Under the pieces are notes generated by a model that was given only the letters and a program-made list of their open reading frames with translations, was not told where the DNA came from and did no database searches. 60,392 nucleotides of DNA from Promicromonospora umidemergens. Lineage in GTDB: Bacteria > Actinomycetota > Actinomycetes > Actinomycetales > Cellulomonadaceae. Where the stretch lies: assembly GCF_024171995.1 (NCBI RefSeq), contig NZ_JAMTCT010000030.1, positions 1-60,392 of the forward strand. The letters run 5' to 3'. The position numbers and the translations under genes were made by a program. Below, one piece after another: positions 1 through 60,392 of this stretch; positions within the stretch are counted from its first letter, which is position 1; the number at the start of each line of letters is the position of its first letter.

Positions 1-1
1 C

Positions 2-178
2 CAGCCCGACGCCAACTTCGGCCGCATCCTGGCCGCCTACGGCGGGATCTTCGTCGCCGGATCCCTGGCGTGGGGCATGGTGATGGACGGCTTCAAGCCG
101 GACCGCTACGACGTGATCGGCGCCCTGGTCTGCCTCGTCGGCGTCGCCGTGATCATGTACGCCCCACGCCCCTCCTGA
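2..178 (+). CDS. YnfA/UPF0060-type small membrane protein, C-terminal part
   Basis: The reading frame enters from the left edge and gives 58 residues before a TGA stop. The segment contains GRILAAYGG, then a hydrophobic stretch, then a [21 protein letters not shown] region and a basic tail. This matches the C-terminal half of the YnfA (UPF0060) family, integral membrane proteins of about 110 residues related in fold to small multidrug resistance proteins. Two membrane segments are visible. The start lies outside the window. It is followed after 27 bases by a small thioredoxin-like gene on the same strand, so the two may be co-transcribed. The substrate, if it is a transporter, cannot be told. 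The family call is fairly secure; the role is not. Confidence 0.75.
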
Positions 179-205
179 GACCACGTCACACCCCAGGAAG
201 CCCTT

Positions 206-487
206 GTGCCCCACAGTGACCGCACCTCGCAGCTGGCCCCACGACAGGTACGAGTGCTGCAAGTCCCGGACTGCCCGCTGGTCGGCGAGCTGCTCGGCCG
301 GATCCGGAACGCGGAAGCCGAGACCAGCATCCAGGTGGACGCGCAGGTCGTCGTCGGCGACCACCCCTCCCCGACCCTGGTGATCGACGGGTTGGACGTC
401 GCCACCGGTCGACCGGTCGCTACGGCGACATGCTGTCGACTGGACCTACCCACCCATGATCAGATCACAGCCGCCCTCACGGCCTGA
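206..487 (+). CDS. Small thioredoxin-fold-like / MerB-C-like protein
   Basis: 93 residues starting at GTG with AGGAAG about 6 bases upstream. Visible features are a PDCPL motif near residues 22-26, an SPTLVIDG strand near 55-62 and a CCRLDLPT segment near residue 76. The combination of a Cys-Pro near the N-terminus, an S-P-T-L-x-I-x-G strand and a terminal C-R-L motif resembles the thioredoxin-like domain found in alkylmercury-lyase (MerB) relatives of actinobacteria. It is far shorter than full MerB and lacks the MerB N-terminal part, so organomercurial cleavage should not be assumed. It may be a small thiol protein partnered with the upstream membrane protein. Its stop lies 8 bases from the convergent relaxase stop. 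Confidence 0.5.
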   Translation: MPHSDRTSQLAPRQVRVLQVPDCPLVGELLGRIRNAEAETSIQVDAQVVVGDHPSPTLVIDGLDVATGRPVATATCCRLDLPTHDQITAALTA

Positions 488-495
488 CCACGCGG

Positions 496-3400
496 CTACC
501 AGCCATGGCTGGCCGCGGGATCACGTTCTCGGTTGGCTTGGTCGTGTCGGGCACGTTCGTCGGCTTCACGGAGCCTGCGCTCGCCCTCGGCTCGTGCCTC
601 CTTCAGGACGACCGGGACGCGCTCCATCGGCCGTGGACCGCGCCTCGCCGCCAGGGCGGTCTTGACGTGATCGGCCTGGGTGATGGTCTGCAACGCCCGG
701 ATGGCAATCAGATGCGCGTCTCCACGCTCGCCTTCGACCATCGGCCCCAGTGCGTCGGTGGAACTGGAGACCTGATAGCGGTCGCGGTAGGCGAGCACCT
801 GTCGTAATGCCGCGGTCCACGTCTCGCGTGCCGCGCGGTCCGATGGTGGTGGCGTGATCGTCTCCATCCACAGTTCCGGATCAGCAACCGCGTGTTCGAC
901 CAGGCGGTCCAGACGGGCCGCGATCAGTTCAGTATGCCGAACGAGCCAGTCCTGCACCTCCGGGTCCTTTCTGACCTGCGTTCGGTCGGTCGTTGCCATG
1001 CCGACCTCCTTGGTCGTTAGGTCGTGCTCCGGTCCGACGTCAGCCTGCGCGTGGTCCAGGAGGTGGTCGGCGTAGTGCTCGACCATGGTCCGCCACACGT
1101 CACCGGCGTCCAGCCGTACGTGGGCGCTGGCGCCGGTGATGCTGCCGACGCTCTGGGCAACATGGTCGATCAGGGCCGGCCAGTGAGTGAGTTCAACACG
1201 ACCGTGCAGATGGTCGACCAGGGCTCGCAGGAGCGGGATCTGTCGTTCGAAGTGATCCAGGGACCGGATGTGTTGCAGGTTCGGTTCCATCGCGAACCAC
1301 GCCAGTGGGATTGCCTCGACCAGGAGCGTGACCAGCGCGTCAGGGTCGCCGGTGGCGGCTTGGGCGGGGTCGGTCCCGGTCGGCATGTCCAGTGCCCGGG
1401 CGTGGGCTGCTTCGTCGGGGGTAAGCATGTCCCACGCGCGAGCGGCGGCGGTGCGTCCGGCGTTGTCAGCGTCTAGAGCCACGATCAGGTCGCGAAGGTC
1501 GCGTCCGCTGGCGTCCCGCAGGGCTTGGAGGTGCTGCTCGGTGATGCCGGTGCCGCACGCGGCCACCGGCACGATCTCGATACCCGTGCGCTCGGTCAGC
1601 GCTGAGGCGGCCAGGTGGAGGGCCGCTTGATCGGTGGCACCCTCGACCAAGACCGGGCGCGCTCCAGCAGCCAGGCGGGTGATGGCTTCGGGGTCGAGGC
1701 CGAGCAGGAGCTCGCTCTTGCGGTAGGCGACGGTCTCGGGGGTGTTGAGGTACTTCGGTGTGCGTTCGTCGGCGGCGTTGGGGTTGATGCGGGCGGTGAC
1801 GCCGACGACAGCGCCGGCCTGGTCGCGGACGGGGAAGATGATCCGGTTGCGGAACCGGTCGATCAGCCTCCCGTTCCTGGTCCTGGTCGCGACCCCCGCG
1901 TCGATGAGCTCGTCGAGGGTGTAGCCGAGCGTCTGCAAGTGGTCGCTCAGCCCGGTCCAGGACGCCGGGGCAGCACCCCACTCGGCTTCTGTCAGGCCAC
2001 GGTCAGCCATGTAATGGCGTGCCCAGGGTTGCGTGACGCTTTGTCCTGTCCACCAAGTCCACGCGTGCTCGTTGATCTCGACCGCCAGCGCCCGCGCTTT
2101 CGGGTCGACCGGCGCGGGCGGCTCACCGTATCGAGTGCGCGTGGCGATCTCGGCCGCACTCTCGCCCTGCCCAATCGACAGCTCGTCCGGCCCTCCAGGG
2201 GTGGGTTGGTCGGCATGTGGCAGACACGCGCCGGGCAGCAACGCGCTGCTCAACGCGAGGTCATCGGTGGCGTCAGGTGAGGTGGTGATCCAGGCCGGCA
2301 ACCCCCGCCCGTCCAGGTCGCGGGGTCGGGGCACGCCGACGCGGTGGTGCAGGACCTTCGCGACCGACCGGGCACCCTGGAACCCGCCCTCGACCGCCCG
2401 TCGCACGACGATCGCAGCATCAGTACCCGCCGCTTCGTGCTGGGACAACCGCTTAACCAGCGCAGGCCATACCTCGTCCGCTAGCACCAGGTCGGCCATC
2501 GGCTCAGGCAGAACCGACCGCACGGCCTGTCCCAGGCGACCGGCACGGTCCGGTTCGAGAAACGCGAGATAGGCGTCCTCGTACTCCGGCACCAGACGAG
2601 CCAGGGAGTGCGCGTAGCCCCACTCCTCCTCGATCACCCGGGAGGCGGACTTCTCCTCCCCGTCACGATCCAGGACGCCCTTGAGCGCGTTCAGAACCGC
2701 ACGCTCCTGGTCCGGCTGACGATGCGGGTCCAGGTCGAGGACGTCGTCGGTCTCGACGTACATCCGGTTCGAGTCCCTGCCGCGGGTGGTCGCGGTGTAG
2801 AGCTCGTTGCGGTTCATACCGACTCCGACCATCGCGTGGCTGGTGTCGACGGTCATGCCCTGCACCCGGTGGATCGTCGCTGCGTATCCGAGCTCGACAT
2901 GCGCGGCGACGTAGTCGGCCGGGAGCACCACGGTTGCACCCGTTTCCAGGTGCCGGGCCTGCAAGGCCCCGTCACGGCCCCGGGCGATGACGCGCCACAG
3001 GTCACCGTTCTTTACCCAGTCCCGACCCCAGTCGATGTGCCCGTCGTCATGCTCGGCGCGTAGGTGCCGGTTGTTCAGCCGGGTCACGATCACGTCCCCG
3101 ATCCCGGCACGGGTCTCGTCGTGCAGCGTGACGCCGTTCTCCTCGACCTCGCCGCGGGCGACGCGGTGCAGGCGGGCGCGGGCAGACAGGTTGGTGACCA
3201 GATCGTTCGTCGCGGCGATCATGATCGTCTTGCGGCCGTGGTCGGAGTCGGTCTGCCAGTTCGCGAACATCTCCTCCGCCATCGCCGCCGCGCTGCCGCC
3301 CTGGGTGCGGTGCTGGGTGACGTAGAAGTCCAGACCCCGGTGGTCCCCGTCGCGGAGCTGGAGGGAGGCCTCGGCCTCTCCGGTGGTGTGGAACCGGTGG

Positions 3401-5793
3401 ATCTGCGTCAGCTCGGCCGCGCCCGCCTGCTCCGCGAGCAGTCGGAGCGCACCGCCTGCGGCGACGGCGCCGAGCTGGGCGGGGTCCCCGAGCAGCCGGA
3501 CGCTGCCGCCGGCAGCCCGGGTGATGGCCAGGACCTGCGCGAGGGCGAGGGTGCCGGCCAGGCTGGCTTCGTCGACCAGCACGACAGTGCCTTCTTCGAC
3601 CGTGAGCCGTTCCCGGAGACGTTGCCCTCCGGCGCCCTGGTTGGCCAGGAGGAACATGTCCAGCGTCTCCGCGGTGATCCCGGGGTCGCCGAGGTCGGCA
3701 CCGAGGACTTCCGCTGCGGCGGCCGACGGCGCGAGCGCGATGAGCTTGCCGCCCGCGTTCTGGACGGCGGCGGCCAGGGCACGCATCGCCGTGGTCTTCC
3801 CGGTCCCGGCAGGGCCGATCCCCGCCGCCAGGACAGTGCTGGCCGCGAAGTGCGTCACCAGCTCCCGCTGCCCCGGGTTCAAGACTCGACCGGTCTCCGC
3901 CCGTACTCGCTCGATGGCCCGCTCGACTGCGTTGGGCTCGATGATCAGGCCACCGAGGGTGCGGGTCGCAGCCAGGAGCTGATCTTCAGCTTCCAGGACC
4001 GCGAGGGACGTGTACCTGGTCGAGCCGTGCACGAAGTAGACCGACTCGCCGTCCTTGCGACGCATCACGTCCGGCGGCTCGTTCAGGTCCGGGGGAGTGA
4101 TCACGAGGCTGACGTCGACGGCGTGCGCGGAGATCGTTGCGGCCAACGCGAGCAGGTCGGTTCCCTTCGGGGCGTGCTCCCGGGCGAGGCGGGTGGCCTC
4201 GGCCTGCAGGTGGTAGGTCGTCCACGTCGCCCGCCTACCAGCCACGTTCGTCAGACAGGCGTCCACCAGGTCACCCTGGGCCAGCACCTGCACGGCCAGG
4301 TCCGCAAGGACGCTCTGGCGACCGGTTGGTGTGCGCCACCGCAACTGCCGGAAGACCTGCGCGCGCGGCCATACCGCCGCGAGCCGCTCCACCGCGTCCC
4401 TGACGTCCTGAACCGCCCACCGGGTGGTCCCTCGCCCGGCGAGGTCCTGGGCGACGGCAGGCCACAGATCCTTGATCCCGTCGACCACGACCTGCCCCGT
4501 GCCCGGACGGGGGTTGAGCGCGCGCGCGAGCATCCGCGCCACCGCCTCCGGCCCGCCCAAGACCGTGGCTGCCATCTGGGCCCACTGCGGGAGCCGATGA
4601 CGTAGCCCGACGGGAGCGCCCTTGCCCTGCCGAGTGTCCAGGTTGGCCTGCTGCGCCAACCCGTACGCGGTCTTCGTGCCCGGCTCGTGCCCGTACTTGG
4701 CGCGGTACTCAGCCCGGAGAGTTTCGTAGGACTCCTGGATCGCCGCGCGCCGCCGGGAGAACACGTCCCGCAGCGCCTTGGGGATGCCAACGATCTCGCG
4801 AACACCTTGCTTGCCCCGGCCCCGGGTCTCGGTGTGGAACGCGACGCCGAGACGCTCGACCAGGAGCTGCTCGATGCGGGTGTTGTACCGCTCCGACGCC
4901 GCCACCTTGAGCGCCAGCAGCACCCGCCCGTCCAGGGCACGCCAGATCCCGTCCACGCCGAGGACCTTGGTGGAGACCGCGACGTGGGTGTGCAGGTTCG
5001 GGTCCCCGGCGCGGGAGTCCAGGTGGTCGAACGCCACGGCGGTCAATCCGTAGGTGTCGATCTGCCGCACCCCACCGGCACCGCCACGGGTGAGCGCGCC
5101 CTCAGCCTCGATCCACGCCAGCGTGTCCCGCCAAGCCTGGGTATGCACCTTCGTGATCGCCTCCCGCGTGGCCGCATCACCCAGACCCCACAACACGCTG
5201 ATCGACTTCGCCGGCGTGAACACCAGGTCATACCCCGCGACCGCCTTGCGGGGCTGCTGCCCGCGCTTGGCCAACCACGTGGCGACGTCCTTGTCCGACA
5301 GCTCGCCCGAAGGGCCCTTGTCGGTGTGCTCCTGCTGCGCGAGAGAACGGGCGACGTTCCAGCGGATCAGGTCCCGCTCGATCCCCGCCTCCGGCGGGCG
5401 ATCGCTCTCGGCAGCGAACGCAGCGAACGCTGCCTCAAGCGCCGCTGTGTAGCCGTCGTCGGGCCGGGCCTTGAAATGCGGGAACGCTCGCCCCAGCCGA
5501 CCGGTGCGCTCCGCATCCTGCTTCGACAATCCGCGGGCCAGCGCCTCGACCTCGAGCCGGTCCGCGTCCGGGTGCCGCCCCTGCCCGAACAGAGACTTCA
5601 TCTGCTTCTCGAGCACCTGGCCCGAGACCCCGAGCTGGTCCAGCCCCGACCCGACCCATTGCCCGGGTGGGTTGCCGTGCTGCATGTAGTAGTCCGTCAG
5701 CGACATGCCCCTGCCACGCGGCACGTCGCCCGACGCGACCTGCTGCGTCAGGTACGTGTACCCGCCACCCGCGCTGAGCACATGGGCCGTCAT
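496..5793 (-). CDS. MobF-type conjugative relaxase-helicase with C-terminal DnaG/TOPRIM-like region
   Basis: 1,765 residues from the ATG at 5793; an upstream in-frame ATG at 5850 would add 19. The protein begins the transfer of the element by nicking oriT and unwinding the strand. In order: the N-terminal TrwC/TraI relaxase domain with tyrosines in YTYL (about 12-14) and DYYMQHG (about 35), and the metal-binding triad in HLDSR...HTHV (His257, His268, His270); an SF1 RecD-like helicase with Walker A GPAGTGKT near 660, Walker B VLVDEAS and a GDPAQL motif; then from about 1240 a DnaG-like core with RFRNRIIFPVRD (about 1311), VEGATDQ (about 1381) and the acidic LDADNAGR (about 1434). The last three are the TOPRIM primase hallmarks. 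The primase-like part is unusual for a relaxase. A gene-free stretch of about 400 bases upstream is a plausible place for oriT and the promoter. Confidence 0.9.
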   Translation of the reverse strand: MTAHVLSAGGGYTYLTQQVASGDVPRGRGMSLTDYYMQHGNPPGQWVGSGLDQLGVSGQVLEKQMKSLFGQGRHPDADRLEVEALARGLSKQDAERTGRLGRAFPHFKARPDDGYTAALEAAFAAFAAESDRPPEAGIERDLIRWNVARSLAQQEHTDKGPSGELSDKDVATWLAKRGQQPRKAVAGYDLVFTPAKSISVLWGLGDAATREAITKVHTQAWRDTLAWIEAEGALTRGGAGGVRQIDTYGLTAVAFDHLDSRAGDPNLHTHVAVSTKVLGVDGIWRALDGRVLLALKVAASERYNTRIEQLLVERLGVAFHTETRGRGKQGVREIVGIPKALRDVFSRRRAAIQESYETLRAEYRAKYGHEPGTKTAYGLAQQANLDTRQGKGAPVGLRHRLPQWAQMAATVLGGPEAVARMLARALNPRPGTGQVVVDGIKDLWPAVAQDLAGRGTTRWAVQDVRDAVERLAAVWPRAQVFRQLRWRTPTGRQSVLADLAVQVLAQGDLVDACLTNVAGRRATWTTYHLQAEATRLAREHAPKGTDLLALAATISAHAVDVSLVITPPDLNEPPDVMRRKDGESVYFVHGSTRYTSLAVLEAEDQLLAATRTLGGLIIEPNAVERAIERVRAETGRVLNPGQRELVTHFAASTVLAAGIGPAGTGKTTAMRALAAAVQNAGGKLIALAPSAAAAEVLGADLGDPGITAETLDMFLLANQGAGGQRLRERLTVEEGTVVLVDEASLAGTLALAQVLAITRAAGGSVRLLGDPAQLGAVAAGGALRLLAEQAGAAELTQIHRFHTTGEAEASLQLRDGDHRGLDFYVTQHRTQGGSAAAMAEEMFANWQTDSDHGRKTIMIAATNDLVTNLSARARLHRVARGEVEENGVTLHDETRAGIGDVIVTRLNNRHLRAEHDDGHIDWGRDWVKNGDLWRVIARGRDGALQARHLETGATVVLPADYVAAHVELGYAATIHRVQGMTVDTSHAMVGVGMNRNELYTATTRGRDSNRMYVETDDVLDLDPHRQPDQERAVLNALKGVLDRDGEEKSASRVIEEEWGYAHSLARLVPEYEDAYLAFLEPDRAGRLGQAVRSVLPEPMADLVLADEVWPALVKRLSQHEAAGTDAAIVVRRAVEGGFQGARSVAKVLHHRVGVPRPRDLDGRGLPAWITTSPDATDDLALSSALLPGACLPHADQPTPGGPDELSIGQGESAAEIATRTRYGEPPAPVDPKARALAVEINEHAWTWWTGQSVTQPWARHYMADRGLTEAEWGAAPASWTGLSDHLQTLGYTLDELIDAGVATRTRNGRLIDRFRNRIIFPVRDQAGAVVGVTARINPNAADERTPKYLNTPETVAYRKSELLLGLDPEAITRLAAGARPVLVEGATDQAALHLAASALTERTGIEIVPVAACGTGITEQHLQALRDASGRDLRDLIVALDADNAGRTAAARAWDMLTPDEAAHARALDMPTGTDPAQAATGDPDALVTLLVEAIPLAWFAMEPNLQHIRSLDHFERQIPLLRALVDHLHGRVELTHWPALIDHVAQSVGSITGASAHVRLDAGDVWRTMVEHYADHLLDHAQADVGPEHDLTTKEVGMATTDRTQVRKDPEVQDWLVRHTELIAARLDRLVEHAVADPELWMETITPPPSDRAARETWTAALRQVLAYRDRYQVSSSTDALGPMVEGERGDAHLIAIRALQTITQADHVKTALAARRGPRPMERVPVVLKEARAEGERRLREADERARHDQANRERDPAASHGW

Positions 5794-6189
5794 CACGTCC
5801 CCCCACCACCTCCCGGTCACGGCTGGGAGCGGGTCAACTCGGGTTGGCACGGGCCGCTCACAGCGTTGTGCATTAGGTGTGTTTCCTTCGCCAAGGGAGG
5901 ACCGGTGCCCGGGTGCGCGACGCCGGGTCCGGCCGGTCGCGTTGGCGAGACGCGGCGAGCACGACGCCGGTGTGCGGCGGGCGGAACGGGTCGCGTGGGC
6001 TCGGCAGCGTCGGGACGGGATGCGAACGAGTGACAGGAACGGGCTCGGTGGGCCGGGGCGGGAAGAGACGCGAGGTTGGGTCCCCCCGGCGAACCGCGTC
6101 CGCCCCCCGGGGCATGCAAAGAGGCCGCCGACCCCGAACGGGGATGGCGACCTCCTGGCTCAACTGCTACACGACGAGCACTACCCGAC
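5794..6189. other. Gene-free stretch upstream of relaxase; candidate promoter/oriT region
   Basis: No convincing gene is present; open frames here are short and lack family features. The stretch lies between the relaxase start and the 3' end of the lanthipeptide operon, both on the minus strand. It holds a GGGAGG-rich leader for the relaxase, several GC-rich short inverted repeats around 5905-5990, and the hairpin at 6118-6154. Origins of transfer usually lie next to the relaxase gene, so this is where oriT is most likely, but I see no recognised nick-site consensus. Confidence 0.4.
6118..6154 (-). terminator. Probable terminator of the lanthipeptide operon
   Basis: Reading on the minus strand, arms GAGGTCGCCATCCCC and GGGGTCGGCGGCCTC form an almost perfect stem with a GTTC loop, followed by TTTGC. 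It sits 36 bases past the last gene of the operon. Confidence 0.65.
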
Positions 6190-7323
6190 TCAGACCTTGG
6201 CGGGCTGCGGCGCGCGTGCTCCTACTGGGGCCCGCCCCAGCAGCTCGTCCAAGGTCTGCTCCGCGGTGTGCACGGCGCCCATGATCTGCTCCACACCGTC
6301 CAGTGACAGCACTTCCTGTGTCACCGATTCGTCCACGACGGCGGTTAGTGCCCGCCGATTGCCGTCTGTCAGGCTCACGATGATGCCGTCAGCCGTGAGG
6401 AGATCGCGCGCGGTGTAGCCGTCGGCCTGTGCGACGAGGCCTTCGATGATTTCCGCGAGCTGACCCGGTCGAGCCGTCGTGTGCTGGAGCAAGAGCAGGA
6501 CCACCCGGACACGGAAGACGATCAGTGCCTGTGCCGCGTCGAGCGCGCTGATGAGACGGACCACGTCACCGAGATTCAGGCTCACTGGCCGCCCGGTGAT
6601 CGCGAGGCAGACGCTGCGCAGGCAAGCTGCTACCGCATACTCCCAGAGTTCCTCGATGTGGGTGTCGTCCAAGAGACTGAATGCTTGGTCGGGACTGCCA
6701 GCATCGAGCTGGGCGAGGATCGCGGCCTGTCGGCCGTCGAAAAGTCGTTCGCCGATGCCGTGGTGCTGCTCTGCATAGGCGGTGGCGTCGGCCCAGCGGC
6801 CGATGCTGGTCAGGGCTCGGGTGCCGTCTGCGAGCAGGGTGGTCCAGGTGAACCGCGCGATCTCTGCCGCAGCGTCGGGTACGGCGAGCTGATCCAGGTC
6901 GATGGGTACGCCGTCGATGACAACTACGCCGGGTTGTATCGCAGCCTCGTGGAGGGTGCGCAAGACGGTGTGGGCTTGCTCGCCTTGTCCGTTTCGGATG
7001 TGCAGGCGAGCGATGTTGACCACGGGCTGCAGCGCCCAGGTCGCGGGTGTTCCGGGCAGCGGCGCGTGCTCGCGGAAGATCTCGAACTGCCGCCAGCACA
7101 AATCGCGGGCATAGTCGGGGTGCCCGGTGTCACTCAGCAGCAGGGCCGCTCTGTTCAGTACGGCGGTGGCTGCGGCGAGGTCGCCGTCGTCTTGGCCGGC
7201 TCGTTCTGCACCGTTTCGGAGGGCGGCGATGCGGTCAGCGACCGGTAGCGCGACGGGGCGTGGGCGAGGGACGAGCGGGAACCAGTGGGCGAACGTGGTC
7301 AGGCTGATCTTGGTTGTGGTCAT
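6190..7323 (-). CDS. Unknown helical-repeat protein at the end of the lanthipeptide operon
   Basis: 377 residues. Its ATG overlaps the stop of the upstream SpaB-C protein as ATGA, so it is translationally coupled to the lanthipeptide operon. I do not recognise a named family. The sequence is mostly alpha-helical, rich in Ala and Leu, with repeated helix pairs such as ALLLSDTGHPDYARDLCWRQ and IARLHIRNGQGEQAHTVL that look like tetratricopeptide units. There is no signal peptide, membrane segment or catalytic signature. TPR-like proteins in such operons could act as a scaffold, an immunity or a regulatory protein, but nothing here decides between them. Being the last cistron, it may be less strongly tied to modification chemistry than lanB and lanC. 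Confidence 0.7.
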   Translation of the reverse strand: MTTTKISLTTFAHWFPLVPRPRPVALPVADRIAALRNGAERAGQDDGDLAAATAVLNRAALLLSDTGHPDYARDLCWRQFEIFREHAPLPGTPATWALQPVVNIARLHIRNGQGEQAHTVLRTLHEAAIQPGVVVIDGVPIDLDQLAVPDAAAEIARFTWTTLLADGTRALTSIGRWADATAYAEQHHGIGERLFDGRQAAILAQLDAGSPDQAFSLLDDTHIEELWEYAVAACLRSVCLAITGRPVSLNLGDVVRLISALDAAQALIVFRVRVVLLLLQHTTARPGQLAEIIEGLVAQADGYTARDLLTADGIIVSLTDGNRRALTAVVDESVTQEVLSLDGVEQIMGAVHTAEQTLDELLGRAPVGARAPQPAKV

Positions 7324-8198
7324 GACGTGACTCCTGTCCGACTGTGGGGTCCGTCGTCGAACACGGCGGCGGCAGCGGTGTGCGCGATGTGCGCCTGGGC
7401 CTGGGAGTCAAGGCCGATGCGGTTCCAGGCGAACAGCGCGTGATGGGCCAGGACTGCGCGGATGCCTCGGGTGAGTTCCCCGCGCTGGCTGTGCTCGCGG
7501 AGTCGATCCCCGGTGGCCGTGTAGGCGGCAGCCCAGGGGGCGAGCCAGGTGAGCGCTTCGTTGTTCTCGACGAGGCGTGCGGTGTCCACGGTCAGTAGCC
7601 GTCGTGTCGCGGTGACGTCATCGGCGGTCGGTGTGGTGGCCGTGGCGCGGTGGTGGGCAATGCGTTCCCAGACGTCGCCCTGTTCGTACCAGTCCAGGCC
7701 GGCGGCTCGGTGTAGCAGCGCTGCCAGCAGGATCGAGACCTGTTCACGTTGGTCAGGGCCGGTCGGCCGGGCCTGCCGGTGGGCGAGGTAGGCCAGCACG
7801 TGGGCGGTGTCGCTGACGAAGAGTGTGTGCGCCACCTGCATCCCTGCCGTACCGCCGAACGCGCGGGTCTCCGGCTCGTAGACGGACCATGTCCAGTCGT
7901 GGATCAGCCTGCGGATGCGGAGCTTGTCGAGTGCTTCGCCCAAGTGGGCTGCCCCGGCGAGGTCGGCGTGGAGACGGACCCGCCAGTACGGCGCCTTACG
8001 GACGAAGAACCACCTTCCGCCGCCGAAGTCCACCAGAGGCGAGAGCACGGTCACCGCAGTCATTTCGACGGTGGCCGGATCGCTAAAGCGGATGTTGGCC
8101 TGCCGCCACTCGACCGATGCATCGTCGGTCGGGACCGGGTCGAGGTCGACCGTGTCGATGGTGTTCGTGGTCAGTTCAGGAGCAGGCAGGTGTCCCAC
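7320..8198 (-). CDS. Stand-alone SpaB-C/thiopeptide-type bacteriocin biosynthesis protein
   Basis: 292 residues with a GTG start and a GGGAGG site 7-9 bases upstream; the start lies inside the 3' end of lanC. Landmarks are EWRQANIRF at the start of the domain, RWFFVRKAPYWRVRLH, and a long helical C-terminus ending in FAWNRIGLD. These mark the SpaB C-terminal domain, the elimination part of class I dehydratases, which removes glutamate from glutamylated Ser/Thr to give Dha/Dhb. The LanB encoded upstream already has its own such domain, so this is a second, free-standing copy. It may act on the second modification step, on a different residue type, or as a precursor-binding helper. Confidence 0.8.
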   Translation of the reverse strand: MGHLPAPELTTNTIDTVDLDPVPTDDASVEWRQANIRFSDPATVEMTAVTVLSPLVDFGGGRWFFVRKAPYWRVRLHADLAGAAHLGEALDKLRIRRLIHDWTWSVYEPETRAFGGTAGMQVAHTLFVSDTAHVLAYLAHRQARPTGPDQREQVSILLAALLHRAAGLDWYEQGDVWERIAHHRATATTPTADDVTATRRLLTVDTARLVENNEALTWLAPWAAAYTATGDRLREHSQRGELTRGIRAVLAHHALFAWNRIGLDSQAQAHIAHTAAAAVFDDGPHSRTGVTS

Positions 8199-9418
8199 TG
8201 CGCCTCCCGGTGCCCTGTCGTGACGGTGTGCAGTGCGAGCGCGACACCCGCGAGACCGTCAAGGAACTCGGTCTGCTCGGTGAGCGAATCGGTCTGCTCG
8301 ACGACAGCTCGGGTAAGACGTACTACCTCGTTGGCGAGGTCGGGTGTGGCGGCGTCGACGCTCGCGCGCCAGGCGGTTTGCAGGACGCCGGCCAGGCCGT
8401 GACACAGGCCGACATCGGTCAGGGTGGCCAGGCTCTGCTCGCTGCGGACCTCGTTCAGGAGCGCGCTCTCGGCGCACAGGAGTCGTTGCTCGTCGCCAGT
8501 CGCGAGTGCGACGAGCTGGAGTGCGCGGGCGATGCCGAGCGTGCCGTAGCACCACGACGCACGTTGCCGCGGTGATGGCGGCTCGTGGCCGCGGACTTGG
8601 GCCGGCGTCAGGATGCTCGGCCACCAGGTGCCTGTCTCGTCGTGCTGCTCCAAGGTGTCGTACCAAGAGCAGATCCGCCCGATCGCAGCCTCGTGGTCGC
8701 GGACCCGCACACCCTGGCGCAGCGCGGAGGCGAGTACGGCCAAGACCGCGGCGCTGCCGTGGGACATGCTGAGGTTGGCATGCCCGTCGGCGAATCGGGC
8801 GGTGCCCGCGGTCTCTTTGGTGGGCGCGGTGTGCGTCCACCACCCAGGTAGATCCTCGTGCCCTGGGAGCGTGTCTGTGAGCCGGACCAGGTAGTCCAGG
8901 ACCTCGATGGTCAGATCATCGTCGGGATGGCGACGCAGGTGGTACGCGCCCAGGCCGGCCAGGCCGCGGATGAGGTCGTATTCCCCCATCGGCGGTGTCA
9001 ATCTCGACCGCAACCGAGCGCGCGCCTGGCCGAGGCGCTGGCGGATGACCGTGGCGACCGCTCGGTCCAGACGGGACAGGCTGCTGGAGAACTCTGTCTC
9101 GTCTGCTGCGGTGTGCAGCGCCAGGGCGAGAGCTGGTGTCCCGTAGAACAGCCCGGCGTTCACTCCGGCGCTGAGAGGCTCGCGGGCCGCTTCGCGCAGC
9201 CAGGCGTGGACGGTGGCCCAGTCGCCGTGCCCCGTGCGGGCGCGCTCGATATGCAGCAGAGCAATCCCTATCGCGCCGCCCCCGAGCGACTGCCTCCGGG
9301 CGCGTCCGTTGCCGTGCTGGTACCGCGCCGGGTCGGTGAGCCGCTGGGCGATCTCGCCGACCAGATCCTCCGCAGCTCTGGTGATCGACTGGGTCTGAAT
9401 GGTGTCCGGGTTAGTCAT
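8171..9418 (-). CDS. lanC: LanC-like lanthipeptide cyclase
   Basis: 415 residues from the ATG at 9418, which overlaps the lanB stop as ATGA; a longer reading from 9487 would only add lanB sequence. LanC enzymes add cysteine thiols to Dha/Dhb to form lanthionine rings. The zinc site is complete: Cys290 in SWCYG, Cys339 and His340 in GLCHG. The conserved catalytic histidine region is SMSHG (His220). The length and the 49-residue spacing between the two cysteines fit the NisC pattern. The gene follows lanB directly and is coupled to it, as in other class I clusters. The enzyme is soluble, with no membrane segment. Confidence 0.92.
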   Translation of the reverse strand: MTNPDTIQTQSITRAAEDLVGEIAQRLTDPARYQHGNGRARRQSLGGGAIGIALLHIERARTGHGDWATVHAWLREAAREPLSAGVNAGLFYGTPALALALHTAADETEFSSSLSRLDRAVATVIRQRLGQARARLRSRLTPPMGEYDLIRGLAGLGAYHLRRHPDDDLTIEVLDYLVRLTDTLPGHEDLPGWWTHTAPTKETAGTARFADGHANLSMSHGSAAVLAVLASALRQGVRVRDHEAAIGRICSWYDTLEQHDETGTWWPSILTPAQVRGHEPPSPRQRASWCYGTLGIARALQLVALATGDEQRLLCAESALLNEVRSEQSLATLTDVGLCHGLAGVLQTAWRASVDAATPDLANEVVRLTRAVVEQTDSLTEQTEFLDGLAGVALALHTVTTGHREAQWDTCLLLN

Positions 9419-12400
9419 GCGCAGCTCCCTTCGTGAAGCCTGCGGGCGTTCCAGGCCAGGGCCCCTGCGCGCGCCAGGTGCAGGCATTCCCCTTCGGCGC
9501 CAGGCAGGAGGCCGAGCATGCGGATGACGTGCAGGTGGAAGAGGTCAGGAATCCAGGCAGCAGGGTCGGTACCCAGGCCGAGGAGCGCTGACCGGTACTC
9601 CGTCAGGGCGGAGTGTCGTGCCTGCCATGCCTCTGCGATCTGGGGATCGCGTTGTGGATCGTCCGGCTCCGAGTACTCGTCGAGGACATGACGAGTCCAG
9701 GTGATCGCGCGAGCGCGCGTTGTGCGCTCAGGAGGTTCGGATGGTGTTCTCGGGATCTTCGCCAGCAACCAGGCGACGGCCGCATCGGGCTCGCCGACCA
9801 GGACTGCGGCGATGCCGACCAGGCTCGCGGCGGTCATGGCCTTGCGCACCGCGAGCGGAGCATCGATGGTGGCCGCGCGTTGCAGCCGAGCGGCGGCCGA
9901 GTCTGCGGCGAAGAACCGTTCGGCTGCTGCGAGCGTCGTTCCGGTGCCGAACCGGCCGGTCTCGGGCTGGTAGGTATCCAGCACGAGATGGCTCATAAGG
10001 CCCTGGTCTCGCAGGGACTGCGCCCACCGGCCGGTCTGGTGGGCCACGTGTTCGGCGGTGTGTTCGGTGATTTCGATGCGCAGGCGCAGGTGCGGGTCCG
10101 GGTCTGTGTAGGGCAGGTACCACCACCGCGTCCCGGCCCCGAGGCCGTCCAGCAGCCTGGGCAGGTGGTCGATCAGGACGGGGTCGATCTTGTCGGGGTG
10201 GCCGTAGACCTTGGCGTAGAGCCAGTCCCCGGCCAGCGGCATGTGCGGTGCGGTGGTGGACGTGCCGCTGGCAGCGAGTGCGGGACGCACGTTGAGTGAG
10301 CGGGTCGGCGTGTGCGAGCCGAGTGGGATCACCAGCTCGTGGGGGCGGTCGTCGATCCAGCCGAGCGCTCCGGGTGGCGGTGCTTCGTGCAGGACGGCGG
10401 TGTCGTTCTGCGCCAGGTGTTCGAGGAGGAGGGTGCGGTCGGCGGCGTCGTCGAGATGGAGACGAAGCCGGCGGTCCATGTCGACCAGCAGCACACCGGA
10501 CGGCACCATCATCCGATCGCGCCACGAGTCCAAGGACGCATGAACGCCATCGGCCCCCGTGCCCCCGACGTCGTCCGTCGTCACGATCCAGCGGGCCGGC
10601 GACAGGACGGTGTGCCCCCGCCGCGCGCGCGGCAGGAACGGCAGCGCGGCAGCAGTGCCCCAGTCGAAGGCAGTGCACGCAGCGGCCCGCGCTGTCGGGA
10701 TCTCGCAGAGGAATCGCATCAGGGGGTGCGCGGCCTGGGTCAGCTCGATCGCGGTGAACGTGACCGGCTCCACCGACACGCCACGGCTCGTCCAGATCAG
10801 GGTCAGGCCCTCTCGGTCCGCCGTGACGGCCAGGTCGTCGAGCCGGATCGGTTCCGTACCGGGTGGCGTCACACCGTCGGGGCAGATGACGTAGGGCAGG
10901 ACCATGGGGCTGGCCGAGACGTTCTCGGCGCGGACGTTCAGTGAGCGCACCACGACCTGTGCCACCAGGGCATCGCGGGTGGACGTCGGCAGGGACCGGT
11001 AGGCGTCCCGGATCTGGTCGATGGAAGCCTCTTCGCGGAGGTGCCAGAAGCGTCCGGTGGTAGTCCCGGCCGCGCGTGCGGCTCCGGCGACCACGAGCGT
11101 GAAGTCGCCGGCGTCGACCTGTTCGGCAGTGGCGGCCTGGACCTCGAACCGCAGCTCGGTGTGCGCCTGTGCTACGCGCGGCGGCTGCGACGCGACCCGC
11201 TCGATCAGGGCGTCGTCCAGGTCGATCTCCACCTGTCGTTCCAGGGCGGCTCGCTGTGCGAGGGCCGCGAGGATGCCATCGCGATCTCGGGTCGACTCGT
11301 GCCGCGGTGCGGGCAGGCGAGTGCCGCGGAAGGTAGCCGGGTAGCCCAGGCCGGTGTCCCCGAGGAGCTCGAGCAGCGGCACCACAGCGTGCGGGCCGTA
11401 CCGCTCCAAGAACCGGGAGTGGTAATCACGCCACTCGCCTCGGCCGTCCGGCTCCGGTGCCAAGCGCATCAGCAGGTCGGCGGTGCGCTCAGCTTCCTCG
11501 ATCACCGGTGTCGGGATCATGAGGTCGACGTCGGCCAGCGTGTCGACTCCGACCGGTCGTTCGTGAGGCTGGATCGTGCGCATCCGCTCGGCCAGCTCAC
11601 GCCAGGAGCCACCTGACGCGACGGCGGGAGCGATCTGGAACCGTTCGGCCAGGTTCCGCACCTCAGCCACCAGCGGTTGCAGTCTGGACTCGTCGAGCTC
11701 TCCCGCGATGTGGGCAACCGGATTGGTTGCGGCCGGGCTCGGCCGCAGGCTCGTCACTAGGAACCCGCGCTCGACCAAGGCCGTGATCATGCGCTCTGCG
11801 TCCGCACGCTGAGCGTCAGGGAAAGTACCGACGGCCGCCTGGGCGAGGTCGGCGAACCGAATGGGTCCTCGCGCGCACACCATGGTGTGCAGCACTGGTT
11901 CGGTGAGCGCGACAGAGACTTCGGTGAGGTTCGGGTGACGAGAGTTTCCGCCGTCGGGTCGGTGGTCGAGGACCAGGCGGCCGTCACGGACGAAGGCAAG
12001 CTCGTTCGCCACGACCGACAGGCCCTGCAGGACGGTCGGATCGGACTCCAGGCGGCCCACGACGTCAGCCACCCATTGGCCGTCCGGGCGGGGGCAAGCA
12101 GTGTGCTCCTGGCCGAGTCGCACCTTCGTCGTCGGCCCGAACGCGACCGGTGCGACCCCGGCAAACAATCCGAAGGGCGTGACACGGCTGGCCGCTCGTC
12201 GCGCGTACCGACCGAGAGCCCGTGCGACGCGGTCCAGGTCGCCGGCGGTGGCGAGGGGGTCATCCAGGACCTTGCGTGTCTGCGCCGCCAAGGACGGGCT
12301 GGCCAGCTCGATCGCCGCAGCGAAGGACTCCCGCCATGCGCTGGTCAGCCACGCACGCACGTCGGCGCCCGGGCCGCCGCTGGTAGGTGGGGCAGAAGGT

Positions 12401-12450
12401 GCTGAACAGGTTCCGATCCGAATGAACGCGGCGTCAATTGCCTTGAACAC
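9415..12450 (-). CDS. lanB: Class I lanthipeptide dehydratase LanB
   Basis: 1,011 residues, GTG start with GAAGGGAA about 8 bases before it. The length is that of full LanB enzymes, which use glutamyl-tRNA to glutamylate Ser/Thr and then eliminate glutamate. The N-terminal dehydratase region (about 25-690) includes the typical ASRVTPFGLFAG motif near residue 92. The SpaB-C elimination region begins near 735 with GDWLYAKVYG and WWYLPYTDPDPHLRLR. The gene sits about 100 bases downstream of the precursor gene, with a hairpin between them that could reduce its expression relative to the precursor. Substrate recognition in this family uses a motif in the leader; the precursor here carries FDLDIRVVE. 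Confidence 0.93.
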   Translation of the reverse strand: MFKAIDAAFIRIGTCSAPSAPPTSGGPGADVRAWLTSAWRESFAAAIELASPSLAAQTRKVLDDPLATAGDLDRVARALGRYARRAASRVTPFGLFAGVAPVAFGPTTKVRLGQEHTACPRPDGQWVADVVGRLESDPTVLQGLSVVANELAFVRDGRLVLDHRPDGGNSRHPNLTEVSVALTEPVLHTMVCARGPIRFADLAQAAVGTFPDAQRADAERMITALVERGFLVTSLRPSPAATNPVAHIAGELDESRLQPLVAEVRNLAERFQIAPAVASGGSWRELAERMRTIQPHERPVGVDTLADVDLMIPTPVIEEAERTADLLMRLAPEPDGRGEWRDYHSRFLERYGPHAVVPLLELLGDTGLGYPATFRGTRLPAPRHESTRDRDGILAALAQRAALERQVEIDLDDALIERVASQPPRVAQAHTELRFEVQAATAEQVDAGDFTLVVAGAARAAGTTTGRFWHLREEASIDQIRDAYRSLPTSTRDALVAQVVVRSLNVRAENVSASPMVLPYVICPDGVTPPGTEPIRLDDLAVTADREGLTLIWTSRGVSVEPVTFTAIELTQAAHPLMRFLCEIPTARAAACTAFDWGTAAALPFLPRARRGHTVLSPARWIVTTDDVGGTGADGVHASLDSWRDRMMVPSGVLLVDMDRRLRLHLDDAADRTLLLEHLAQNDTAVLHEAPPPGALGWIDDRPHELVIPLGSHTPTRSLNVRPALAASGTSTTAPHMPLAGDWLYAKVYGHPDKIDPVLIDHLPRLLDGLGAGTRWWYLPYTDPDPHLRLRIEITEHTAEHVAHQTGRWAQSLRDQGLMSHLVLDTYQPETGRFGTGTTLAAAERFFAADSAAARLQRAATIDAPLAVRKAMTAASLVGIAAVLVGEPDAAVAWLLAKIPRTPSEPPERTTRARAITWTRHVLDEYSEPDDPQRDPQIAEAWQARHSALTEYRSALLGLGTDPAAWIPDLFHLHVIRMLGLLPGAEGECLHLARAGALAWNARRLHEGSCA

Positions 12451-12470
12451 AGTTCGTTCCCTTCGCAGAG

Positions 12471-12501
12471 CGTGGGAGCCGGTCGGGAGCCAGCCCCCAC
12501 G
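12471..12501 (-). terminator. Attenuator-like hairpin between precursor gene and lanB
   Basis: On the minus strand CGTGGGGGCTGG pairs with CCGGCTCCCACG (two G-U pairs) around a 7-base loop. There is no T-run. Partial terminators at this place are common in lanthipeptide operons and raise precursor over enzyme levels. Confidence 0.55.
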
Positions 12502-12553
12502 CCAGGGCGGTCAGTGCGGATCTACTGCGGTACTACTGGGGACTGCTGCAGAG

Positions 12554-12748
12554 CTACTTGGGGCAACTGGTGCAGGCGGTCTCGCAGGTCGTGCCGCAGT
12601 TGTCGTTGGTGAGCTGGTAGAGGTCCTCGACGATCGGGCCGGACTCCACGACGCGGATGTCCAGGTCGAACCCGGTGCTGGCCACGGGGGTGACCGGGGT
12701 GCCGCTCAGCGGCGAGTACGCGGGGGCGGGGCTCAGGGGCATCACCAT
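12554..12748 (-). CDS. lanA: FxLD-type lanthipeptide precursor peptide
   Basis: 64 residues from the ATG at 12748, preceded by a perfect AAGGAGG at 8 bases. A second ATG two codons later is possible. The leader carries FDLDIRVVE at residues 27-35, which is the FxLD signature of a class of actinobacterial lanthipeptides. The C-terminus is rich in Thr and Cys: LTNDNCGTTC, then ETACTSCPK. It has four cysteines (51, 55, 59, 62), Thr/Ser at 47, 53, 54, 57, 60 and 61, and a single Asp (49) flanked by two Asn. Up to four thioether rings are possible. Asp49 is the natural target for the adjacent isoaspartyl-type methyltransferase. The cleavage site is not evident; no protease gene is visible nearby. 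Confidence 0.88.
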   Translation of the reverse strand: MVMPLSPAPAYSPLSGTPVTPVASTGFDLDIRVVESGPIVEDLYQLTNDNCGTTCETACTSCPK

Positions 12749-12803
12749 GTTTGGTTCCTCCTTGTTCGGTACTGCTTGAGTGGTGTTCGCGCAGGTGCCC
12801 GAG

Positions 12804-14045
12804 TCAGGACTCCTGCGGCGCGGGCCAGGTGATGGCCACACGGTTACGGGGCCGGTCCAGGACCCGCGCACGACCGTTGGTGCTGATCGCGTCGTCAGGG
12901 GTACCGGCGGGGTAGACGGCGATGGTCGCGTCGAGGTTGCTCTCGTCCCAGGTGCTGATCAGGGTGACGAGCCGGTCGGCCATCTCCTGGTCGCGAGGGC
13001 CGTGGCCGATGGCGCCGAACCGTAGGCCGTCGTCGAACCTGCGCAGCGAGAGATAGGCGAACGAGGTGCCGGCCTCGTCGAGGATCGTCGGCAGGCCCAG
13101 CGGCCAGGCGTGAGCGATCAGTCCGGCCTCGGCGGCGGCCTTGGTCGCGGTGATGATCCCGAACATCGGCTCGTTGACCATCAGCCACAGGTGCAGCCCG
13201 TCAAACCGCTCCACGCCGGTCACCTCGCCCCATGCCTCCACGCGCGGCTGTGACAGGGAGTCGCGGAGTGCGCCGGGGTCGATGGGGAGGTCGGAGTCGA
13301 TCAGGAGCGTCACGCCGTCGGCCAGCTCCAGGTACCTCTCGGCCGGGCTGGCCGCACCACGCATGGGAACGAACTGCGCCAGCTCGTACTCGCCGCTCAC
13401 CAGACCGGCGCCCTGCCGGTGCAGCACGACGACCCGGGTGATGCCCCGCATCCGCAGGGGCACAATGATCCGGCCCTCGGGCGCGAGCTGCTCGATCCAC
13501 GCCGGCGGCAGGTCGGCTACCGAGGTGGTGACCACGATCCGGTCGTACGGTGCGTGCTGCGGGACGCCAGAATCGGCGTCAGCCAGGACCACGTTCACGC
13601 GCTCGTACCCAGCTCGGGCGAGGTACTGGACACTGCGCTCAGTCACGCGAGGGTCGATGTCGACCGTGGTGATCTGCCCGTCCGGGCCGACCAGCTCGGC
13701 CAGCAGCGCCGCGTTGTAGCCGCCCGAGCCGACCTCGAGAACCCGCATGCCCGGACTGATCTGGGCTTGTTCGAGCATCAGCGCCTGGATATCGACGGCT
13801 GAGATCATGCTGACCGCGACACCGGTCTCGTCCAGGGTGCGGTGCAGCACTGTCCGCAACGCGTACGCCGACTCCAACTCGTCCTCGGGCCCGAACACGT
13901 GCCGTGGGACAGCCCTGAGCGCGGCGACTACCCCCGGGCTGCGCAGCACACCCGACGTCTGCAACGCGCTGACCATGCCCTCCCGCAGTTCCTGGGCCTG
14001 CTCGCTGTCAACGGGTCCGTCGGACACGTACGTCTGCTCCGTCAT
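12804..14045 (-). CDS. FxLD-system protein-L-isoaspartate-type O-methyltransferase
   Basis: 413 residues from an ATG with GAGAGGG 5 bases upstream. The N-terminal two thirds is a PIMT-fold methyltransferase: motif I VLEVGSGGYNAALLAELVG near residue 100, then TVDIDP and DRIVVTT. About 170 extra C-terminal residues go beyond standard PIMT (about 210 residues). This architecture is the methyltransferase specific to FxLD lanthipeptide clusters. In characterised relatives the enzyme methylates an Asp in the modified peptide; the ester then forms a succinimide that opens to isoaspartate. The gene is 55 bases upstream of the precursor gene and on the same strand. It is first in the operon after a 155-base gap that may carry the promoter. 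Confidence 0.88.
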   Translation of the reverse strand: MTEQTYVSDGPVDSEQAQELREGMVSALQTSGVLRSPGVVAALRAVPRHVFGPEDELESAYALRTVLHRTLDETGVAVSMISAVDIQALMLEQAQISPGMRVLEVGSGGYNAALLAELVGPDGQITTVDIDPRVTERSVQYLARAGYERVNVVLADADSGVPQHAPYDRIVVTTSVADLPPAWIEQLAPEGRIIVPLRMRGITRVVVLHRQGAGLVSGEYELAQFVPMRGAASPAERYLELADGVTLLIDSDLPIDPGALRDSLSQPRVEAWGEVTGVERFDGLHLWLMVNEPMFGIITATKAAAEAGLIAHAWPLGLPTILDEAGTSFAYLSLRRFDDGLRFGAIGHGPRDQEMADRLVTLISTWDESNLDATIAVYPAGTPDDAISTNGRARVLDRPRNRVAITWPAPQES

Positions 14046-14200
14046 CTCATCCCTCTCGTGATCGCAGTTCTTGGTGGTGTGGCATTCGTGGTCCGAGCGG
14101 ACCTGCGGTCAAGAGTGGCCGCAGCACAGGCACCGCGCCTGTCTCCTCGGTGGTGCCGGTTGCCTCGTCGTCTGGGGCACTGCGCGGTTGCGCGACGCAG
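14046..14200 (-). promoter_or_regulatory. Possible promoter of the lanthipeptide operon
   Basis: This 155-base gap precedes the methyltransferase gene. On the minus strand it holds a TTGACC hexamer about 65 bases before the ATG, with only a poor -10 match about 17 bases later. The gap is longer than any other in the operon, apart from the hairpin interval before lanB, which suggests a second promoter. Evidence is weak. Confidence 0.3.
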
Positions 14201-15322
14201 CTAAAGGTCACTCAGGGGAAGTTCGAAACCGGCCGGACCGTCACCGGTGACGCTGCGCCATTGGGCGCGACGCCTGCCCTCGTCCCCGCGCGGGTAGGGC
14301 AGCCCAGCCTCTAGTGCTGCCTTCTCGATCGCGCGCATCGTTGTCCCGACGCCAGATGGGACCGGTCCGTGGCGCACCCAGTGCCCGCTTTGGAGGGCCC
14401 AGGTTTCGCACCGGGCCAAGTCCGGCCCGGTGCCGTGCCAAACCCGTAGCACGACCGGGCCCGGCGCGGTCCGCTCGGCGGTCGCGAGCTGCGCAGCCAG
14501 CGGTGACAACGCACCGTCCACGGCCGGGACGAGCGATGCAAGGATCGGCAGGACTCCGGCCTGGCCAATGGTGCCGGTCACCTGATCCGCAGCGCTAAGC
14601 ACGATGGCGGGCGCCTGCCCCATTGCAACTGAGCGTCCGGCCCAGGCGAGCATGTCCAGGTCGTTCACTCCGTCACCCACTGCCACCGTGCGCTTTGCGG
14701 GCACGTCAAGTTGGGCGCGCACGACTTCGAGTGCGACGGCCTTATTCACGGCAGGGGCCGTGACGTCGAGCCAGTCCGGTCCTTGCGGTGCCACTGTGAC
14801 CCCAGTGGCATGCAGCGCCTCTGCGTACCGGCGAACACCGGGAGCGACGAGCGCGAGGCGAGTGACTGGCTCGGCCATCAGATCTGGCAGCAGCACCGTC
14901 TTCTGCTGCCCATTGAGCTCACTGGGCTCGAACGCACCGCTGGTGCGCCACCCCCATCCGATCTCCTCGACCGCGATCCGGACGCTCGGAGCGACGTCCA
15001 GGGCACGGCGGATCACGGGCCGCGGTTCGAACATCCGGGCCTCGACAACGTCGTAGCCCGACGGCGCAGCCCGGTCGAGGCGAACGGTCACGGCCCCGTT
15101 CGAGCACACCGCCCAGCCGGTAGTGAGTCCCAGTCTCGTGGCGATCGGCAGCAGCCCGGCCAGCGACCTCCCAGTGGCGAGCACGACGTCGTGCCCAGCT
15201 GCGCGGACCAGATCCAGCAATTCGACCGTCCCGGAGGCGATCCGCCGGTCGCCGTCCACCAGCGTGCCGTCGATATCGAGGGCAACCAGGGCTCGCATGC
15301 ACGTCGTCGTCGCGGTGGTCAT
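14201..15322 (-). CDS. HAD-superfamily (Cof-type, IIB) phosphatase with C-terminal extension
   Basis: 373 residues; the ATG at 15322 overlaps the stop of the preceding small gene as ATGA, and an in-frame ATG eight codons later is also possible. The catalytic loop is ALDIDGTLVDGD (nucleophile Asp and acid Asp), motif II is VLATGRS, motif IV is VGDGVNDLDML. These define a Cof/YbjI-type sugar- or nucleotide-phosphate phosphatase. Typical Cof enzymes have about 270 residues; here about 100 more follow, rich in Trp and Arg, with no family I recognise. Cof-type enzymes include the phosphatases that act on 5-amino-6-ribitylamino-uracil phosphate. Since the divergent operon encodes a RibD-type reductase and deaminase, this gene could supply that step, but the link is inferred. 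Confidence 0.8.
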   Translation of the reverse strand: MTTATTTCMRALVALDIDGTLVDGDRRIASGTVELLDLVRAAGHDVVLATGRSLAGLLPIATRLGLTTGWAVCSNGAVTVRLDRAAPSGYDVVEARMFEPRPVIRRALDVAPSVRIAVEEIGWGWRTSGAFEPSELNGQQKTVLLPDLMAEPVTRLALVAPGVRRYAEALHATGVTVAPQGPDWLDVTAPAVNKAVALEVVRAQLDVPAKRTVAVGDGVNDLDMLAWAGRSVAMGQAPAIVLSAADQVTGTIGQAGVLPILASLVPAVDGALSPLAAQLATAERTAPGPVVLRVWHGTGPDLARCETWALQSGHWVRHGPVPSGVGTTMRAIEKAALEAGLPYPRGDEGRRRAQWRSVTGDGPAGFELPLSDL

Positions 15323-15624
15323 CGGGCCACCACCTGACGCAGGGCCGACCGCACCTGGATCTCCAGGCCTTCAACCAGCCCGGTCCAGAGTGTGTGCCCA
15401 GGGACGAACATGCGATGGTCCAGCGGGAAGTCGCAGCCCAGGGCACGCGCGATCTGCTCGCCCTGGTTGAGGTCCACGGGCTGCAGACAGATCCTGCCGC
15501 GGGTGAGCGTCACGATCTCGATGTGATCTGCCCCGACGGTTCGCAGCACCCGCGCGGTGGTCGCCATCGCTGCTTCCAGCCGCGAAGCCATGTCGGCTCC
15601 GTCGTTCTCACTGGATGTGCTCAT
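15319..15624 (-). CDS. Small unknown protein, first gene of the HAD operon
   Basis: 101 residues from ATG 15624, with CTGGAGAG about 7 bases upstream; this start is preferred to the longer frame at 15723, whose first part lacks protein-like composition. The sequence is amphipathic: an acidic Ser-rich start, then LEAAMATTARVLR, IEIVTLTRGRICLQPVD, and a helical end. No catalytic motif, membrane segment or known family is evident. The stop overlaps the HAD start, so the two are co-translated. The gene begins divergently from the regulator gene at 15786, sharing a 160-base promoter region. Confidence 0.65.
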   Translation of the reverse strand: MSTSSENDGADMASRLEAAMATTARVLRTVGADHIEIVTLTRGRICLQPVDLNQGEQIARALGCDFPLDHRMFVPGHTLWTGLVEGLEIQVRSALRQVVAR

Positions 15625-15698
15625 GGTGCTCTCCAGAACGTGTGGTGGCTTCGATGCCTGGAACGCTATGGGCGGCAGCCACACGGCAGTCCAGCCTC

Positions 15699-15723
15699 GT
15701 GCGCATAACTTGTATGCGCGCAC
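15699..15723. promoter_or_regulatory. Inverted repeat, candidate operator in the divergent promoter region
   Basis: GTGCGCAT, seven bases, then ATGCGCGCAC. The 6-base cores are perfect inverted copies. It lies between the two divergent operons and just upstream of the HTH regulator gene, so autoregulation and control of both operons is plausible. Confidence 0.4.
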
Positions 15724-15785
15724 CGCATCCGCCCTTCTCCCGCGCGTACGCTGACACCAGCCAAGTGATTGCCGTCACAGAGGGG

Positions 15786-17162
15786 GTGGAGTCGTTGCTG
15801 GATACGACCACAGCGCTCGTGCGCTACTGCACCCGCTGTGCCGCGCGCGTCGCGACCGACAACTCTTCCTCGATGTGCTCGGCCTGCGCCCGTTCGGCTC
15901 AGACCGGTCCGGGCGGTTCTCCGCAGTTGGACCGCTCGTTCTGGGAGACGGACCTCATGCGCGACGCCCTGGCGAGCCAGGACATGGGCGTGGTCGTGGC
16001 CGCATATCGACGTCACCCTCGTCATGGACGGCGTGCCCTCGCGCAGAGCCTCGTTGCCGGGTGGCTAGGGATCACCCAGGGACAGCTCAGCCGTATCGAG
16101 TCCGGCCGGAACAAGATCCGGGACATCGACCGGCTCCGCGACTACGCGTCGGTTCTCCACATCCCTCACGAGCTGCTCTGGTTCGCCACTGCGGACCCGT
16201 CGCCGTCGCGAGAACGTCGTCCGAAGCCGATGAATCTCCCCGGTGGGGTGCCTCGCCCGGCGACAAGTCACGCCACAGACGCCGCGCTGGCGGACTCGCT
16301 GCTGGCGACCTTGCGGCAGTACTCGACCACCGACAACATGACCGGCCCTGCCCCGATGCTTCCTCTGGCCGAGGCGCAGGCCACTTTCATCAACTCACTC
16401 CTTGCGGACGCCGGCCCGTCACGCAAGCAGCTCCTGTACGTCGGTGCGCGGTTCGCGGAGTTCATCGGTTGGCTGAACCAGGACAGCGGCAACATCCGGG
16501 CCGCCATGACGTGGTCGAACCGTGCCCTGGACATGGCTACCGAGATCAAGCGCCCGGGCCTCATCTCCTACATCCTGATGCGCAAGAGCAACATCGCATT
16601 CGACGCTGGCCGCCCTGACGTCGTCCTCGAACTTGCACGGGCCGCTGCCGAGGTCCCCGGCGAACTCACCTCACGGATGCGGGCACTCGCGGCCCGTCAG
16701 GAGGCGCACGCCCACGCTCTGTTAGGGGATCAGGACGCCTGCGCACACGCGCTCGACCGCGCTTTCGAGCTGGCGACCGCGCCCACCCAGGACACCGACA
16801 TCGCACGCTACTGCACCCCCAGCTACATCGAGATGGAAGCCGCCCACTGTTGGGTCGAGCTCGAAAAGCCAGAAAGGGCGCTCGGCGCGCTCCAGCAGGG
16901 ACTGGCGGAGTGGCGACCCGAATTCCGCCGCGACCTTGGACTCGGACTCGCACGGTTCGCCGTCGCCCACGCCCGAACCGGGGAGCCTGACGACGCCCTA
17001 GATATCGCGATGGAGGCCGTCCGGATCCTCAGCGAGACAGGCTCAGTCCGCACCGCAAAGCAGCTGTACCGGGCATCATCGATCCTGCACACCACGGGTG
17101 CTCGTAGCGAGGGGGCTGACCTGCGGCACTCTCTTCAGACGACGTTGCGTCTGAGAGGATGA
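15786..17162 (+). CDS. XRE-family regulator with N-terminal Cys-rich element and TPR-like C-terminus
   Basis: About 458 residues. The start is uncertain: GTG at 15786, or TTG at 15795 which has AGGGGG 8 bases before it; the long open frame upstream overlaps the opposite operon's leader and is not used. Near the N-terminus CTRC and, 16 residues later, CSAC form a possible zinc ribbon. The helix-turn-helix is ALAQSLVAGWLGITQGQLSR around residue 85. The remainder is alpha-helical with TPR-like pairs, as in many actinobacterial XRE regulators tied to secondary metabolism. The stop overlaps the creatininase-like gene as ATGA. It probably controls this operon and the divergent one. Confidence 0.8.
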   Translation: MESLLDTTTALVRYCTRCAARVATDNSSSMCSACARSAQTGPGGSPQLDRSFWETDLMRDALASQDMGVVVAAYRRHPRHGRRALAQSLVAGWLGITQGQLSRIESGRNKIRDIDRLRDYASVLHIPHELLWFATADPSPSRERRPKPMNLPGGVPRPATSHATDAALADSLLATLRQYSTTDNMTGPAPMLPLAEAQATFINSLLADAGPSRKQLLYVGARFAEFIGWLNQDSGNIRAAMTWSNRALDMATEIKRPGLISYILMRKSNIAFDAGRPDVVLELARAAAEVPGELTSRMRALAARQEAHAHALLGDQDACAHALDRAFELATAPTQDTDIARYCTPSYIEMEAAHCWVELEKPERALGALQQGLAEWRPEFRRDLGLGLARFAVAHARTGEPDDALDIAMEAVRILSETGSVRTAKQLYRASSILHTTGARSEGADLRHSLQTTLRLRG

Positions 17163-17935
17163 CGCGACCCCACGAGAGGACCGCAGAAGTGAGTTTCATG
17201 CCCCGGGTAACCGCGACCGACGCTGCTCGCCAGGGCGCCCGGATCGCGGTTCTACCGATAGGCAGCTTCGAGCAGCACGGAGACCACCTCCCCCTGGCTA
17301 CGGACACGATGGTCGCTACCCTGATCGCCGAAAGGGTCAGCGAGCGGTACGGGCTTCTTAACCTCCCGCCAGTGGCGATCTCCTGTTCGCACGAGCACGA
17401 AGGCATGCCGGGGCTGGCAGGCACGGTGAGCGTCAGCCCGGCCACGCTGATGGCGATCGTCAATGACGTGCGCCGATCGCTACAGCGTGCGGGCATTCAC
17501 AACCTGGTCCTGGTGAACGCGCACGGCGGCAACTACACGCTGTCCAACCTCGCTCAAGAAGCGAATGTCGAGAGCGCCGCGGTGGCGCTGTTCCCCGGAA
17601 ACGAGGACTGGAAGGCAGCCCGGGCAACGGCCGGGATCGTGACTGGCGGCAGGGCCGACATGCATGCCGGCGAGCTCGAGACCTCGATCCTCATGCACGC
17701 CTTCCCTGACTCCGTCGGAGACACGTACGCGAATAACGACCACGACTCGCCGTCACGTAACCACCTCACCACCCTGGGGATGAAGGCCTACACGACTTCC
17801 GGAGTGATCGGGATGCCCTCGCTCGCGACCGCAGCCAAGGGGCAGGCCGTCATCGAAGCACTGGTGGATCGGTTCGCCGGATGTCTCAGCCTGTTCGACG
17901 ACGACCACCCGACCCGGAGGGCCATCAATGGCTGA
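17159..17935 (+). CDS. Creatininase/ArfB-type amidohydrolase
   Basis: 258 residues from the overlapping ATG at 17159; ATG 17198 is an alternative and would give a more usual N-terminus. The metal ligands of the creatininase family are present: Glu38, His40 and Asp49 in GSFEQHGDHLPLATDT, His122 in NAHGGN, and Glu172 in HAGELETS. Members include creatininase, the archaeal formamide hydrolase ArfB, which removes formate from a GTP-derived pyrimidine, and the mycofactocin protease MftE. The next two genes encode a RibD-type reductase and deaminase in the archaeal pathway order, so the ArfB-like reaction is favoured here. No mycofactocin genes are present. Confidence 0.85.
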   Translation: MTRPHERTAEVSFMPRVTATDAARQGARIAVLPIGSFEQHGDHLPLATDTMVATLIAERVSERYGLLNLPPVAISCSHEHEGMPGLAGTVSVSPATLMAIVNDVRRSLQRAGIHNLVLVNAHGGNYTLSNLAQEANVESAAVALFPGNEDWKAARATAGIVTGGRADMHAGELETSILMHAFPDSVGDTYANNDHDSPSRNHLTTLGMKAYTTSGVIGMPSLATAAKGQAVIEALVDRFAGCLSLFDDDHPTRRAING

Positions 17936-18608
17936 GCGCCTACCCTTTGTGCTGCTCTCCGTCGCGGTGTCGCTCGACGGGTACATCGACGACAACCATC
18001 CCGAACGGCTGCGGTTGTCGAACCTTGCCGACTTCGACCGCGTGGACGAAGAGCGCAAGGGAGTCGACGCGATCCTCATCGGGGCCAATACCGTGCGCCG
18101 CGACAACCCGCGCCTGGTGGTCAAGTCCGAAGAACGTCGCGCTCAGCGGGTCGCCGCCGGCAAGCCTGCCTACCCGATCAAGGTGACGATCACGGCGAGC
18201 GGCGACCTTGATCCCGGATCAAAGTTCTTCGGAACCGTGGACGCCGAGAAGATCGTGTACACGACCGACGCCGCCGAAGCGACGGTCAAGGAGCGGCTTG
18301 GCAACGTCGCCACCGTCGTCGCGCTCGGCGAGACCGTGACACCAGCAGCTGTCCTCGAGGACCTCGCCGCGCGCGGAGTCGAGCGAATCATGGTGGAAGG
18401 TGGCGGACACATTCACACCGTGTTCCTGACCGCCGACCTCGTCGACGAGCTCCAGATCGTGTTCGCCCCGATCTTCGTCGGCCAGAACAGCGCACCGCGC
18501 TTCGTTCACGACGGTGTGTTCCCCCAGGACTTCCGCAACCGCATGAATCTGATCGAGACGCGCGCAGTTGGCGACTGTGCCCTCCTGCGCTACCGGCCGA
18601 TCCGATGA
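17928..18608 (+). CDS. RibD C-domain/RIB7-type pyrimidine reductase
   Basis: 226 residues, ATG overlapping the previous gene by 8 bases. The dihydrofolate-reductase-like fold of riboflavin reductases is clear: SVAVSLDGYID near the start, GANTVRRDNP near residue 52 and VEGGG near 148. The length matches free-standing reductases of archaea and fungi (about 220 residues), which reduce the ribosyl group of 2,5-diamino-6-ribosylamino-pyrimidinone 5'-phosphate to ribityl using NADPH. In most bacteria this domain is fused to the deaminase in RibD; here the two are separate overlapping genes. A related reduction of a different pyrimidine is possible. Confidence 0.85.
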   Translation: MAERLPFVLLSVAVSLDGYIDDNHPERLRLSNLADFDRVDEERKGVDAILIGANTVRRDNPRLVVKSEERRAQRVAAGKPAYPIKVTITASGDLDPGSKFFGTVDAEKIVYTTDAAEATVKERLGNVATVVALGETVTPAAVLEDLAARGVERIMVEGGGHIHTVFLTADLVDELQIVFAPIFVGQNSAPRFVHDGVFPQDFRNRMNLIETRAVGDCALLRYRPIR

Positions 18609-19066
18609 CGGCCGCCAACGCTCCAGACGATCGTCGGCGCCTGGAGGAGGCCATCGCTCTGGCGAGCAGGTGCACGCCGAAGGCCACCTCATTCTGCGTC
18701 GGCGCGACCATCGTGGACGCCGACGGGACCGTGCTGGCGACCGGCTACTCGGGGAGGTTTGACCCCCACGACCACGCCGAAGAGACAGCGCTGAACGAGC
18801 TCGACGACGCGGGCCGTGCCCGGCTCACCACCGCAACCCTCTACACCTCGCTCGAACCGTGCAGCAGTCGAGCGAGCCGGCCCGTTACCTGCACCGAGCA
18901 CATCCTGCGAGCGGGGATACCACGCGTCGTCTTCGCCTTGTCCGAACCCGACCTCTTCGTGGACTGCGTCGGCGCCGCGACTCTACGAGCAGCCGGAGTT
19001 GACGTCATCCAGTTCGAAGACCTCGCCCACGCCGCGTGGGGCGCAAACCAGCACCTGGATCGTTAA
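18605..19066 (+). CDS. Cytidine-deaminase-fold / RibD N-domain-type deaminase
   Basis: 153 residues; the start overlaps the reductase stop as ATGA. The zinc site is complete: His57 and Glu59 in HAEE, Cys86 in LEPCS and Cys96 in RPVTC. The PC-x9-C arrangement with an intervening SRxSRP resembles RibD-type pyrimidine deaminases rather than plain cytidine deaminases. It would deaminate the 2-amino group of the reduced pyrimidine to the uracil form. It is the last gene of the operon. A small stem (CTCAGC/GCTGAG at 19107-19121) follows before the convergent regulator. The substrate is inferred from the neighbours only. Confidence 0.82.
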   Translation: MTAANAPDDRRRLEEAIALASRCTPKATSFCVGATIVDADGTVLATGYSGRFDPHDHAEETALNELDDAGRARLTTATLYTSLEPCSSRASRPVTCTEHILRAGIPRVVFALSEPDLFVDCVGAATLRAAGVDVIQFEDLAHAAWGANQHLDR

Positions 19067-19161
19067 CACCGGATCCGTCGTTCGGACCCGCGTCGCTTGT
19101 CAGTTCCTCAGCCAGGCTGAGCCAGCTCCCAATCGGTCCATGTCTCGAACCCGCCTCGGCT

Positions 19162-20223
19162 TCAGAACCCGGGTGCTTCCATGCCTCCGTTGTCCCGTCG
19201 GCGGGGCGGCCCTGCTGGAGAGGGCCAGGGCTCGGTCCTCGTTGGCTTGGGCTTGGTTCGCACTGGCGACTCTTGCCGCATGGCCTCGAATGCGGTGGCC
19301 GGTCGGGTGAGGTCGGGCGGGGTCCACCGGTCTTCGGGGTCGTCCTGGAGGTAGAAGGGTGTGCCTCCGGGCTCGGGAGCTCCGATGGTGAGGGCACCCT
19401 GGACGTAGGGCCGTTCGTACGGGTCCTGGATGTACCCGGCCGGGGGCGTGGCCGCGATGTGCTCAGCGATCTCGCGTTCCTCGCCACTGACCGCGGGTCT
19501 CGTGTCGCCGACCTTTGCCGCGAGCCGCTGGTACGCAGCGATTCCGTCGATGGCCCAGCGCGCAAGGTCGTAGACCTCCATGCGGAGCACACTCATGAAC
19601 TGAGCGGGCGCGGGAGCGCCAGCTGTCCGGGCCCTGGCTTCCAGTGTGCCGGCTCTCTCTTCTTCTACAAGCATTGCCAGGAGCTGGCCGCGAGCTTCAA
19701 ACCTGCCGTAGGCGGTGATGGCGGCCAAGCGCGCTTCGAGGACTCGTCCGTATCCGCCGGTGAACCAGGCTGCGGCGACCGGAGTTCGTTCGGTTCGGCC
19801 GGGAAGTACCTGGGTGCTGGTGTTCTTCAGCACGCCACGCTGGATCGCTCCGACGGGTGTGGAGGTGGCGGCCGGGACGGCGCTGACTTCCAGGGGGTAG
19901 AGGATCTCTACCGGTGAGACCCCGAGCGCAGCCGCGAGCACGGTGACGTCTTGCAGGTAGATCTTCTCCCGGGGCCTGGTCTCCAGGTTCGCGATGCTCG
20001 CGCGAGCCATCGGATAGCCCAGCGCGACAGTACGGTCCGCGATCTCCTGCGTCGACAAGCCCGCGGCCAAGCGTGCGGCTCGCAGACGCTCGCCGATCCC
20101 CGCCGTCCAGGAACTCGACCACGCGTCGCCGGACTGCTGGACGGATTGCTCGCCAGAGTCAGGGCGCTTGGGCACAGTCGGGTGCGGCATGCGCACCAGG
20201 TTACTCACGGAGCGCACAATCAC
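19162..20223 (-). CDS. XRE-family HTH DNA-binding protein of the mobile element
   Basis: 353 residues from the GTG at 20223, which has a perfect AAGGAGG 8 bases upstream; the much longer open frame reaching 20607 is rejected as antisense to the next gene. The N-terminal HTH covers ERLRAARLAAGLSTQEIADR to LGVSPVEILYPLE. The middle is helical and the C-terminal 90 residues are Pro- and Arg-rich and probably disordered. No enzymatic domain is seen. It is divergent from the parB-containing unit, so a repressor role over element maintenance genes is likely. Confidence 0.75.
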   Translation of the reverse strand: MIVRSVSNLVRMPHPTVPKRPDSGEQSVQQSGDAWSSSWTAGIGERLRAARLAAGLSTQEIADRTVALGYPMARASIANLETRPREKIYLQDVTVLAAALGVSPVEILYPLEVSAVPAATSTPVGAIQRGVLKNTSTQVLPGRTERTPVAAAWFTGGYGRVLEARLAAITAYGRFEARGQLLAMLVEEERAGTLEARARTAGAPAPAQFMSVLRMEVYDLARWAIDGIAAYQRLAAKVGDTRPAVSGEEREIAEHIAATPPAGYIQDPYERPYVQGALTIGAPEPGGTPFYLQDDPEDRWTPPDLTRPATAFEAMRQESPVRTKPKPTRTEPWPSPAGPPRRRDNGGMEAPGF

Positions 20224-20250
20224 AACACCCACCTCCTTGTTGTGTATGCC

Positions 20251-20279
20251 TTGCACATTTCTGGATCTGGACCTAACGT
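20251..20279 (+). promoter_or_regulatory. Probable promoter of the 20326-22414 unit
   Basis: TTGCAC, a 17-base spacer, and TAACGT lie 47 bases before the first ATG. The region is also the upstream leader of the divergent XRE gene. Confidence 0.45.
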
Positions 20280-20325
20280 AGTACACACGCCGGGCTCGCC
20301 GTGTGTGCGCCTTGGCCGAGGACCG

Positions 20326-21312
20326 ATGATGAGCGACGAGACCACGGGCGCAGTCCGGACGGCAGGGCCGGACCGCCACCCCGAACCGCAGCCCGCCAAG
20401 GTTCTCGAGCGCTCGGACAGCGCAGTCTCGGCTCTCGCTCCCGCCGACCAGGAGAAGCTGGGCGACCTCGATGTTCGGCCGGAGTTCGCTACCCCAGAAG
20501 GGCTCCGTGCCCTGCTCGACCGCCTCGCCGAGGCGGGACCGGGGTCGTGGGCTGCTTCTCCGGAAGCGACGGCGCTGCTGGCGTACTGCGCCGACCGGTA
20601 CGTGCACCTAGCGCGCAAGCATCACGCCTCCGGACACGATGCCGCCGTCGCAGCGTTCGAAGCACTCCGCAGCGTGTCCGTGCGACGCTCACGGAACCCA
20701 TGGGCAGTGGTCACCACAGCGGTGGCCCGCACGCTGCGGGCCGAGGCCCGCGCCGACGACCTGCTGTGCTCCCGGGACCGCGCACGTCGGCTGATGGCCC
20801 GCACCGACCTGCCACCAGCCTGGCGCATCGGTAACCCCTCCGCCCCGACCCCGACTCCCGGCACCGAACCGGCGCCCTGGCTCGAACTCGCTCTGGCCAC
20901 CACACGCTCCGACCTCGCGGGAGCCTGCGATCTCGACCCGGCTACAGCCCTGGTCGTGGGTCAGGTCCGGGCCGCGACCCGGACGACGGTCGCGGTCCTT
21001 GTGGCGGTCGGATGGCCGAACGACGTGGCCCGGCTCGGGCTGGAGCACATCACCACGACTCTGACGTCGGCCGGTGGCGTCCCTACAGCGCGCGAACGGC
21101 TGCGCAAGGACCGCCAACCAGCGACAGCACTGGACATCGACCAGCCCACCTGGACCCGTCTCGTCTCGGCCGTGCTCGGCACACCGACCCGGAACGGGCT
21201 CCTGCATCGCCTCCTGGCCGGCGACACTGCGCACCAGGTGATCACGGACGACGCGCACGACCTCACGCCCCCACGTCACGTCGACCAGCGGGAGGCTGGG
21301 CATGCCGCATGA
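20326..21312 (+). CDS. Unknown protein paired with ParB-like gene; sigma-factor-like helical segment
   Basis: 328 residues from ATG 20326 (a second ATG follows directly), with a GAGGA site close upstream. I do not recognise a named family. Residues about 90-150 (AAFEALRSVSVRRSRNPWAV, then AVARTLRAEARADDLLCSRD) look like the helical core of a sigma-like or DNA-binding protein. The rest is Ala/Thr/Asp rich. The C-terminus overlaps the following parB-like gene by 11 bases, showing co-translation. The position between a regulator and ParB suggests a role in replication, partition or control of the integrated element. Confidence 0.65.
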   Translation: MMSDETTGAVRTAGPDRHPEPQPAKVLERSDSAVSALAPADQEKLGDLDVRPEFATPEGLRALLDRLAEAGPGSWAASPEATALLAYCADRYVHLARKHHASGHDAAVAAFEALRSVSVRRSRNPWAVVTTAVARTLRAEARADDLLCSRDRARRLMARTDLPPAWRIGNPSAPTPTPGTEPAPWLELALATTRSDLAGACDLDPATALVVGQVRAATRTTVAVLVAVGWPNDVARLGLEHITTTLTSAGGVPTARERLRKDRQPATALDIDQPTWTRLVSAVLGTPTRNGLLHRLLAGDTAHQVITDDAHDLTPPRHVDQREAGHAA

Positions 21313-22414
21313 AGACCTCAGCGACGGGCTGCGACTGGACCGCGCGATCGACTCCATCACCGTCGGGTACCGGCACCGGCGCGAGGTCGGCGACCTGTCC
21401 GCGCTGTGTGACTCGATCACGCGTAGCGGGCTGCTGAGCCCCCTGACCGTCACCCCCGATGGACTGCTGCTGTGCGGGTGGCGACGCCTGGAAGCCGTCC
21501 GACTACTCGGCTGGAAGACCGTTCCAGTGTTCGTCCGCCGCGCCTCAGCCGGACTGCGTGACGTGATCGCCGAGCACGACGAGAACACGATCCGCGAGCC
21601 CCTGCCGCTTCAGGCCGCCGAGGAGCTGTACCGCGAGTACAAGACCATCGAGACCGAACAAGCCACCCACCGGCAGCACGCGACCCGCTTCCACACCGTC
21701 AAAGACCTGAACGGCGGAAGCTCGAACGACGGGGGCAAAAGGGACAACACGGGTCCCGCCGAATCGGCGGGACCGTCACAGCACACCCTGCCTGCACGGC
21801 ACGGTGACGCGCGCGCCAAGGCCGCCCAGATCGTTACTGGCGCCAAGTCCTACACCCGCCTCGAACACACCGGACGGATCAAGGACACCCGCGACGACCC
21901 CGCCATGCCCGCCCACATCCGCGCCATGGCCGAGACCGCCTGGCACGACATCACCACAAACGGCGCCTCCCCGGAGAAGCAGTGGAAGCAGATTCGCGGA
22001 GCCATCAACGAACACCACGCCACCGATGCCAAGCCCCCGGCAAACGACAGCGAGGACCATCCCGCTGAGCTGGCCGCCATCGCCCAGGCCGCGCTCGCCC
22101 GGCCACGTACACCACGCACTCCGACACCTCCGCCCGACGACGCCAGCACCGCAACGGAGCTGGGCACGGCGCGGCCGCTAACCGCGCTCGTCGCAGACCT
22201 CGACGAGTGGATCAACCAGGCCGACGCCGATGCTCTCGCCGTGACCGCGAACAGCAGTGACCTCACCCGCCTGCACCGGGCGACCGAACGCCTCGACTAT
22301 CTCTGCACCCGCATCCACGCCGCCCGCCGCAAGCGCCACCCCGCGCTCCGGCGTCAGAAACCCACCGGAACACAGGGTCACGTCGTCAACGAAGAACAGC
22401 CTCCGCTCTGGTAG
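21302..22414 (+). CDS. ParB/Spo0J-like nuclease-domain protein
   Basis: 370 residues, ATG inside the end of the upstream gene. The ParB N-terminal domain is visible: RREVGDL near residue 26, LCDSITRSGLLSPLTVTP, then CGWRRLEAVRLLGWKTVPVF around 57-76, in which C-G-W-R-R replaces the usual G-E-R-R box. After about residue 110 the sequence is hydrophilic, with a helical C-terminus ending in RKRHPALRRQKP. It probably binds DNA and helps maintain or regulate the element; no parA is nearby. Its last 86 bases have a diverged copy about 3 kb downstream. Confidence 0.8.
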   Translation: MPHEDLSDGLRLDRAIDSITVGYRHRREVGDLSALCDSITRSGLLSPLTVTPDGLLLCGWRRLEAVRLLGWKTVPVFVRRASAGLRDVIAEHDENTIREPLPLQAAEELYREYKTIETEQATHRQHATRFHTVKDLNGGSSNDGGKRDNTGPAESAGPSQHTLPARHGDARAKAAQIVTGAKSYTRLEHTGRIKDTRDDPAMPAHIRAMAETAWHDITTNGASPEKQWKQIRGAINEHHATDAKPPANDSEDHPAELAAIAQAALARPRTPRTPTPPPDDASTATELGTARPLTALVADLDEWINQADADALAVTANSSDLTRLHRATERLDYLCTRIHAARRKRHPALRRQKPTGTQGHVVNEEQPPLW

Positions 22415-23051
22415 CTAAGCCCTAGATGCGCTGGGTCTACCGGTTGGCGGCGCCCGGCGGCCAAGCGCCAACGCCATCCGTGGCTGAGTCCTGGCCCTAC
22501 GGATCGCCCTGTACGCTCCGGCTCGCTCCACGAGCACTGCGGCCGCTGCGGTGCCCTTGATGCACGACTCGAGCCGCATGTCTGCAAGCCACGGGCCCGT
22601 GGCCAATGCCACTCCGCGCCTCGCACCGCGTGAGGATCGAACCACGTCATGCCAGGGGGGAATCAATTGTGCGCGGATCAAAGGGGCCTCGACAGGAGTG
22701 TGCGGAACTCGATGGCCTTCGGCCACTTCCGCTCCGATCCAAATGTCACCCGCTCTGCCGTCCAGCAGCCCGACGGGATCTCGCTGACAGCCCGTAGCCT
22801 CAAACTCTGATCACGGAGCGCTCCACTCCAGGGTCCAGCCGTTCGATGGACGAGGCTCACCGTTGTTCGCGCGAAGGAGTCAGGGCGGAAATGGACCACT
22901 ACACGAGCTCTTCTCCGGGACCGCGGGACCGTGCGCTCGCCTGGCGCAGGTCCGCGAGGCGTACGGCCGGATCCGCTTGACTAGAGCCCATGGGAGAACT
23001 AGTGCGCAAAGCGCCAAAGGCGATGTCCCCTAGCAGGCAGGTGCGGATTAA
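22415..23051. other. Gene-free stretch between parB and the AAA ATPase gene
   Basis: 637 bases with no frame I can support. One minus-strand frame (22415-22726) is open for 103 codons, but its composition is that of GC-rich random translation and it has no ribosome binding site. GC falls towards 23,000, near the start of the ATPase gene, so the join between native element and inserted cargo probably lies here. Confidence 0.5.
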
Positions 23052-25175
23052 ATGACCGATGCAACCACCGAAGATCTTATGATCGAAATACGGGATTGCA
23101 ACAGCATCTCCGAAGCAACGATCACACTTCGGAAATCAGCGCTGAACATCAAATATGGTGCTAACGGTGTCGGAAAAAGTACGATCGCTCGCGCACTCCA
23201 GTTGCGCGCTCAAGGAGACGGCTCCCTCGATTCGCTCGTGCCATTCAAACATCGTGGAGTCGATGGCGCCCCGTCGCCTGAGGTTGTCGGCGCCGACACA
23301 ATCAAGACGGTGCTCGTCTTCGACGACGATTATGTATCACGGTTTGTATTTCAGCCCGATGAGGTGCTGAAGAACAGCTTTGAAGTCTTCATCAATACCG
23401 ACGAGTACAAGCAGGGTCTCGTTCAAATCGACTCGCTTTTCCAAGCCCTCAAAGATACTTTCTCCCAACAGGAGGAATTCGACGCCGCTTTGACCGCGTT
23501 CACCGCGTTGCGCGATGCTTTCGGTGTAACCAAAACTGGCGCGATCGCAAAGAATAGCCGGGGGTTCAAGGCTATAGGGATGGGTGGAAAAATGGCGCAC
23601 GTCCCCGAACCCCTACAAGGCTACAAACAGTTCCTGGACAGCGATGATCCTGCCACCTGGATCACCTGGCAGTCCAAGGGGAAAACCTTCCTCGACCTCT
23701 CGGAGAACTGCCCGTTTTGCTCCAACTCGGGTGTAGATAAAGCGACTGCAAAACAAGTCTCGGCAGTTTATGAGTCTGCGGCGGTCAAAAATCTGAGCGC
23801 ACTTCGCCAGGTGGTCGACCAGCTCGGGGACTACTTCGAGGACAGCAAACGTGAACTTCTGCAGGGCCTACTCACCTCCCTCGGGGAGCTCTCCCCGGAG
23901 CAGAGCATCTTCCTTACCAACCTCCGCGAACAAGTTCAAACCTTCCTAGGAAAGTTGACGGATCTCCGCGCACTCTCATTTCACACCCTCCGGGATACCG
24001 ATGACGTCAGTGCACTTCTTCTAGACCTCAAGATCGACCTTCCACTACTCGACGCGCTCAACTCCGAGAAGTCAGCATCGGTCGTGAGGTTGATCAATAA
24101 CAAGCTCGACGAGATTGCAGGGCGGATTGACGAGCTGCGCGCCGAACTCGGGAAGCAGAACCGTCGGGTGGCCGACCTTATAAGGACGAACCAGGATGCG
24201 GTCAATGAGTTCCTGCGCTCAGCAGGTTATCGGTACACCGTAAAGATCGAGAAGACCAACGACTCGTACAAGATGATTGTGGAGCATGAGGACTCCGCAG
24301 GCCACATTGAATCGGCGGGCCGCCACCTGAGCTACGGAGAAAGAAACGCTTTCGCACTCGTCCTCTTCATGCACCATGTGCGGAAGGAAAAGCCGGATCT
24401 CGTTGTGCTGGACGACCCCGTGTCGAGCTTCGACAAGACGAAAAAGTACGCGATCCTCCACCAGTTATTCCACGGAAAGAGCAGCATCCGCGAGTTCACG
24501 ACGCTGCTACTGACCCACGACATCGAACCGGCGATCGACATCGTGCTTAACCCCACCTCAGGGCAGTTTGCCATGATGAAGCCAATCGCACACTTCCTTC
24601 ACAGCCGCGCCGGCACGGTCCGGGAATCTCGCATCGATAAGCATCACATTTCAACTTTCTCCCAGATCTGCCTGACCAACATCGAAGCGTCGTCCGACGA
24701 CGCCATAAAGTGCATCTACCTCCGCCGCTTCTATGAAGCGCATGGGGAATTTGGAGACGAGTACCACATTCTGTCGAGCCTGCTACATGTTCGAGACGTC
24801 GCCGAAGTTAAGGGGGCAGACGGCGAGTTCGCCCCTATGACAGCGGACCGTCTTGCCGCTGGCACGGAGAAGGTTCGGCAGCACATCCCCGCGCTTGACT
24901 ATGGCAAAGTCGTGCAGGAACTCAAAGACCCGGCGATCGTGAAGGCGAAGTTCGAAGCGACAGATGTCGGGTATGAGAAGGTACAGCTCTTCCGTCTCTT
25001 TCTCTCTGATAAGACTTGGATAAAGGGTGAAGATAGAGCCTTTCAGAAGTTCGTGAACGAGTCTTACCACATCGAGAACGAGTACCTGATGCAGTTGAAT
25101 CCGCGCGAGTTTGATGCCGTTCCCGAACACGTAGTCAGGGAGTGCGAAGTTCGCCTGGCCGAAGCCATCAAATAG
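23052..25175 (+). CDS. AAA_13/ABC-type ATPase resembling PrrC/RloC anticodon nucleases; probable defence protein
   Basis: 707 residues; ATG at 23052 with a weak site, ATG 23079 possible. ABC-type ATPase halves flank the middle: Walker A GANGVGKST (36-44), signature LSYGER (about 426-431), Walker B with LDDPVSSFD (about 454-462). Cys-Pro-Phe-Cys at 220-223 is like the zinc-hook of RloC, followed by coiled-coil-like sequence (about 245-400). In the C-terminal third, Arg558-x3-Glu562 in YLRRFYEAHG matches the spacing of the first two PrrC catalytic residues; several histidines follow, so the third cannot be chosen. This layout suggests an ATP-gated nuclease that stops phage growth. Codons and GC are clearly less GC-biased than the neighbours, a sign of transfer. 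Confidence 0.7.
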   Translation: MTDATTEDLMIEIRDCNSISEATITLRKSALNIKYGANGVGKSTIARALQLRAQGDGSLDSLVPFKHRGVDGAPSPEVVGADTIKTVLVFDDDYVSRFVFQPDEVLKNSFEVFINTDEYKQGLVQIDSLFQALKDTFSQQEEFDAALTAFTALRDAFGVTKTGAIAKNSRGFKAIGMGGKMAHVPEPLQGYKQFLDSDDPATWITWQSKGKTFLDLSENCPFCSNSGVDKATAKQVSAVYESAAVKNLSALRQVVDQLGDYFEDSKRELLQGLLTSLGELSPEQSIFLTNLREQVQTFLGKLTDLRALSFHTLRDTDDVSALLLDLKIDLPLLDALNSEKSASVVRLINNKLDEIAGRIDELRAELGKQNRRVADLIRTNQDAVNEFLRSAGYRYTVKIEKTNDSYKMIVEHEDSAGHIESAGRHLSYGERNAFALVLFMHHVRKEKPDLVVLDDPVSSFDKTKKYAILHQLFHGKSSIREFTTLLLTHDIEPAIDIVLNPTSGQFAMMKPIAHFLHSRAGTVRESRIDKHHISTFSQICLTNIEASSDDAIKCIYLRRFYEAHGEFGDEYHILSSLLHVRDVAEVKGADGEFAPMTADRLAAGTEKVRQHIPALDYGKVVQELKDPAIVKAKFEATDVGYEKVQLFRLFLSDKTWIKGEDRAFQKFVNESYHIENEYLMQLNPREFDAVPEHVVRECEVRLAEAIK

Positions 25176-25432
25176 CGACCCCCGGGAACTCGCGAAAACG
25201 AGGAACGAGGTGCCGGAGCCTCTGGCCCACCGGTGTAGTCGCTCTTCGGCTCGCCTGACGCATCAGGCGCGGGCTCTCCGGTGCTGGGTCCGGCCTCTGG
25301 CTCTGCGGAAGCACGGGGTGTGTGTATTCCGTGTTTCCCGTCTCGTTGGCGGGCGCCTGGTGTCTACAGTCTTGTCGCAAGCGACGCCCTGCGCTCTGGC
25401 GGCAGAACCCGTCCGGAGCGCAGGGTCAGCCG
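25176..25432. other. Intergenic stretch after the ATPase gene
   Basis: No gene is supported. It contains a perfect palindrome GCCTGACGCATCAGGC at 25253-25268, which could end ATPase transcription, though no T-run follows. Its last part is the start of the diverged parB copy. Confidence 0.4.
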
Positions 25433-25461
25433 TCAACGAAGCACAGCGTCCGCTCTGGTAG
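25377..25461 (+). pseudogene. Diverged remnant of a parB 3' end
   Basis: This 85-base segment aligns with 22329-22414, the end of the intact parB, at about 84% identity with three single-base gaps. Translated, RKRRPALWRQNPSGAQGQ parallels RKRHPALRRQKPTGTQGH, then the frame shifts, while both copies keep GTCAACGAAG and the final TCCGCTCTGGTAG. No 5' part of the gene is present. The segment overlaps the 3' end of the integrase gene on the other strand. In a simpler ancestor parB and integrase probably met here tail to tail. Confidence 0.75.
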
Positions 25462-26782
25462 CCACCGCCTTCTCCCGCGACCCCATCCCGGATGCCGCAG
25501 CGACCTTGGCTCGCTTCAGCTTCGCGGCTTCCTCCTTGCCGATGTCGACCATCTCCTGCAGCACGGCCGACGTGTCCGGCGCCAAGCGCAGCCGCTCGAT
25601 GTAGTGCCTCCCGGTAACCCCGGCGTCAATCTTGTGACCCAGCAATGCCGCCGCGTCCGCCGCCCGCATTCGCCGCGCGACAAAGGTCGCCGCGGTGGAG
25701 CGCAGCAGGTGTGGATGCACCTCACCGGCCATCTTCGCCAGAGCCAGCGCCGACCGGAGAGTGCGGCGCAGGTTGGCGGTCGTCTGCTCCCTCACTCGCT
25801 TGTCCTTGAATCGGCGCGAAGGAAATACCGGCATCTCTGCGCTCGTCACCACAGGGCGGATCTGCTCCAGCGACTCCACGACGAACGGCGGGATGATGAT
25901 GACCCGCTCCCCCGCATCGGTCTTCGGCATGGGCTGCCGCACCGTGCCCTGCCCCTTCACGTCCGTCAGGGTCGCTTCCACGGCGATCGTCGGCAGCCCG
26001 TCCGGGGACAGGTTCACCTCGCCCCAGCGCAGCGCCATCACCTCTCCGATGCGCATCCCGGTCCCGAGCATTACATCGATCGCGGCCGGCAGTTGACCCG
26101 TCGGCTTCGGCCCCGGCTTGCCCTCGCGGTCTTTCTCCCACGCCCGGACCGCGGTCCGCAGGCGGTACACGTCCGTCACTGTCATCGCCTTGGGGTTCGG
26201 CTTCTTCCTCGCAGGCGCGATCGTCTTGCGCATCGGGTTGTCGCGAATCGCGTCGTGGACCACGGCCCGGTCGAGCACCATGCACAGAGCGGATCGCACC
26301 TGCAGCGTGGTGGTCACCATCTCCTGCCCCTTGGCCTGCCGCTCTTTGGACTTGCCCAGCTTCACGATCCCGTCCACGAACGCCTGGCACAGGGCAGGCG
26401 TGAGCTCGTTCAGTCGGCGCTTGCCCAGGGTTGGCACCACGTGGTTGCCCAGCAGCCGCTCGTACTCGTCCACAGTCTGTGGACGGATCGGCGGGCGCGG
26501 CCACTCCGAACGCACTCGCATCTCCGCGACCCACTGCCGGCACGCAAGCCCGACCTTCGAGTTGGGCTTCAGGTCGTCCGAGCCGCGGGCCGCGCTCAGT
26601 CGCTCCACGACCCCCTTCTGGACCTTCAACCGAGCCGCATCGTCCGTCGACGCGTTGCGGGATACCCACGTCTCCGTGCCGTCCCACAGGCACAACCGCG
26701 TGCGCCCACGCCACGTCTTCAGGCCGGTCTGCTGAAGAAAGATCTCACCGTGCTCGCCCGGTTCCAGCTTGTGCTTGCCCAT
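25433..26782 (-). CDS. int: Tyrosine recombinase integrase of the element
   Basis: 449 residues, ATG three bases after the excisionase stop. The N-terminal SAM-like core-binding domain spans about 70-175. The catalytic domain has Arg244 in GTGMRIGEV, His358 and Arg361 in HPHLLR, His383 in LLGHK and the nucleophile Tyr394 in GRHYIE. All expected residues are present, so the enzyme should be active. Enzymes of this type insert actinobacterial elements into the 3' ends of tRNA genes, and tRNA-Ala is under 500 bases away. The C-terminus extends about 50 residues past the nucleophile, with a Lys/Arg-rich stretch. Confidence 0.93.
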   Translation of the reverse strand: MGKHKLEPGEHGEIFLQQTGLKTWRGRTRLCLWDGTETWVSRNASTDDAARLKVQKGVVERLSAARGSDDLKPNSKVGLACRQWVAEMRVRSEWPRPPIRPQTVDEYERLLGNHVVPTLGKRRLNELTPALCQAFVDGIVKLGKSKERQAKGQEMVTTTLQVRSALCMVLDRAVVHDAIRDNPMRKTIAPARKKPNPKAMTVTDVYRLRTAVRAWEKDREGKPGPKPTGQLPAAIDVMLGTGMRIGEVMALRWGEVNLSPDGLPTIAVEATLTDVKGQGTVRQPMPKTDAGERVIIIPPFVVESLEQIRPVVTSAEMPVFPSRRFKDKRVREQTTANLRRTLRSALALAKMAGEVHPHLLRSTAATFVARRMRAADAAALLGHKIDAGVTGRHYIERLRLAPDTSAVLQEMVDIGKEEAAKLKRAKVAAASGMGSREKAVATRADAVLR

Positions 26783-26785
26783 GGC

Positions 26786-27058
26786 TCACCACCCCGACCC
26801 ATCGGCACCCGCACCCGGGCCATCGGTGGTGTCGTCCGCGTCGTCGACGGCCCTGGCATCCTCCGCGCACGCCTTCAACCACGCCCGGACGTCAGCCTCC
26901 GCGAACAGCAGGTGTCGGCCGATCTTGTACGCCTTCGGAGCCCGGCCGTGCTTACGCCACGTGTAGACCGTGGCAGGGGTCGTACGCACGAACGCGCAGA
27001 GCTCGTCGAGGGTCCACATCGGGGTGCGGTCCAGTCGATCCTCGGGCTCTGCGCTCAT
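26786..27058 (-). CDS. xis: MerR-like winged-helix excisionase
   Basis: 90 residues from ATG 27058, with AAGGGG just upstream; a longer frame to 27154 runs into the attachment region. The sequence WTLDELCAFVRTTPATVYTW, KHGRAPKAYKIGRHLLFAEA and VRAWL is the typical small winged helix of HTH_17 excisionases. It binds near the attachment site and drives integrase toward excision. It lies directly before int, so the two are co-expressed from a promoter near the tRNA-side end. Confidence 0.85.
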   Translation of the reverse strand: MSAEPEDRLDRTPMWTLDELCAFVRTTPATVYTWRKHGRAPKAYKIGRHLLFAEADVRAWLKACAEDARAVDDADDTTDGPGAGADGSGW

Positions 27059-27131
27059 ACCCCTTAAGAGTCCAGCGGCCACCTTGAGCCACCTCGAACC
27101 ATGGGCACTGAGCGGCACCCGTGGGCGCTCA

Positions 27132-27153
27132 AACCGTGTCACGAACCGTGTCA
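27132..27153. repeat. Tandem AACCGTGTCA repeat upstream of xis, candidate recombinase arm sites
   Basis: AACCGTGTCA occurs at 27132-27141 and again at 27144-27153, a 12-base period. It lies between xis and the tRNA attachment end, where arm-type sites for integrase or excisionase would be expected. Confidence 0.4.
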
Positions 27154-27198
27154 TCCTCGTTGCACCATTCCTTCTCTAGGTGCCCTGCGAGGAACGTC

Positions 27199-27240
27199 GA
27201 AGGCCGCTGACCTGCTCTTTCGAGCGGTTCAGCGGCCTTC
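27199..27240. terminator. Inverted repeat next to tRNA-Ala 3' end
   Basis: GAAGGCCGCTGA and TCAGCGGCCTTC are perfect inverted copies separated by 18 bases, starting 7 bases from the tRNA 3' end. It is probably the tRNA terminator, but since it lies on the element side it could instead be part of the attachment structure. Confidence 0.6.
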
Positions 27241-27246
27241 ACCGGG

Positions 27247-27319
27247 TGGAGCTAGGGGGATTCGAACCCCCGACCTCTTCATTGCGAACGAAGCGCGCTA
27301 CCAACTGCGCCATAGCCCC
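27247..27319 (-). tRNA. tRNA-Ala (anticodon CGC)
   Basis: The 73-base minus-strand sequence folds as a cloverleaf: acceptor GGGGCTA/TAGCTCC with discriminator A, D-arm GCGC...GCGC, anticodon stem CTTCG/TGAAG around loop TTCGCAA giving anticodon CGC, and T-loop GTTCGAATC. CCA is not encoded. The integrase module abuts its 3' end, so this is the likely integration site of the element to the left. Confidence 0.93.
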
Positions 27320-27420
27320 TCGGACTGCAGAAGACTAGCACTTCACCGCCGGTCCTCCGCAACTTGACGGGGTGTCGCACGGGTCACGAACACGCGACCC
27401 GCGCGACCTCACCGGCTATG

Positions 27421-28569
27421 TCACCCAGCGGCCCGGCGTCGCGCCAGGATCTCTTCCAGCGGCTTGCCCAGCGTCTCGGACTTCATCCGCGGCGGCTCGC
27501 CACGCGACAGCTCGTCGTCCTCGGCGACCGGGCCCGTAGCCGGCGCGGCGCCGGAAACCGGCACCGACGGCGGCGCGGAGGTAGGGCCGGCGGAGACCTG
27601 ACGACCGGTACCGCTCGACGACGACGCCGAACCGGTGGGCGCCGTCGGACCCTTGGGTGCGGTCGACGAGGCCGGGAGCGCCGCGGGCTGACGCTGCGGT
27701 GCCGCAGGCTTGGTCACGTAGGTGGGCAGGGGAACCGGGACGGGGTCCCAGGCGCGCCCGCTCGGTACCGCGTCCCGCTTCGCCGGCTTCTCGTCCTCCG
27801 CCGTGCGCTCGGTCTTCGGGGCCGCCTTGGTCTCGTCCTCCACCGAGACCTCGATGACCTTCGGCTCCGCCGGGCCGTCGAGGATCTCGTCGAGCACGTC
27901 CTTGCGGGCGACCCGTGGGATCGCCTGCGTCTCGGTGCTCGAGCCGCGGGTGGCGAGGCCGGTGACCTGCGCGCGGTTACGCGGGGCGTACGGGCCACCG
28001 TTGGCAAGGGCTCGCGCCTGCGTGGCACGCTGCCGAGCGGCCCGCACGGTGGCCTGCCACCTGGCGTCCGCGCGTCGCGCAGCGCGGGCCGCACGGCGGC
28101 CCAGGAAGAGCACGAACAGCAGCATGGCCGACGGCGCGACGGCCGCGCCCCAGTGCAGCCGGTCGAGCCCGACGAGTGCCCAGCCGCCGATGCTGCACAC
28201 CAGCAGGAGCGCCGAGACGATGAGGCGACGCCGCGCACGCGCAGCTCGCCGCGCACGCCGTTCGACCCGGCGGAGGCGCTCCGCCGTCAGCGGCCGGCCA
28301 CGGACCATGATCTGGAGCGGGTGTCCCTTCGGGGTCGGACGAGCGACGCGCGGCACGCCCTGGCCGGTTCCCCGCGGCTTGCCGTCAGCAACCATCGCTC
28401 CTCCTCTCCTGTCGGAACCACTCATCGCGACGATGCGCAGCCCCACCGAAAACCGGTCCGTCACCCGCGATTCCGCGAGCTCTGACCGATGGCGCACCAG
28501 GGTTGGCAGCCAGTAGCCCGACCACAGGACGAATAGCGTTGCGGCTATCAGTCCTGCAGTCGATTCCAC
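27421..28569 (-). CDS. SepX/GLPR-like divisome membrane protein
   Basis: 382 residues. A membrane segment at the very N-terminus (about 5-25) is followed by WLPTLVRHRSELAESR and RVTDRFS, then an Arg-rich helix and two further membrane segments at about 115-158. The C-terminal half is Pro/Ala/Ser-rich and disordered, ending in SETLGKPLEEILARRRA. This plan and the next gene (RimJ-like) match the actinobacterial SepX/GLPR locus, in which the protein binds the gephyrin-like protein Glp and helps assemble the division ring. Here galU and glp are not beside it. It is the first chromosomal gene after the tRNA. Confidence 0.6.
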   Translation of the reverse strand: MESTAGLIAATLFVLWSGYWLPTLVRHRSELAESRVTDRFSVGLRIVAMSGSDRRGGAMVADGKPRGTGQGVPRVARPTPKGHPLQIMVRGRPLTAERLRRVERRARRAARARRRLIVSALLLVCSIGGWALVGLDRLHWGAAVAPSAMLLFVLFLGRRAARAARRADARWQATVRAARQRATQARALANGGPYAPRNRAQVTGLATRGSSTETQAIPRVARKDVLDEILDGPAEPKVIEVSVEDETKAAPKTERTAEDEKPAKRDAVPSGRAWDPVPVPLPTYVTKPAAPQRQPAALPASSTAPKGPTAPTGSASSSSGTGRQVSAGPTSAPPSVPVSGAAPATGPVAEDDELSRGEPPRMKSETLGKPLEEILARRRAAG

Positions 28570-28629
28570 GACACGACGTTAGGCGAGCATCGCCACGCCC
28601 AGCCGCACCGTGCACGGCGTGTCCCGCCG

Positions 28630-29241
28630 TCAGGGCGCGTCCCGCAGGCGCTGCCAGCGTGTCAGCAGCCCCTCGGGGACCTCCTCGCGGGTGATCGCGA
28701 AGGTGCGGTGATCACGCCACTGGCCCTGGATGTGCAGGAAGCGCTCGCGCACCCCCTCGTCCCGCAGCCCGAGCTTCTCGACCACGCGGAGGCTCGGCTT
28801 GTTCTCGGGCCGGATGTTGATCTCGATGCGGTGCAGCCCGAGGAAGAACGCGTAGTCGGTGGCCATCGCCACGCCCGTGGGGATGACGCCCCGCCCGGCC
28901 ACGCTCTGGCTGACCCAGTAGCCGATGCTCGCCGAGCACATCGAGCCCCACGTGATGGAGGAGACGGTCAGCTGCCCCACGAGCGCGCCGTCGAGCTCGA
29001 CGCCGAACGGGAGCGACGTCCCGGCGCGCGCCTGCGCCGAGAGGGAGCGCACGTACTCGCCGAACGTCGAGGCGATGTACCGGTTCGCGCCGGGCGCCGT
29101 CGCCTCCCAGCGTTCCAGCCAGGCTGCGTTCTCTGCTCGCAGCCGGGACCAGTCCCCCGCGTCCCGACGCCGGAGCGGGCGCAGCACGACTGCCCCGGCC
29201 GCCGTGTCGTCGCGCAGCGTCACCGGCCATGGCTTGGCCAC
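28630..29241 (-). CDS. rimJ: RimJ/RimL-like GNAT N-acetyltransferase
   Basis: 203 residues if started at GTG 29241, which has AAGGGG 8 bases upstream and gives the usual family length; ATG 29307 with its own AAGGGG would add 22. Features are VVLRPLRRRDAGDW at the start, SIGYWVSQSVAGRGV for acetyl-CoA binding near 105, HRIEINIRPENKPSLRVVEK near 145, and GVRERFLHIQGQWRDHRTFA at the end. The last motif is typical of protein N-terminal acetyltransferases of the RimJ type. It is followed by the SepX-like gene on the same strand, 60 bases on. Confidence 0.85.
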   Translation of the reverse strand: MAKPWPVTLRDDTAAGAVVLRPLRRRDAGDWSRLRAENAAWLERWEATAPGANRYIASTFGEYVRSLSAQARAGTSLPFGVELDGALVGQLTVSSITWGSMCSASIGYWVSQSVAGRGVIPTGVAMATDYAFFLGLHRIEINIRPENKPSLRVVEKLGLRDEGVRERFLHIQGQWRDHRTFAITREEVPEGLLTRWQRLRDAP

Positions 29242-29468
29242 CGCCCACCCCTTACCGAATTTTCCCGTCGCGCCTTCCGGCGCATCTGACTTGCTCGACG
29301 GCATCATCGTTCGCCCCTTGCCACGTCCCATGACGAATCCCGGCGTTGGAGAGGGTCTACCACGCTCGGTGGTCTGAAACCCGTCGAGCAGCCGCTCGGT
29401 CATGTTCTCGCCTTCTTCGTACGCTGTTCGTAACAATCTTGTCTCGGAGTCTTGGCACAATAGCGGTC

Positions 29469-30113
29469 ATGAGCGGCATCTCTGTTCCGACGCCACAGCC
29501 GTACCCCGTCCTACCCGGGATGGAGACTGGTGACGCCAAGGAAGAGCTCCGCCGCGCGATCCGCGCGCAGCGCGGCCACCGGTCGGCCCGGCAGCGGGCA
29601 CAAGCGGCCGAGTCACTAGCGGACATCATCGAGTCAATTCCCGAGGTTCGCGACGCGGGATGCGTCGCCGCGTACGCCGCACGCAGCACCGAACCCGGCA
29701 TGCTGCCACTCCTGGACCGCCTCACGGGGCGCGGTGTCCGCGTGCTGCTCCCGGTGCTCGGCGCGGGTCTGGCCCGCGACTGGGCGGACTACACCGGTCC
29801 GGACGACCTCCTGGAGCGCGCGCCCGGTCGTCCACCCGAGCCCGGTGGCCCCACCCTCGGCACCGACGCCACCAAGCTGGCCGACGTCGTCCTGGCGCCC
29901 GCCCTCGCCATCGACACCCGCGGGGTGCGGCTGGGGCAGGGCGGCGGCTGGTACGACCGCGCCCTGACCCACCTGCGGCCGGGCGCGAACGTGATCGCCG
30001 TCGTCTTCCCCGAAGAGGTGTACGACGCCGCGGAGCACCCGCTGCCGCGCGAGGAGCACGACATCCTGGTGCACGCAGCCGCGACCACCGCCGACTGGCG
30101 CTGGCTCGGGTGA
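29469..30113 (+). CDS. 5-formyltetrahydrofolate cyclo-ligase
   Basis: 214 residues from ATG 29469 (ATG 29520 is possible). It converts 5-formyl-THF to 5,10-methenyl-THF with ATP. Features are KEELRRAIRAQRGHRS at the N-terminus, the substrate-binding AAYAARSTEPGMLPLLD, and the conserved VRLGQGGGWYDRAL near 165. In many actinobacteria this gene neighbours galU, glp and rimJ; here only rimJ is present, transcribed divergently. A 52-base perfect palindrome follows its stop. Confidence 0.92.
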   Translation: MSGISVPTPQPYPVLPGMETGDAKEELRRAIRAQRGHRSARQRAQAAESLADIIESIPEVRDAGCVAAYAARSTEPGMLPLLDRLTGRGVRVLLPVLGAGLARDWADYTGPDDLLERAPGRPPEPGGPTLGTDATKLADVVLAPALAIDTRGVRLGQGGGWYDRALTHLRPGANVIAVVFPEEVYDAAEHPLPREEHDILVHAAATTADWRWLG

Positions 30114-30114
30114 C

Positions 30115-30166
30115 CGTCGCCGGTCGAGCCTGCCGAGACCGGTCTCGGCAGGCTCGACCGGCGACG
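30115..30166. terminator. Perfect 52-base palindrome between convergent genes
   Basis: Two 26-base arms meet without a spacer at GAGACC/GGTCTC. It lies between the convergent 5-formyl-THF cyclo-ligase and penicillin-acylase-like genes and would serve as a two-way terminator. The sequence CGGTCGAG reappears just beside it at about 30171-30180 in partial form. Confidence 0.75.
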
Positions 30167-30192
30167 GGCGGCTCGACCGACGACCGCCTACC

Positions 30193-32871
30193 TCACGGCG
30201 TGAGGATCAGCTCGTTCTCCTGTGCGGCGTCGACCGCCTCGGCGCTGAACGGCCACGGGAAGGTCTCGCCGTTCACCCAGGCGTCGAGCTGGTCGTCGTA
30301 GTGCTCCGACGCCGGGTGTGCGGACGTACCGGTCACGACCACCCACGTGGAGGCGTCGAGATCCGCGAGGTCGACGACCATGCGCATCGACGGGCCGCTG
30401 GTCACCTCGAAGCTGCCGCTGGAGGCGTCCCACGCCGTGGCGTTCACGATCGAGGTTCCTCCCCCGACCTTGACCGGCGCCGGGTTCATGTACGCCGCCA
30501 CCGGAGCCGGGACGCCCGGCCCGCCCAGCACCAGGTGCTCCAGCCGCAGCTGGTGGAGCTTTCCCCACTCCCAGTCGCTCGTGTCCTTGCCGAGCTCGAC
30601 CGTCAGGTCCTGGCGCGCGCTGACCAGCGCCTCCGTGAGCACCTGGTCGCGGCTCTCCACGACGGACACCGTGGACTTGTCGTCCCAGAACGCGTCGTTC
30701 GGGTTGTCGAGCATGCCCTGGATCACGGCCAGCCAGCGGCTGCCGCCCTCGGGCCACATGGACTGCGGCAGCTCGTCGTTGAAGGTGGTCCGCAGAAGGT
30801 TGCGCCACACGGCGGCGAAGTACGCAGCAGCCGCAGAGCCCTCGTCCATGGAGTAGCCGTCCCAGTCGGCGAGGAGAGCCTGGCCGTCCGAGTCGTAGCC
30901 GGCGGGGAGGTTGACCGCGAGCAGCACGGGTACGAGGGTGTCGGCGAACACGCTCCACTGGTCCATCTGGATGTCCGACATGTTGCTGGCGGAGAGCTTG
31001 CTCCCTTCGGCGATCCGGTCGGTGAGCAGCGTCCGGATGCGTTCCGAGCGGTACCCGTAGTCCCAGTCCCGGGTGAGGAACGGCCCGCTGCCCCCGGGCA
31101 GCACCGCCTGGTTCGCCGCGACCACGAAGCCTTCCTTTGGGTCGACCACGCCCGGCATCTGTTCCTTGGGCACGTAGCCGGTCCAGTCGTAGCGGGCGTC
31201 CCAGCCGGGGCGCGGCCAGGCGCCGTCCGACTCGACCACGCCCGGGACGCTGGCGCGCACCGGGATCTTGCCCGGCGCCTGGTAGCCGATGTGCCCATCG
31301 GTGGTGGCGAAGACGATGTTCTGCGCCGGGACGTCGAACTTCGCGGCCGCCGCCTTCATGTCCTTCGGGTTCTTCGCCCGGTTCATCTCGAACACGGCGT
31401 CAGCGGTGCGGCCGGGCTCGAGCGCGGTCCACTGCAGCGAGATCTCGTACTGGCCCAGCTGCGTGCCGTCCTCCGTGGGCGAGTTGCGCACCGCTTCCAT
31501 GGTGGCCTCGTCCATGACGGACGAGACGATCGGGCCGTGCACGGTCCGCCGGACCTCCAGCTCGACCGGGCTGCCGCCGTCGACCCGGATCACCTCGGTC
31601 TCCTTCTCCATCGGGACCCACTCGTCCGCACCACGCAGGTACGTGTCGTTGCGGACCCGCTCGATGAAGAAGTCGGTGACGTCGGCGCCCATGTTCGTCA
31701 GGCCCCAGGCGATGTCCGCGTTGTGCCCGATGATCACCCCGGGGAAACCGGAGAAGGAGAACCCGGAAACGTCGAAGGGGCACTCCGGGCCCACCTGGTT
31801 GCAGTGCAGGCCCACCTGCGCCCAGATGCCCGGCGCGGCGAGGTCCAGGTGCGGGTCGTTCGCCAGCAGCGGCTTGCCCGACTCCGTGTACTGGCCCGAC
31901 ACCGCCCACGAGTTCGAGCCCGTGCCCTCGCCGCGAGCGATCTGCACCGGCACCGCGTCCAGCGCCCGCTGCGCCGACTCCAGCGCCTCCGCGAGCTCAG
32001 GGCTCTCGTACACGTCCCCGGTGCCCGACGCCGTCTGGGTCGCGTCGGTCTGCTGCGTCGCCTGCGGGACGCTCGCCTCCTCCGGGTCGAGGATGGTCGC
32101 GTTACCCGTGCCCGAGTAGGCAGGGAACAGCTCCGCGACGCGCGACGCATCGCCAAGCGTGCTGTACGCCAGCGCCCGGTCGAGCTCGTCGTCGTAGTTG
32201 CCGCGCAGGTCCCATGCCATCGCCTTGAGCCAGGCGAGCGAGTCGATGGGGTCCCACGGCTCCGGCTCGTCCACCTCGACACTCACGTCGAGGACCGTGT
32301 ACTCCACGGCCGTCTCGGCAGGGTTGCGGTCCGCGATGTAGGCGTTGACACCGTCCGCGTACGCCTGGAGGTACTCCCGCGTCGTGTCGTCGAGGATGTT
32401 GAACTCCTCCTCGGCGACGTGCCGCCAGCCGAACGTGCGAATGACCATGTCGGCCTGGATCGCGTCGGGGTTGTTGCCCACGAGCTCGGCCAGCCGGCCG
32501 GCGGTCACGTGGCGGCGGTAGTCCATCTCGAAGAAACGGTCCTGCGCGTGCACGTAGCCCTGCGCGCGGAACAGGTCGTCGGCGGAGTCCGCGTAGATCT
32601 GCGGCACGCCCTGGGCGTCGCGGCTGACGCGGACGTCGGAGCTGAGCCCCTCGACCTGCACCTCCCCGGAGTGCTCCGGGAGCGGACGGCGCCCGGTGAG
32701 CCAGCCGAAGGTCGTCAGTGCGACCAGGATGAGCACCAGGACGACGGCTGTGCCGACGATGAACTGACGGACACGAGTGGTACGGGTACGACGGGGCTTG
32801 GTGCGTCGCGCTCCGTCGGAGGTGGCAGTTTCGGCGGGCTCTAAGGGCTCGGCGGAAGTGGTCGCGGACAC
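30193..32871 (-). CDS. Penicillin acylase family (Ntn) hydrolase, membrane-anchored
   Basis: 892 residues. A basic cytoplasmic N-terminus (RRTKPRRTRTTRVR) precedes one membrane segment (about 36-60), so the enzyme faces outward. The alpha-chain region contains IYADSADDLFRAQGYVHAQD and FFEMDYRR; the catalytic N-terminal Ser of the beta chain is Ser321 in GSNSWAVSG, and LLANDPHL follows. Autocatalytic cleavage before Ser321 is expected. Family members hydrolyse amides such as penicillin G, acyl-homoserine lactones or cyclic lipopeptides; the substrate here cannot be read from sequence. The gene stands alone, flanked by the long palindrome and the divergent FmdB gene. Confidence 0.88.
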   Translation of the reverse strand: MSATTSAEPLEPAETATSDGARRTKPRRTRTTRVRQFIVGTAVVLVLILVALTTFGWLTGRRPLPEHSGEVQVEGLSSDVRVSRDAQGVPQIYADSADDLFRAQGYVHAQDRFFEMDYRRHVTAGRLAELVGNNPDAIQADMVIRTFGWRHVAEEEFNILDDTTREYLQAYADGVNAYIADRNPAETAVEYTVLDVSVEVDEPEPWDPIDSLAWLKAMAWDLRGNYDDELDRALAYSTLGDASRVAELFPAYSGTGNATILDPEEASVPQATQQTDATQTASGTGDVYESPELAEALESAQRALDAVPVQIARGEGTGSNSWAVSGQYTESGKPLLANDPHLDLAAPGIWAQVGLHCNQVGPECPFDVSGFSFSGFPGVIIGHNADIAWGLTNMGADVTDFFIERVRNDTYLRGADEWVPMEKETEVIRVDGGSPVELEVRRTVHGPIVSSVMDEATMEAVRNSPTEDGTQLGQYEISLQWTALEPGRTADAVFEMNRAKNPKDMKAAAAKFDVPAQNIVFATTDGHIGYQAPGKIPVRASVPGVVESDGAWPRPGWDARYDWTGYVPKEQMPGVVDPKEGFVVAANQAVLPGGSGPFLTRDWDYGYRSERIRTLLTDRIAEGSKLSASNMSDIQMDQWSVFADTLVPVLLAVNLPAGYDSDGQALLADWDGYSMDEGSAAAAYFAAVWRNLLRTTFNDELPQSMWPEGGSRWLAVIQGMLDNPNDAFWDDKSTVSVVESRDQVLTEALVSARQDLTVELGKDTSDWEWGKLHQLRLEHLVLGGPGVPAPVAAYMNPAPVKVGGGTSIVNATAWDASSGSFEVTSGPSMRMVVDLADLDASTWVVVTGTSAHPASEHYDDQLDAWVNGETFPWPFSAEAVDAAQENELILTP

Positions 32872-33056
32872 GCAGTGGAGACTACCGCCCGCCCCTGTGC
32901 TTGAGTGAACGCGCCCCGGTGAACACTCTCAGGAGATCCTGGGACTATCCCCCGGCGCGCGACCGTTACTATTGGCACTCGGAAACCCCGAGTGCCAGAG
33001 CCGGTTCCGGTGAGCGCGGGACGCCCCGCCCGGCCTGACGTCCAAGAGGAGTGCAC

Positions 33057-33455
33057 GTGCCCACCTACGCGTACCGGTGTGCCGACTGTGGCCACGCGTT
33101 CGACATCCACCAGGAGTTCAGCGACTCGTCGCTGACCATCTGCCCCGAGTGCCAGGGCCGGCTCCGAAAGGTGTTCAGCTCAGTGGGCGTCACCTTCAAG
33201 GGCTCCGGTTTCTACCGTACGGACTCGCGCAGCACCTCGACCAACAGCACCGTGAAGTCCGGCAAGGGCGAGTCCTCGTCGGACTCGTCGTCCGGCGGTT
33301 CGTCCGGCGGTTCGTCGTCGGACAGCTCCGGCTCGTCGTCGTCGTCGTCGAGCTCGTCGGGTTCGTCGGGTTCGTCCGGCTCCTCGAGCTCCTCCGGTTC
33401 CGCGTCCAGCGGGTCGTCGAGCGGGTCCAGCACGTCCAAGGCCGCCTCGGCCTGA
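33057..33455 (+). CDS. FmdB-type zinc-ribbon protein with Ser-rich tail
   Basis: 132 residues from GTG 33057, the usual family start (PTYAYRC), with AGAGGAG 5 bases before it. Cys8, Cys11, Cys30 and Cys33 in YRCADCGH and TICPECQG form the FmdB/CxxC zinc ribbon. The remaining 80 residues are almost only Ser and Gly with occasional Lys, a low-complexity tail. In M. tuberculosis an equivalent Ser-rich FmdB protein (Rv0991c) lies in the same neighbourhood and acts with chaperones. It is transcribed divergently from the acylase gene. Confidence 0.85.
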   Translation: MPTYAYRCADCGHAFDIHQEFSDSSLTICPECQGRLRKVFSSVGVTFKGSGFYRTDSRSTSTNSTVKSGKGESSSDSSSGGSSGGSSSDSSGSSSSSSSSSGSSGSSGSSSSSGSASSGSSSGSSTSKAASA

Positions 33456-33491
33456 CGCTGGTCCTCGCGCTCGCGCTGAGGTCGGCATCCT

Positions 33492-33529
33492 GCACCGAGG
33501 TCGGTCCAGCACTGGACCGACCTCGGTGC
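33492..33529. terminator. Palindromic terminator after the FmdB gene
   Basis: GCACCGAGGTCGGTCCAG and its exact inverse flank a two-base loop (CA). It lies 37 bases past the FmdB stop. Confidence 0.7.
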
Positions 33530-33725
33530 GGCGTACCGACCCCGGGCGATTGCCCGACCTCGTCGGCCAGAGCACCGGACCTGAAGCTCCTCGGCAGGGG
33601 CGGCGACCCGCTCGACGAGCCCCCAACGATACGAGCCCGACCACAGGCGGCTTTTCTCGGCTGTCGTGCACAAGCGGCCCGACGGCGGCGCCGCGACCCC
33701 ACCCCTGCTGCGTAGCGTCGCCGGC

Positions 33726-34571
33726 ATGGGACTCCTCGACACCATCGCCGAACCGGCCGCGCGCCACGGTTCACCGCCCGGCTCCGACTCGCGCACGCCG
33801 TGGGGCCGGGCGACCCAGCGCAGCTCGCGCACGGGCCTTGCCCGCCTGCTACCCCGCCCGGGTCGGCCCCGACCAGGGCAGGGCCGACCAGGGCAGGGCC
33901 GTCCGGGCGGGTCTCGTTCCGCGGCCCTCCGTCCGGTCCGACGGGTCGTGTGGCGCTGGCGCTTCGCCTTGGCAGCCGCCCTGTTCGGCCTGGCTGTCGC
34001 GCTGACGGTGCACGTCCTGCGGCCTCCGCCGCCCCCGACCGTCGACGTCGCGGTGACCGCCCGGCCGGTCCCGGCCGGTACGGAGCTCACCCGGGACGAC
34101 GTGGTCCTGCGCGCGATCGCCGCCGACCTCGCCCCGCCCGGCGCGGTCCACACCGTGCGCGGCCTGCTGGGACGCGCGGCAGTGGTCGCGCTTCCGGCGG
34201 GCGCGCCGCTGCACGCCACGCTCGTGTCCGACGCCGGCGTCTCCGCCGCCGCACCGCGCGGCACCGTGGTCGTCCCGGTCCGCCTGTCCGACGATGCCGT
34301 CGCCGCCCTGCTGCGACCCGGCGACCGGGTCGACCTGCTGTCCGGGACGACGTCGGGCAGTGCGCAGGCCGGATCGCCCCAGCACCTCGCCCGCGGCGCG
34401 CTGGTGCTACCGGTGCCGGCCGGGCGCGAGCCCGAGGGGTCGGGCGGGCTGCTCGGTCCGGCGTCGGAGGGCGACCGGCTGGTGACGCTCGTCGCGGTCG
34501 CCCCGGAGGACGCGCCGGAGCTGTCGGCGGTCTCCGGCTGGGGCTCGGTGACGGCGGTGCTGGTTCCATAA
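33726..34571 (+). CDS. SAF-domain membrane protein (CpaB/RcpC-like)
   Basis: 281 residues from ATG 33726 (a longer frame from 33666 is open). A cytoplasmic basic N-terminus contains the tandem PGQGRPGQGRPGG, encoded by a duplicated 15-base unit. One membrane segment at about 82-102 is followed by the SAF fold: VDVAVTARPVPAGTEL, LTRDDVVLRAI, and VVALPAGAPLH. The C-terminus contains VTLVAVAPEDAPELS. Such proteins resemble CpaB/RcpC of Flp pilus assembly, but no pilus genes are nearby. The location between fmdB and mscL is also seen in other actinobacteria. Confidence 0.75.
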   Translation: MGLLDTIAEPAARHGSPPGSDSRTPWGRATQRSSRTGLARLLPRPGRPRPGQGRPGQGRPGGSRSAALRPVRRVVWRWRFALAAALFGLAVALTVHVLRPPPPPTVDVAVTARPVPAGTELTRDDVVLRAIAADLAPPGAVHTVRGLLGRAAVVALPAGAPLHATLVSDAGVSAAAPRGTVVVPVRLSDDAVAALLRPGDRVDLLSGTTSGSAQAGSPQHLARGALVLPVPAGREPEGSGGLLGPASEGDRLVTLVAVAPEDAPELSAVSGWGSVTAVLVP

Positions 34572-34732
34572 GTCGAATGGGGCACCTGGATCGGGCATAG
34601 TGGGATAAACAGCGCCGCAATTCTGTGGAATGTCCGGTCGACGTGCGGAATCTGCGAATGAACAGCAGAATCCCTTGACCGGCGCCGATCCTGGCGACCC
34701 ACGACCAACGCGAACAACCGCAGGGGACCACA

Positions 34733-35158
34733 ATGCTTCAGGGCTTCAAGGAATTCATCACGCGCGGCAACGTGCTCGATCTCGCAGTCGCCGTCGTGAT
34801 CGGCGGCGCCTTCTCGGCAGTGATCAACGGCCTCGTCGAGGGCTTCATCATGCCGCTCATCGGCTGGCTCGTCGGTGCCCCCGACTTCACGGCCATCGCG
34901 TTCAGCGTCCCCAACTGGCGCGGCGGGTCCACCGTGTTCCCGATCGGCAGCTTCATCCAGGGCCTGATCATGTTCCTGCTGATCGCGGCAGCGGTCTACT
35001 TCTTCGTGATCGTCCCGATCAACAAGCTGAAGTCCCTCCGCAAGTCACCCGAGGAGGTCGTCGAGGAGGCGGCTGCCGAGGAGGTCGTGCTGCTCACCGA
35101 GATCCGCGACCTGCTGCGCGTCCAGGCGGGCAGCAGCGCGGGCCCGCACTCCAGCTGA
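34733..35158 (+). CDS. mscL: Large-conductance mechanosensitive channel MscL
   Basis: 141 residues from an ATG. It has the MscL signature FKEFITRGNVLDLAVAVVIG at the N-terminus, the first membrane helix, a short periplasmic loop with FPIGSFIQG, the second membrane helix (LIMFLLIAAAVYFFVIVPIN), and the cytoplasmic helix EEVVLLTEIRDLL. It opens on membrane stretch to release solutes under hypo-osmotic shock. It is followed by a long palindromic terminator and probably forms a single-gene unit, as a 161-base gap separates it from the gene upstream. Confidence 0.97.
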   Translation: MLQGFKEFITRGNVLDLAVAVVIGGAFSAVINGLVEGFIMPLIGWLVGAPDFTAIAFSVPNWRGGSTVFPIGSFIQGLIMFLLIAAAVYFFVIVPINKLKSLRKSPEEVVEEAAAEEVVLLTEIRDLLRVQAGSSAGPHSS

Positions 35159-35180
35159 GGCGCAGGCGAGCATCTCGGCG

Positions 35181-35244
35181 TGGTCGGCAAGAGGTCAGGT
35201 GGTCGGCAGCTCGAGCTGCCGACCACCTGACCTCTTACCGACCA
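35181..35244. terminator. 64-base near-perfect palindrome after mscL
   Basis: Arms of 32 bases meet without a spacer at CAGCTC/GAGCTG with a single mismatch (C opposite A, in GGCAAGAGG against CCTCTTACC). It lies between mscL and the convergent small gene. Confidence 0.75.
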
Positions 35245-35271
35245 TCTGGCGTCGTGCCGGACGCGGGTCCG

Positions 35272-35562
35272 TCAGCCCCAATGGGGCGGGACATCCTGCC
35301 GGAGCTGCTCGTCGTTCGAGCCGTTGCCGTTCGATCCGGGACCGCCGTCGGACCCCTCGCCCCAGCCTGCCGGGCGCTCGTCGCTGCTCACGCCCAGCAC
35401 TGCCTCCCGCTCGGTCCCGCGCCGCACGGCACGCCGAGGACCACGGCGGCGCGGAGCGGCGTCACCCGTTGCCTCGTCGGCGTCACGCGCTGCTTGCTCG
35501 GCGGAGGGTGTAGAAGTGGCCGGGCGCACCGGGGCAGCTGGCTGGTTCACGGACTCGCTCAC
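35272..35562 (-). CDS. Small hydrophilic actinobacterial protein with PPHWG end
   Basis: 96 residues. The first half is Ala/Thr-rich, followed by a basic stretch RRRGPRRAVRRGTERE; the C-terminus contains DERPAGWGE and ends DEQLRQDVPPHWG. Short proteins with a GWGE...PPHW tail recur in actinobacterial genomes, without known function. No membrane segment or enzyme motif is seen. It lies downstream of the very large helicase-like gene on the same strand, after a hairpin. Confidence 0.6.
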   Translation of the reverse strand: MSESVNQPAAPVRPATSTPSAEQAARDADEATGDAAPRRRGPRRAVRRGTEREAVLGVSSDERPAGWGEGSDGGPGSNGNGSNDEQLRQDVPPHWG

Positions 35563-35587
35563 CCCACCATTGTCACCGCACGCGAAC

Positions 35588-35628
35588 GAGATCGGTCAGT
35601 TGCACTGCCCACACAACTGACCGAACTC
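35588..35628. terminator. Hairpin after the helicase-like gene
   Basis: GAGATCGGTCAGTTG pairs with CAACTGACCGAACTC (one mismatch) around an 11-base loop. Its GAGATCGGTC core recurs in the hairpin at 41570. Confidence 0.6.
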
Positions 35629-35640
35629 ATCGCCAGCGCC

Positions 35641-38600
35641 TCAGTCGTCCAGCACCTGCGGGACCACGAGCTCCGCCGCCGGCGCCACACCGCCATCGAC
35701 GCCCACCCGGTCGTCCCGCACGGACATCACCACGCGCCGCACCCGCTCCGCCTCGGCGTCCGGGTCCAGGAACGCTGCCGCCGACCACACCTGCGCCACG
35801 ACCCACCCGAGCCGTTCGAGCCGCTCCGCGAGCTGGCGGTCACGCACGCGGATGGAGGGCTCGGCCACGTAGGCGACGTCGTCGGTCAGCACGGCCACGA
35901 GGAGCTCCCCCGGCAGGTCCGGGTGCCCCACCGCGAGCGGGATCCGGTCACCGCCGGGCATCCCGTAGCCGGTCTCGACCACGAGGCCCGAGCGCAACAG
36001 CCGCTCCCCCAGGTCCACGACCAGGCGGTCGATGGAACGGGCCACGTCCACGCCGTCGCCGGTCTCCACCTGGCCGGCGAGCCCTGAGCGCTCCTCCGCG
36101 AAGGACAGCACCTCCGCCAGCAGCTGCGGGCCGGGGCCGCGCAGCCGCTCGGGATCGAGGTCGGAGGCCGGGAAGCAGGACACCACGTGCAGCCGCTTGC
36201 GCGCCGCTCCGAGCGAGCCGAGCAGCATCGCGTCGCCACCGCCGTCGCCCAGCACACCGAACCGGTGCAGCACGCGGCCGTGCGGCGTCCGGCCGAAGCC
36301 GAGGGTGAGCACAATCGTGTCGCGCGCCAGCCCGGCCACGCCCGTGACGTCTGCGACGACGACCGGCTCCGGCCGCGACCCGGCGAAGAACGGCGCCAGC
36401 GCTGGGTTGGCCCGCACCTCGGCCAGCAGCCGTTCGCGGATGCGGTCGGCGTGCGTGGCGGTCACCGTGACGATGCCGAAGGTCTCCTCGGGCCGGGTCA
36501 TCGCATGCTCGATCGCGAGGTCGACCACCCGCTCCACTTCCGCCGTCGTCGACTCGACGGTGCCGGAGACCGGGTCGGGCATCCCCGCACCGTCCACGAG
36601 CGAGAAGTGCACCAGTGCCTCGGTGCGCGGCACGGGCGCCGGCCGCACGATGCCCTCGTACCCGTGGGCGGCGAGCAGCCCGGTCAGCTGCGGGTCGCGG
36701 CGAGCGGGCTCTGGCTGCAGCGTGACGCGGGGCAGCAGCCGCGCCAGGTCTCGTACCGCGGTGCCCGACGCCGACCGCGGGTCGCCGACCACGACGATCT
36801 GCCGGCCACGGGCCAGCGCAGGTACGACGACCTCGACCGGCACGTGCTGCACGGCGTCGAGGATCACCAGGTCGACGCTGCGTTCAGCGGGCAGCAGGTG
36901 CGGCACCATCGTCGGCGTCGACACCCAGGTCGGCCGCAGCCGCCGCACGGTGGACCCGTGCGCGGACACGAGGTCGCGGATCGAGCTCAGGCCACCGTCG
37001 ACGAGCGTGGCGTAGAGCGCCTCGGCGTCCTCCCGCTGGTCCCGCATCGCCCCGCCGAGGTGCGCACGGACCGCGGCCCGCACAGGAGCGGACAGCGAGG
37101 CGACGTGCCGCCGGTCGAGCTCGCGGAACCGTCTGGCGAGGGCGTCCAGCCCCGCCCCGTCCTGACCGGCTAGATCGGGCTCGGTGGCCAGGACCTGCTC
37201 GAACACCGAGGACCACCACGACAGCTCCAGCTCCGGCCCCACGAGGTCGGCTTCCACGCGCCGCTCGGTGAGGTCGTCGACCAGCTCACCCAGCCCCGCC
37301 TTGTGCAGTCGACGCAGCACAGCCGTCCGCTCGGGCAGCGCTGCCAGCGCCTCCTCCGTCTCCGCGAGGGACGCGAGCCGCTGGACCAGGGTGAACAGGT
37401 CGAGGTCGAGCAGCCCGCCGCCCGCGTACGACGAGCGCAGCACCGGCTCGAGCGCCTCGAGGTCGACGCGGACCGCTTCGTACGTCTCCTCCACGCCGGC
37501 CAGACCCTCCGGCAGAGTGGGCCAGCCACCGCGCGGACACTGCGCCTGCCACACCTCACGCTGTCGCTGCACCTCGACGAGAGCCGCGTGCATGTCCGGC
37601 ACGCGGACACCCGGCCGCACCATCTCGCGGGCCCGCCGCATCAGCCGACGGCGCGCGAGCCAGCCCATCTCGACGCCCTGCTCGGCACGCGCCTTCCGCG
37701 ACGCCGTGGCCTGCACCATGTCGGCGGCGGTGCGCTCGAAGACCATCGGCTGGAACACGTCGAGCGTGCCCCGCATACCGCCCAGCATCGCGAGCTGCTC
37801 GCCCCACTGGTGCGCCGTCGACGCCTTGACCAGGCCGGTCACCCGCGCGACGTACTCGATCTGCTCGCGCACCTCCGGCAGGGTCTGCTCCACCAGGCGC
37901 GTGACCCTGGTGAGGGCCGACCGCGCGTCGTCGTCGGTGAGGATGTGCGCGCCGAACCAGGGGCTCGACGACGACTGCAGCGTGAACGCCCCGAGCTCGG
38001 CTGACCGCTCGAGGTCGGCGGCGAGCTCGGCGCGGCGCTCCGTGCCCAGCGCGAGGACCGACTCCGAGCCGAGGCGCACCCTGGTCGCCGGAGCCGGCCG
38101 CTCGGACGTGAGCCGGGCGAGCGCCTGCAGGGCGTCGTACGCGGAGACCCGCCACGGGTCGCGCACCCGGTGCAGCGCCCCGATGTAGCCGGCGAGCTGC
38201 GCCCTGGAGCCGATCAGCGCGTCGCGCACCCGGGCCACCTCGTCGGCGTCGATGCGCTCCTGCGCGGGCGCCATCGCCTCGAGGAGGCGGCGCGACGTCG
38301 ACGTCCGCCAGGTAGGCACCGGCGCGATGTCGAGCAGCAGACCGCCCAGGCCGAGGGACTCCAGCCGCGCCGCCAGCGCGTCGGCGGCCCGACGGTGCCC
38401 CGGCACGTACAGCACGGACCGGCCGCTCGCGTTCGCCTCGGCGACGACGGCGGCCAGCGTGCCCGCGACGTCGGACCCGACCGGCCCGTCGACGAACAGA
38501 TGGCTGCCCGTCGCGAGCGCGTCGACGACGTGCCGCTGGTGGGGGTCCAGGTCGCCGACGCCGCGCTCGTGCGCCGGGTCGGCGTCGCCCACGCGAGGCT

Positions 38601-39669
38601 CGGGGACCTCCACCTTCCCCAGGCGCCGCACCGAGCTGTCCACGCCACCGAGCGCCGAGACCACCTCGTGCTGCCCCAAGGTCGGGCCGAGCTCGTCGAG
38701 GTCGTCGACCAGCACCTGTCCCGGGTGGACGAACGTACCGACCAGCACGCGCCGGTCCAGCCGGAACTCCCCCAGCACCGCCGACCCGAGGCTCGCCACG
38801 CGGTCCAGCACGTCGGTCGGGTTGAAGCCTGCGAGCGTGAACGTCGCCTTGGCCAGCGCGGCCGGGTCGAGCAGGGCACCGTGGGCGCGCAGCGTGCGCG
38901 CGACCACCGGATTGATCTCGGCCGTCGGGTCGAGCGTGATGTCGTAGTCGCCCTCGCCGTCGCTGCGCGGCGTGAGCATGACGGGCCGCAGCAGCACGGG
39001 CGCGCGCACCACGCGCGGTTCGTCCTCCCCGGCGTTCTCCGACGGCGCCTTTGGCCTGCCGGACGGCATGGCCAGCGTCACGACGGGAACGGAGCCGGTG
39101 AGGGCAGGGGCGTCGGCGGGGCTGTCGGCGGAGTCGTGCCCGGCGGCGGGGGCCACGCTCACCGGGCCGAGCGCCCGCGTGATGGCCTCCATGTCGTTCG
39201 CGTCGCCACCCGGGGCAGGTCGCTCGGTCCACGTGGCGACACCGATCGCCAGATAGGTGGGCGACACCCCGTAGCGCTGCGCGTGCTCGGCGGAGCGCGC
39301 GGCGACGGCCCGTGCCCGACGGCGGGCGGTCGGCAGCGCCCCGGCTTCGCGCACCAGGTTGGACAACCGGGTGGGTCGGCCGGCGAAGAGCTGGGCGACA
39401 CCTGAGGGATGGGCGGCCGACAGGTCTATGACGGCCTCGCCCAGCAATCCGACGTCCGCGAGGGAGGATCCTCCGGCGAGCTGGACCAGCCCGGCGCGCC
39501 AGCGTGCGGCCGACTCGGCCATAGGGCCCCTCGCGGCCCCTGGAGCCTCCTCCGCTGCCAGCTCGGTGGCCGGGTTCACGGTCTGGTCCTGCAGCGCCGC
39601 CGAGATCTCCTCGGACAGGTCGGCCGAGATCTCAGGAGCGGCTGCGGTCTGGTGGCGTGCAGCGTTCAC
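35641..39669 (-). CDS. Very large SF1 helicase-like protein with degenerate ATPase and nuclease motifs
   Basis: 1,342 residues if started at GTG 39669; the open frame runs to 40038, and the weak ribosome binding signal leaves the start uncertain. The layout is that of DUF4011/UPF1-like helicases: N-terminal region, a helicase block from about 380, a long helical insertion (about 480-880), the second half (about 920-1170), and a Vsr/DUF559-like C-terminal fold (about 1240-1335). Motif I reads VDGPVGSDVAGTL instead of GPPGTGKT; motif II reads ILDAVQH instead of DEAS/DEAQ. In the C-terminal fold the usual I-D and E-x-D residues read IPLAV and VLTDD. The protein therefore probably lacks ATPase and nuclease activity but is intact, with normal codon use, and may act structurally. 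Confidence 0.7.
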   Translation of the reverse strand: MNAARHQTAAAPEISADLSEEISAALQDQTVNPATELAAEEAPGAARGPMAESAARWRAGLVQLAGGSSLADVGLLGEAVIDLSAAHPSGVAQLFAGRPTRLSNLVREAGALPTARRRARAVAARSAEHAQRYGVSPTYLAIGVATWTERPAPGGDANDMEAITRALGPVSVAPAAGHDSADSPADAPALTGSVPVVTLAMPSGRPKAPSENAGEDEPRVVRAPVLLRPVMLTPRSDGEGDYDITLDPTAEINPVVARTLRAHGALLDPAALAKATFTLAGFNPTDVLDRVASLGSAVLGEFRLDRRVLVGTFVHPGQVLVDDLDELGPTLGQHEVVSALGGVDSSVRRLGKVEVPEPRVGDADPAHERGVGDLDPHQRHVVDALATGSHLFVDGPVGSDVAGTLAAVVAEANASGRSVLYVPGHRRAADALAARLESLGLGGLLLDIAPVPTWRTSTSRRLLEAMAPAQERIDADEVARVRDALIGSRAQLAGYIGALHRVRDPWRVSAYDALQALARLTSERPAPATRVRLGSESVLALGTERRAELAADLERSAELGAFTLQSSSSPWFGAHILTDDDARSALTRVTRLVEQTLPEVREQIEYVARVTGLVKASTAHQWGEQLAMLGGMRGTLDVFQPMVFERTAADMVQATASRKARAEQGVEMGWLARRRLMRRAREMVRPGVRVPDMHAALVEVQRQREVWQAQCPRGGWPTLPEGLAGVEETYEAVRVDLEALEPVLRSSYAGGGLLDLDLFTLVQRLASLAETEEALAALPERTAVLRRLHKAGLGELVDDLTERRVEADLVGPELELSWWSSVFEQVLATEPDLAGQDGAGLDALARRFRELDRRHVASLSAPVRAAVRAHLGGAMRDQREDAEALYATLVDGGLSSIRDLVSAHGSTVRRLRPTWVSTPTMVPHLLPAERSVDLVILDAVQHVPVEVVVPALARGRQIVVVGDPRSASGTAVRDLARLLPRVTLQPEPARRDPQLTGLLAAHGYEGIVRPAPVPRTEALVHFSLVDGAGMPDPVSGTVESTTAEVERVVDLAIEHAMTRPEETFGIVTVTATHADRIRERLLAEVRANPALAPFFAGSRPEPVVVADVTGVAGLARDTIVLTLGFGRTPHGRVLHRFGVLGDGGGDAMLLGSLGAARKRLHVVSCFPASDLDPERLRGPGPQLLAEVLSFAEERSGLAGQVETGDGVDVARSIDRLVVDLGERLLRSGLVVETGYGMPGGDRIPLAVGHPDLPGELLVAVLTDDVAYVAEPSIRVRDRQLAERLERLGWVVAQVWSAAAFLDPDAEAERVRRVVMSVRDDRVGVDGGVAPAAELVVPQVLDD

Positions 39670-40241
39670 ACCCAGCACGCTAACCGCGTCGCGTCCGCAA
39701 GGGCCGGACGCCACGCCGCGCGACACGCCGGGCCCGCAGAACTCCCGGGCGTGTCCGACCCACCGGTCAGATGGCCTGGGCTTCTGGCACGTCCGGCGGG
39801 CTGACGGCGGGCCGGCCGGCGAACCTTTGTCGGGGAATGCAAGAGCCCCTCCGGCAGGGGGTCCGAAGGGGCTCTTGCAGACGGGCCGGAGCCCGACGGG
39901 GTATGACGGTGCGCACCGCGCAGGGGGCGGGCGATGCGCACCGTCTTGTGAGAGTCTGCACCTGTTCCCGGCGGACGTCAACACCGACTCGGACGAGCGT
40001 CCAACTCTCTTTCGAGCGAGGGTGAAAACGTTATCCAACTACCTGCTTCACCCGCCCGTGCGACACGCTCTTCCGCAGCATTCCGCCGTTCCCGCACAGC
40101 GGGCTCAGCGCCCCGGCAAACAGGGTCGAGCTGCCCTCCGCACCCCTCGGAACGACGTCCGGCGTCGCGTAGATCACCCTGTCGGGGTGGTTGCCGACCG
40201 GAACAAAAAAGCCTGGACGGCACACCTAGGCTCGAAGGTTT
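39670..40241. other. Gene-free stretch between helicase-like and MFS genes, with two hairpins
   Basis: 572 bases without a supported gene. Two strong inverted repeats stand out: TGCAAGAGCCCCT/AGGGGCTCTTGCA at 39838-39879 and GACGGTGCGCA/TGCGCACCGTC at 39905-39945. At 40023-40036 TGAAAACGTTATCC contains an AACGTT core like a LacI-family operator. The two hairpins in tandem could belong to a small RNA or terminators; no tRNA-like fold is present. Confidence 0.5.
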
Positions 40242-41483
40242 GTGAGCAAACTCGTCGAGGCACTCCTCCCCAGCAGGCTTGGCCGATCGTTCCGCTGGCT
40301 CGTCGGCTCGTCCTGGACCAGCAACATCGGCGACGGCATAGCGCTCGCCGCCGGCCCCCTGCTGGTCGCCTCACAGACCGACAGTGCGTTCCTCGTCGCG
40401 CTCGCCGCGATGCTCCAGCGAGTGCCCTGGCTGCTGTTCGGCCTGTGGGCGGGCGCACTCGCCGACCGCCTGGACCGCCGCCTCGTCGTCATCATCGCCA
40501 ATGCGGTCCGGGCCCTGGTCATCGCCGTCCTGTGCGTCTTCGTCGGGGCCGGGACGGTGAGCATCGCCATGGTGCTCACGGCGATGTTCCTCTATGGGAT
40601 CGCCGAGGTCTTCGCCGACACGACGCAGCAGACCCTCCTGCCGGCGCTCGTGCGACCGGTGGACCTCGGCACCGCCAACCAGCGCATGCAGGCCGGGTTC
40701 CTTGCGGCCAACCAGCTCGTGGGCCCGCCGCTCGGCGCGTTCCTGTTCGCCGCGGGAATGGTCTGGCCGTTCGTGGTGCAGGTCGTGTGCGTGGCGCTGG
40801 CGGTCGTGCTGGTCGCCCGGATCACGGCTCCCGCAGGCACCTCGTTCACCAGCACGCGCGACTCCGAGAGCCACGTCCGCAAGGACATCGCCGAGGGCCT
40901 GCGCTGGGTGTGGCACCACGCGCCGGTGCGCACCCTGTGCATCGTCATCCTCGTCTTCAACATCACGTGGGCCGCACCGTGGGGCGTGCTGGTCAAGTAC
41001 TCGCTGGACCACCTGCACATGAGCGAGGTCGGTTACGGCCTGCTCACCACGGCGACCGGGCTCGGCGGCGTCGTGGGTGTCCTCTCGTACGGCTGGCTGG
41101 AGCGGCACGTGAACCTCGCGACGCTGATCCGCGTCTGCCTGACGCTGGAGGTGCTCACGCACGGAGCGTTCGCCCTGACCACCACGGGCTGGGTGGCGAT
41201 CGCCCTGATGTTCGAGTTCGGCGTCTACGTGTTCGTCTGGGGCACGCTGTCCACCACGATCCGGCAGCGCGCCGTGCCAAAGGAGTTCCAGGGCCGCGTG
41301 GCGTCGATCAACATGATCTGCGTGTTCGGCGGCCTGGTCCTCGGGCAGGGCATCGGCGGCGTCCTCGCGGAGTACTGGGGCCTCGTTGCCCCGTGGTGGT
41401 TCGCCTTCGCGGGCGCAGGCGTCACCCTCCTGCTCGTCTGGAAGTCCCTGAGCCACGTCGCCCACGCCGGTTCGGCCAGGTAA
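40242..41483 (+). CDS. MFS exporter (EntS/MFS_3-like)
   Basis: 413 residues with a GTG start. About 12 hydrophobic segments are present. The N-terminal WLVGSSWTSNIGDGIALAAG and FGLWAGALADRLDRRLV match the first loop (motif A) of the MFS_3 group, which includes EntS and macrolide exporters. The long mid-protein loop (RDSESHVRKDIAEGLRWVWH) is also typical. The substrate is not predictable. It stands alone, with gene-free DNA upstream and a repeat-rich convergent gap downstream. Confidence 0.88.
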   Translation: MSKLVEALLPSRLGRSFRWLVGSSWTSNIGDGIALAAGPLLVASQTDSAFLVALAAMLQRVPWLLFGLWAGALADRLDRRLVVIIANAVRALVIAVLCVFVGAGTVSIAMVLTAMFLYGIAEVFADTTQQTLLPALVRPVDLGTANQRMQAGFLAANQLVGPPLGAFLFAAGMVWPFVVQVVCVALAVVLVARITAPAGTSFTSTRDSESHVRKDIAEGLRWVWHHAPVRTLCIVILVFNITWAAPWGVLVKYSLDHLHMSEVGYGLLTTATGLGGVVGVLSYGWLERHVNLATLIRVCLTLEVLTHGAFALTTTGWVAIALMFEFGVYVFVWGTLSTTIRQRAVPKEFQGRVASINMICVFGGLVLGQGIGGVLAEYWGLVAPWWFAFAGAGVTLLLVWKSLSHVAHAGSAR

Positions 41484-41569
41484 AGGCGGCTCGGCGACGG
41501 CGGGAGTGCGCTCGGCGCCGAGTTCGGTCGCACCGTCGGACCGAGCTCAGCGACTTCGGTCGGATGTCA

Positions 41570-41599
41570 TGAGATCGGTCCGTTAATGGACCGATCTCA
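41570..41599. terminator. Hairpin between convergent MFS and DUF2637-like genes
   Basis: TGAGATCGGTCC and its exact inverse flank GTTAAT. It is the strongest stem in a region full of GACCGA motifs. Confidence 0.65.
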
Positions 41600-41602
41600 G
41601 AC

Positions 41603-41640
41603 CAACCGACCGAACTCATGGCAACCGACCGATCTCATGG
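41603..41640. repeat. Two tandem 19-base CAACCGACCGAxCTCATGG units
   Basis: The copies at 41603-41621 and 41622-41640 differ only at one base (A or T at position 12). A third, partial GACCGAGC copy follows at about 41646. The unit shares GACCGATCTCA with the adjacent hairpin. Confidence 0.7.
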
Positions 41641-41664
41641 AACCCGACCGAGCCCGTCCGCGCC

Positions 41665-43020
41665 TCAGCGGGGCTTGACGACCGGGATGGAGCCGGTCTC
41701 CGTGAACTCACGCATCCGCTTGCCAACTGTCGAGCTGCTGACGCCGACCTCCTCCGCGATCTCCCGGTAGGTCCGGCCCTTGGTGCGCAGGTCGATCATG
41801 CGTTCGGCGTCCTGCGTGCCGAGCTGCGTGTTTCGTCGCGGCGTGCGCCGCGGAGGGATCGCCTCCCGGACGTTGGCCGTAGCGCGGTCGGCTGCCTCGG
41901 CGGGCTCCGCCGGGACCGGGTCGGGCTGCGGGGCGCGCTCGCTCACTCCGTGCCTTGGCATGTCGAGGGCGGCGCTGCGGCGTGCGGGGCGGAGCTCCGC
42001 GCCCCCGTCGAACCGGCCCTCGTCGAACCGGTCCTCGTCGAACCGGCCCCTGTCGAGCCTGTCCTCGTCGAACCGGCCCCTGTCGAGCCTGTCCTCGTCG
42101 AGCCTGTCCCCGTCAAACGCCTCCCCGTCGAACACGCCGCCACCGAGCCCGTCCGAAGCCGCCCCCGCCGTCTCGCCGAACTCCGCCGCGATCGCCTCGG
42201 CGGCCCGGCGCTCGCACCCGGGCACCCCTACCTCGGCACGGAACCCTGCACCAGCCAGCTCGCTCGACACCCGGCCGTCCATGGGTTCGGCGTCGACGAG
42301 GATGCCGGTCAGCCGCTGCCGGTCGGCGAGGTGCAGGCGGGCGACGTCGGCCGTGCCGTCGCCGACGGCGGCGAGCGCCTCGCACCAGGCGGCGACCTGG
42401 GCGCGCATCTCCCTGGGCGGGACGGTGCGCAGCGCCACTGAGCGCGCCCGACGGCGGCCGGCCTCGGCCCGTGCGAGCCGGCGGCGGGCGGCCCGTGACC
42501 CGTCGCTCAGGCTCTGCGCCCGGAACAGGTCCTCCGTGGAGAGGAAGAGGGCGTGCATGCGCGCCGACTGCCGCATCGCGGACCAGGACGTGCCGGTGGC
42601 GAGGTGCCGGTCGCCGATCAGTGCGAGGTGCCACATGAGGGCGGCCAGCAGCGGCACGATGAACCGGAACACGACAGCACCCACCGGGTGGCCGATGTAC
42701 GCCTCGTGCCACGCGGCGAAGACGCCGGAGGCCGAGGAGAGAGCCCACGTCAGGGCGAGCAGGGTGCCGCCTGGCCGGTTGTCACGGGCCGCCTCGCGGG
42801 CGAGGAGGGCTACGGTGACGAGGGACAGCTCGAAGACGCCCGCGGTCGCGTAGGCGGTGCCCTGGTTCATGGCGAGGACGTCGATGCCGAACTGGACCAT
42901 CGCCAGGTACGCGGACCCGGTCGAGATGAGGGCGACGGAGATCGCGCCGGTGAGGACCAGTCTGCGGGAACGGCGCGTCGGGACGGTCGATACGGGGAAC
43001 GTCCGGTCGGCGGGGGCCAC
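41665..43020 (-). CDS. DUF2637-like membrane protein with C-terminal HTH
   Basis: 451 residues from GTG 43020, with AAGGAGAG 7 bases upstream; the frame to 43095 would run over the SOS-box-like site. Four to five membrane segments lie in the first 135 residues (LVLTGAISVALISTG, GVFELSLVTVALLA and following), as in the SpdB/DUF2637 family linked to plasmid spread in streptomycetes. The middle is Arg-rich and helical. An acidic/basic repeat (DRLDEDRLDRGRFDEDRLDR and on) encoded by 30-base tandem units spans about residues 305-345. The last 60 residues hold an HTH: IDLRTKGRTYREIAEEVGVS and TVGKRM. It may be a membrane-tethered DNA-binding protein. Confidence 0.7.
   Translation of the reverse strand: MAPADRTFPVSTVPTRRSRRLVLTGAISVALISTGSAYLAMVQFGIDVLAMNQGTAYATAGVFELSLVTVALLAREAARDNRPGGTLLALTWALSSASGVFAAWHEAYIGHPVGAVVFRFIVPLLAALMWHLALIGDRHLATGTSWSAMRQSARMHALFLSTEDLFRAQSLSDGSRAARRRLARAEAGRRRARSVALRTVPPREMRAQVAAWCEALAAVGDGTADVARLHLADRQRLTGILVDAEPMDGRVSSELAGAGFRAEVGVPGCERRAAEAIAAEFGETAGAASDGLGGGVFDGEAFDGDRLDEDRLDRGRFDEDRLDRGRFDEDRFDEGRFDGGAELRPARRSAALDMPRHGVSERAPQPDPVPAEPAEAADRATANVREAIPPRRTPRRNTQLGTQDAERMIDLRTKGRTYREIAEEVGVSSSTVGKRMREFTETGSIPVVKPR
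42018..42112. repeat. In-frame 30-base tandem repeats inside the DUF2637-like gene
   Basis: Units of the form CGTCGAACCGGCCCCTGTC followed by GAGCCTGTCCT repeat about three times, encoding DEDRLDRGRF. The unit count could vary by slippage. Confidence 0.7.
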
Positions 43021-43059
43021 GGTGATCTCTCCTTGGTCGGGGGGTGCCGGGTGATGGTA

Positions 43060-43075
43060 TCGAACAACCGTTCGG
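43060..43075. promoter_or_regulatory. SOS-box-like site
   Basis: TCGAACAACCGTTCGG matches the actinobacterial LexA site TCGAAC-N4-GTTCGA at 11 of 12 fixed positions. It lies 40 bases before the minus-strand DUF2637-like gene and 150 before the L,D-transpeptidase gene. Confidence 0.6.
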
Positions 43076-43225
43076 CTTCCCAGGGGTTCGCGCACCCACG
43101 AAGATATCGGACAAGTGTCACAAGCCGGTTACCGTCAGTTGCTCGGCCGCGTCCGACAGCCGACCGGGCACCATGGACACGCACGGCACCCTGCGCGGGC
43201 GGCGCAGGCTCACGGAGGGGACACC

Positions 43226-44161
43226 ATGACAGAGCTGCACAGCGGGCCGACGACGGGACCGGGGCCACGCCGCTCCCGTGCCGCGCTCACCTGGGCCTGG
43301 GTGGGTGGCGTCGTCGCCGTCGCGCTCCTCGGGACCGCCCTCTGGGCCGGCTTGCGGCCCGTCGACGATGCCGGCGCGGCGGCGGTGGTGGTCACGTCGG
43401 CCGGCCCGTCGCCGTCGGCCAGCCCTACCCCGCCGAAGCCGAAACCAAAGCCGAGCCCCGCGGCCTACTCCCTGCCGTCCCTTCCCGCGCCGGACATCGA
43501 CGGGATCCTGCCCCGCGGGCTGCCGCGTGCCGAGGTGAGCACCCTGGCCAACCTGCCTGGTTCGGTGGCGGAGCCGACGGACGCGCGGATCCCGGTCTGG
43601 ACGGAACCCGACGTGACCAGGGCGCCGGTCCTCGCTCTCGAGTCCCTCTACTACGACGCCGAGGCCCGCTGGCTCGTCCTGGAGCGCCGGCCGGGGTGGG
43701 TCAAGGTGCTCATCCCGTACGGACGTGGCGCCCTGCCGTCGGACGATCCCGAGAAAGTCAACGGATCAGCGGGGTGGCTCCGTGGGAGCGACGTGGACCT
43801 GGAGCGGGAGGAGCGGTCCGTGGTGGTCGACCTGTCGGACCGCACCGTGACGGTCGAGCACGCCGACGGCACCAGCGACCAGCGCGCCGCCGCCATCGGC
43901 GCGCCAGCCACGCCGACGCCGCAGGGGCTCACCCAGGTCTTCACGGTGACGGAGGCGGTGAACACCGGCCTGTCCGTGTTCCTGTCGATGCAGAGCGAGT
44001 CCCTGGACGGGTTCTTCGGCAACGACTACGCCGCCACCGCGCTCCACGTGGGCGTCGGCCAGGGCCAGGCGGTGAGCAACGGCTGCGTCCGGCTCACGGG
44101 CGCGGACTTCGAGCTGCTCACCGACCTGGACCCGGGCGTCCCGGTGCTGGTCAAGGCTTGA
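43226..44161 (+). CDS. L,D-transpeptidase (YkuD domain)
   Basis: 311 residues from ATG 43226, with GGAGGGG 6 bases upstream. One membrane anchor at about 22-42 is followed by a Pro/Lys-rich linker (PTPPKPKPKPSPAAY). The region at about 105-190 resembles an SH3-like domain with GWVKVLIPYG. The YkuD catalytic motif is complete: HVGVG then VSNGCVRL with Cys287. It makes 3-3 cross-links in peptidoglycan or attaches proteins to it, outside the membrane. The gene is divergent from the DUF2637-like gene and may share its SOS-box-like promoter region. Confidence 0.9.
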   Translation: MTELHSGPTTGPGPRRSRAALTWAWVGGVVAVALLGTALWAGLRPVDDAGAAAVVVTSAGPSPSASPTPPKPKPKPSPAAYSLPSLPAPDIDGILPRGLPRAEVSTLANLPGSVAEPTDARIPVWTEPDVTRAPVLALESLYYDAEARWLVLERRPGWVKVLIPYGRGALPSDDPEKVNGSAGWLRGSDVDLEREERSVVVDLSDRTVTVEHADGTSDQRAAAIGAPATPTPQGLTQVFTVTEAVNTGLSVFLSMQSESLDGFFGNDYAATALHVGVGQGQAVSNGCVRLTGADFELLTDLDPGVPVLVKA

Positions 44162-45155
44162 CGGCGGGTCCGGCCGGGCACTCCTCCTCCGCCGCCTTGC
44201 GGAAGCACCCCACGAAGTGGCCGGGCGCGTGCTCGACCAGACCCAAGCCGTTCGGCACTCCGCCGACGGCCTCGGCCTCGTCGCCCAGCGACCGGCCCTG
44301 CGCCGTGATGTCCTCGTGGTACAGGCACCGCCCCGCGAGGCGACGGGTGCGCTCCGCCTCCTGGGCCTCGACCTCCTCCCACGTCCGGTCCAGGTGGGGC
44401 ACCGAGGCCAGCAGGTCGCGCGTGTAGGGGTGCAGCGGGTCGTCGAAGACGGCGCTGGTGTCGCCCCGTTCCACCACGCGCCCCTTGTAGAGGATGACCA
44501 CCCGGTCGGACACGTAGTTGCCGAGCGAGAGGTCGTGCGTGACGAACAGGATGCCCAGGCCACGCCCCTTGAGCTCGCCCAGCAGGTTGAGCACGTCGAT
44601 CCGGGTGGAGGCGTCGAGCATGGAGATGATCTCGTCGGCGACCAGCAGCTCGATGTCGAGCAGCAGGGCACGCGCGATGAGCAGGCGCTGGAGCTGCCCG
44701 CCCGAGAGCTGGTGCGGGTACTTGCCGAGGATGTCGCCCGGTTCGAGGGTCACCGCGGCGAGGGCGTCGTCCAGCTTCTCCCGCCAGCTCGCGGAGGAGA
44801 CCCGCGGGAAGTAGGAGCGCCGCAGGGTCTCGAAGGTCCGGTCCACCTTGTAGATGGGGTTGAACGAGCTGAACGGGTCCTGGAACACGCCCTGGACCTT
44901 GCGGTAGTAGTCGCGGCGGGCGCGGAACCCCAGCTTGGTGACGTCGCGCCCGTCGAACGTGATGGTGCCACCCGTCGAGCTGAGCAGGTGGAGCACCATC
45001 TTGCCGATGGTCGACTTGCCGCTGCCGGACTCGCCGATCAGCGACACGACCTCGCCGCGCTGCACGTCGAGGCTGACCTGCCGCACGGCGTGCAGGTCGG
45101 AGGTGCCGAAGGTGCCGGTCCGGTAGACCTTGTCGAGCCCGCTGAGCGTCAGCAT
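44151..45155 (-). CDS. dppF: Dpp/Opp-type ABC transporter ATPase, second
   Basis: 334 residues from ATG 45155, overlapping the preceding ATPase stop as ATGA. Walker A is GESGSGKST, the Q-loop VFQDPFSSFNP, the signature LSGGQLQR, Walker B LLVADEIISML, switch VTHD. In Walker B the usual D-E-P reads D-E-I. The C-terminal oligopeptide region follows HPYTRDLL but has an unusual end: CLYHEDITAQGRSLGDEAEA and VGCFRKAAEEECPAG. Its 3' end overlaps the convergent L,D-transpeptidase gene by 11 bases. It energises the importer together with the upstream ATPase. Confidence 0.93.
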   Translation of the reverse strand: MLTLSGLDKVYRTGTFGTSDLHAVRQVSLDVQRGEVVSLIGESGSGKSTIGKMVLHLLSSTGGTITFDGRDVTKLGFRARRDYYRKVQGVFQDPFSSFNPIYKVDRTFETLRRSYFPRVSSASWREKLDDALAAVTLEPGDILGKYPHQLSGGQLQRLLIARALLLDIELLVADEIISMLDASTRIDVLNLLGELKGRGLGILFVTHDLSLGNYVSDRVVILYKGRVVERGDTSAVFDDPLHPYTRDLLASVPHLDRTWEEVEAQEAERTRRLAGRCLYHEDITAQGRSLGDEAEAVGGVPNGLGLVEHAPGHFVGCFRKAAEEECPAGPAVKP

Positions 45156-46105
45156 CAGCTCACCGCCCAGCACGCGACATGATGCCCCTCGGCCACTTCC
45201 CGGAAGGGTGGCGCCTCGGCGCACCTGTCGTGCACCAGGGGGCAGCGGTCGCGGAACCGGCAGCCGGCGGGCGGTTCCAGGAGCGACGGCGGCCGCCCCT
45301 CGATCCCTTCGAGCTGCTGCTCCTCGTACCGGTCGCCGACCTTGGGCAGAGCCCCGATGAGCATCTTGGTGTAGGGGTGCAGCGGAGCGTTGATGATCGT
45401 CTTGGCCGGCGCCTTCTCGGCGAGGTGCCCCGCGTACATGACGAGGATGGTGTCGGCGACCTGGAACAGCACGGAGATGTCGTGCGTGATGACGATCATC
45501 GACTTCACGAAGCCGTGGTCGCGGAACTCGACGAGCGCCCGGGCGACGGCCTTCTGGGACGACACGTCGAGCGCGGAGGTCACCTCGTCGCCGATCAGCA
45601 GCGACGGGTTCAGGAGCGTGGACAGCACGAGCACCACGCGCTGCTTCATGCCGCCGGAGAGCTCGATCGGGTAGCGCTTCAGCACGTCGGTCTCCAGCCC
45701 GACGAGCCCCAGCCGCCGCTCGAGCTCCGGCAGCACCTCGGCGTACCGGACGTTGTGCGCCGCGAGCAGGTCGCGGATCATCCGGCCGATCTTCCGGGTC
45801 GGGTTCATCGCCGACATCGCGTACTGCGGGATGAGCGACACCTCGCGGTAGCGGTAGCGGCGCATGGCGGCGTCGTCGGCCAGCGGCAGCTCGTCGTCGT
45901 CCAGGACGACGGTGCCGCCCACGTGCTTCATGCGGGTGTCGAGGCGGATCAGGGCCTTGCCGAGCGTCGTCTTGCCGCAGCCGGACTCGCCGGCGATGCC
46001 CATGATCTCGCCGTCCGCCACCTCGAAGGTGACGCCGTCGAGGGCTTTGACGTCGCCGCGCAGCGTGCGGTACCAGACCTTGAGGTCGTTCACAGCCAGG
46101 GCCAT
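45155..46105 (-). CDS. dppD: Dpp/Opp-type ABC transporter ATPase, first
   Basis: 316 residues, ATG overlapping the end of the permease gene. Walker A GESGCGKTT, Q-loop LIPQYAMSAMNP, signature LSGGMKQR, Walker B LLIGDEVTSALD, switch ITHD. The C-terminal Cys-rich motif of oligopeptide importers is present as GCRFRDRCPLV, which binds an iron-sulfur cluster in characterised relatives. It forms a heterodimer with the downstream ATPase on the cytoplasmic face of the importer. Confidence 0.94.
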   Translation of the reverse strand: MALAVNDLKVWYRTLRGDVKALDGVTFEVADGEIMGIAGESGCGKTTLGKALIRLDTRMKHVGGTVVLDDDELPLADDAAMRRYRYREVSLIPQYAMSAMNPTRKIGRMIRDLLAAHNVRYAEVLPELERRLGLVGLETDVLKRYPIELSGGMKQRVVLVLSTLLNPSLLIGDEVTSALDVSSQKAVARALVEFRDHGFVKSMIVITHDISVLFQVADTILVMYAGHLAEKAPAKTIINAPLHPYTKMLIGALPKVGDRYEEQQLEGIEGRPPSLLEPPAGCRFRDRCPLVHDRCAEAPPFREVAEGHHVACWAVS

Positions 46106-46106
46106 G

Positions 46107-47060
46107 TCACATCTCCCGCAGCTTGGGGTTGAAGACCTCGTCGAGGCCGACGTTCATGATGTAGAGCGAGCCAACGATGAGCGTGATCCCCAGCCCCGGC
46201 GGGATGAACCACCACCACAGCCCCAGATGGAGCGCGCTCCACTGCACCGCCTGGTTCATCATCAGGCCGAGCGACATCGCGTTGGTGGGGCCGAGCCCGA
46301 TGAAGTCGAGCGACGCCGCCGTGAGGATGGACCCGCCGAACAGCAGCACGAACGTCATGAAGAGGTAGGAGTACATGTTGGGCGCGACCTCCCGCCGGAG
46401 GATCGTGCCCACCCCCACGCCGGACAGCCGCGCCAGGTCGATGAAGTCGCGCGAGCGCAGCGACAGCGTCTGCGAGCGGACTGCTCTGGCCACCCAGGGC
46501 CAGCTGAAGATGCCGATGTACAGCGCCTGCATCGGGACGCTCCGCACGCCCAGGTAGGCGTTGATGATGATGAGCACCACGAAGCCGGGGATCACGAGCA
46601 CCACGTTGGTGAGCATGTTCAGCAGCTCGTCGATCAGGCCGCCGCGGTAGCCCGCGACGAACCCGATGGTCATGCCGATCACGGCGGCCACGCCGCCGCC
46701 GAGCAGGCCCACGAGGAACGTGGACCGCAGGCCGGCGACGAACTGCGCGAACACGTCCTGCCCGAACGTCGTGGTCCCGAACGGGAAGTCCGCCGACGGC
46801 GGCGCCATGGGCGGCCCCGCGTAGTCCATCGGCGCGTACTTCAGGAACGCTGGACCGATCAGCCCGAGCAGCAGGAACCCGAGCACCACCACCATGCCGA
46901 TGATGACCTTGGGGTTGCGCAGCGCGAAGTACAGCGTCTCGCGTGCGTCCCCGCCCGGCTTGCGGCCGCCCGTCATCCCGATGCCCGACGTCGCCCCGGC
47001 CACACCGGGCTGTTCGCTCGCCTCGGTCCCGGGCCCGGCGGTCGGTTGTGTCGCCGTCAT
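46107..47060 (-). CDS. dppC: Dpp/Opp-type ABC permease (DppC)
   Basis: 317 residues with an N-terminal extension (about 60 residues, Thr/Gly-rich), then six membrane segments. The conserved EAA loop is RSRDFIDLARLSGVGVGTIL near residue 210. GTTTFGQDVFAQFVAGLRST marks the DppC side of the family. Its start overlaps the DppB stop by 4 bases. With DppB it forms the channel for the peptide or oligosaccharide taken up. Confidence 0.93.
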   Translation of the reverse strand: MTATQPTAGPGTEASEQPGVAGATSGIGMTGGRKPGGDARETLYFALRNPKVIIGMVVVLGFLLLGLIGPAFLKYAPMDYAGPPMAPPSADFPFGTTTFGQDVFAQFVAGLRSTFLVGLLGGGVAAVIGMTIGFVAGYRGGLIDELLNMLTNVVLVIPGFVVLIIINAYLGVRSVPMQALYIGIFSWPWVARAVRSQTLSLRSRDFIDLARLSGVGVGTILRREVAPNMYSYLFMTFVLLFGGSILTAASLDFIGLGPTNAMSLGLMMNQAVQWSALHLGLWWWFIPPGLGITLIVGSLYIMNVGLDEVFNPKLREM

Positions 47061-48052
47061 GAGGTCGCCCCCGTCAGTCCGGTCCGCGTGCGGGGGTCGA
47101 CCAACACGTAGACGATGTCGATCACGAAGTTGGCGACCAGCACGCCGATCACCACGAACAGCAGGGTGCCCTGCAGCAGGAAGAAGTCCTGGTTCTGGAT
47201 GGCCGAGAGCACGAGCTTGCCCAGCCCCGGGTACGCGAACACGATCTCGGTCACCAGGGCGCCGCCCAGGATGGTGCCCAGCTGCAGCGCCAGGCCCGTG
47301 ATCTGCGGCAGCATCGCGTTACGGAACGCGTACTGCCGGATGAGCCGCTTCGGCGCGCCGAGGGCGGCGAGGTAGTTCGAGTAGTCCGACTCGAGCTCGT
47401 AGATGATCAGGTTCCGCATGCCGATCGCCCAGCCGCCGAGCGCGACCAGGAAGAGCGACAGGAACGGCAGCACCCAGTGCTGCAGCAGGTCGAGCGCGAA
47501 CGACCAGGTCCACTGCGGCACCAGGCCGAAGTCGTAGCCGCCCGCCACGGGGAACCAGCCGAGCGCCACGCCGAAGCCCCACGCGAGCAGGATCGCCAGC
47601 CACATGTACGGCATGGCCGTGATCAGGTAGCCGACGGGCAGGGCCACGTTGTCGAGCCAGCGGCTGCGCGCCGCCATCGCGCCCACGCTGTTCCCGACCA
47701 CGAAGCTCAGCAGGATGGCGGGGATCATGATGCCGAGCGTGTACGGGACGGCGGCGAGCACGACCTCGCTCACCGGCGCCGGGAACAGCCACACGCTGGT
47801 GCCCAGGTCCCCGCGGAACAGTGCGGCCCAGTAGTTCAGGTACTGCTGCCAGATCGGTAGGTCCAGACCGAACGTGCGCTCGTAGTACTCGGTCATCGAC
47901 GCGATCGTCTCGGGGTGCTGGACGGCGGCGCGCGCCACCATCCGCTGGACCGGATCCCCCGGCATGAGCCGGGGGATCAGCCAGTTCAGCGTGACCGCTA
48001 CGACGAACGTCAGGCCGTAGACCAGCGTCTTGCGTGCGAGATAGCCACCCAT
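47057..48052 (-). CDS. dppB: Dpp/Opp-type ABC permease (DppB)
   Basis: 331 residues, six membrane segments. N-terminal NWLIPRLMPGDPVQRMVARA is the usual DppB start; the EAA loop is YSNYLAALGAPKRLIRQYAF near 215, followed by FAYPGLGKLVLSAIQNQD. It lies three bases after the binding-protein gene, so all five genes are one operon. The FGLDLPIWQQYLNY segment is typical of the family. Confidence 0.93.
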   Translation of the reverse strand: MGGYLARKTLVYGLTFVVAVTLNWLIPRLMPGDPVQRMVARAAVQHPETIASMTEYYERTFGLDLPIWQQYLNYWAALFRGDLGTSVWLFPAPVSEVVLAAVPYTLGIMIPAILLSFVVGNSVGAMAARSRWLDNVALPVGYLITAMPYMWLAILLAWGFGVALGWFPVAGGYDFGLVPQWTWSFALDLLQHWVLPFLSLFLVALGGWAIGMRNLIIYELESDYSNYLAALGAPKRLIRQYAFRNAMLPQITGLALQLGTILGGALVTEIVFAYPGLGKLVLSAIQNQDFFLLQGTLLFVVIGVLVANFVIDIVYVLVDPRTRTGLTGATS

Positions 48053-48055
48053 ACG

Positions 48056-49828
48056 TCAGGAGGCCGGCTCGAGGGCGAGCAGCGTGTTCAGGCCGCCCAG
48101 CTGCACGTAGTTGTTCCACATCACCGGGAAGTACGCGTCCTCGCGCCCCTCCTTGGGCCAGTTGGTCCACTGCGACTCGTTGTACTGGGCCCACGCGCCG
48201 TTGTACCAGAGCGGGATCATCGGCAGCTCGGTCATGAACTGCTCCTGGACCTGGGACAGCGTCTCGGAGAACTCCGGCGTGCCGCTCTCGGTGCGCGAGA
48301 GGTCCTCCACCAGGTTCCAGGCCTCCTCGTTCTCGTAGCGGCCGAAGTTGCCCGCCAGCATCTGCTCCTGGATGGGCTGGTAGAACGCGTAGTTGTAGTA
48401 GGTCCACGGGGTGTTGCTGATGCCGGCGTTGCCGTTGATCAGCAGGTCGAAGTCGCCGGTGGCCCTGGCGTCGTCCACGGCGCCCGCGTCGGGGAAGTCG
48501 GCGGTGACCTTGATGCCTGCCGCCGAGGCGTCCTCGGCGATCACGCGCGCCGCCTCCATCCAGTCGGTCCAGCCCGCCGGGACGATCAGCTTGAGGTCGA
48601 TCGGCTCGCCGTCCGGCGTCTCGACGAACCCGTCACCGTCGGTGTCCTCGTAGCCGGCGTCGGCCAGGATCGACTTGGCCTCGTCCGCGTCGAAGGTGAA
48701 GCCGTGCTCCGCGGCGACGTCCTCGTCGTAGTACTCCTCGAACGCCGGCACCAGACCCGAGGGGTGGGCCTTCGACACGAGGCCGCCGTAGGCGTTGCTG
48801 ACGATCTTGTCGACGTCGATCGACCGGGCCAGCGCCCGCCGGAAGTCGACGTCGTCCATCGGTGCCCGCGTCTGGTTCGGGACGAGGTTCGCGGACGCCG
48901 CCGCCAGCATGTACGGCTCACCGTCGTAGTAGGTGCTGACCTGGCCGGAGTCGACGAGCGTGTTGACGCCGGGCAGGAAGTTGTTGCTCAGGTCGAGGCT
49001 GCCGGACAGCATCAGGCCGAGCGCCACCTCGTTGGAGGTGTTCACGACGTCGACGATGTACTTCATCGGCATCTCGAGGCCGAGCTCGCTCTTGGCCCAC
49101 CAGTCGTCGTTACGCTCCCAGACCATGCGGTCCTGCCCGACGGCGGAGAACTTGAACGCCCCGGAGCCGATCGGGTCCTCGTTCGGGTTGGACAGCAGCT
49201 CCTCATCGGACCACTCGCCCATGATGTGCTCCGGCAGCACCATGTTGCTGTAGAGCCAGTTGTCCCACTCCTGGTAGCGGGGGTCGGAGAAGGTGAACTC
49301 GACGGTCGTGGCGTCGGTGGCCTCGACCTTGTCCAGCCAGGTCCACAGGTTGCTCCACGGCACGGCGTCGACCTTGCCGAGCTCTGTGGTGAAGACGACG
49401 TCCTCTGCGTCGAGCGTCTCGCCGTCCTGCCAGGTGAGGCCCTCACGGAGCGTGAGCTCGTAGGTGTCGTCACCGGTCCACTCGCCGCCCTCGGCGAGCC
49501 ACGGCGTCAGCTCGAGGGTGATCGGGTCGAACTGGAACAGCGACTCGTAGAGCAGGCCGCGCGCACCTGTGGCGTGCCCGGCACCGGAGATCGGGTTCCA
49601 CGACGACGGCGGGCCCCACTGGGTACCGCTCGTGAACAGCGTCTCCTCGCGGGGGTACTCCCCGATGAGCTCGGTCGCCGCGTCCATTCCTTCGGCGGAC
49701 GCGTACGGGTTGGCGGCGGGCGTGGGTGCGCTCCCACCACCGCCGGAGCAGCCGGCCAGCAGCAAGCCCGCCACAGCGGCCGTCGCCAGGGCCACCGTGC
49801 CCCGGGACCTGGTCTGTCGAAGGAACAT
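48056..49828 (-). CDS. dppA: Extracellular solute-binding lipoprotein of the Dpp/Opp operon
   Basis: 590 residues from ATG 49828, with AGAGGA 8 bases upstream. The N-terminus is a lipoprotein signal: basic MFLRQTRSR, a hydrophobic core, and lipobox LLLAGC. The mature part is the SBP_bac_5 fold, with LTPWLAEGGEWTGDDTYELT, LTWQDGETLDAEDVVF and DFRRALARSIDVDKIV. Such proteins bind peptides, but in cellulolytic and xylanolytic bacteria close relatives bind oligosaccharides, so either substrate is possible. No regulator is next to the operon. Confidence 0.92.
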   Translation of the reverse strand: MFLRQTRSRGTVALATAAVAGLLLAGCSGGGGSAPTPAANPYASAEGMDAATELIGEYPREETLFTSGTQWGPPSSWNPISGAGHATGARGLLYESLFQFDPITLELTPWLAEGGEWTGDDTYELTLREGLTWQDGETLDAEDVVFTTELGKVDAVPWSNLWTWLDKVEATDATTVEFTFSDPRYQEWDNWLYSNMVLPEHIMGEWSDEELLSNPNEDPIGSGAFKFSAVGQDRMVWERNDDWWAKSELGLEMPMKYIVDVVNTSNEVALGLMLSGSLDLSNNFLPGVNTLVDSGQVSTYYDGEPYMLAAASANLVPNQTRAPMDDVDFRRALARSIDVDKIVSNAYGGLVSKAHPSGLVPAFEEYYDEDVAAEHGFTFDADEAKSILADAGYEDTDGDGFVETPDGEPIDLKLIVPAGWTDWMEAARVIAEDASAAGIKVTADFPDAGAVDDARATGDFDLLINGNAGISNTPWTYYNYAFYQPIQEQMLAGNFGRYENEEAWNLVEDLSRTESGTPEFSETLSQVQEQFMTELPMIPLWYNGAWAQYNESQWTNWPKEGREDAYFPVMWNNYVQLGGLNTLLALEPAS

Positions 49829-50071
49829 CGTTGATCCTCTCGTCCACCCGCACGGCCGTCGTGCGGACCCGGTGCAGCGTCGCGCCGAGTTGCTGAGCAT
49901 CGTTCTGCCCTATTGCCGGACACGTCAAGGTTTGGGAGGGATGTTGCCAAAACGTGACGTGCTCCTGGCCCAGCACTTCGCGCACCGAGGCACGGGGACG
50001 TTAGGCTGTGTGCGCCGGTCCCGGGTATTGCCTGGGGGCGGACGCGTCGCTCCCCGCCAGGAGAGGCGTGA

Positions 50072-50144
50072 GCGCCTGTAGCTCAGTGGATAGAGCACCG
50101 CTCTCCTAAAGCGGGTGTCGGCAGTTCGAGTCTGCCCAGGCGCA
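50072..50144 (+). tRNA. tRNA-Arg (anticodon CCT)
   Basis: 73 bases with acceptor GCGCCTG/CAGGCGC and discriminator A, D-arm GCTC...GAGC, anticodon stem CCGCT/AGCGG around CTCCTAA (anticodon CCT, decoding AGG), and T-loop GTTCGAGTC. It is a lone tRNA between two ABC operons; no integrase adjoins it. Confidence 0.93.
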
Positions 50145-50152
50145 CCCTGAGA

Positions 50153-50202
50153 AACGTGTCAGACCCTCAGGTCACCCGGGTGACCTGAGGGTCTGACACG
50201 TT
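50153..50202. terminator. Perfect 50-base palindrome after tRNA-Arg
   Basis: Two 25-base arms meet directly at TCACCC/GGGTGA. It ends tRNA transcription from one side and the convergent amino-acid ABC operon from the other. Confidence 0.8.
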
Positions 50203-50218
50203 ATGGAGCGACCTGACG

Positions 50219-50998
50219 TCAGAGGATCGCGCGGAGGAACTCCTTGGTCCGCTCGTGCGTCGGCGACGTGAAGATCGTGTCGGGGGCGGCCTCCTCGATG
50301 ATCTTTCCGCCGTCGAACATCAGCACCCGGTTGGAGACCTCCCGGGCGAACTGCATCTCGTGCGTGACGATCAGCATCGTGATGTCCGTGGTCTCCGCGA
50401 TGTTGCGCAGCACGCCGAGCACGTCCGCGACGAGCTCGGGGTCCAGCGACGACGTCACCTCGTCCAGCAGCAGGATCTCCGGCTCCATGGCCAGCGACCG
50501 TGCGATCGCCACGCGCTGCTGCTGTCCACCGGACAGCTGCGTGGTCCGGGCGTCACGCTTGTCGGCCAGCCCGACCTTGTCGAGGAGCGCCTCGGCACTG
50601 GCGATCGCCTCGGCCTTGGGCTTCCCGAGCACGTGGATCGGGGCCTCGATGATGTTCTCCAGCACTGTCATGTTGGGGAACAGGTTGAACTGCTGGAACA
50701 CCATCCCGACCCGGCGCCGCACCAGGCTGCGCCGCTTCTCCGGGATGGCCACGCGCTTGTCGCCACGCATCTCGTGCGTGTACGGGTCGCCGTCGACGTA
50801 GATGAGGCCGTCGTTCGCCTCCTCCAGCGTCATGAGCAGGCGCAGGATGGTCGTCTTGCCGGAGCCGGACGGACCGATCAGGGTGACCCGGTCGCCCTTG
50901 GCGACCGAGAAGTCCAGTCCGTCGAGAACGACGTTGTCGCCGAAGCGCTTGCCGACTCCCTGGAACTGGATGGCAGGGGTGGTGTCATTCTCAGGCAA
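50219..50998 (-). CDS. Polar amino-acid ABC transporter ATPase
   Basis: 259 residues. Walker A GPSGSGKTT, Q-loop MVFQQFNLFPNMTVLENI, signature LSGGQQQR, Walker B LLLDEVTSSLDPE, switch VTHEM. The FQQFNLFPHxTxLEN type of Q-loop is characteristic of GlnQ/HisP-type importers. The start lies inside the end of the permease gene (8-base overlap). It is the last gene of a four-gene operon. Confidence 0.95.
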   Translation of the reverse strand: MPENDTTPAIQFQGVGKRFGDNVVLDGLDFSVAKGDRVTLIGPSGSGKTTILRLLMTLEEANDGLIYVDGDPYTHEMRGDKRVAIPEKRRSLVRRRVGMVFQQFNLFPNMTVLENIIEAPIHVLGKPKAEAIASAEALLDKVGLADKRDARTTQLSGGQQQRVAIARSLAMEPEILLLDEVTSSLDPELVADVLGVLRNIAETTDITMLIVTHEMQFAREVSNRVLMFDGGKIIEEAAPDTIFTSPTHERTKEFLRAIL

Positions 50999-51638
50999 GG
51001 CGGTTCTCCAATCGGCGGACGAGCAGCGAGGTCGGGTAGCTCACCAGCAGGAAGAGCAGGCCGGCCATCGTGATCGCCTCCATGTAGCGGAAGGTCTCGG
51101 CGCCGTACTGCTGCGCGGCCGTGTACATCTCGACCACGGCGATGGCGAACAGGAACGGCGTCTCCTTGAACATGGAGATCGCGTAGTTTCCCAGGCCCGG
51201 CAGCGTGTTGCGGATCGCCTGCGGCAGCACGACGGCGCCCCAGGTGCGTGAGCGCGGCAGGTCGAGAGCGATGGCCGCCTCCCACTGCCCCTTCGGCACC
51301 GCGTCGATACCGGCGCGGTACACCTCGGACATGTACGTCGCGTAGTGCACGCCGAGCACGACGCAGCCGATGGCCAGCGACGGGAACTGCGTGAACAACA
51401 GGTTCGCGAAGACGAGCTGCACCAACAGCGGCGTCGACCGGATGAACTCGACCAGGAAGCCGATCGGGAAGGTGACGACGCGCAGCCTCGACCGGCGCAC
51501 GATGGCGACGAGCAGCCCGAGGACGGAGGCGATGACCATGCCGACCACCGTCGCGAGGATGGTGATCTGCAGACCTTCGAGCAGCTCGGGGAGCACAGCC
51601 GCTGCGTGCTCCCAGTTCCATGCTTGGGTGTCGTTCAT
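50991..51638 (-). CDS. Polar amino-acid ABC permease, second
   Basis: 215 residues with about five membrane segments. The HisM/GlnP pattern is clear: ATVVGMVIASVLGLLVAIVR, EFIRSTPLLVQLVF, then YRAGIDAVPKGQWEAAIALD and VVLPQAIRNTLPGLGNY (the EAA loop). Its ATG overlaps the first permease stop. It forms the channel with that protein. Confidence 0.94.
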   Translation of the reverse strand: MNDTQAWNWEHAAAVLPELLEGLQITILATVVGMVIASVLGLLVAIVRRSRLRVVTFPIGFLVEFIRSTPLLVQLVFANLLFTQFPSLAIGCVVLGVHYATYMSEVYRAGIDAVPKGQWEAAIALDLPRSRTWGAVVLPQAIRNTLPGLGNYAISMFKETPFLFAIAVVEMYTAAQQYGAETFRYMEAITMAGLLFLLVSYPTSLLVRRLENRLA

Positions 51639-52408
51639 GCTCGGTCACCTCCCTTCGTCTCCGCCGAGGCAGGAGCTGCGGCACCGACGTCAGCCTTGGT
51701 CTGCACGGGCGCCAGGCGCAGGACCTCGCGCAGCGACGGTCCCACGCCCAGCCGGCTCTTTGCCCGCACCTCGAGGGCGTTCATGACCAGCGTGAGCAGG
51801 TAGGCGAACACGAAGTAGCAGAGCAGGCCGACCGTGTACGAGAAGATCGTGTCCGACGTCCGGTCACGCAGCTCGTTGGTGAAGAAGTTGAGGTCGTGCA
51901 GGGAGATGTAGGCCGCCAGGGCGGACCCTTTGACCAGCTGGATCAGCAGGTTGGTGAACATCGGGATCATCAGCGGCCACGCCTGGGGCAGGATCACCCG
52001 GCGCATGCGGTGCACGGGGCCGAGGTCGAGCGCGATGGCCGCCTCCCACTGCCCCTTGGCGACCGAGTTGATCGAGCCGCGCACCACCTCGGCGGCGTAG
52101 GCCCCGTAGTTGAGCCCCAGCGCGATGATGCCGCACGCCAGCGGGTCCAGCTCGACGTAGAACGGCGGGAGCGGCAGCACGTAGTACAGCCAGAAGATCT
52201 GCACCACGAGAGATGTGCCGCGGAAGAACTCCACGACCACCCGGGACGGCACGCGCGCCCACTTCGTGTGGGCGCGCGAGCCGAAGCCCAGGGTGAACGC
52301 GACGAGCAGTGCGAGCACCGCACCGCCGAGGGTCAGCCCGAGCGTGACGAGTATTCCTTCGCCGAGCTGCGGGAGCAGATCGACGAGATGTTGAAGGTTG
52401 TCCGACAC
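51635..52408 (-). CDS. Polar amino-acid ABC permease, first
   Basis: 257 residues with about five membrane segments and the same family pattern: VVVEFFRGTSLVVQIFWLYY, VVRGSINSVAKGQWEAAIAL, RRVILPQAWPLMIPMFTNLL. It is longer at the C-terminus than its partner, ending in an Ala-rich tail (APASAETKGGDRA). The gene begins 8 bases after the binding-protein stop. Confidence 0.94.
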   Translation of the reverse strand: MSDNLQHLVDLLPQLGEGILVTLGLTLGGAVLALLVAFTLGFGSRAHTKWARVPSRVVVEFFRGTSLVVQIFWLYYVLPLPPFYVELDPLACGIIALGLNYGAYAAEVVRGSINSVAKGQWEAAIALDLGPVHRMRRVILPQAWPLMIPMFTNLLIQLVKGSALAAYISLHDLNFFTNELRDRTSDTIFSYTVGLLCYFVFAYLLTLVMNALEVRAKSRLGVGPSLREVLRLAPVQTKADVGAAAPASAETKGGDRA

Positions 52409-52416
52409 GTGCCCGG

Positions 52417-53358
52417 TCAGCCGTCCAGGCCGAGCTCCGGAGCCAGCTCCTTGGCCACCTCGTCGAGGTTACCCTCGCAGAGCTGCTCGGTGGTCAGGCC
52501 CTCGACGGGGTACTCAGCCTCCGTGAAGCCGAACGGCTCCACGATCTCCAGCCAGCGCTCCTTGTCGGCGGTGATCTTCGCGAGCTCCTCGTTGTAGGCG
52601 TCGCGCAGCTCCTCCTCGCCCTTCGGGAAGACCTCTGCACCCGCGCCGATCTGCGGCACGCCGTCGATCTCGGCCACGAACGAGTCCGTGACCTCGACGG
52701 CCTCGTCGGTCTTCGCCTCAAGAGTCCTCAGCGAGATACCCGTCAGGGCCATCGCGTCGGCACGGCCCGAGGTGACGGCGTCCAGCCCGTCCTGAGCGTC
52801 GCCGACCTCGATCTTCTCGATCTCGAGGTCGTCGGCGTAGCCGGACTCGATAGCACCGCTGAGGACGGCGAGCTTGACGCCGGCGTCCTTCGCGGACTGC
52901 ATGTCCGTCAGGTTGTCCGGGTTGCCGTCCGGCACCATGAACGCCGTGGTGTACATGATCTCCGGCTCGGAGAACAGGGCCTGCTCGCAGCGCTCGGGCA
53001 GGATGGACATCCCCGCGCTGACGGTGTCGTACCGGCCGGCGGTCAGGCCAGGGATGAGCGAGTTCCACTCGGTCTGGGTGCCCTCGACGTTGTCGATGCC
53101 GAGCGCGCCGAAGATCTCCCGGTCCAGGGCGATGGTGGCGCCGGTGAGGTCGCCGCCGTCCTCGTAGCTGTACGGCTCCTCGCCGTTGAACGCGACGGTG
53201 ACGGTGCCGTCTTCCTGAAGCTGCTCGAGCGTGCTGGCGCCGTCGCCACCACCCTCGTTCGGAGCCGTCGACGAGCACGCGGCCAGCGCGACCAGGGTGA
53301 GTGCTGACCCTGCCGCGAATACGGCTCGGCGGAGCGGTCGGACGCTTGATGTAGACAT
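52417..53358 (-). CDS. Polar amino-acid-binding lipoprotein
   Basis: 313 residues from ATG 53358, preceded by AAGGGAAC. Signal peptide with basic start (RPLRRAVFAAG) and lipobox LVALAAC. The SBP_bac_3 fold is shown by VTVAFNGEEPYSYEDGGDLT, LIPGLTAGRYDTVSAGMSI and MALTGISLRTLEA. In some actinomycetes binding proteins of this kind near GntR regulators take up ectoine; the specificity here is not readable. It is the first gene of the operon and is divergent from the GntR gene. Confidence 0.92.
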   Translation of the reverse strand: MSTSSVRPLRRAVFAAGSALTLVALAACSSTAPNEGGGDGASTLEQLQEDGTVTVAFNGEEPYSYEDGGDLTGATIALDREIFGALGIDNVEGTQTEWNSLIPGLTAGRYDTVSAGMSILPERCEQALFSEPEIMYTTAFMVPDGNPDNLTDMQSAKDAGVKLAVLSGAIESGYADDLEIEKIEVGDAQDGLDAVTSGRADAMALTGISLRTLEAKTDEAVEVTDSFVAEIDGVPQIGAGAEVFPKGEEELRDAYNEELAKITADKERWLEIVEPFGFTEAEYPVEGLTTEQLCEGNLDEVAKELAPELGLDG

Positions 53359-53449
53359 GGTTCCCTTCACGCCACCCGGCGGTCTTGGCAAAGCCTGGGT
53401 GGGCTGGAGTTCACGGACGATTCGCAACGGTAGCGCGGTGCTGACGTTC

Positions 53450-53486
53450 AGACAATCTAGCGTTCGACATTATGATTGTCTACAAT
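53450..53486. promoter_or_regulatory. GntR/FCD operator candidate in the divergent promoter region
   Basis: ATTGTCTACAAT at 53475-53486 is a palindrome of the GntR/FadR type (T-x-GT-N-AC-x-A). It overlaps a wider inverted repeat, AGACAATC at 53450-53457 and GATTGTCT at 53474-53481. The stretch is strikingly AT-rich for this genome and lies between the ABC operon and the regulator gene. Confidence 0.6.
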
Positions 53487-53594
53487 TTACAAGTTCACCC
53501 GACCGGCGCCGCCCTGGACACCGCCGTCGTCACACAGCTGTCTGCGCACCGGGGATGATGACGTCATCGACGTGCGCTCACGGAAGGAGCACCG

Positions 53595-54371
53595 ATGTCC
53601 CACCCGTCGCGGGCCACGCTGACGACCGCCCCGTCCTTCTCCCGGGTGACACGCCCGTCGACCGTGGACCTGATCCAGACGGAGCTGCGCAACGCCGTCT
53701 ACGCGGGGGTGCTCGCCGTCGGCTCGCCGATCCGGGAGGTCGAGGTCGCCGCCCAGCTCGGCGTGAGCCGCGGCCCGCTGCGCGAGGCCGCCCAGCGACT
53801 CGTCCAGGAGGGCCTGCTCGCCGCGACGCCGGGCCGAGGGATGCGGGTGGCGACGATCAGCAAGGAGCGGCTCCCTGCCCTCTACGAGGCGCGCAAGTCG
53901 GTGGAGGTCTCCGCGGCCCGGCTGCTCGTCCGGTCCGGCGCCGACACGGCGATCGCCGGTGTGCGCCGCGCGCACGACGAGCTCGTCGCCGCGAACCGCA
54001 CCGGGGACGCCCGTCGGGTCGGCGGCGCCGACCTGAACCTGCACTGGGCTCTCGTGGCCGCTGCCGGCAACCCCTGGCTCACCCGCTGGATGACCACGCT
54101 CATCGTCGAGGTACGGCTGGCCACGTTCACCGTGAGCGACGAGTACGTGGTGCGCAAGGACACCGCGGACGCGCACGCGCTGATCGTCGAACGCCTGGAG
54201 GCACGGGACGAGGACGGGCTGGTGAACGCCATCACCCAGATGCTCGAGGGCGCCGTGGACCGGCTGCTGGGCCGGGAGGACGAGGCCGTCGAGACGTTCG
54301 AGGAGCCGGCGGACGCCCCGGAGATCACTCTTGGCCCGATCGACGCACCGGACGGGGCGTCGATCGGCTGA
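53595..54371 (+). CDS. GntR-family (FCD) transcriptional regulator
   Basis: 258 residues, ATG with GAAGGAG 7 bases before. The N-terminal winged helix contains DLIQTELRNAVYAGVLAVGS and LGVSRGPLREAAQRLVQEGL. The C-terminal FCD helical domain has metal-binding residues Asp and His in DLNLHW and DAHALIVERL. It binds a small acid or amino acid and controls the divergent amino-acid ABC operon, most likely through the palindrome at 53475. Its 3' end overlaps the convergent BCCT gene by 47 bases. Confidence 0.92.
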   Translation: MSHPSRATLTTAPSFSRVTRPSTVDLIQTELRNAVYAGVLAVGSPIREVEVAAQLGVSRGPLREAAQRLVQEGLLAATPGRGMRVATISKERLPALYEARKSVEVSAARLLVRSGADTAIAGVRRAHDELVAANRTGDARRVGGADLNLHWALVAAAGNPWLTRWMTTLIVEVRLATFTVSDEYVVRKDTADAHALIVERLEARDEDGLVNAITQMLEGAVDRLLGREDEAVETFEEPADAPEITLGPIDAPDGASIG

Positions 54372-56004
54372 TCCTGGTGCGCACCCCCTCGGCCTCCGGT
54401 TGGAGGGTCTCCACCTTCGAGCCGGAGAGCGGCATCCGGATGGTCACGAACTTCTCCGTGGCGAGCCCCCGCCAGAGCGCGAACATCGCCAGGAACATCA
54501 GGATGAAGATCGGCAGCCCGACCACCGTGATCACCTGTTGCAGCGCGACCAGTCCTGCCTCCCCGGCCAGCACGATCAGCGCGATGGCGACCGCCCCCTC
54601 GGAGACGCCCCAGAACACCCGCTGGCGGACCGGCCCGGAGTCCTCGGTCCCGGTGCAGAGCATGTCCACGACCAGCGAGGCGGAGTCGGACGACGTGGCG
54701 AAGAAGATCGCCACGATCACCACGACCAGCCCGGAGATGAACGTGGCCAGGCCACCCACGCCGAGCAGCTCCTCGAAGAAGGTGAACATCGCCGTCGCCG
54801 GGTTCTCCAGCACCGCAGCGGTGATGGGGTGCGGGTCGTCCGGGGACGAGCCGATACCGTCCAGCTCCATCGCCGACCAGCCGAAGATGGCGAACCAGAC
54901 CAGGGTGAAGAGCGAGGGCGCGACCAGCACGCCGCCGACGAACTCACGAATGGTGCGGCCCCGGGAGATGCGCGCCAGGAAGATGCCCATGAACGGCGCC
55001 CAGGTGACGGTCCACGCCCAGTAGAAGACCGTCCAGCCGCCCTGCCAGCCCCAGCCCTCTGGTGTCGTGAAGGCCAGCGCGTCGTTCCAGAAGGCGAGCG
55101 GCACGATGTTCTGCGCGTAGAGCCCGATGGTCTCGATGATCTCGCGCAGCAAGAAGATGGTGGAACCGGCGAACAGCACGAAGAGCATCAGCGCGACGGC
55201 CATGCCGATATTGATGTTCGACAGGTTCTTCACGCCCTTGTCGAGGCCGGCGACGATCGAGGACACCGCGACGGCGGTGAGGATGCAGATGATGATCACC
55301 TTGGGCAGCAGCGCGTCCGGGATCGCGGTCAGGTCGGCCAGCCCGGTATTGATCTGCTGCGTGCCCAGACCGATCGACACGGCCAGGCCGAAGAGCGTGC
55401 CGAGGATCGCGAAGATGTCGATCGCCTTGCCGATCGGTCCGTAGATGCGGTCCTTCAGGAAAGGGTAGAAGACCGAGCTGACCCGGAGCGGCAGCTTGTG
55501 CCGATAGACGAAGTAGCCGAAGGCAAGCCCCGGCAAGGTGAAGATTGCCCAGGTGTGCAGGCCGAGGTGATAGATGGCGATGCTCATCGCGTCGTTCGCG
55601 GCCTCGGCGGAGAACGGCACCGCGCCACGTGGCCCGGACGCGAAATGGTTGATCGGTTCGGCGACTCCCCAGTACATCAGGACAGTGCCGATACCACCGG
55701 CGAAAAGCATGGTGAACCACGAGATGTTGGAGTACTTGGGCCGTTCGTGGTCGCCACCGAGTCGCACGTTCCCGTACTTGCTGATGGCCAGGTAGATCAG
55801 GAACAGCACCCAGACGGAGACACCAAGGATGAAGAACCATCCGAGCCTGGTCACCACCCAGGTACGCCCAGCGGTGAACAGCTCCCCGATGGGCGTCGGG
55901 AAGATGACGAGCAGCAGCAGGATGGCGACCATCAGACCGGCCGAGACGAAGAAGATCACCGGGTCCGTCCTGAGCCCTAGCCGCCGGGCGAGTGAATTCA
56001 GCAC
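54325..56004 (-). CDS. BCCT-family betaine/choline/carnitine transporter
   Basis: 559 residues from GTG 56004, with GAGGAGG 8 bases upstream. Twelve membrane segments are expected. The family motif [20 protein letters not shown] and [20 protein letters not shown] is complete, and [20 protein letters not shown] marks the first conserved block. BCCT carriers use a sodium or proton gradient to import betaine, choline, carnitine or ectoine. Being next to a GntR regulator and an amino-acid importer, it may serve the uptake of compatible solutes or nitrogen compounds. The 47-base overlap with the GntR gene may cause antisense interference. Confidence 0.95.
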
Positions 56005-56157
56005 AGAGAACGCCTCCTCGCGGGGAACTGGCGGATTCCCATTGACCCGGCATCCCCTTTGTACCGAACCAATGGGCAGGCATGCTGCCAACAATTCGGG
56101 AGGACGTCTATCCCAGGGGATTATCTTCTCGCGCGGACCCGCAATGTGCGATCCGGT

Positions 56158-57378
56158 TCAGACCCAGGCGGCAGGGGCCGCCAGCACCGCCCGCAGCACC
56201 TCGCGCGCTCCGCCCGTCAGCGCGGCGTGCGGCCCGGCCTGCGCGGCCCGGACGTGCAGGTCGACGAACGGCGCGGCCAGCACGCGGTCGGCCAGCACCG
56301 CCTCGACGTCGGCCCTGAGCCACGGCAGCAGCTCCGCGTAAGCACCGCCGAGCACGATCGTGCCGACGTCGAGCAGATTGACGAAGTCCGCGAGCGCCGA
56401 GCCGAGGGCACGGCCGGCCGGGAGCGCCTGGGCGCCCCCCGCGGCGGCGCCGGTCTGCGCCAGCCGGGCGACGAGCGCGGCCAGCGGGGAGTCCGGCGGC
56501 AGTCCCGCCGCGCGCATCATCGCCTCCTTGCCCGCGTACTGCTCCAGGCAGCCGAACGCGCCGCACGAGCAGCGCGGTCCCGCCGGGTCGACGACCACGT
56601 GCCCGATCTCGCCGTTCCACCCGCGCTCCCCCAGGAACAGCGCGCGGTCGACGACGACGGCCCCGCCGATGCCGACGTCGCCCGACACGAAGATGAAGGA
56701 GTCGGGCGCCGCGACGTCGGAGCCGCCGGCCAGCTCCGCGAGCGCGGCGAGCTTGGCCTCGTTGGCGATGCGCACCGCGAGGTCACCGAGTCCCAGGAGC
56801 GGGACCGGGTCGAGCGACGACCAGCCGAGGTTGGGCGCGACCTCGAGGAGGCCGGTGCGCGGGTCGACCAGACCCGGGAGCGCCAGGCGTGCGCCGGCGA
56901 CCGTCATGCCCGACGCCGCGACGCCGTCGGTCACCTCGCGTGCGAGCTCGCCGAGCCGGCCCAGCACGACCGCCGGATCGCTGTCGTGGAGCGCGCCGGG
57001 GACCACCCGCTCCGACACGACGTCACCGGTGAGATCGAGCACCCGCACGCCCAGGTAGTCGACGTTCACCTCGAGCCCGAGGCCCACGACGGAGCGCGGC
57101 GCTGGGACCAGCGGGACGGCAGGCCGGCCCGCGCGCCCCCCGGTCACGGCGGGCAGCTCGCGGACGAGCCGGGCGGCCACGAGCTGGTCCACCAGCGTCG
57201 ACACCGTCGCCCGGGCCAGGCCGGTCGCCGCGGCCACACCGGCGCGCGAGAGTGGTTCCGGCACCTCGAACACCGCGCGCGCGACCAGCTCGAGGTTGCG
57301 TTCGCGCAGGGTGTGCTGACGGGCCGCACCTGGGCCCGTCCGCGTAGTGGTGTCGCGTGCGGTCCCGGCGGTGGTCAC
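56158..57378 (-). CDS. xylR: ROK-family repressor, probable XylR
   Basis: 406 residues from GTG 57378; the longer open frame reaching 58611 is the reverse of xylA and is rejected. The N-terminal winged helix includes [20 protein letters not shown]. The ROK kinase-like domain has [21 protein letters not shown] and the zinc motif [13 protein letters not shown]. It is divergent from xylA with 90 bases between the starts, the classical place for the xylose repressor, which releases DNA on binding xylose. The C-terminus is Ala-rich. Confidence 0.9.
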
Positions 57379-57381
57379 GCC

Positions 57382-57427
57382 TTGACTGTAGCCGAGACCC
57401 GGGCAATAGTTCATCCGTACAACAAAT
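57382..57427 (+). promoter_or_regulatory. xylA promoter with overlapping XylR operator candidate
   Basis: TTGACT at 57382-57387, about 17 bases, then AATAGT. The -10 runs into AATAGTT-N9-AACAAAT (57405-57427), an imperfect inverted repeat recalling xylO of bacilli. Confidence 0.45.
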
Positions 57428-57468
57428 GCGGCGCCGCGTGCCGGGGCCGCCTCGATGAGGAGACCCCC

Positions 57469-58623
57469 GTGAGTGACATCAAGTACTCGTTCGGCCTGTG
57501 GACCATCGGCTGGAACGCCGTCGACCCGTTCGGCACGGCATCGCGCCCCGAGCTCGACCCGGCCGAGTCCATCCGCAAGCTCGCGGACCTCGGCGCCTGG
57601 GGCTTCACGTTCCACGACAACGACGTCTACCCGTTCGGTTCGGACGACGCCGAGCGCCAGAAGCACATCGACTCCGTCAAGAAGGCCGCCTCGGACACGG
57701 GCATGGTCTGCGAGATGGTCACGACCAACACGTTCACCCACCCCGTCTTCAAGGACGGCGCGTTCACCTCCAACAACCGCGAGGTGCGCCGCTTCGGCCT
57801 GCGCAAGGTGCTGCGCAACGTGGACCTGGCCGCCGACATGGGTGCGAAGACCTTCGTCATGTGGGGTGGCCGCGAGGGCACCGAGTACGACAACTCGAAG
57901 GACCTCAACGCAGCGCACGCGCGCTACGCCGAGGGCATCGACACCGTCGCCTCGTACATCAAGCAGAAGGGCTACGGGCTCAAGATCGCCCTGGAGCCCA
58001 AGCCGAACGAGCCGCGCGGCGACATCTTCCTGCCGACGATCGGCCACGCGATCGCGCTGATCGACTCGCTGGACAACGCGGAGATGGTGGGCCTCAACCC
58101 GGAGACGGGCCACGAGCAGATGGCCGGCCTCAACTACACGCACGGCATCGCGCTCGCCCTGCACGTCGGCAAGCTGTTCCACATCGACCTGAACGGCCAG
58201 CACGGCCCGAAGTACGACCAGGACCTCGTGTTCGGTCACGGCGACCTGCTGTCGGCGTTCTTCACGGTCGACCTGCTGGAGAACGGCTTCCCGAACGGCG
58301 GCCCCCGCTACGAGGGCCCGCGCCACTTCGACTACAAGCCCTCGCGCACCGAGTACCTCGACGGCGTGTGGGAGTCGGCCAAGGCGAACATGACGACCTA
58401 CGACATGCTCGCGGCCAAGGCCGCGGCGTACCGGGCCGACCCGGAGGTCCAGGCGGCCTTCGAGCACGCGGGGATCTTCGAGCTGGGCCAGTCGACCCTC
58501 GCCGAGGGCGAGACCTTCGACTCCTTCCTCGCCGAGCCGGACCCGGACGTAGACGCCCTGGCCGAGCGGGACTACGGCCTGGTCCGCCTGCACCAGCTGG
58601 CCCTGAACCACCTGATCGGCTGA
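57469..58623 (+). CDS. xylA: Xylose isomerase
   Basis: 384 residues from GTG 57469, with GAGGAG about 7 bases upstream. It converts D-xylose to D-xylulose. The group I (short, actinobacterial) enzyme pattern is visible: [17 protein letters not shown], the catalytic His in [14 protein letters not shown], and the metal ligands in [26 protein letters not shown] and HIDLNGQ. The length is the usual 385-390. It is divergent from xylR and followed by a strong hairpin before xylB, so xylB may be expressed at a lower level or separately. Confidence 0.97.
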
Positions 58624-58649
58624 CAGCCGGTCCTCGTCTCGTCATCCGC

Positions 58650-58715
58650 CTCTTCGAGGTCTAGGTTTCTTCGCTTTCAGCGGGTTCAAAGCGAAGAAAC
58701 CTAGACCTCGAAGAG
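58650..58715. terminator. Long hairpin between xylA and xylB
   Basis: Perfect 28-base arms (from CTCTTCGAGG to TTCGCTTT) flank a 10-base loop. It lies 27 bases after the xylA stop and 72 before xylB. Confidence 0.8.
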
Positions 58716-58787
58716 AGATGTTCGGCCCGCGACAATCACGCGGTAGCGTTTCGTCGTCTCGTTCCCCTTCCCGTCACCGGAGCATCG

Positions 58788-60281
58788 ATGCCCCTCGTCG
58801 CCGGCGTGGACACGTCCACGCAGTCCTGCAAGATCGTCGTGCGCGACGCCGAGACCGGTGCGCTGGTCCGGACCGGTTCCGCCAAGCACCCCGACGGCAC
58901 GGAGGTGGACCCGCAGCACTGGTGGGACGCCTTCCAGGAGGCGGCCGCCGCGGCGGGCGGCCTGGCCGACGTCGCCGCGCTCGCCGTGGGCGGTCAGCAG
59001 CACGGCATGGTCACGCTCGACGCCGACGGCAACGTCGTCCGGCCCGCGTTGCTGTGGAACGACAACCGTTCGGCGCCGTCGGCCGAGGCCCTGATCACCG
59101 AGCTCGGCAACGGGGATCGCGAGGCAGGCGCCCAGGCCTGGGCCGACGCCGTCGGCTCCGTGCTCGTCGCGTCCCTGACGATCACCAAGCTACGCTGGCT
59201 GCGCGACAACGAGCCGGAGAACGCGGCCAAGGTAGCCGCCGTCGCACTGCCGCACGACTGGCTGTCCTGGCGCATCGCGGGCTACGGCCCCGCCGGCGAC
59301 CCGACGGCGCCCCTCGGCCCGCAGCTGGACAAGCTCTTCACCGACCGTTCCGACGCGTCCGGCACCGGCTACTACGACGCCTCCGTCGGTGAGTACCGAC
59401 CGGACCTGCTGGAACGGGCCCTGGGGCGCGCCGACGTCGTGCTGCCGCGCGTGGTCGGTGTGGCCGAGGCGGGCGCCGTCGCGCACCCGAGCGTCGCGGG
59501 CGGGGCGACCGCCACCTCGATCGCGTCGAACGGATGCCTCATCGGGCCGGGCGCCGGTGACAACGCGGGCGCCTCCCTCGGGCTCGGCATGACGCCGGGC
59601 GACATCGCCATCTCGATCGGCACCTCCGGGGTGGTCTCCGCCGTCGCGCCGCAGCGCACCGCGGACGGCTCCGGCGCGATCAACGGCTTCGCCGACGCGA
59701 CCGGCAATGCGCTCATGCTCGCCGTGACGCTCAACGCGGCACGGGTCCTGGACGCCGCCCGCGAGGTGCTCGACGTCGACTTCGACGGGCTGGCCGAGCT
59801 CGCGCTGCAGGCTCCGCCCGGGTCCGACGGCCTCGTCCTCGTGCCGTACCTGGAGGGCGAGCGCACGCCCAACCGGCCCGACGCCACCGGCACCCTGCAC
59901 GGCATCCGCCTCGCGACGTCCACCCGCCCTCACCTGGCTCGCGCATACATCGAGGGCATGCTGTGCGGTCTCGCGGACGGTCTCGACGCCCTGCGCGCGC
60001 AGGGCGTCGCCATGGAGCGCGTGATGCTGATCGGCGGTGCGGCACAGTCGACGGCGGTGCAGCAGATCGCCCCGCAGGTGTTCGGGCTGCCGATCAGCAT
60101 CCCCGAGCCCGGCGAGTACGTGGCCGACGGCGCCGCGCGCCAGGCCGCCTGGGCGCTGGCCCGTGCGGCCGACCCCGCCGCCGCGGCACCCGCATGGTCC
60201 ACGACGATCGCCACCACCCTCGACGCCGACCCGAAGCCGGTGGTCCGCGAGCAGTACGCCGCCGTCCGCGACCTCGCATGA
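58788..60281 (+). CDS. xylB: Xylulokinase
   Basis: 497 residues from ATG 58788. It phosphorylates D-xylulose for the pentose phosphate pathway. The FGGY kinase pattern is complete: [15 protein letters not shown] at the N-terminus, GGQQHGMV and LLWNDNRS for sugar binding, [11 protein letters not shown] for phosphate binding, and LIGGAAQS in the C-terminal half. Length fits the family. The upstream leader (58716-58787) has no clear ribosome site. A 28-base direct repeat begins at its stop codon. Confidence 0.96.
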
Positions 60282-60392
60282 GCCGGAGGTGCAGCGTAGG
60301 GAGTGGGCCGAGGAACGAGGCACGCGCCCGGAGCGGAACCGCAGGCTCATGCGATACGGGGAGAGCATGAGCCGGAGGTGCAGCGCAGGGAG
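60276..60392. repeat. 28-base direct repeat downstream of xylB
   Basis: GCATGAGCCGGAGGTGCAGC, followed by GYAGGGAG, occurs at 60276-60303 and again at 60365-60392, an 89-base spacing with a single difference (T or C). The first copy contains the xylB stop codon. The second reaches the window edge, so more copies may follow. Confidence 0.75.

What the first reader, a model, noticed from the sequence alone, without database searches (positions are those of the whole stretch)
14201..19066. Archaeal-order riboflavin-like pyrimidine module beside the lanthipeptide genes
A creatininase-like hydrolase, a RibD-type reductase and a RibD-type deaminase form one overlapping operon, and a Cof-type phosphatase lies in the divergent one. 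Together these match formamide hydrolysis, reduction, deamination and dephosphorylation leading from a formylated GTP product toward 5-amino-6-ribitylaminouracil. The reductase and deaminase are split as in archaea and fungi. No GTP cyclohydrolase is in the window; some streptomycetes have a cyclohydrolase II paralogue that stops at the formylated product. The pathway may supply a modified pyrimidine or flavin-like molecule.
Basis: partly seen in the sequence, partly recalled or inferred. Interest (0 to 1): 0.82.

Follow-up and report, generated by a model that had tools for sequence, protein, structure and literature searches.

The report
Regulator-linked pteridine-enzyme cassette on mobile element
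A mobile piece of bacterial DNA carries a gene switch joined to three enzymes that look like steps of the vitamin B2 pathway, and many related switches in actinobacteria are paired with enzymes of this kind, which suggests an undescribed small-molecule control system; no function has been tested.

Summary
The genes are real. Creatininase-family hydrolase, RibD-type reductase and RibD-type deaminase overlap in one operon (17159-19066), but its first gene, which the finding omitted, is an NsdA-family HTH-TPR regulator (about 15786-17162). Of 103 close regulator genes in 249 Streptomycetaceae genomes, 74 are directly followed by an enzyme acting on GTP-derived pyrimidines or pterins: creatininase 26, RibD reductase 29 (12 with the deaminase), RibD-like 3, pterin-4a-carbinolamine dehydratase 16; 16 are followed by a TIR protein, 13 by neither. 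Partner type follows the regulator tree (9 changes, shuffled mean 66.7). Creatininase joined reductase-deaminase twice independently (window; L156). In Streptomyces, 7 of 7 creatininase-adjacent GTP cyclohydrolases II carry Met at the Tyr105 position (the FAPy-stopping type, recalled); 9 of 9 reductase-adjacent ones carry Tyr. Against it: the host's only cyclohydrolase II is Tyr-type, and 13 of 14 other cassette-bearing genomes checked have only Tyr-type. The phosphatase is a weaker member. Best reading: a mobile-element cassette in which the enzymes make or clear the ligand of the linked regulator. No conserved link to the lanthipeptide was found.

The parts
15786..17162 (+). NsdA-family HTH-TPR transcriptional regulator, first gene of the operon (open frame from 15615; start GTG 15786, TTG 15795 or GTG 15819 not settled; N-terminal four-Cys ribbon-like stretch, then HTH, then TPR)
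   Evidence: NF053720 169 bits, cut-off 75; HTH_31 below cut-off; AlphaFold2 TPR part 165-458 of the model mostly over pLDDT 90, HTH part about 57-69; Foldseek best matches are TPR superhelices; starts
17159..17935 (+). creatininase-family hydrolase, proposed formamide hydrolase (FAPy deformylase)
   Evidence: PF02633 207 bits; clade with regulator-linked and GCHII-linked relatives; CSHEH and three other motifs in 44 of 44 clade members
17928..18608 (+). RibD_C reductase, archaeal-type stand-alone
   Evidence: PF01872 146 bits, TIGR01508 best at 142 (cut-off 186); PDB relatives 5xux and kin, 6p8c, 2azn; nearest rows Promicromonosporaceae
18605..19066 (+). RibD-N-type zinc deaminase, stand-alone
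   Evidence: PF00383 69.5 bits, TIGR00326 best at 55.6 (cut-off 156); HAE and PC-x9-C kept in the alignment of six
15319..15624 (-). small protein (101 aa), overlaps the phosphatase gene start by 4 bases; genus-amplified family (9 matches in this genome, this one included)
   Evidence: no Pfam or NCBIfam match
14201..15322 (-). Cof/HAD-IIB phosphatase with a ~100-aa C-terminal extension; membership of the pathway uncertain
   Evidence: PF08282 125 bits; usually paired with the small ORF in relatives; beside regulator-creatininase in L041
15625..15785 (.). divergent promoter region between the small ORF and the regulator (inferred; no inverted repeat found)
19169..22186 (.). element backbone (HTH gene, replication-type reading frame, ParB_N-like gene), 77.2% identical over 3078 alignment columns to a second locus in the same genome (L364) that carries GTP cyclohydrolase I and a PTPS gene in the cargo place
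   Evidence: HTH_31 and ParB_N matches lie just below their cut-offs
496..5850 (-). TrwC/MobF relaxase-helicase of the carrying element (context)
   Evidence: PF08751 264 bits
25433..26782 (-). tyrosine integrase of the carrying element, about 460 bases from tRNA-Ala (27245-27319, -) (context)
   Evidence: PF00589 43 bits; tRNA

Best explanation
It is a regulator-plus-enzyme cassette carried as cargo by an integrative conjugative element. The NsdA-family HTH-TPR protein is the receptor and switch; the enzymes encoded behind it (creatininase-type formamide hydrolase, RibD-type reductase, RibD-type deaminase) make or remove its ligand, a pyrimidine or pteridine derived from GTP. Shown here by sequence: the operon; the frequent pairing of this regulator family with enzymes of GTP-derived pyrimidine and pterin metabolism, with partner type following the regulator tree; one fusion of regulator and RibD-type deaminase in a single open frame; two independent joinings of creatininase with reductase-deaminase. 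Inferred: creatininase deformylates FAPy-type nucleotides, reductase then deaminase act in the archaeal order, and the product or substrate binds the TPR domain and sets transcription of the operon, perhaps of element functions.
For: Downstream gene of 103 regulators in 249 Streptomycetaceae genomes: 74 pyrimidine/pterin enzymes, mostly within 60 bases. Partner label on the regulator tree 9 changes (least possible 7), shuffled mean 66.7, 0 of 200 as low. Regulator-reductase, in most with the deaminase, on eight plasmid records read, SLP2, SAP1, pSCL2 and pSLE2 among them. Single-ORF fusion L257. Two independent joinings: the window regulator groups with a creatininase-type one (L041) and its reductase with Promicromonosporaceae copies; the L156 regulator and reductase fall among regulator-linked reductase cassettes. 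Met/Tyr split of adjacent cyclohydrolase II, 7 of 7 against 9 of 9, an eighth Met in G645. Sister element in the same genome with GTP cyclohydrolase I and PTPS. Host has its own RibD_C match beside its cyclohydrolase II, so the module is extra.
Against: No ligand, no DNA target and no enzyme activity is known; no inverted repeat was found in the 321-base divergent region. A Met-type cyclohydrolase II is seen in only 1 of 14 cassette-bearing genomes and not in this host, so the substrate of the creatininase is uncertain. 16 of 103 regulators are followed by TIR proteins and 13 by neither. In the wider phylum search only 5 of 30 regulator loci read, the window among them, have such an enzyme behind. 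The profile was built from regulators chosen for creatininase or reductase linkage, so those two classes are favoured in the count; dehydratase, RibD-like and TIR classes were not in it. Loci are related by descent, so counts are not independent. Most reductase loci (62 of 82) show no regulator match. Single-enzyme cassettes make a full pathway to one end product unlikely.
Confidence: 0.5

Rival explanations
1. One reading: a metabolic shunt in the archaeal order (deformylate, reduce, deaminate, dephosphorylate) that supplies 5-amino-6-ribitylaminouracil or a modified pyrimidine or flavin, with the regulator only as its pathway switch.
For: Gene identities, archaeal-type reductase, creatininase clade containing GCHII-adjacent copies with the Met residue, a Cof-type phosphatase directly beside a reductase in L105, BrbF precedent (PMC9478397).
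Against: Many relatives carry one enzyme only (26 creatininase alone, 17 reductase alone, 16 pterin dehydratase alone of 103), which cannot be a full pathway; no Met-type cyclohydrolase II in the host; the host has riboflavin genes of its own; phosphatase matches in only 3 of 82 reductase loci, none with the regulator.
Confidence: 0.2
2. The enzymes act as protein partners of the regulator (co-regulators that read metabolite levels by binding them), in the manner known for the pterin dehydratase DCoH with HNF1, and catalysis is secondary.
For: One-to-one pairing and partner fidelity; pterin dehydratase is itself one of the partners; one regulator-enzyme fusion. The DCoH precedent is recalled.
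Against: Active-site-like motifs are kept in 44 of 44 creatininases and in the six deaminases aligned; GCHII-adjacent creatininases nest in the same clade.
Confidence: 0.15
3. A conflict or surveillance cassette: the regulator senses disturbance of GTP-derived metabolites and the partner (enzyme or TIR protein) is an effector.
For: 16 of 103 close regulators are followed by TIR-domain proteins; the carrier element also holds a candidate defence ATPase (PDC-S06 model, 896 bits).
Against: No PADLOC model matched creatininase, reductase or phosphatase; only weak partial matches for regulator and deaminase; TIR-linked regulators form their own clade.
Confidence: 0.1
4. Tailoring or supply for the neighbouring FxLD lanthipeptide, with the creatininase as an MftE-like peptidase.
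For: The phosphatase gene lies 155 bases upstream of, and on the same strand as, the FxLD methyltransferase gene.
Against: No LanB, LanC or FxLD methyltransferase match in the 20 reductase loci with a regulator match or in L041; the creatininase misses the MftE cut-off (133 against 172) and lies outside the rows that pass it.
Confidence: 0.05

Closest known systems
BrbF formamidase (SMc02977; creatininase family; Yurgel et al. 2022, PMC9478397)
   Same: creatininase-family protein; proposed same reaction (formate from the formylamino-pyrimidine nucleotide)
   Different: here in an actinobacterial clade tied to a TPR regulator; BrbF itself was not placed in my tree and activity is untested
Archaeal riboflavin start (GCH III, ArfB, stand-alone reductase 2azn/5xux type)
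   Same: split reductase and deaminase; reductase closest to the archaeal type; deformylase step proposed
   Different: ArfB model not reached (37 bits, cut-off 180); no ring-opening enzyme linked; regulator-linked and on mobile elements
Streptomyces chromosomal cluster with Met-type cyclohydrolase II and creatininase (SCO6655 type, recalled)
   Same: creatininases of the same clade; GTP-derived pyrimidine chemistry implied
   Different: other neighbours (PTPS, glycosyltransferase and others); no regulator match of this family in the six genome loci searched or L039 (one search set)
NsdA/NsdB regulators of Streptomyces (PMC12243394, passages seen)
   Same: same NCBIfam subfamily (NF053720)
   Different: true NsdA model not reached (44 bits, cut-off 830); several distant relatives in the phylum search are followed by a Pro/Gln-rich protein gene instead
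RRNPP receptors and MalT (HTH plus TPR, ligand in the TPR groove; recalled)
   Same: HTH-TPR layout; Rap 4gyo and MalT domain III 1hz4 among Foldseek matches
   Different: modest fold scores (TMq 0.42); partner gene is an enzyme

Membership tests
NsdA-family TPR regulators (NF053720) | score over curated cut-off 75 | tested here: met
   169 bits
NsdA proper (NF050130) | score over cut-off 830 | tested here: not met
   44 bits
Regulator-pteridine enzyme cassette (as described here) | enzyme of GTP-derived pyrimidine/pterin metabolism directly behind the regulator | tested here: met
   4-base overlap with creatininase, then reductase and deaminase; 74 of 103 relatives
Archaeal-type riboflavin pathway | formyl-releasing GTP ring-opening enzyme: Met-type GCH II in the genome | tested here: not met
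   one GCH II, Tyr type
Archaeal-type riboflavin pathway | GCH III (PF05165) in the genome | not tested
   no search made
Archaeal-type riboflavin pathway | ArfB deformylase (NF033501, cut-off 180) | tested here: not met
   37 bits
Archaeal-type riboflavin pathway | stand-alone reductase of TIGR01508 (cut-off 186) | tested here: inconclusive
   best model, 142 bits, below cut-off; best PDB relatives of this type
Mycofactocin MftE (TIGR03964) | score over 172 | tested here: not met
   133 bits; outside the rows that pass, L159 and L160
Creatininase proper (TIGR04448) | score over 235 | tested here: not met
   108 bits
BrbF-type FAPy formamidase | release of formate from the formylamino-pyrimidine nucleotide | not testable with these tools
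   needs an assay; the BrbF sequence was not compared
RRNPP quorum-sensing receptors | HTH plus TPR receptor | tested here: inconclusive
   TPR part confident, HTH part low confidence; fold matches modest
RRNPP quorum-sensing receptors | cognate propeptide gene | not tested
   no search for small propeptides was made

The most novel reading that the evidence does not exclude
Actinobacterial plasmids and integrative elements use a GTP-derived pyrimidine or pteridine as an intracellular or intercellular signal: HTH-TPR receptors of the NsdA family, each encoded with the enzyme that makes or clears its ligand (creatininase, RibD reductase, RibD deaminase, pterin dehydratase), control element or developmental genes. 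The window and L156 are compound versions in which several of these enzymes were stacked behind one receptor.
Probability: 0.35. Interest if true: 0.88.

Novelty: new variant of a known kind. Interest (0 to 1): 0.7.

Why it matters
It would give a recurrent, unassigned gene set on model Streptomyces plasmids (SLP2, SAP1, pSCL2) a testable function, and would link flavin and pterin chemistry to gene control in mobile elements and developing bacteria. It also offers a genomic rule (Met or Tyr in the adjacent cyclohydrolase II) for telling which actinobacterial creatininases should be formamide hydrolases.

Tried and rejected
Lanthipeptide tailoring: rejected as main reading, the FxLD genes were not seen with the cassette elsewhere. 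MftE-like peptidase: rejected by cut-off and tree. A dedicated cyclohydrolase II in the element or host: not found. The phosphatase as the dephosphorylation step: left open. For it: a Cof-type phosphatase directly beside a reductase in L105 (Cof model 150 bits, cut-off 137), matches farther off in L069 and L078, and an operon with GTP cyclohydrolase I and PTPS in L364. Against: none of the 20 reductase loci with a regulator match has it; in L041 it sits beside regulator-creatininase without reductase or deaminase; in other relatives it is followed by an unassigned ORF plus an APH-type gene, a radical-SAM-like gene, or nothing clear. Operator search in the divergent region gave no inverted repeat. 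att site: no second copy of the tRNA end longer than 12 bases in the window. A first regular-expression search missed the Met-type cyclohydrolases and was replaced by a profile. My simple gene caller missed genes and was replaced by all-ORF profile searches. Ten literature searches showed no description of the pairing in what they listed; the library lacks most subscription papers.

Rows dropped: L029 from the creatininase tree (split match) and duplicates by sequence; L288 from the regulator tree (only a short open piece of its regulator). In the residue check one cyclohydrolase (G607, L341) fell out of the alignment and was read by eye as Tyr. Only 14 genomes with creatininase cassettes were checked for cyclohydrolase II (12 of the 26 Streptomycetaceae creatininase-cassette loci, plus G047 and G470). 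Of the 15 reductase loci that I labelled as of the chromosomal cyclohydrolase cluster, the cyclohydrolase itself was found in the fetched DNA in 9.


Full report
The observation. The window (contig C30 of a 6.6-Mb, 65-contig genome) carries at 17159-19066 a creatininase-family gene, a RibD_C reductase gene and a RibD-N-type deaminase gene on the plus strand, overlapping by 8 and 4 bases, and at 14201-15322 a Cof/HAD-IIB phosphatase gene on the minus strand. The finding leaves out the gene that starts the operon: an NsdA-family HTH-TPR regulator (about 15786-17162, overlapping the creatininase gene by 4 bases; NF053720 169 bits, cut-off 75), and a 101-aa gene (15319-15624, -) that overlaps the phosphatase gene.

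The carrier. A TrwC-type relaxase gene, an HTH gene, a ParB_N-like gene and a tyrosine integrase near a tRNA-Ala gene indicate an integrative conjugative element whose left end is not in the contig. Positions 19169-22186 are 77.2% identical over 3078 alignment columns to a second locus of the same genome, L364 on contig C16. In L364 a related small ORF, an unassigned ORF, a Cof-type phosphatase (HAD-IIB, PF08282), GTP cyclohydrolase I (PF01227, 193 bits) and a 6-pyruvoyl-tetrahydropterin-synthase-family gene (PF01242, 58 bits) follow each other in one run. So two related loci in one strain carry different enzymes of GTP-derived pyrimidine or pterin chemistry beside the same backbone block. The organism is probably of the Promicromonosporaceae; this is inferred from the nearest reductases.

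What travels together. Of nine plasmid records read for the creatininase, four have a regulator of the same family directly in front (L032-L035; NF053720 over cut-off in all four), and a fifth (L038) an upstream gene that just misses the cut-off (72 against 75); in L039 the creatininase is divergent from a cyclohydrolase II gene; three (L036, L037, L040) show neither. In all eight records read for the reductase it lies behind such a regulator, SLP2, SAP1, pSCL2 and pSLE2 among them, and six of the eight also match the deaminase. A same-family genome (G047, L041) has small ORF, phosphatase, regulator and creatininase and no reductase or deaminase.

The regulator survey. A profile of twelve regulators (A4) was run on 249 Streptomycetaceae genomes; at E up to 1e-50 there were 103 places in 89 genomes, and the DNA behind all 103 was read. 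Directly behind them lie creatininase in 26, reductase in 17, reductase plus deaminase in 12, a RibD-like deaminase in 3, pterin-4a-carbinolamine dehydratase in 16 (PF01329 over its cut-off in the two scanned), a TIR protein in 16, and neither in 13. So 74 of 103 have an enzyme of GTP-derived pyrimidine or pterin metabolism, mostly within 60 bases. For scale, this host has 8 RibD_C matches and 2 matches to the window creatininase in 6.6 Mb. The bias must be told: the profile was made from creatininase- and reductase-linked regulators, so those classes were favoured; the dehydratase, RibD-like and TIR classes were not in it. In a 396-genome phylum search only 5 of the 30 regulator loci read, the window among them, have such an enzyme behind; two more have a NUDIX or a luciferase-like gene, and several distant NsdA relatives have a Pro/Gln-rich protein gene.

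Partner fidelity. On a tree of 114 regulators (quick method; L288 dropped) the partner label needs 9 changes, the least possible being 7, against a shuffled mean of 66.7, 0 of 200 as low; TIR, dehydratase and RibD-like partners each form one group. Near-copies help this figure. In L257 the regulator and a RibD-like deaminase are one open frame of 783 residues; an assembly error is not excluded for a single case.

Two joinings. Among the loci read the compound operon occurs twice: in the window (regulator, creatininase, reductase, deaminase) and in G470 (L156: regulator, reductase, deaminase, creatininase). The window regulator groups with the creatininase-type L041, and its reductase with unlinked Promicromonosporaceae copies; the L156 regulator groups with reductase-type regulators, and its reductase with regulator-linked ones. 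Creatininase was thus combined with reductase and deaminase from two sides, which argues that they act on connected substrates.

The chemistry. In the creatininase tree (77 rows) the 34 regulator-linked, 7 cyclohydrolase-adjacent and 3 other members form one clade (100/99, long stem), with the cyclohydrolase-adjacent ones nested inside; the two rows that pass the MftE cut-off (L159, L160) and the host's other creatininase (L046) lie outside. All 44 keep the metal-site-like motifs and a CSHEH motif that none of 34 outside rows has. In Streptomyces the adjacent GTP cyclohydrolase II carries Met at the position of E. coli Tyr105 in 7 of 7 (an eighth, in G645); in nine reductase-adjacent loci without creatininase it carries Tyr in 9 of 9. 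I recall that the Met form (SCO6655) stops at the formylated product; I did not read that paper. Each side is largely one clade, so this is a correlation with few independent events. A creatininase-family formamidase of this reaction is known in rhizobia and Brucella (BrbF; PMC9478397, abstract, passages and one section read). The reductase profile's best solved relatives are 5xux and kin, 6p8c and 2azn.

Against it. The host's only cyclohydrolase II is Tyr-type. In 14 other cassette-bearing genomes 28 cyclohydrolase II genes gave 27 Tyr and 1 Met, the latter in G645 beside its own creatininase (L341 read by eye). So there is no obvious maker of the formylated compound in 13 of these 14 hosts, and the creatininase may use leaked or chemically formed FAPy nucleotides or another amide. 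GCH III was not searched. The host has a RibD_C match in a 413-residue frame about 1.4 kb from its cyclohydrolase II, so the module is not needed for basic riboflavin supply.

The phosphatase. The small ORF has 84 listed matches in 22 of 199 genomes, 9 of them in this host, the window copy included. In the 11 short loci read a match to the window phosphatase profile is nearby in all, weakly in L355 and L356 (43 and 95 bits); of the 12 longer loci, half of them the same places, L366 has none. What lies behind differs: an unassigned ORF plus an APH-type gene, a radical-SAM-like gene, GTP cyclohydrolase I plus PTPS (L364), or nothing clear. In the window it is the FxLD methyltransferase gene, 155 bases on. 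Separately, 3 of 82 reductase loci have a phosphatase match, and in L105 a Cof-type phosphatase gene (150 bits, cut-off 137) lies directly beside and divergent from the reductase. So it may serve the pathway, but it is not part of the recurrent regulator-enzyme unit.

How it most likely works. The regulator model has a confident TPR superhelix and an uncertain HTH part; fold matches include Rap and MalT domain III at modest scores, both recalled as TPR proteins that bind ligands. I propose that the linked enzyme controls the level of a GTP-derived pyrimidine or pteridine that binds this TPR domain. Single-enzyme cassettes fit this better than a complete pathway. Ligand, target and direction of control are not known. 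NsdA itself is described as a negative regulator in Streptomyces (PMC12243394, passages seen). Rivals are a metabolic shunt, protein co-regulators, and a conflict cassette suggested by the TIR partners.

Novelty. Ten full-text searches showed no description of the pairing in what they listed; the library is incomplete. The parts are known kinds; the consistent coupling is, as far as I could see, undescribed.

Noticed in passing
window 7320-14045 (-): FxLD lanthipeptide set: LanB, LanC-like, Lant_dehydr_C protein, FxLD precursor (TIGR04363 58 bits, cut-off 30) and FxLD methyltransferase (TIGR04364 445 bits, cut-off 320) on the element.
   Followed up: partly
window 22384-22415 and 25431-25462: 32-base direct repeat (94%) flanks a 707-aa AAA ATPase gene (23052-25175) that matches the candidate defence model PDC-S06 at 896 bits; looks like a small insertion.
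   Followed up: partly
L274, L276, L279, L281, L284, L285, L287, L289, L292-L295, L297, L298, L300, L301: Close NsdA-family regulators directly followed by TIR-domain proteins, 16 of 103; those whose ends were read share a glycine-rich C-terminal tail.
   Followed up: partly
L039, L150-L155; L083, L100, L102, L108, L111, L112, L117, L128, L132: Chromosomal clusters with GTP cyclohydrolase II; neighbours annotated in L039, and judged by eye elsewhere, include PTPS, glycosyltransferase, methyltransferase, alcohol dehydrogenase and CDP-alcohol transferase genes; creatininase with Met-type cyclohydrolase in Streptomyces, reductase with Tyr-type elsewhere. Product unknown.
   Followed up: partly
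L364 1051-3846: In the same genome a second locus of the same backbone carries small ORF, phosphatase, GTP cyclohydrolase I and a PTPS-family gene in one run.
   Followed up: partly
L257 950-3301 (-): Regulator and RibD-like deaminase in a single open frame of 783 residues.
   Followed up: partly
window 15319-15624 (-); L345-L368: A 101-aa protein family amplified in this genus (9 matches in the host) and usually paired with Cof-type phosphatases, in several loci divergent from HTH, NUDIX or UTRA genes; function unknown.
   Followed up: partly
L105 5973-6797 (-): Cof-type phosphatase gene directly divergent from a stand-alone RibD_C reductase gene in a Pseudonocardiales MAG, without the regulator.
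   Followed up: partly
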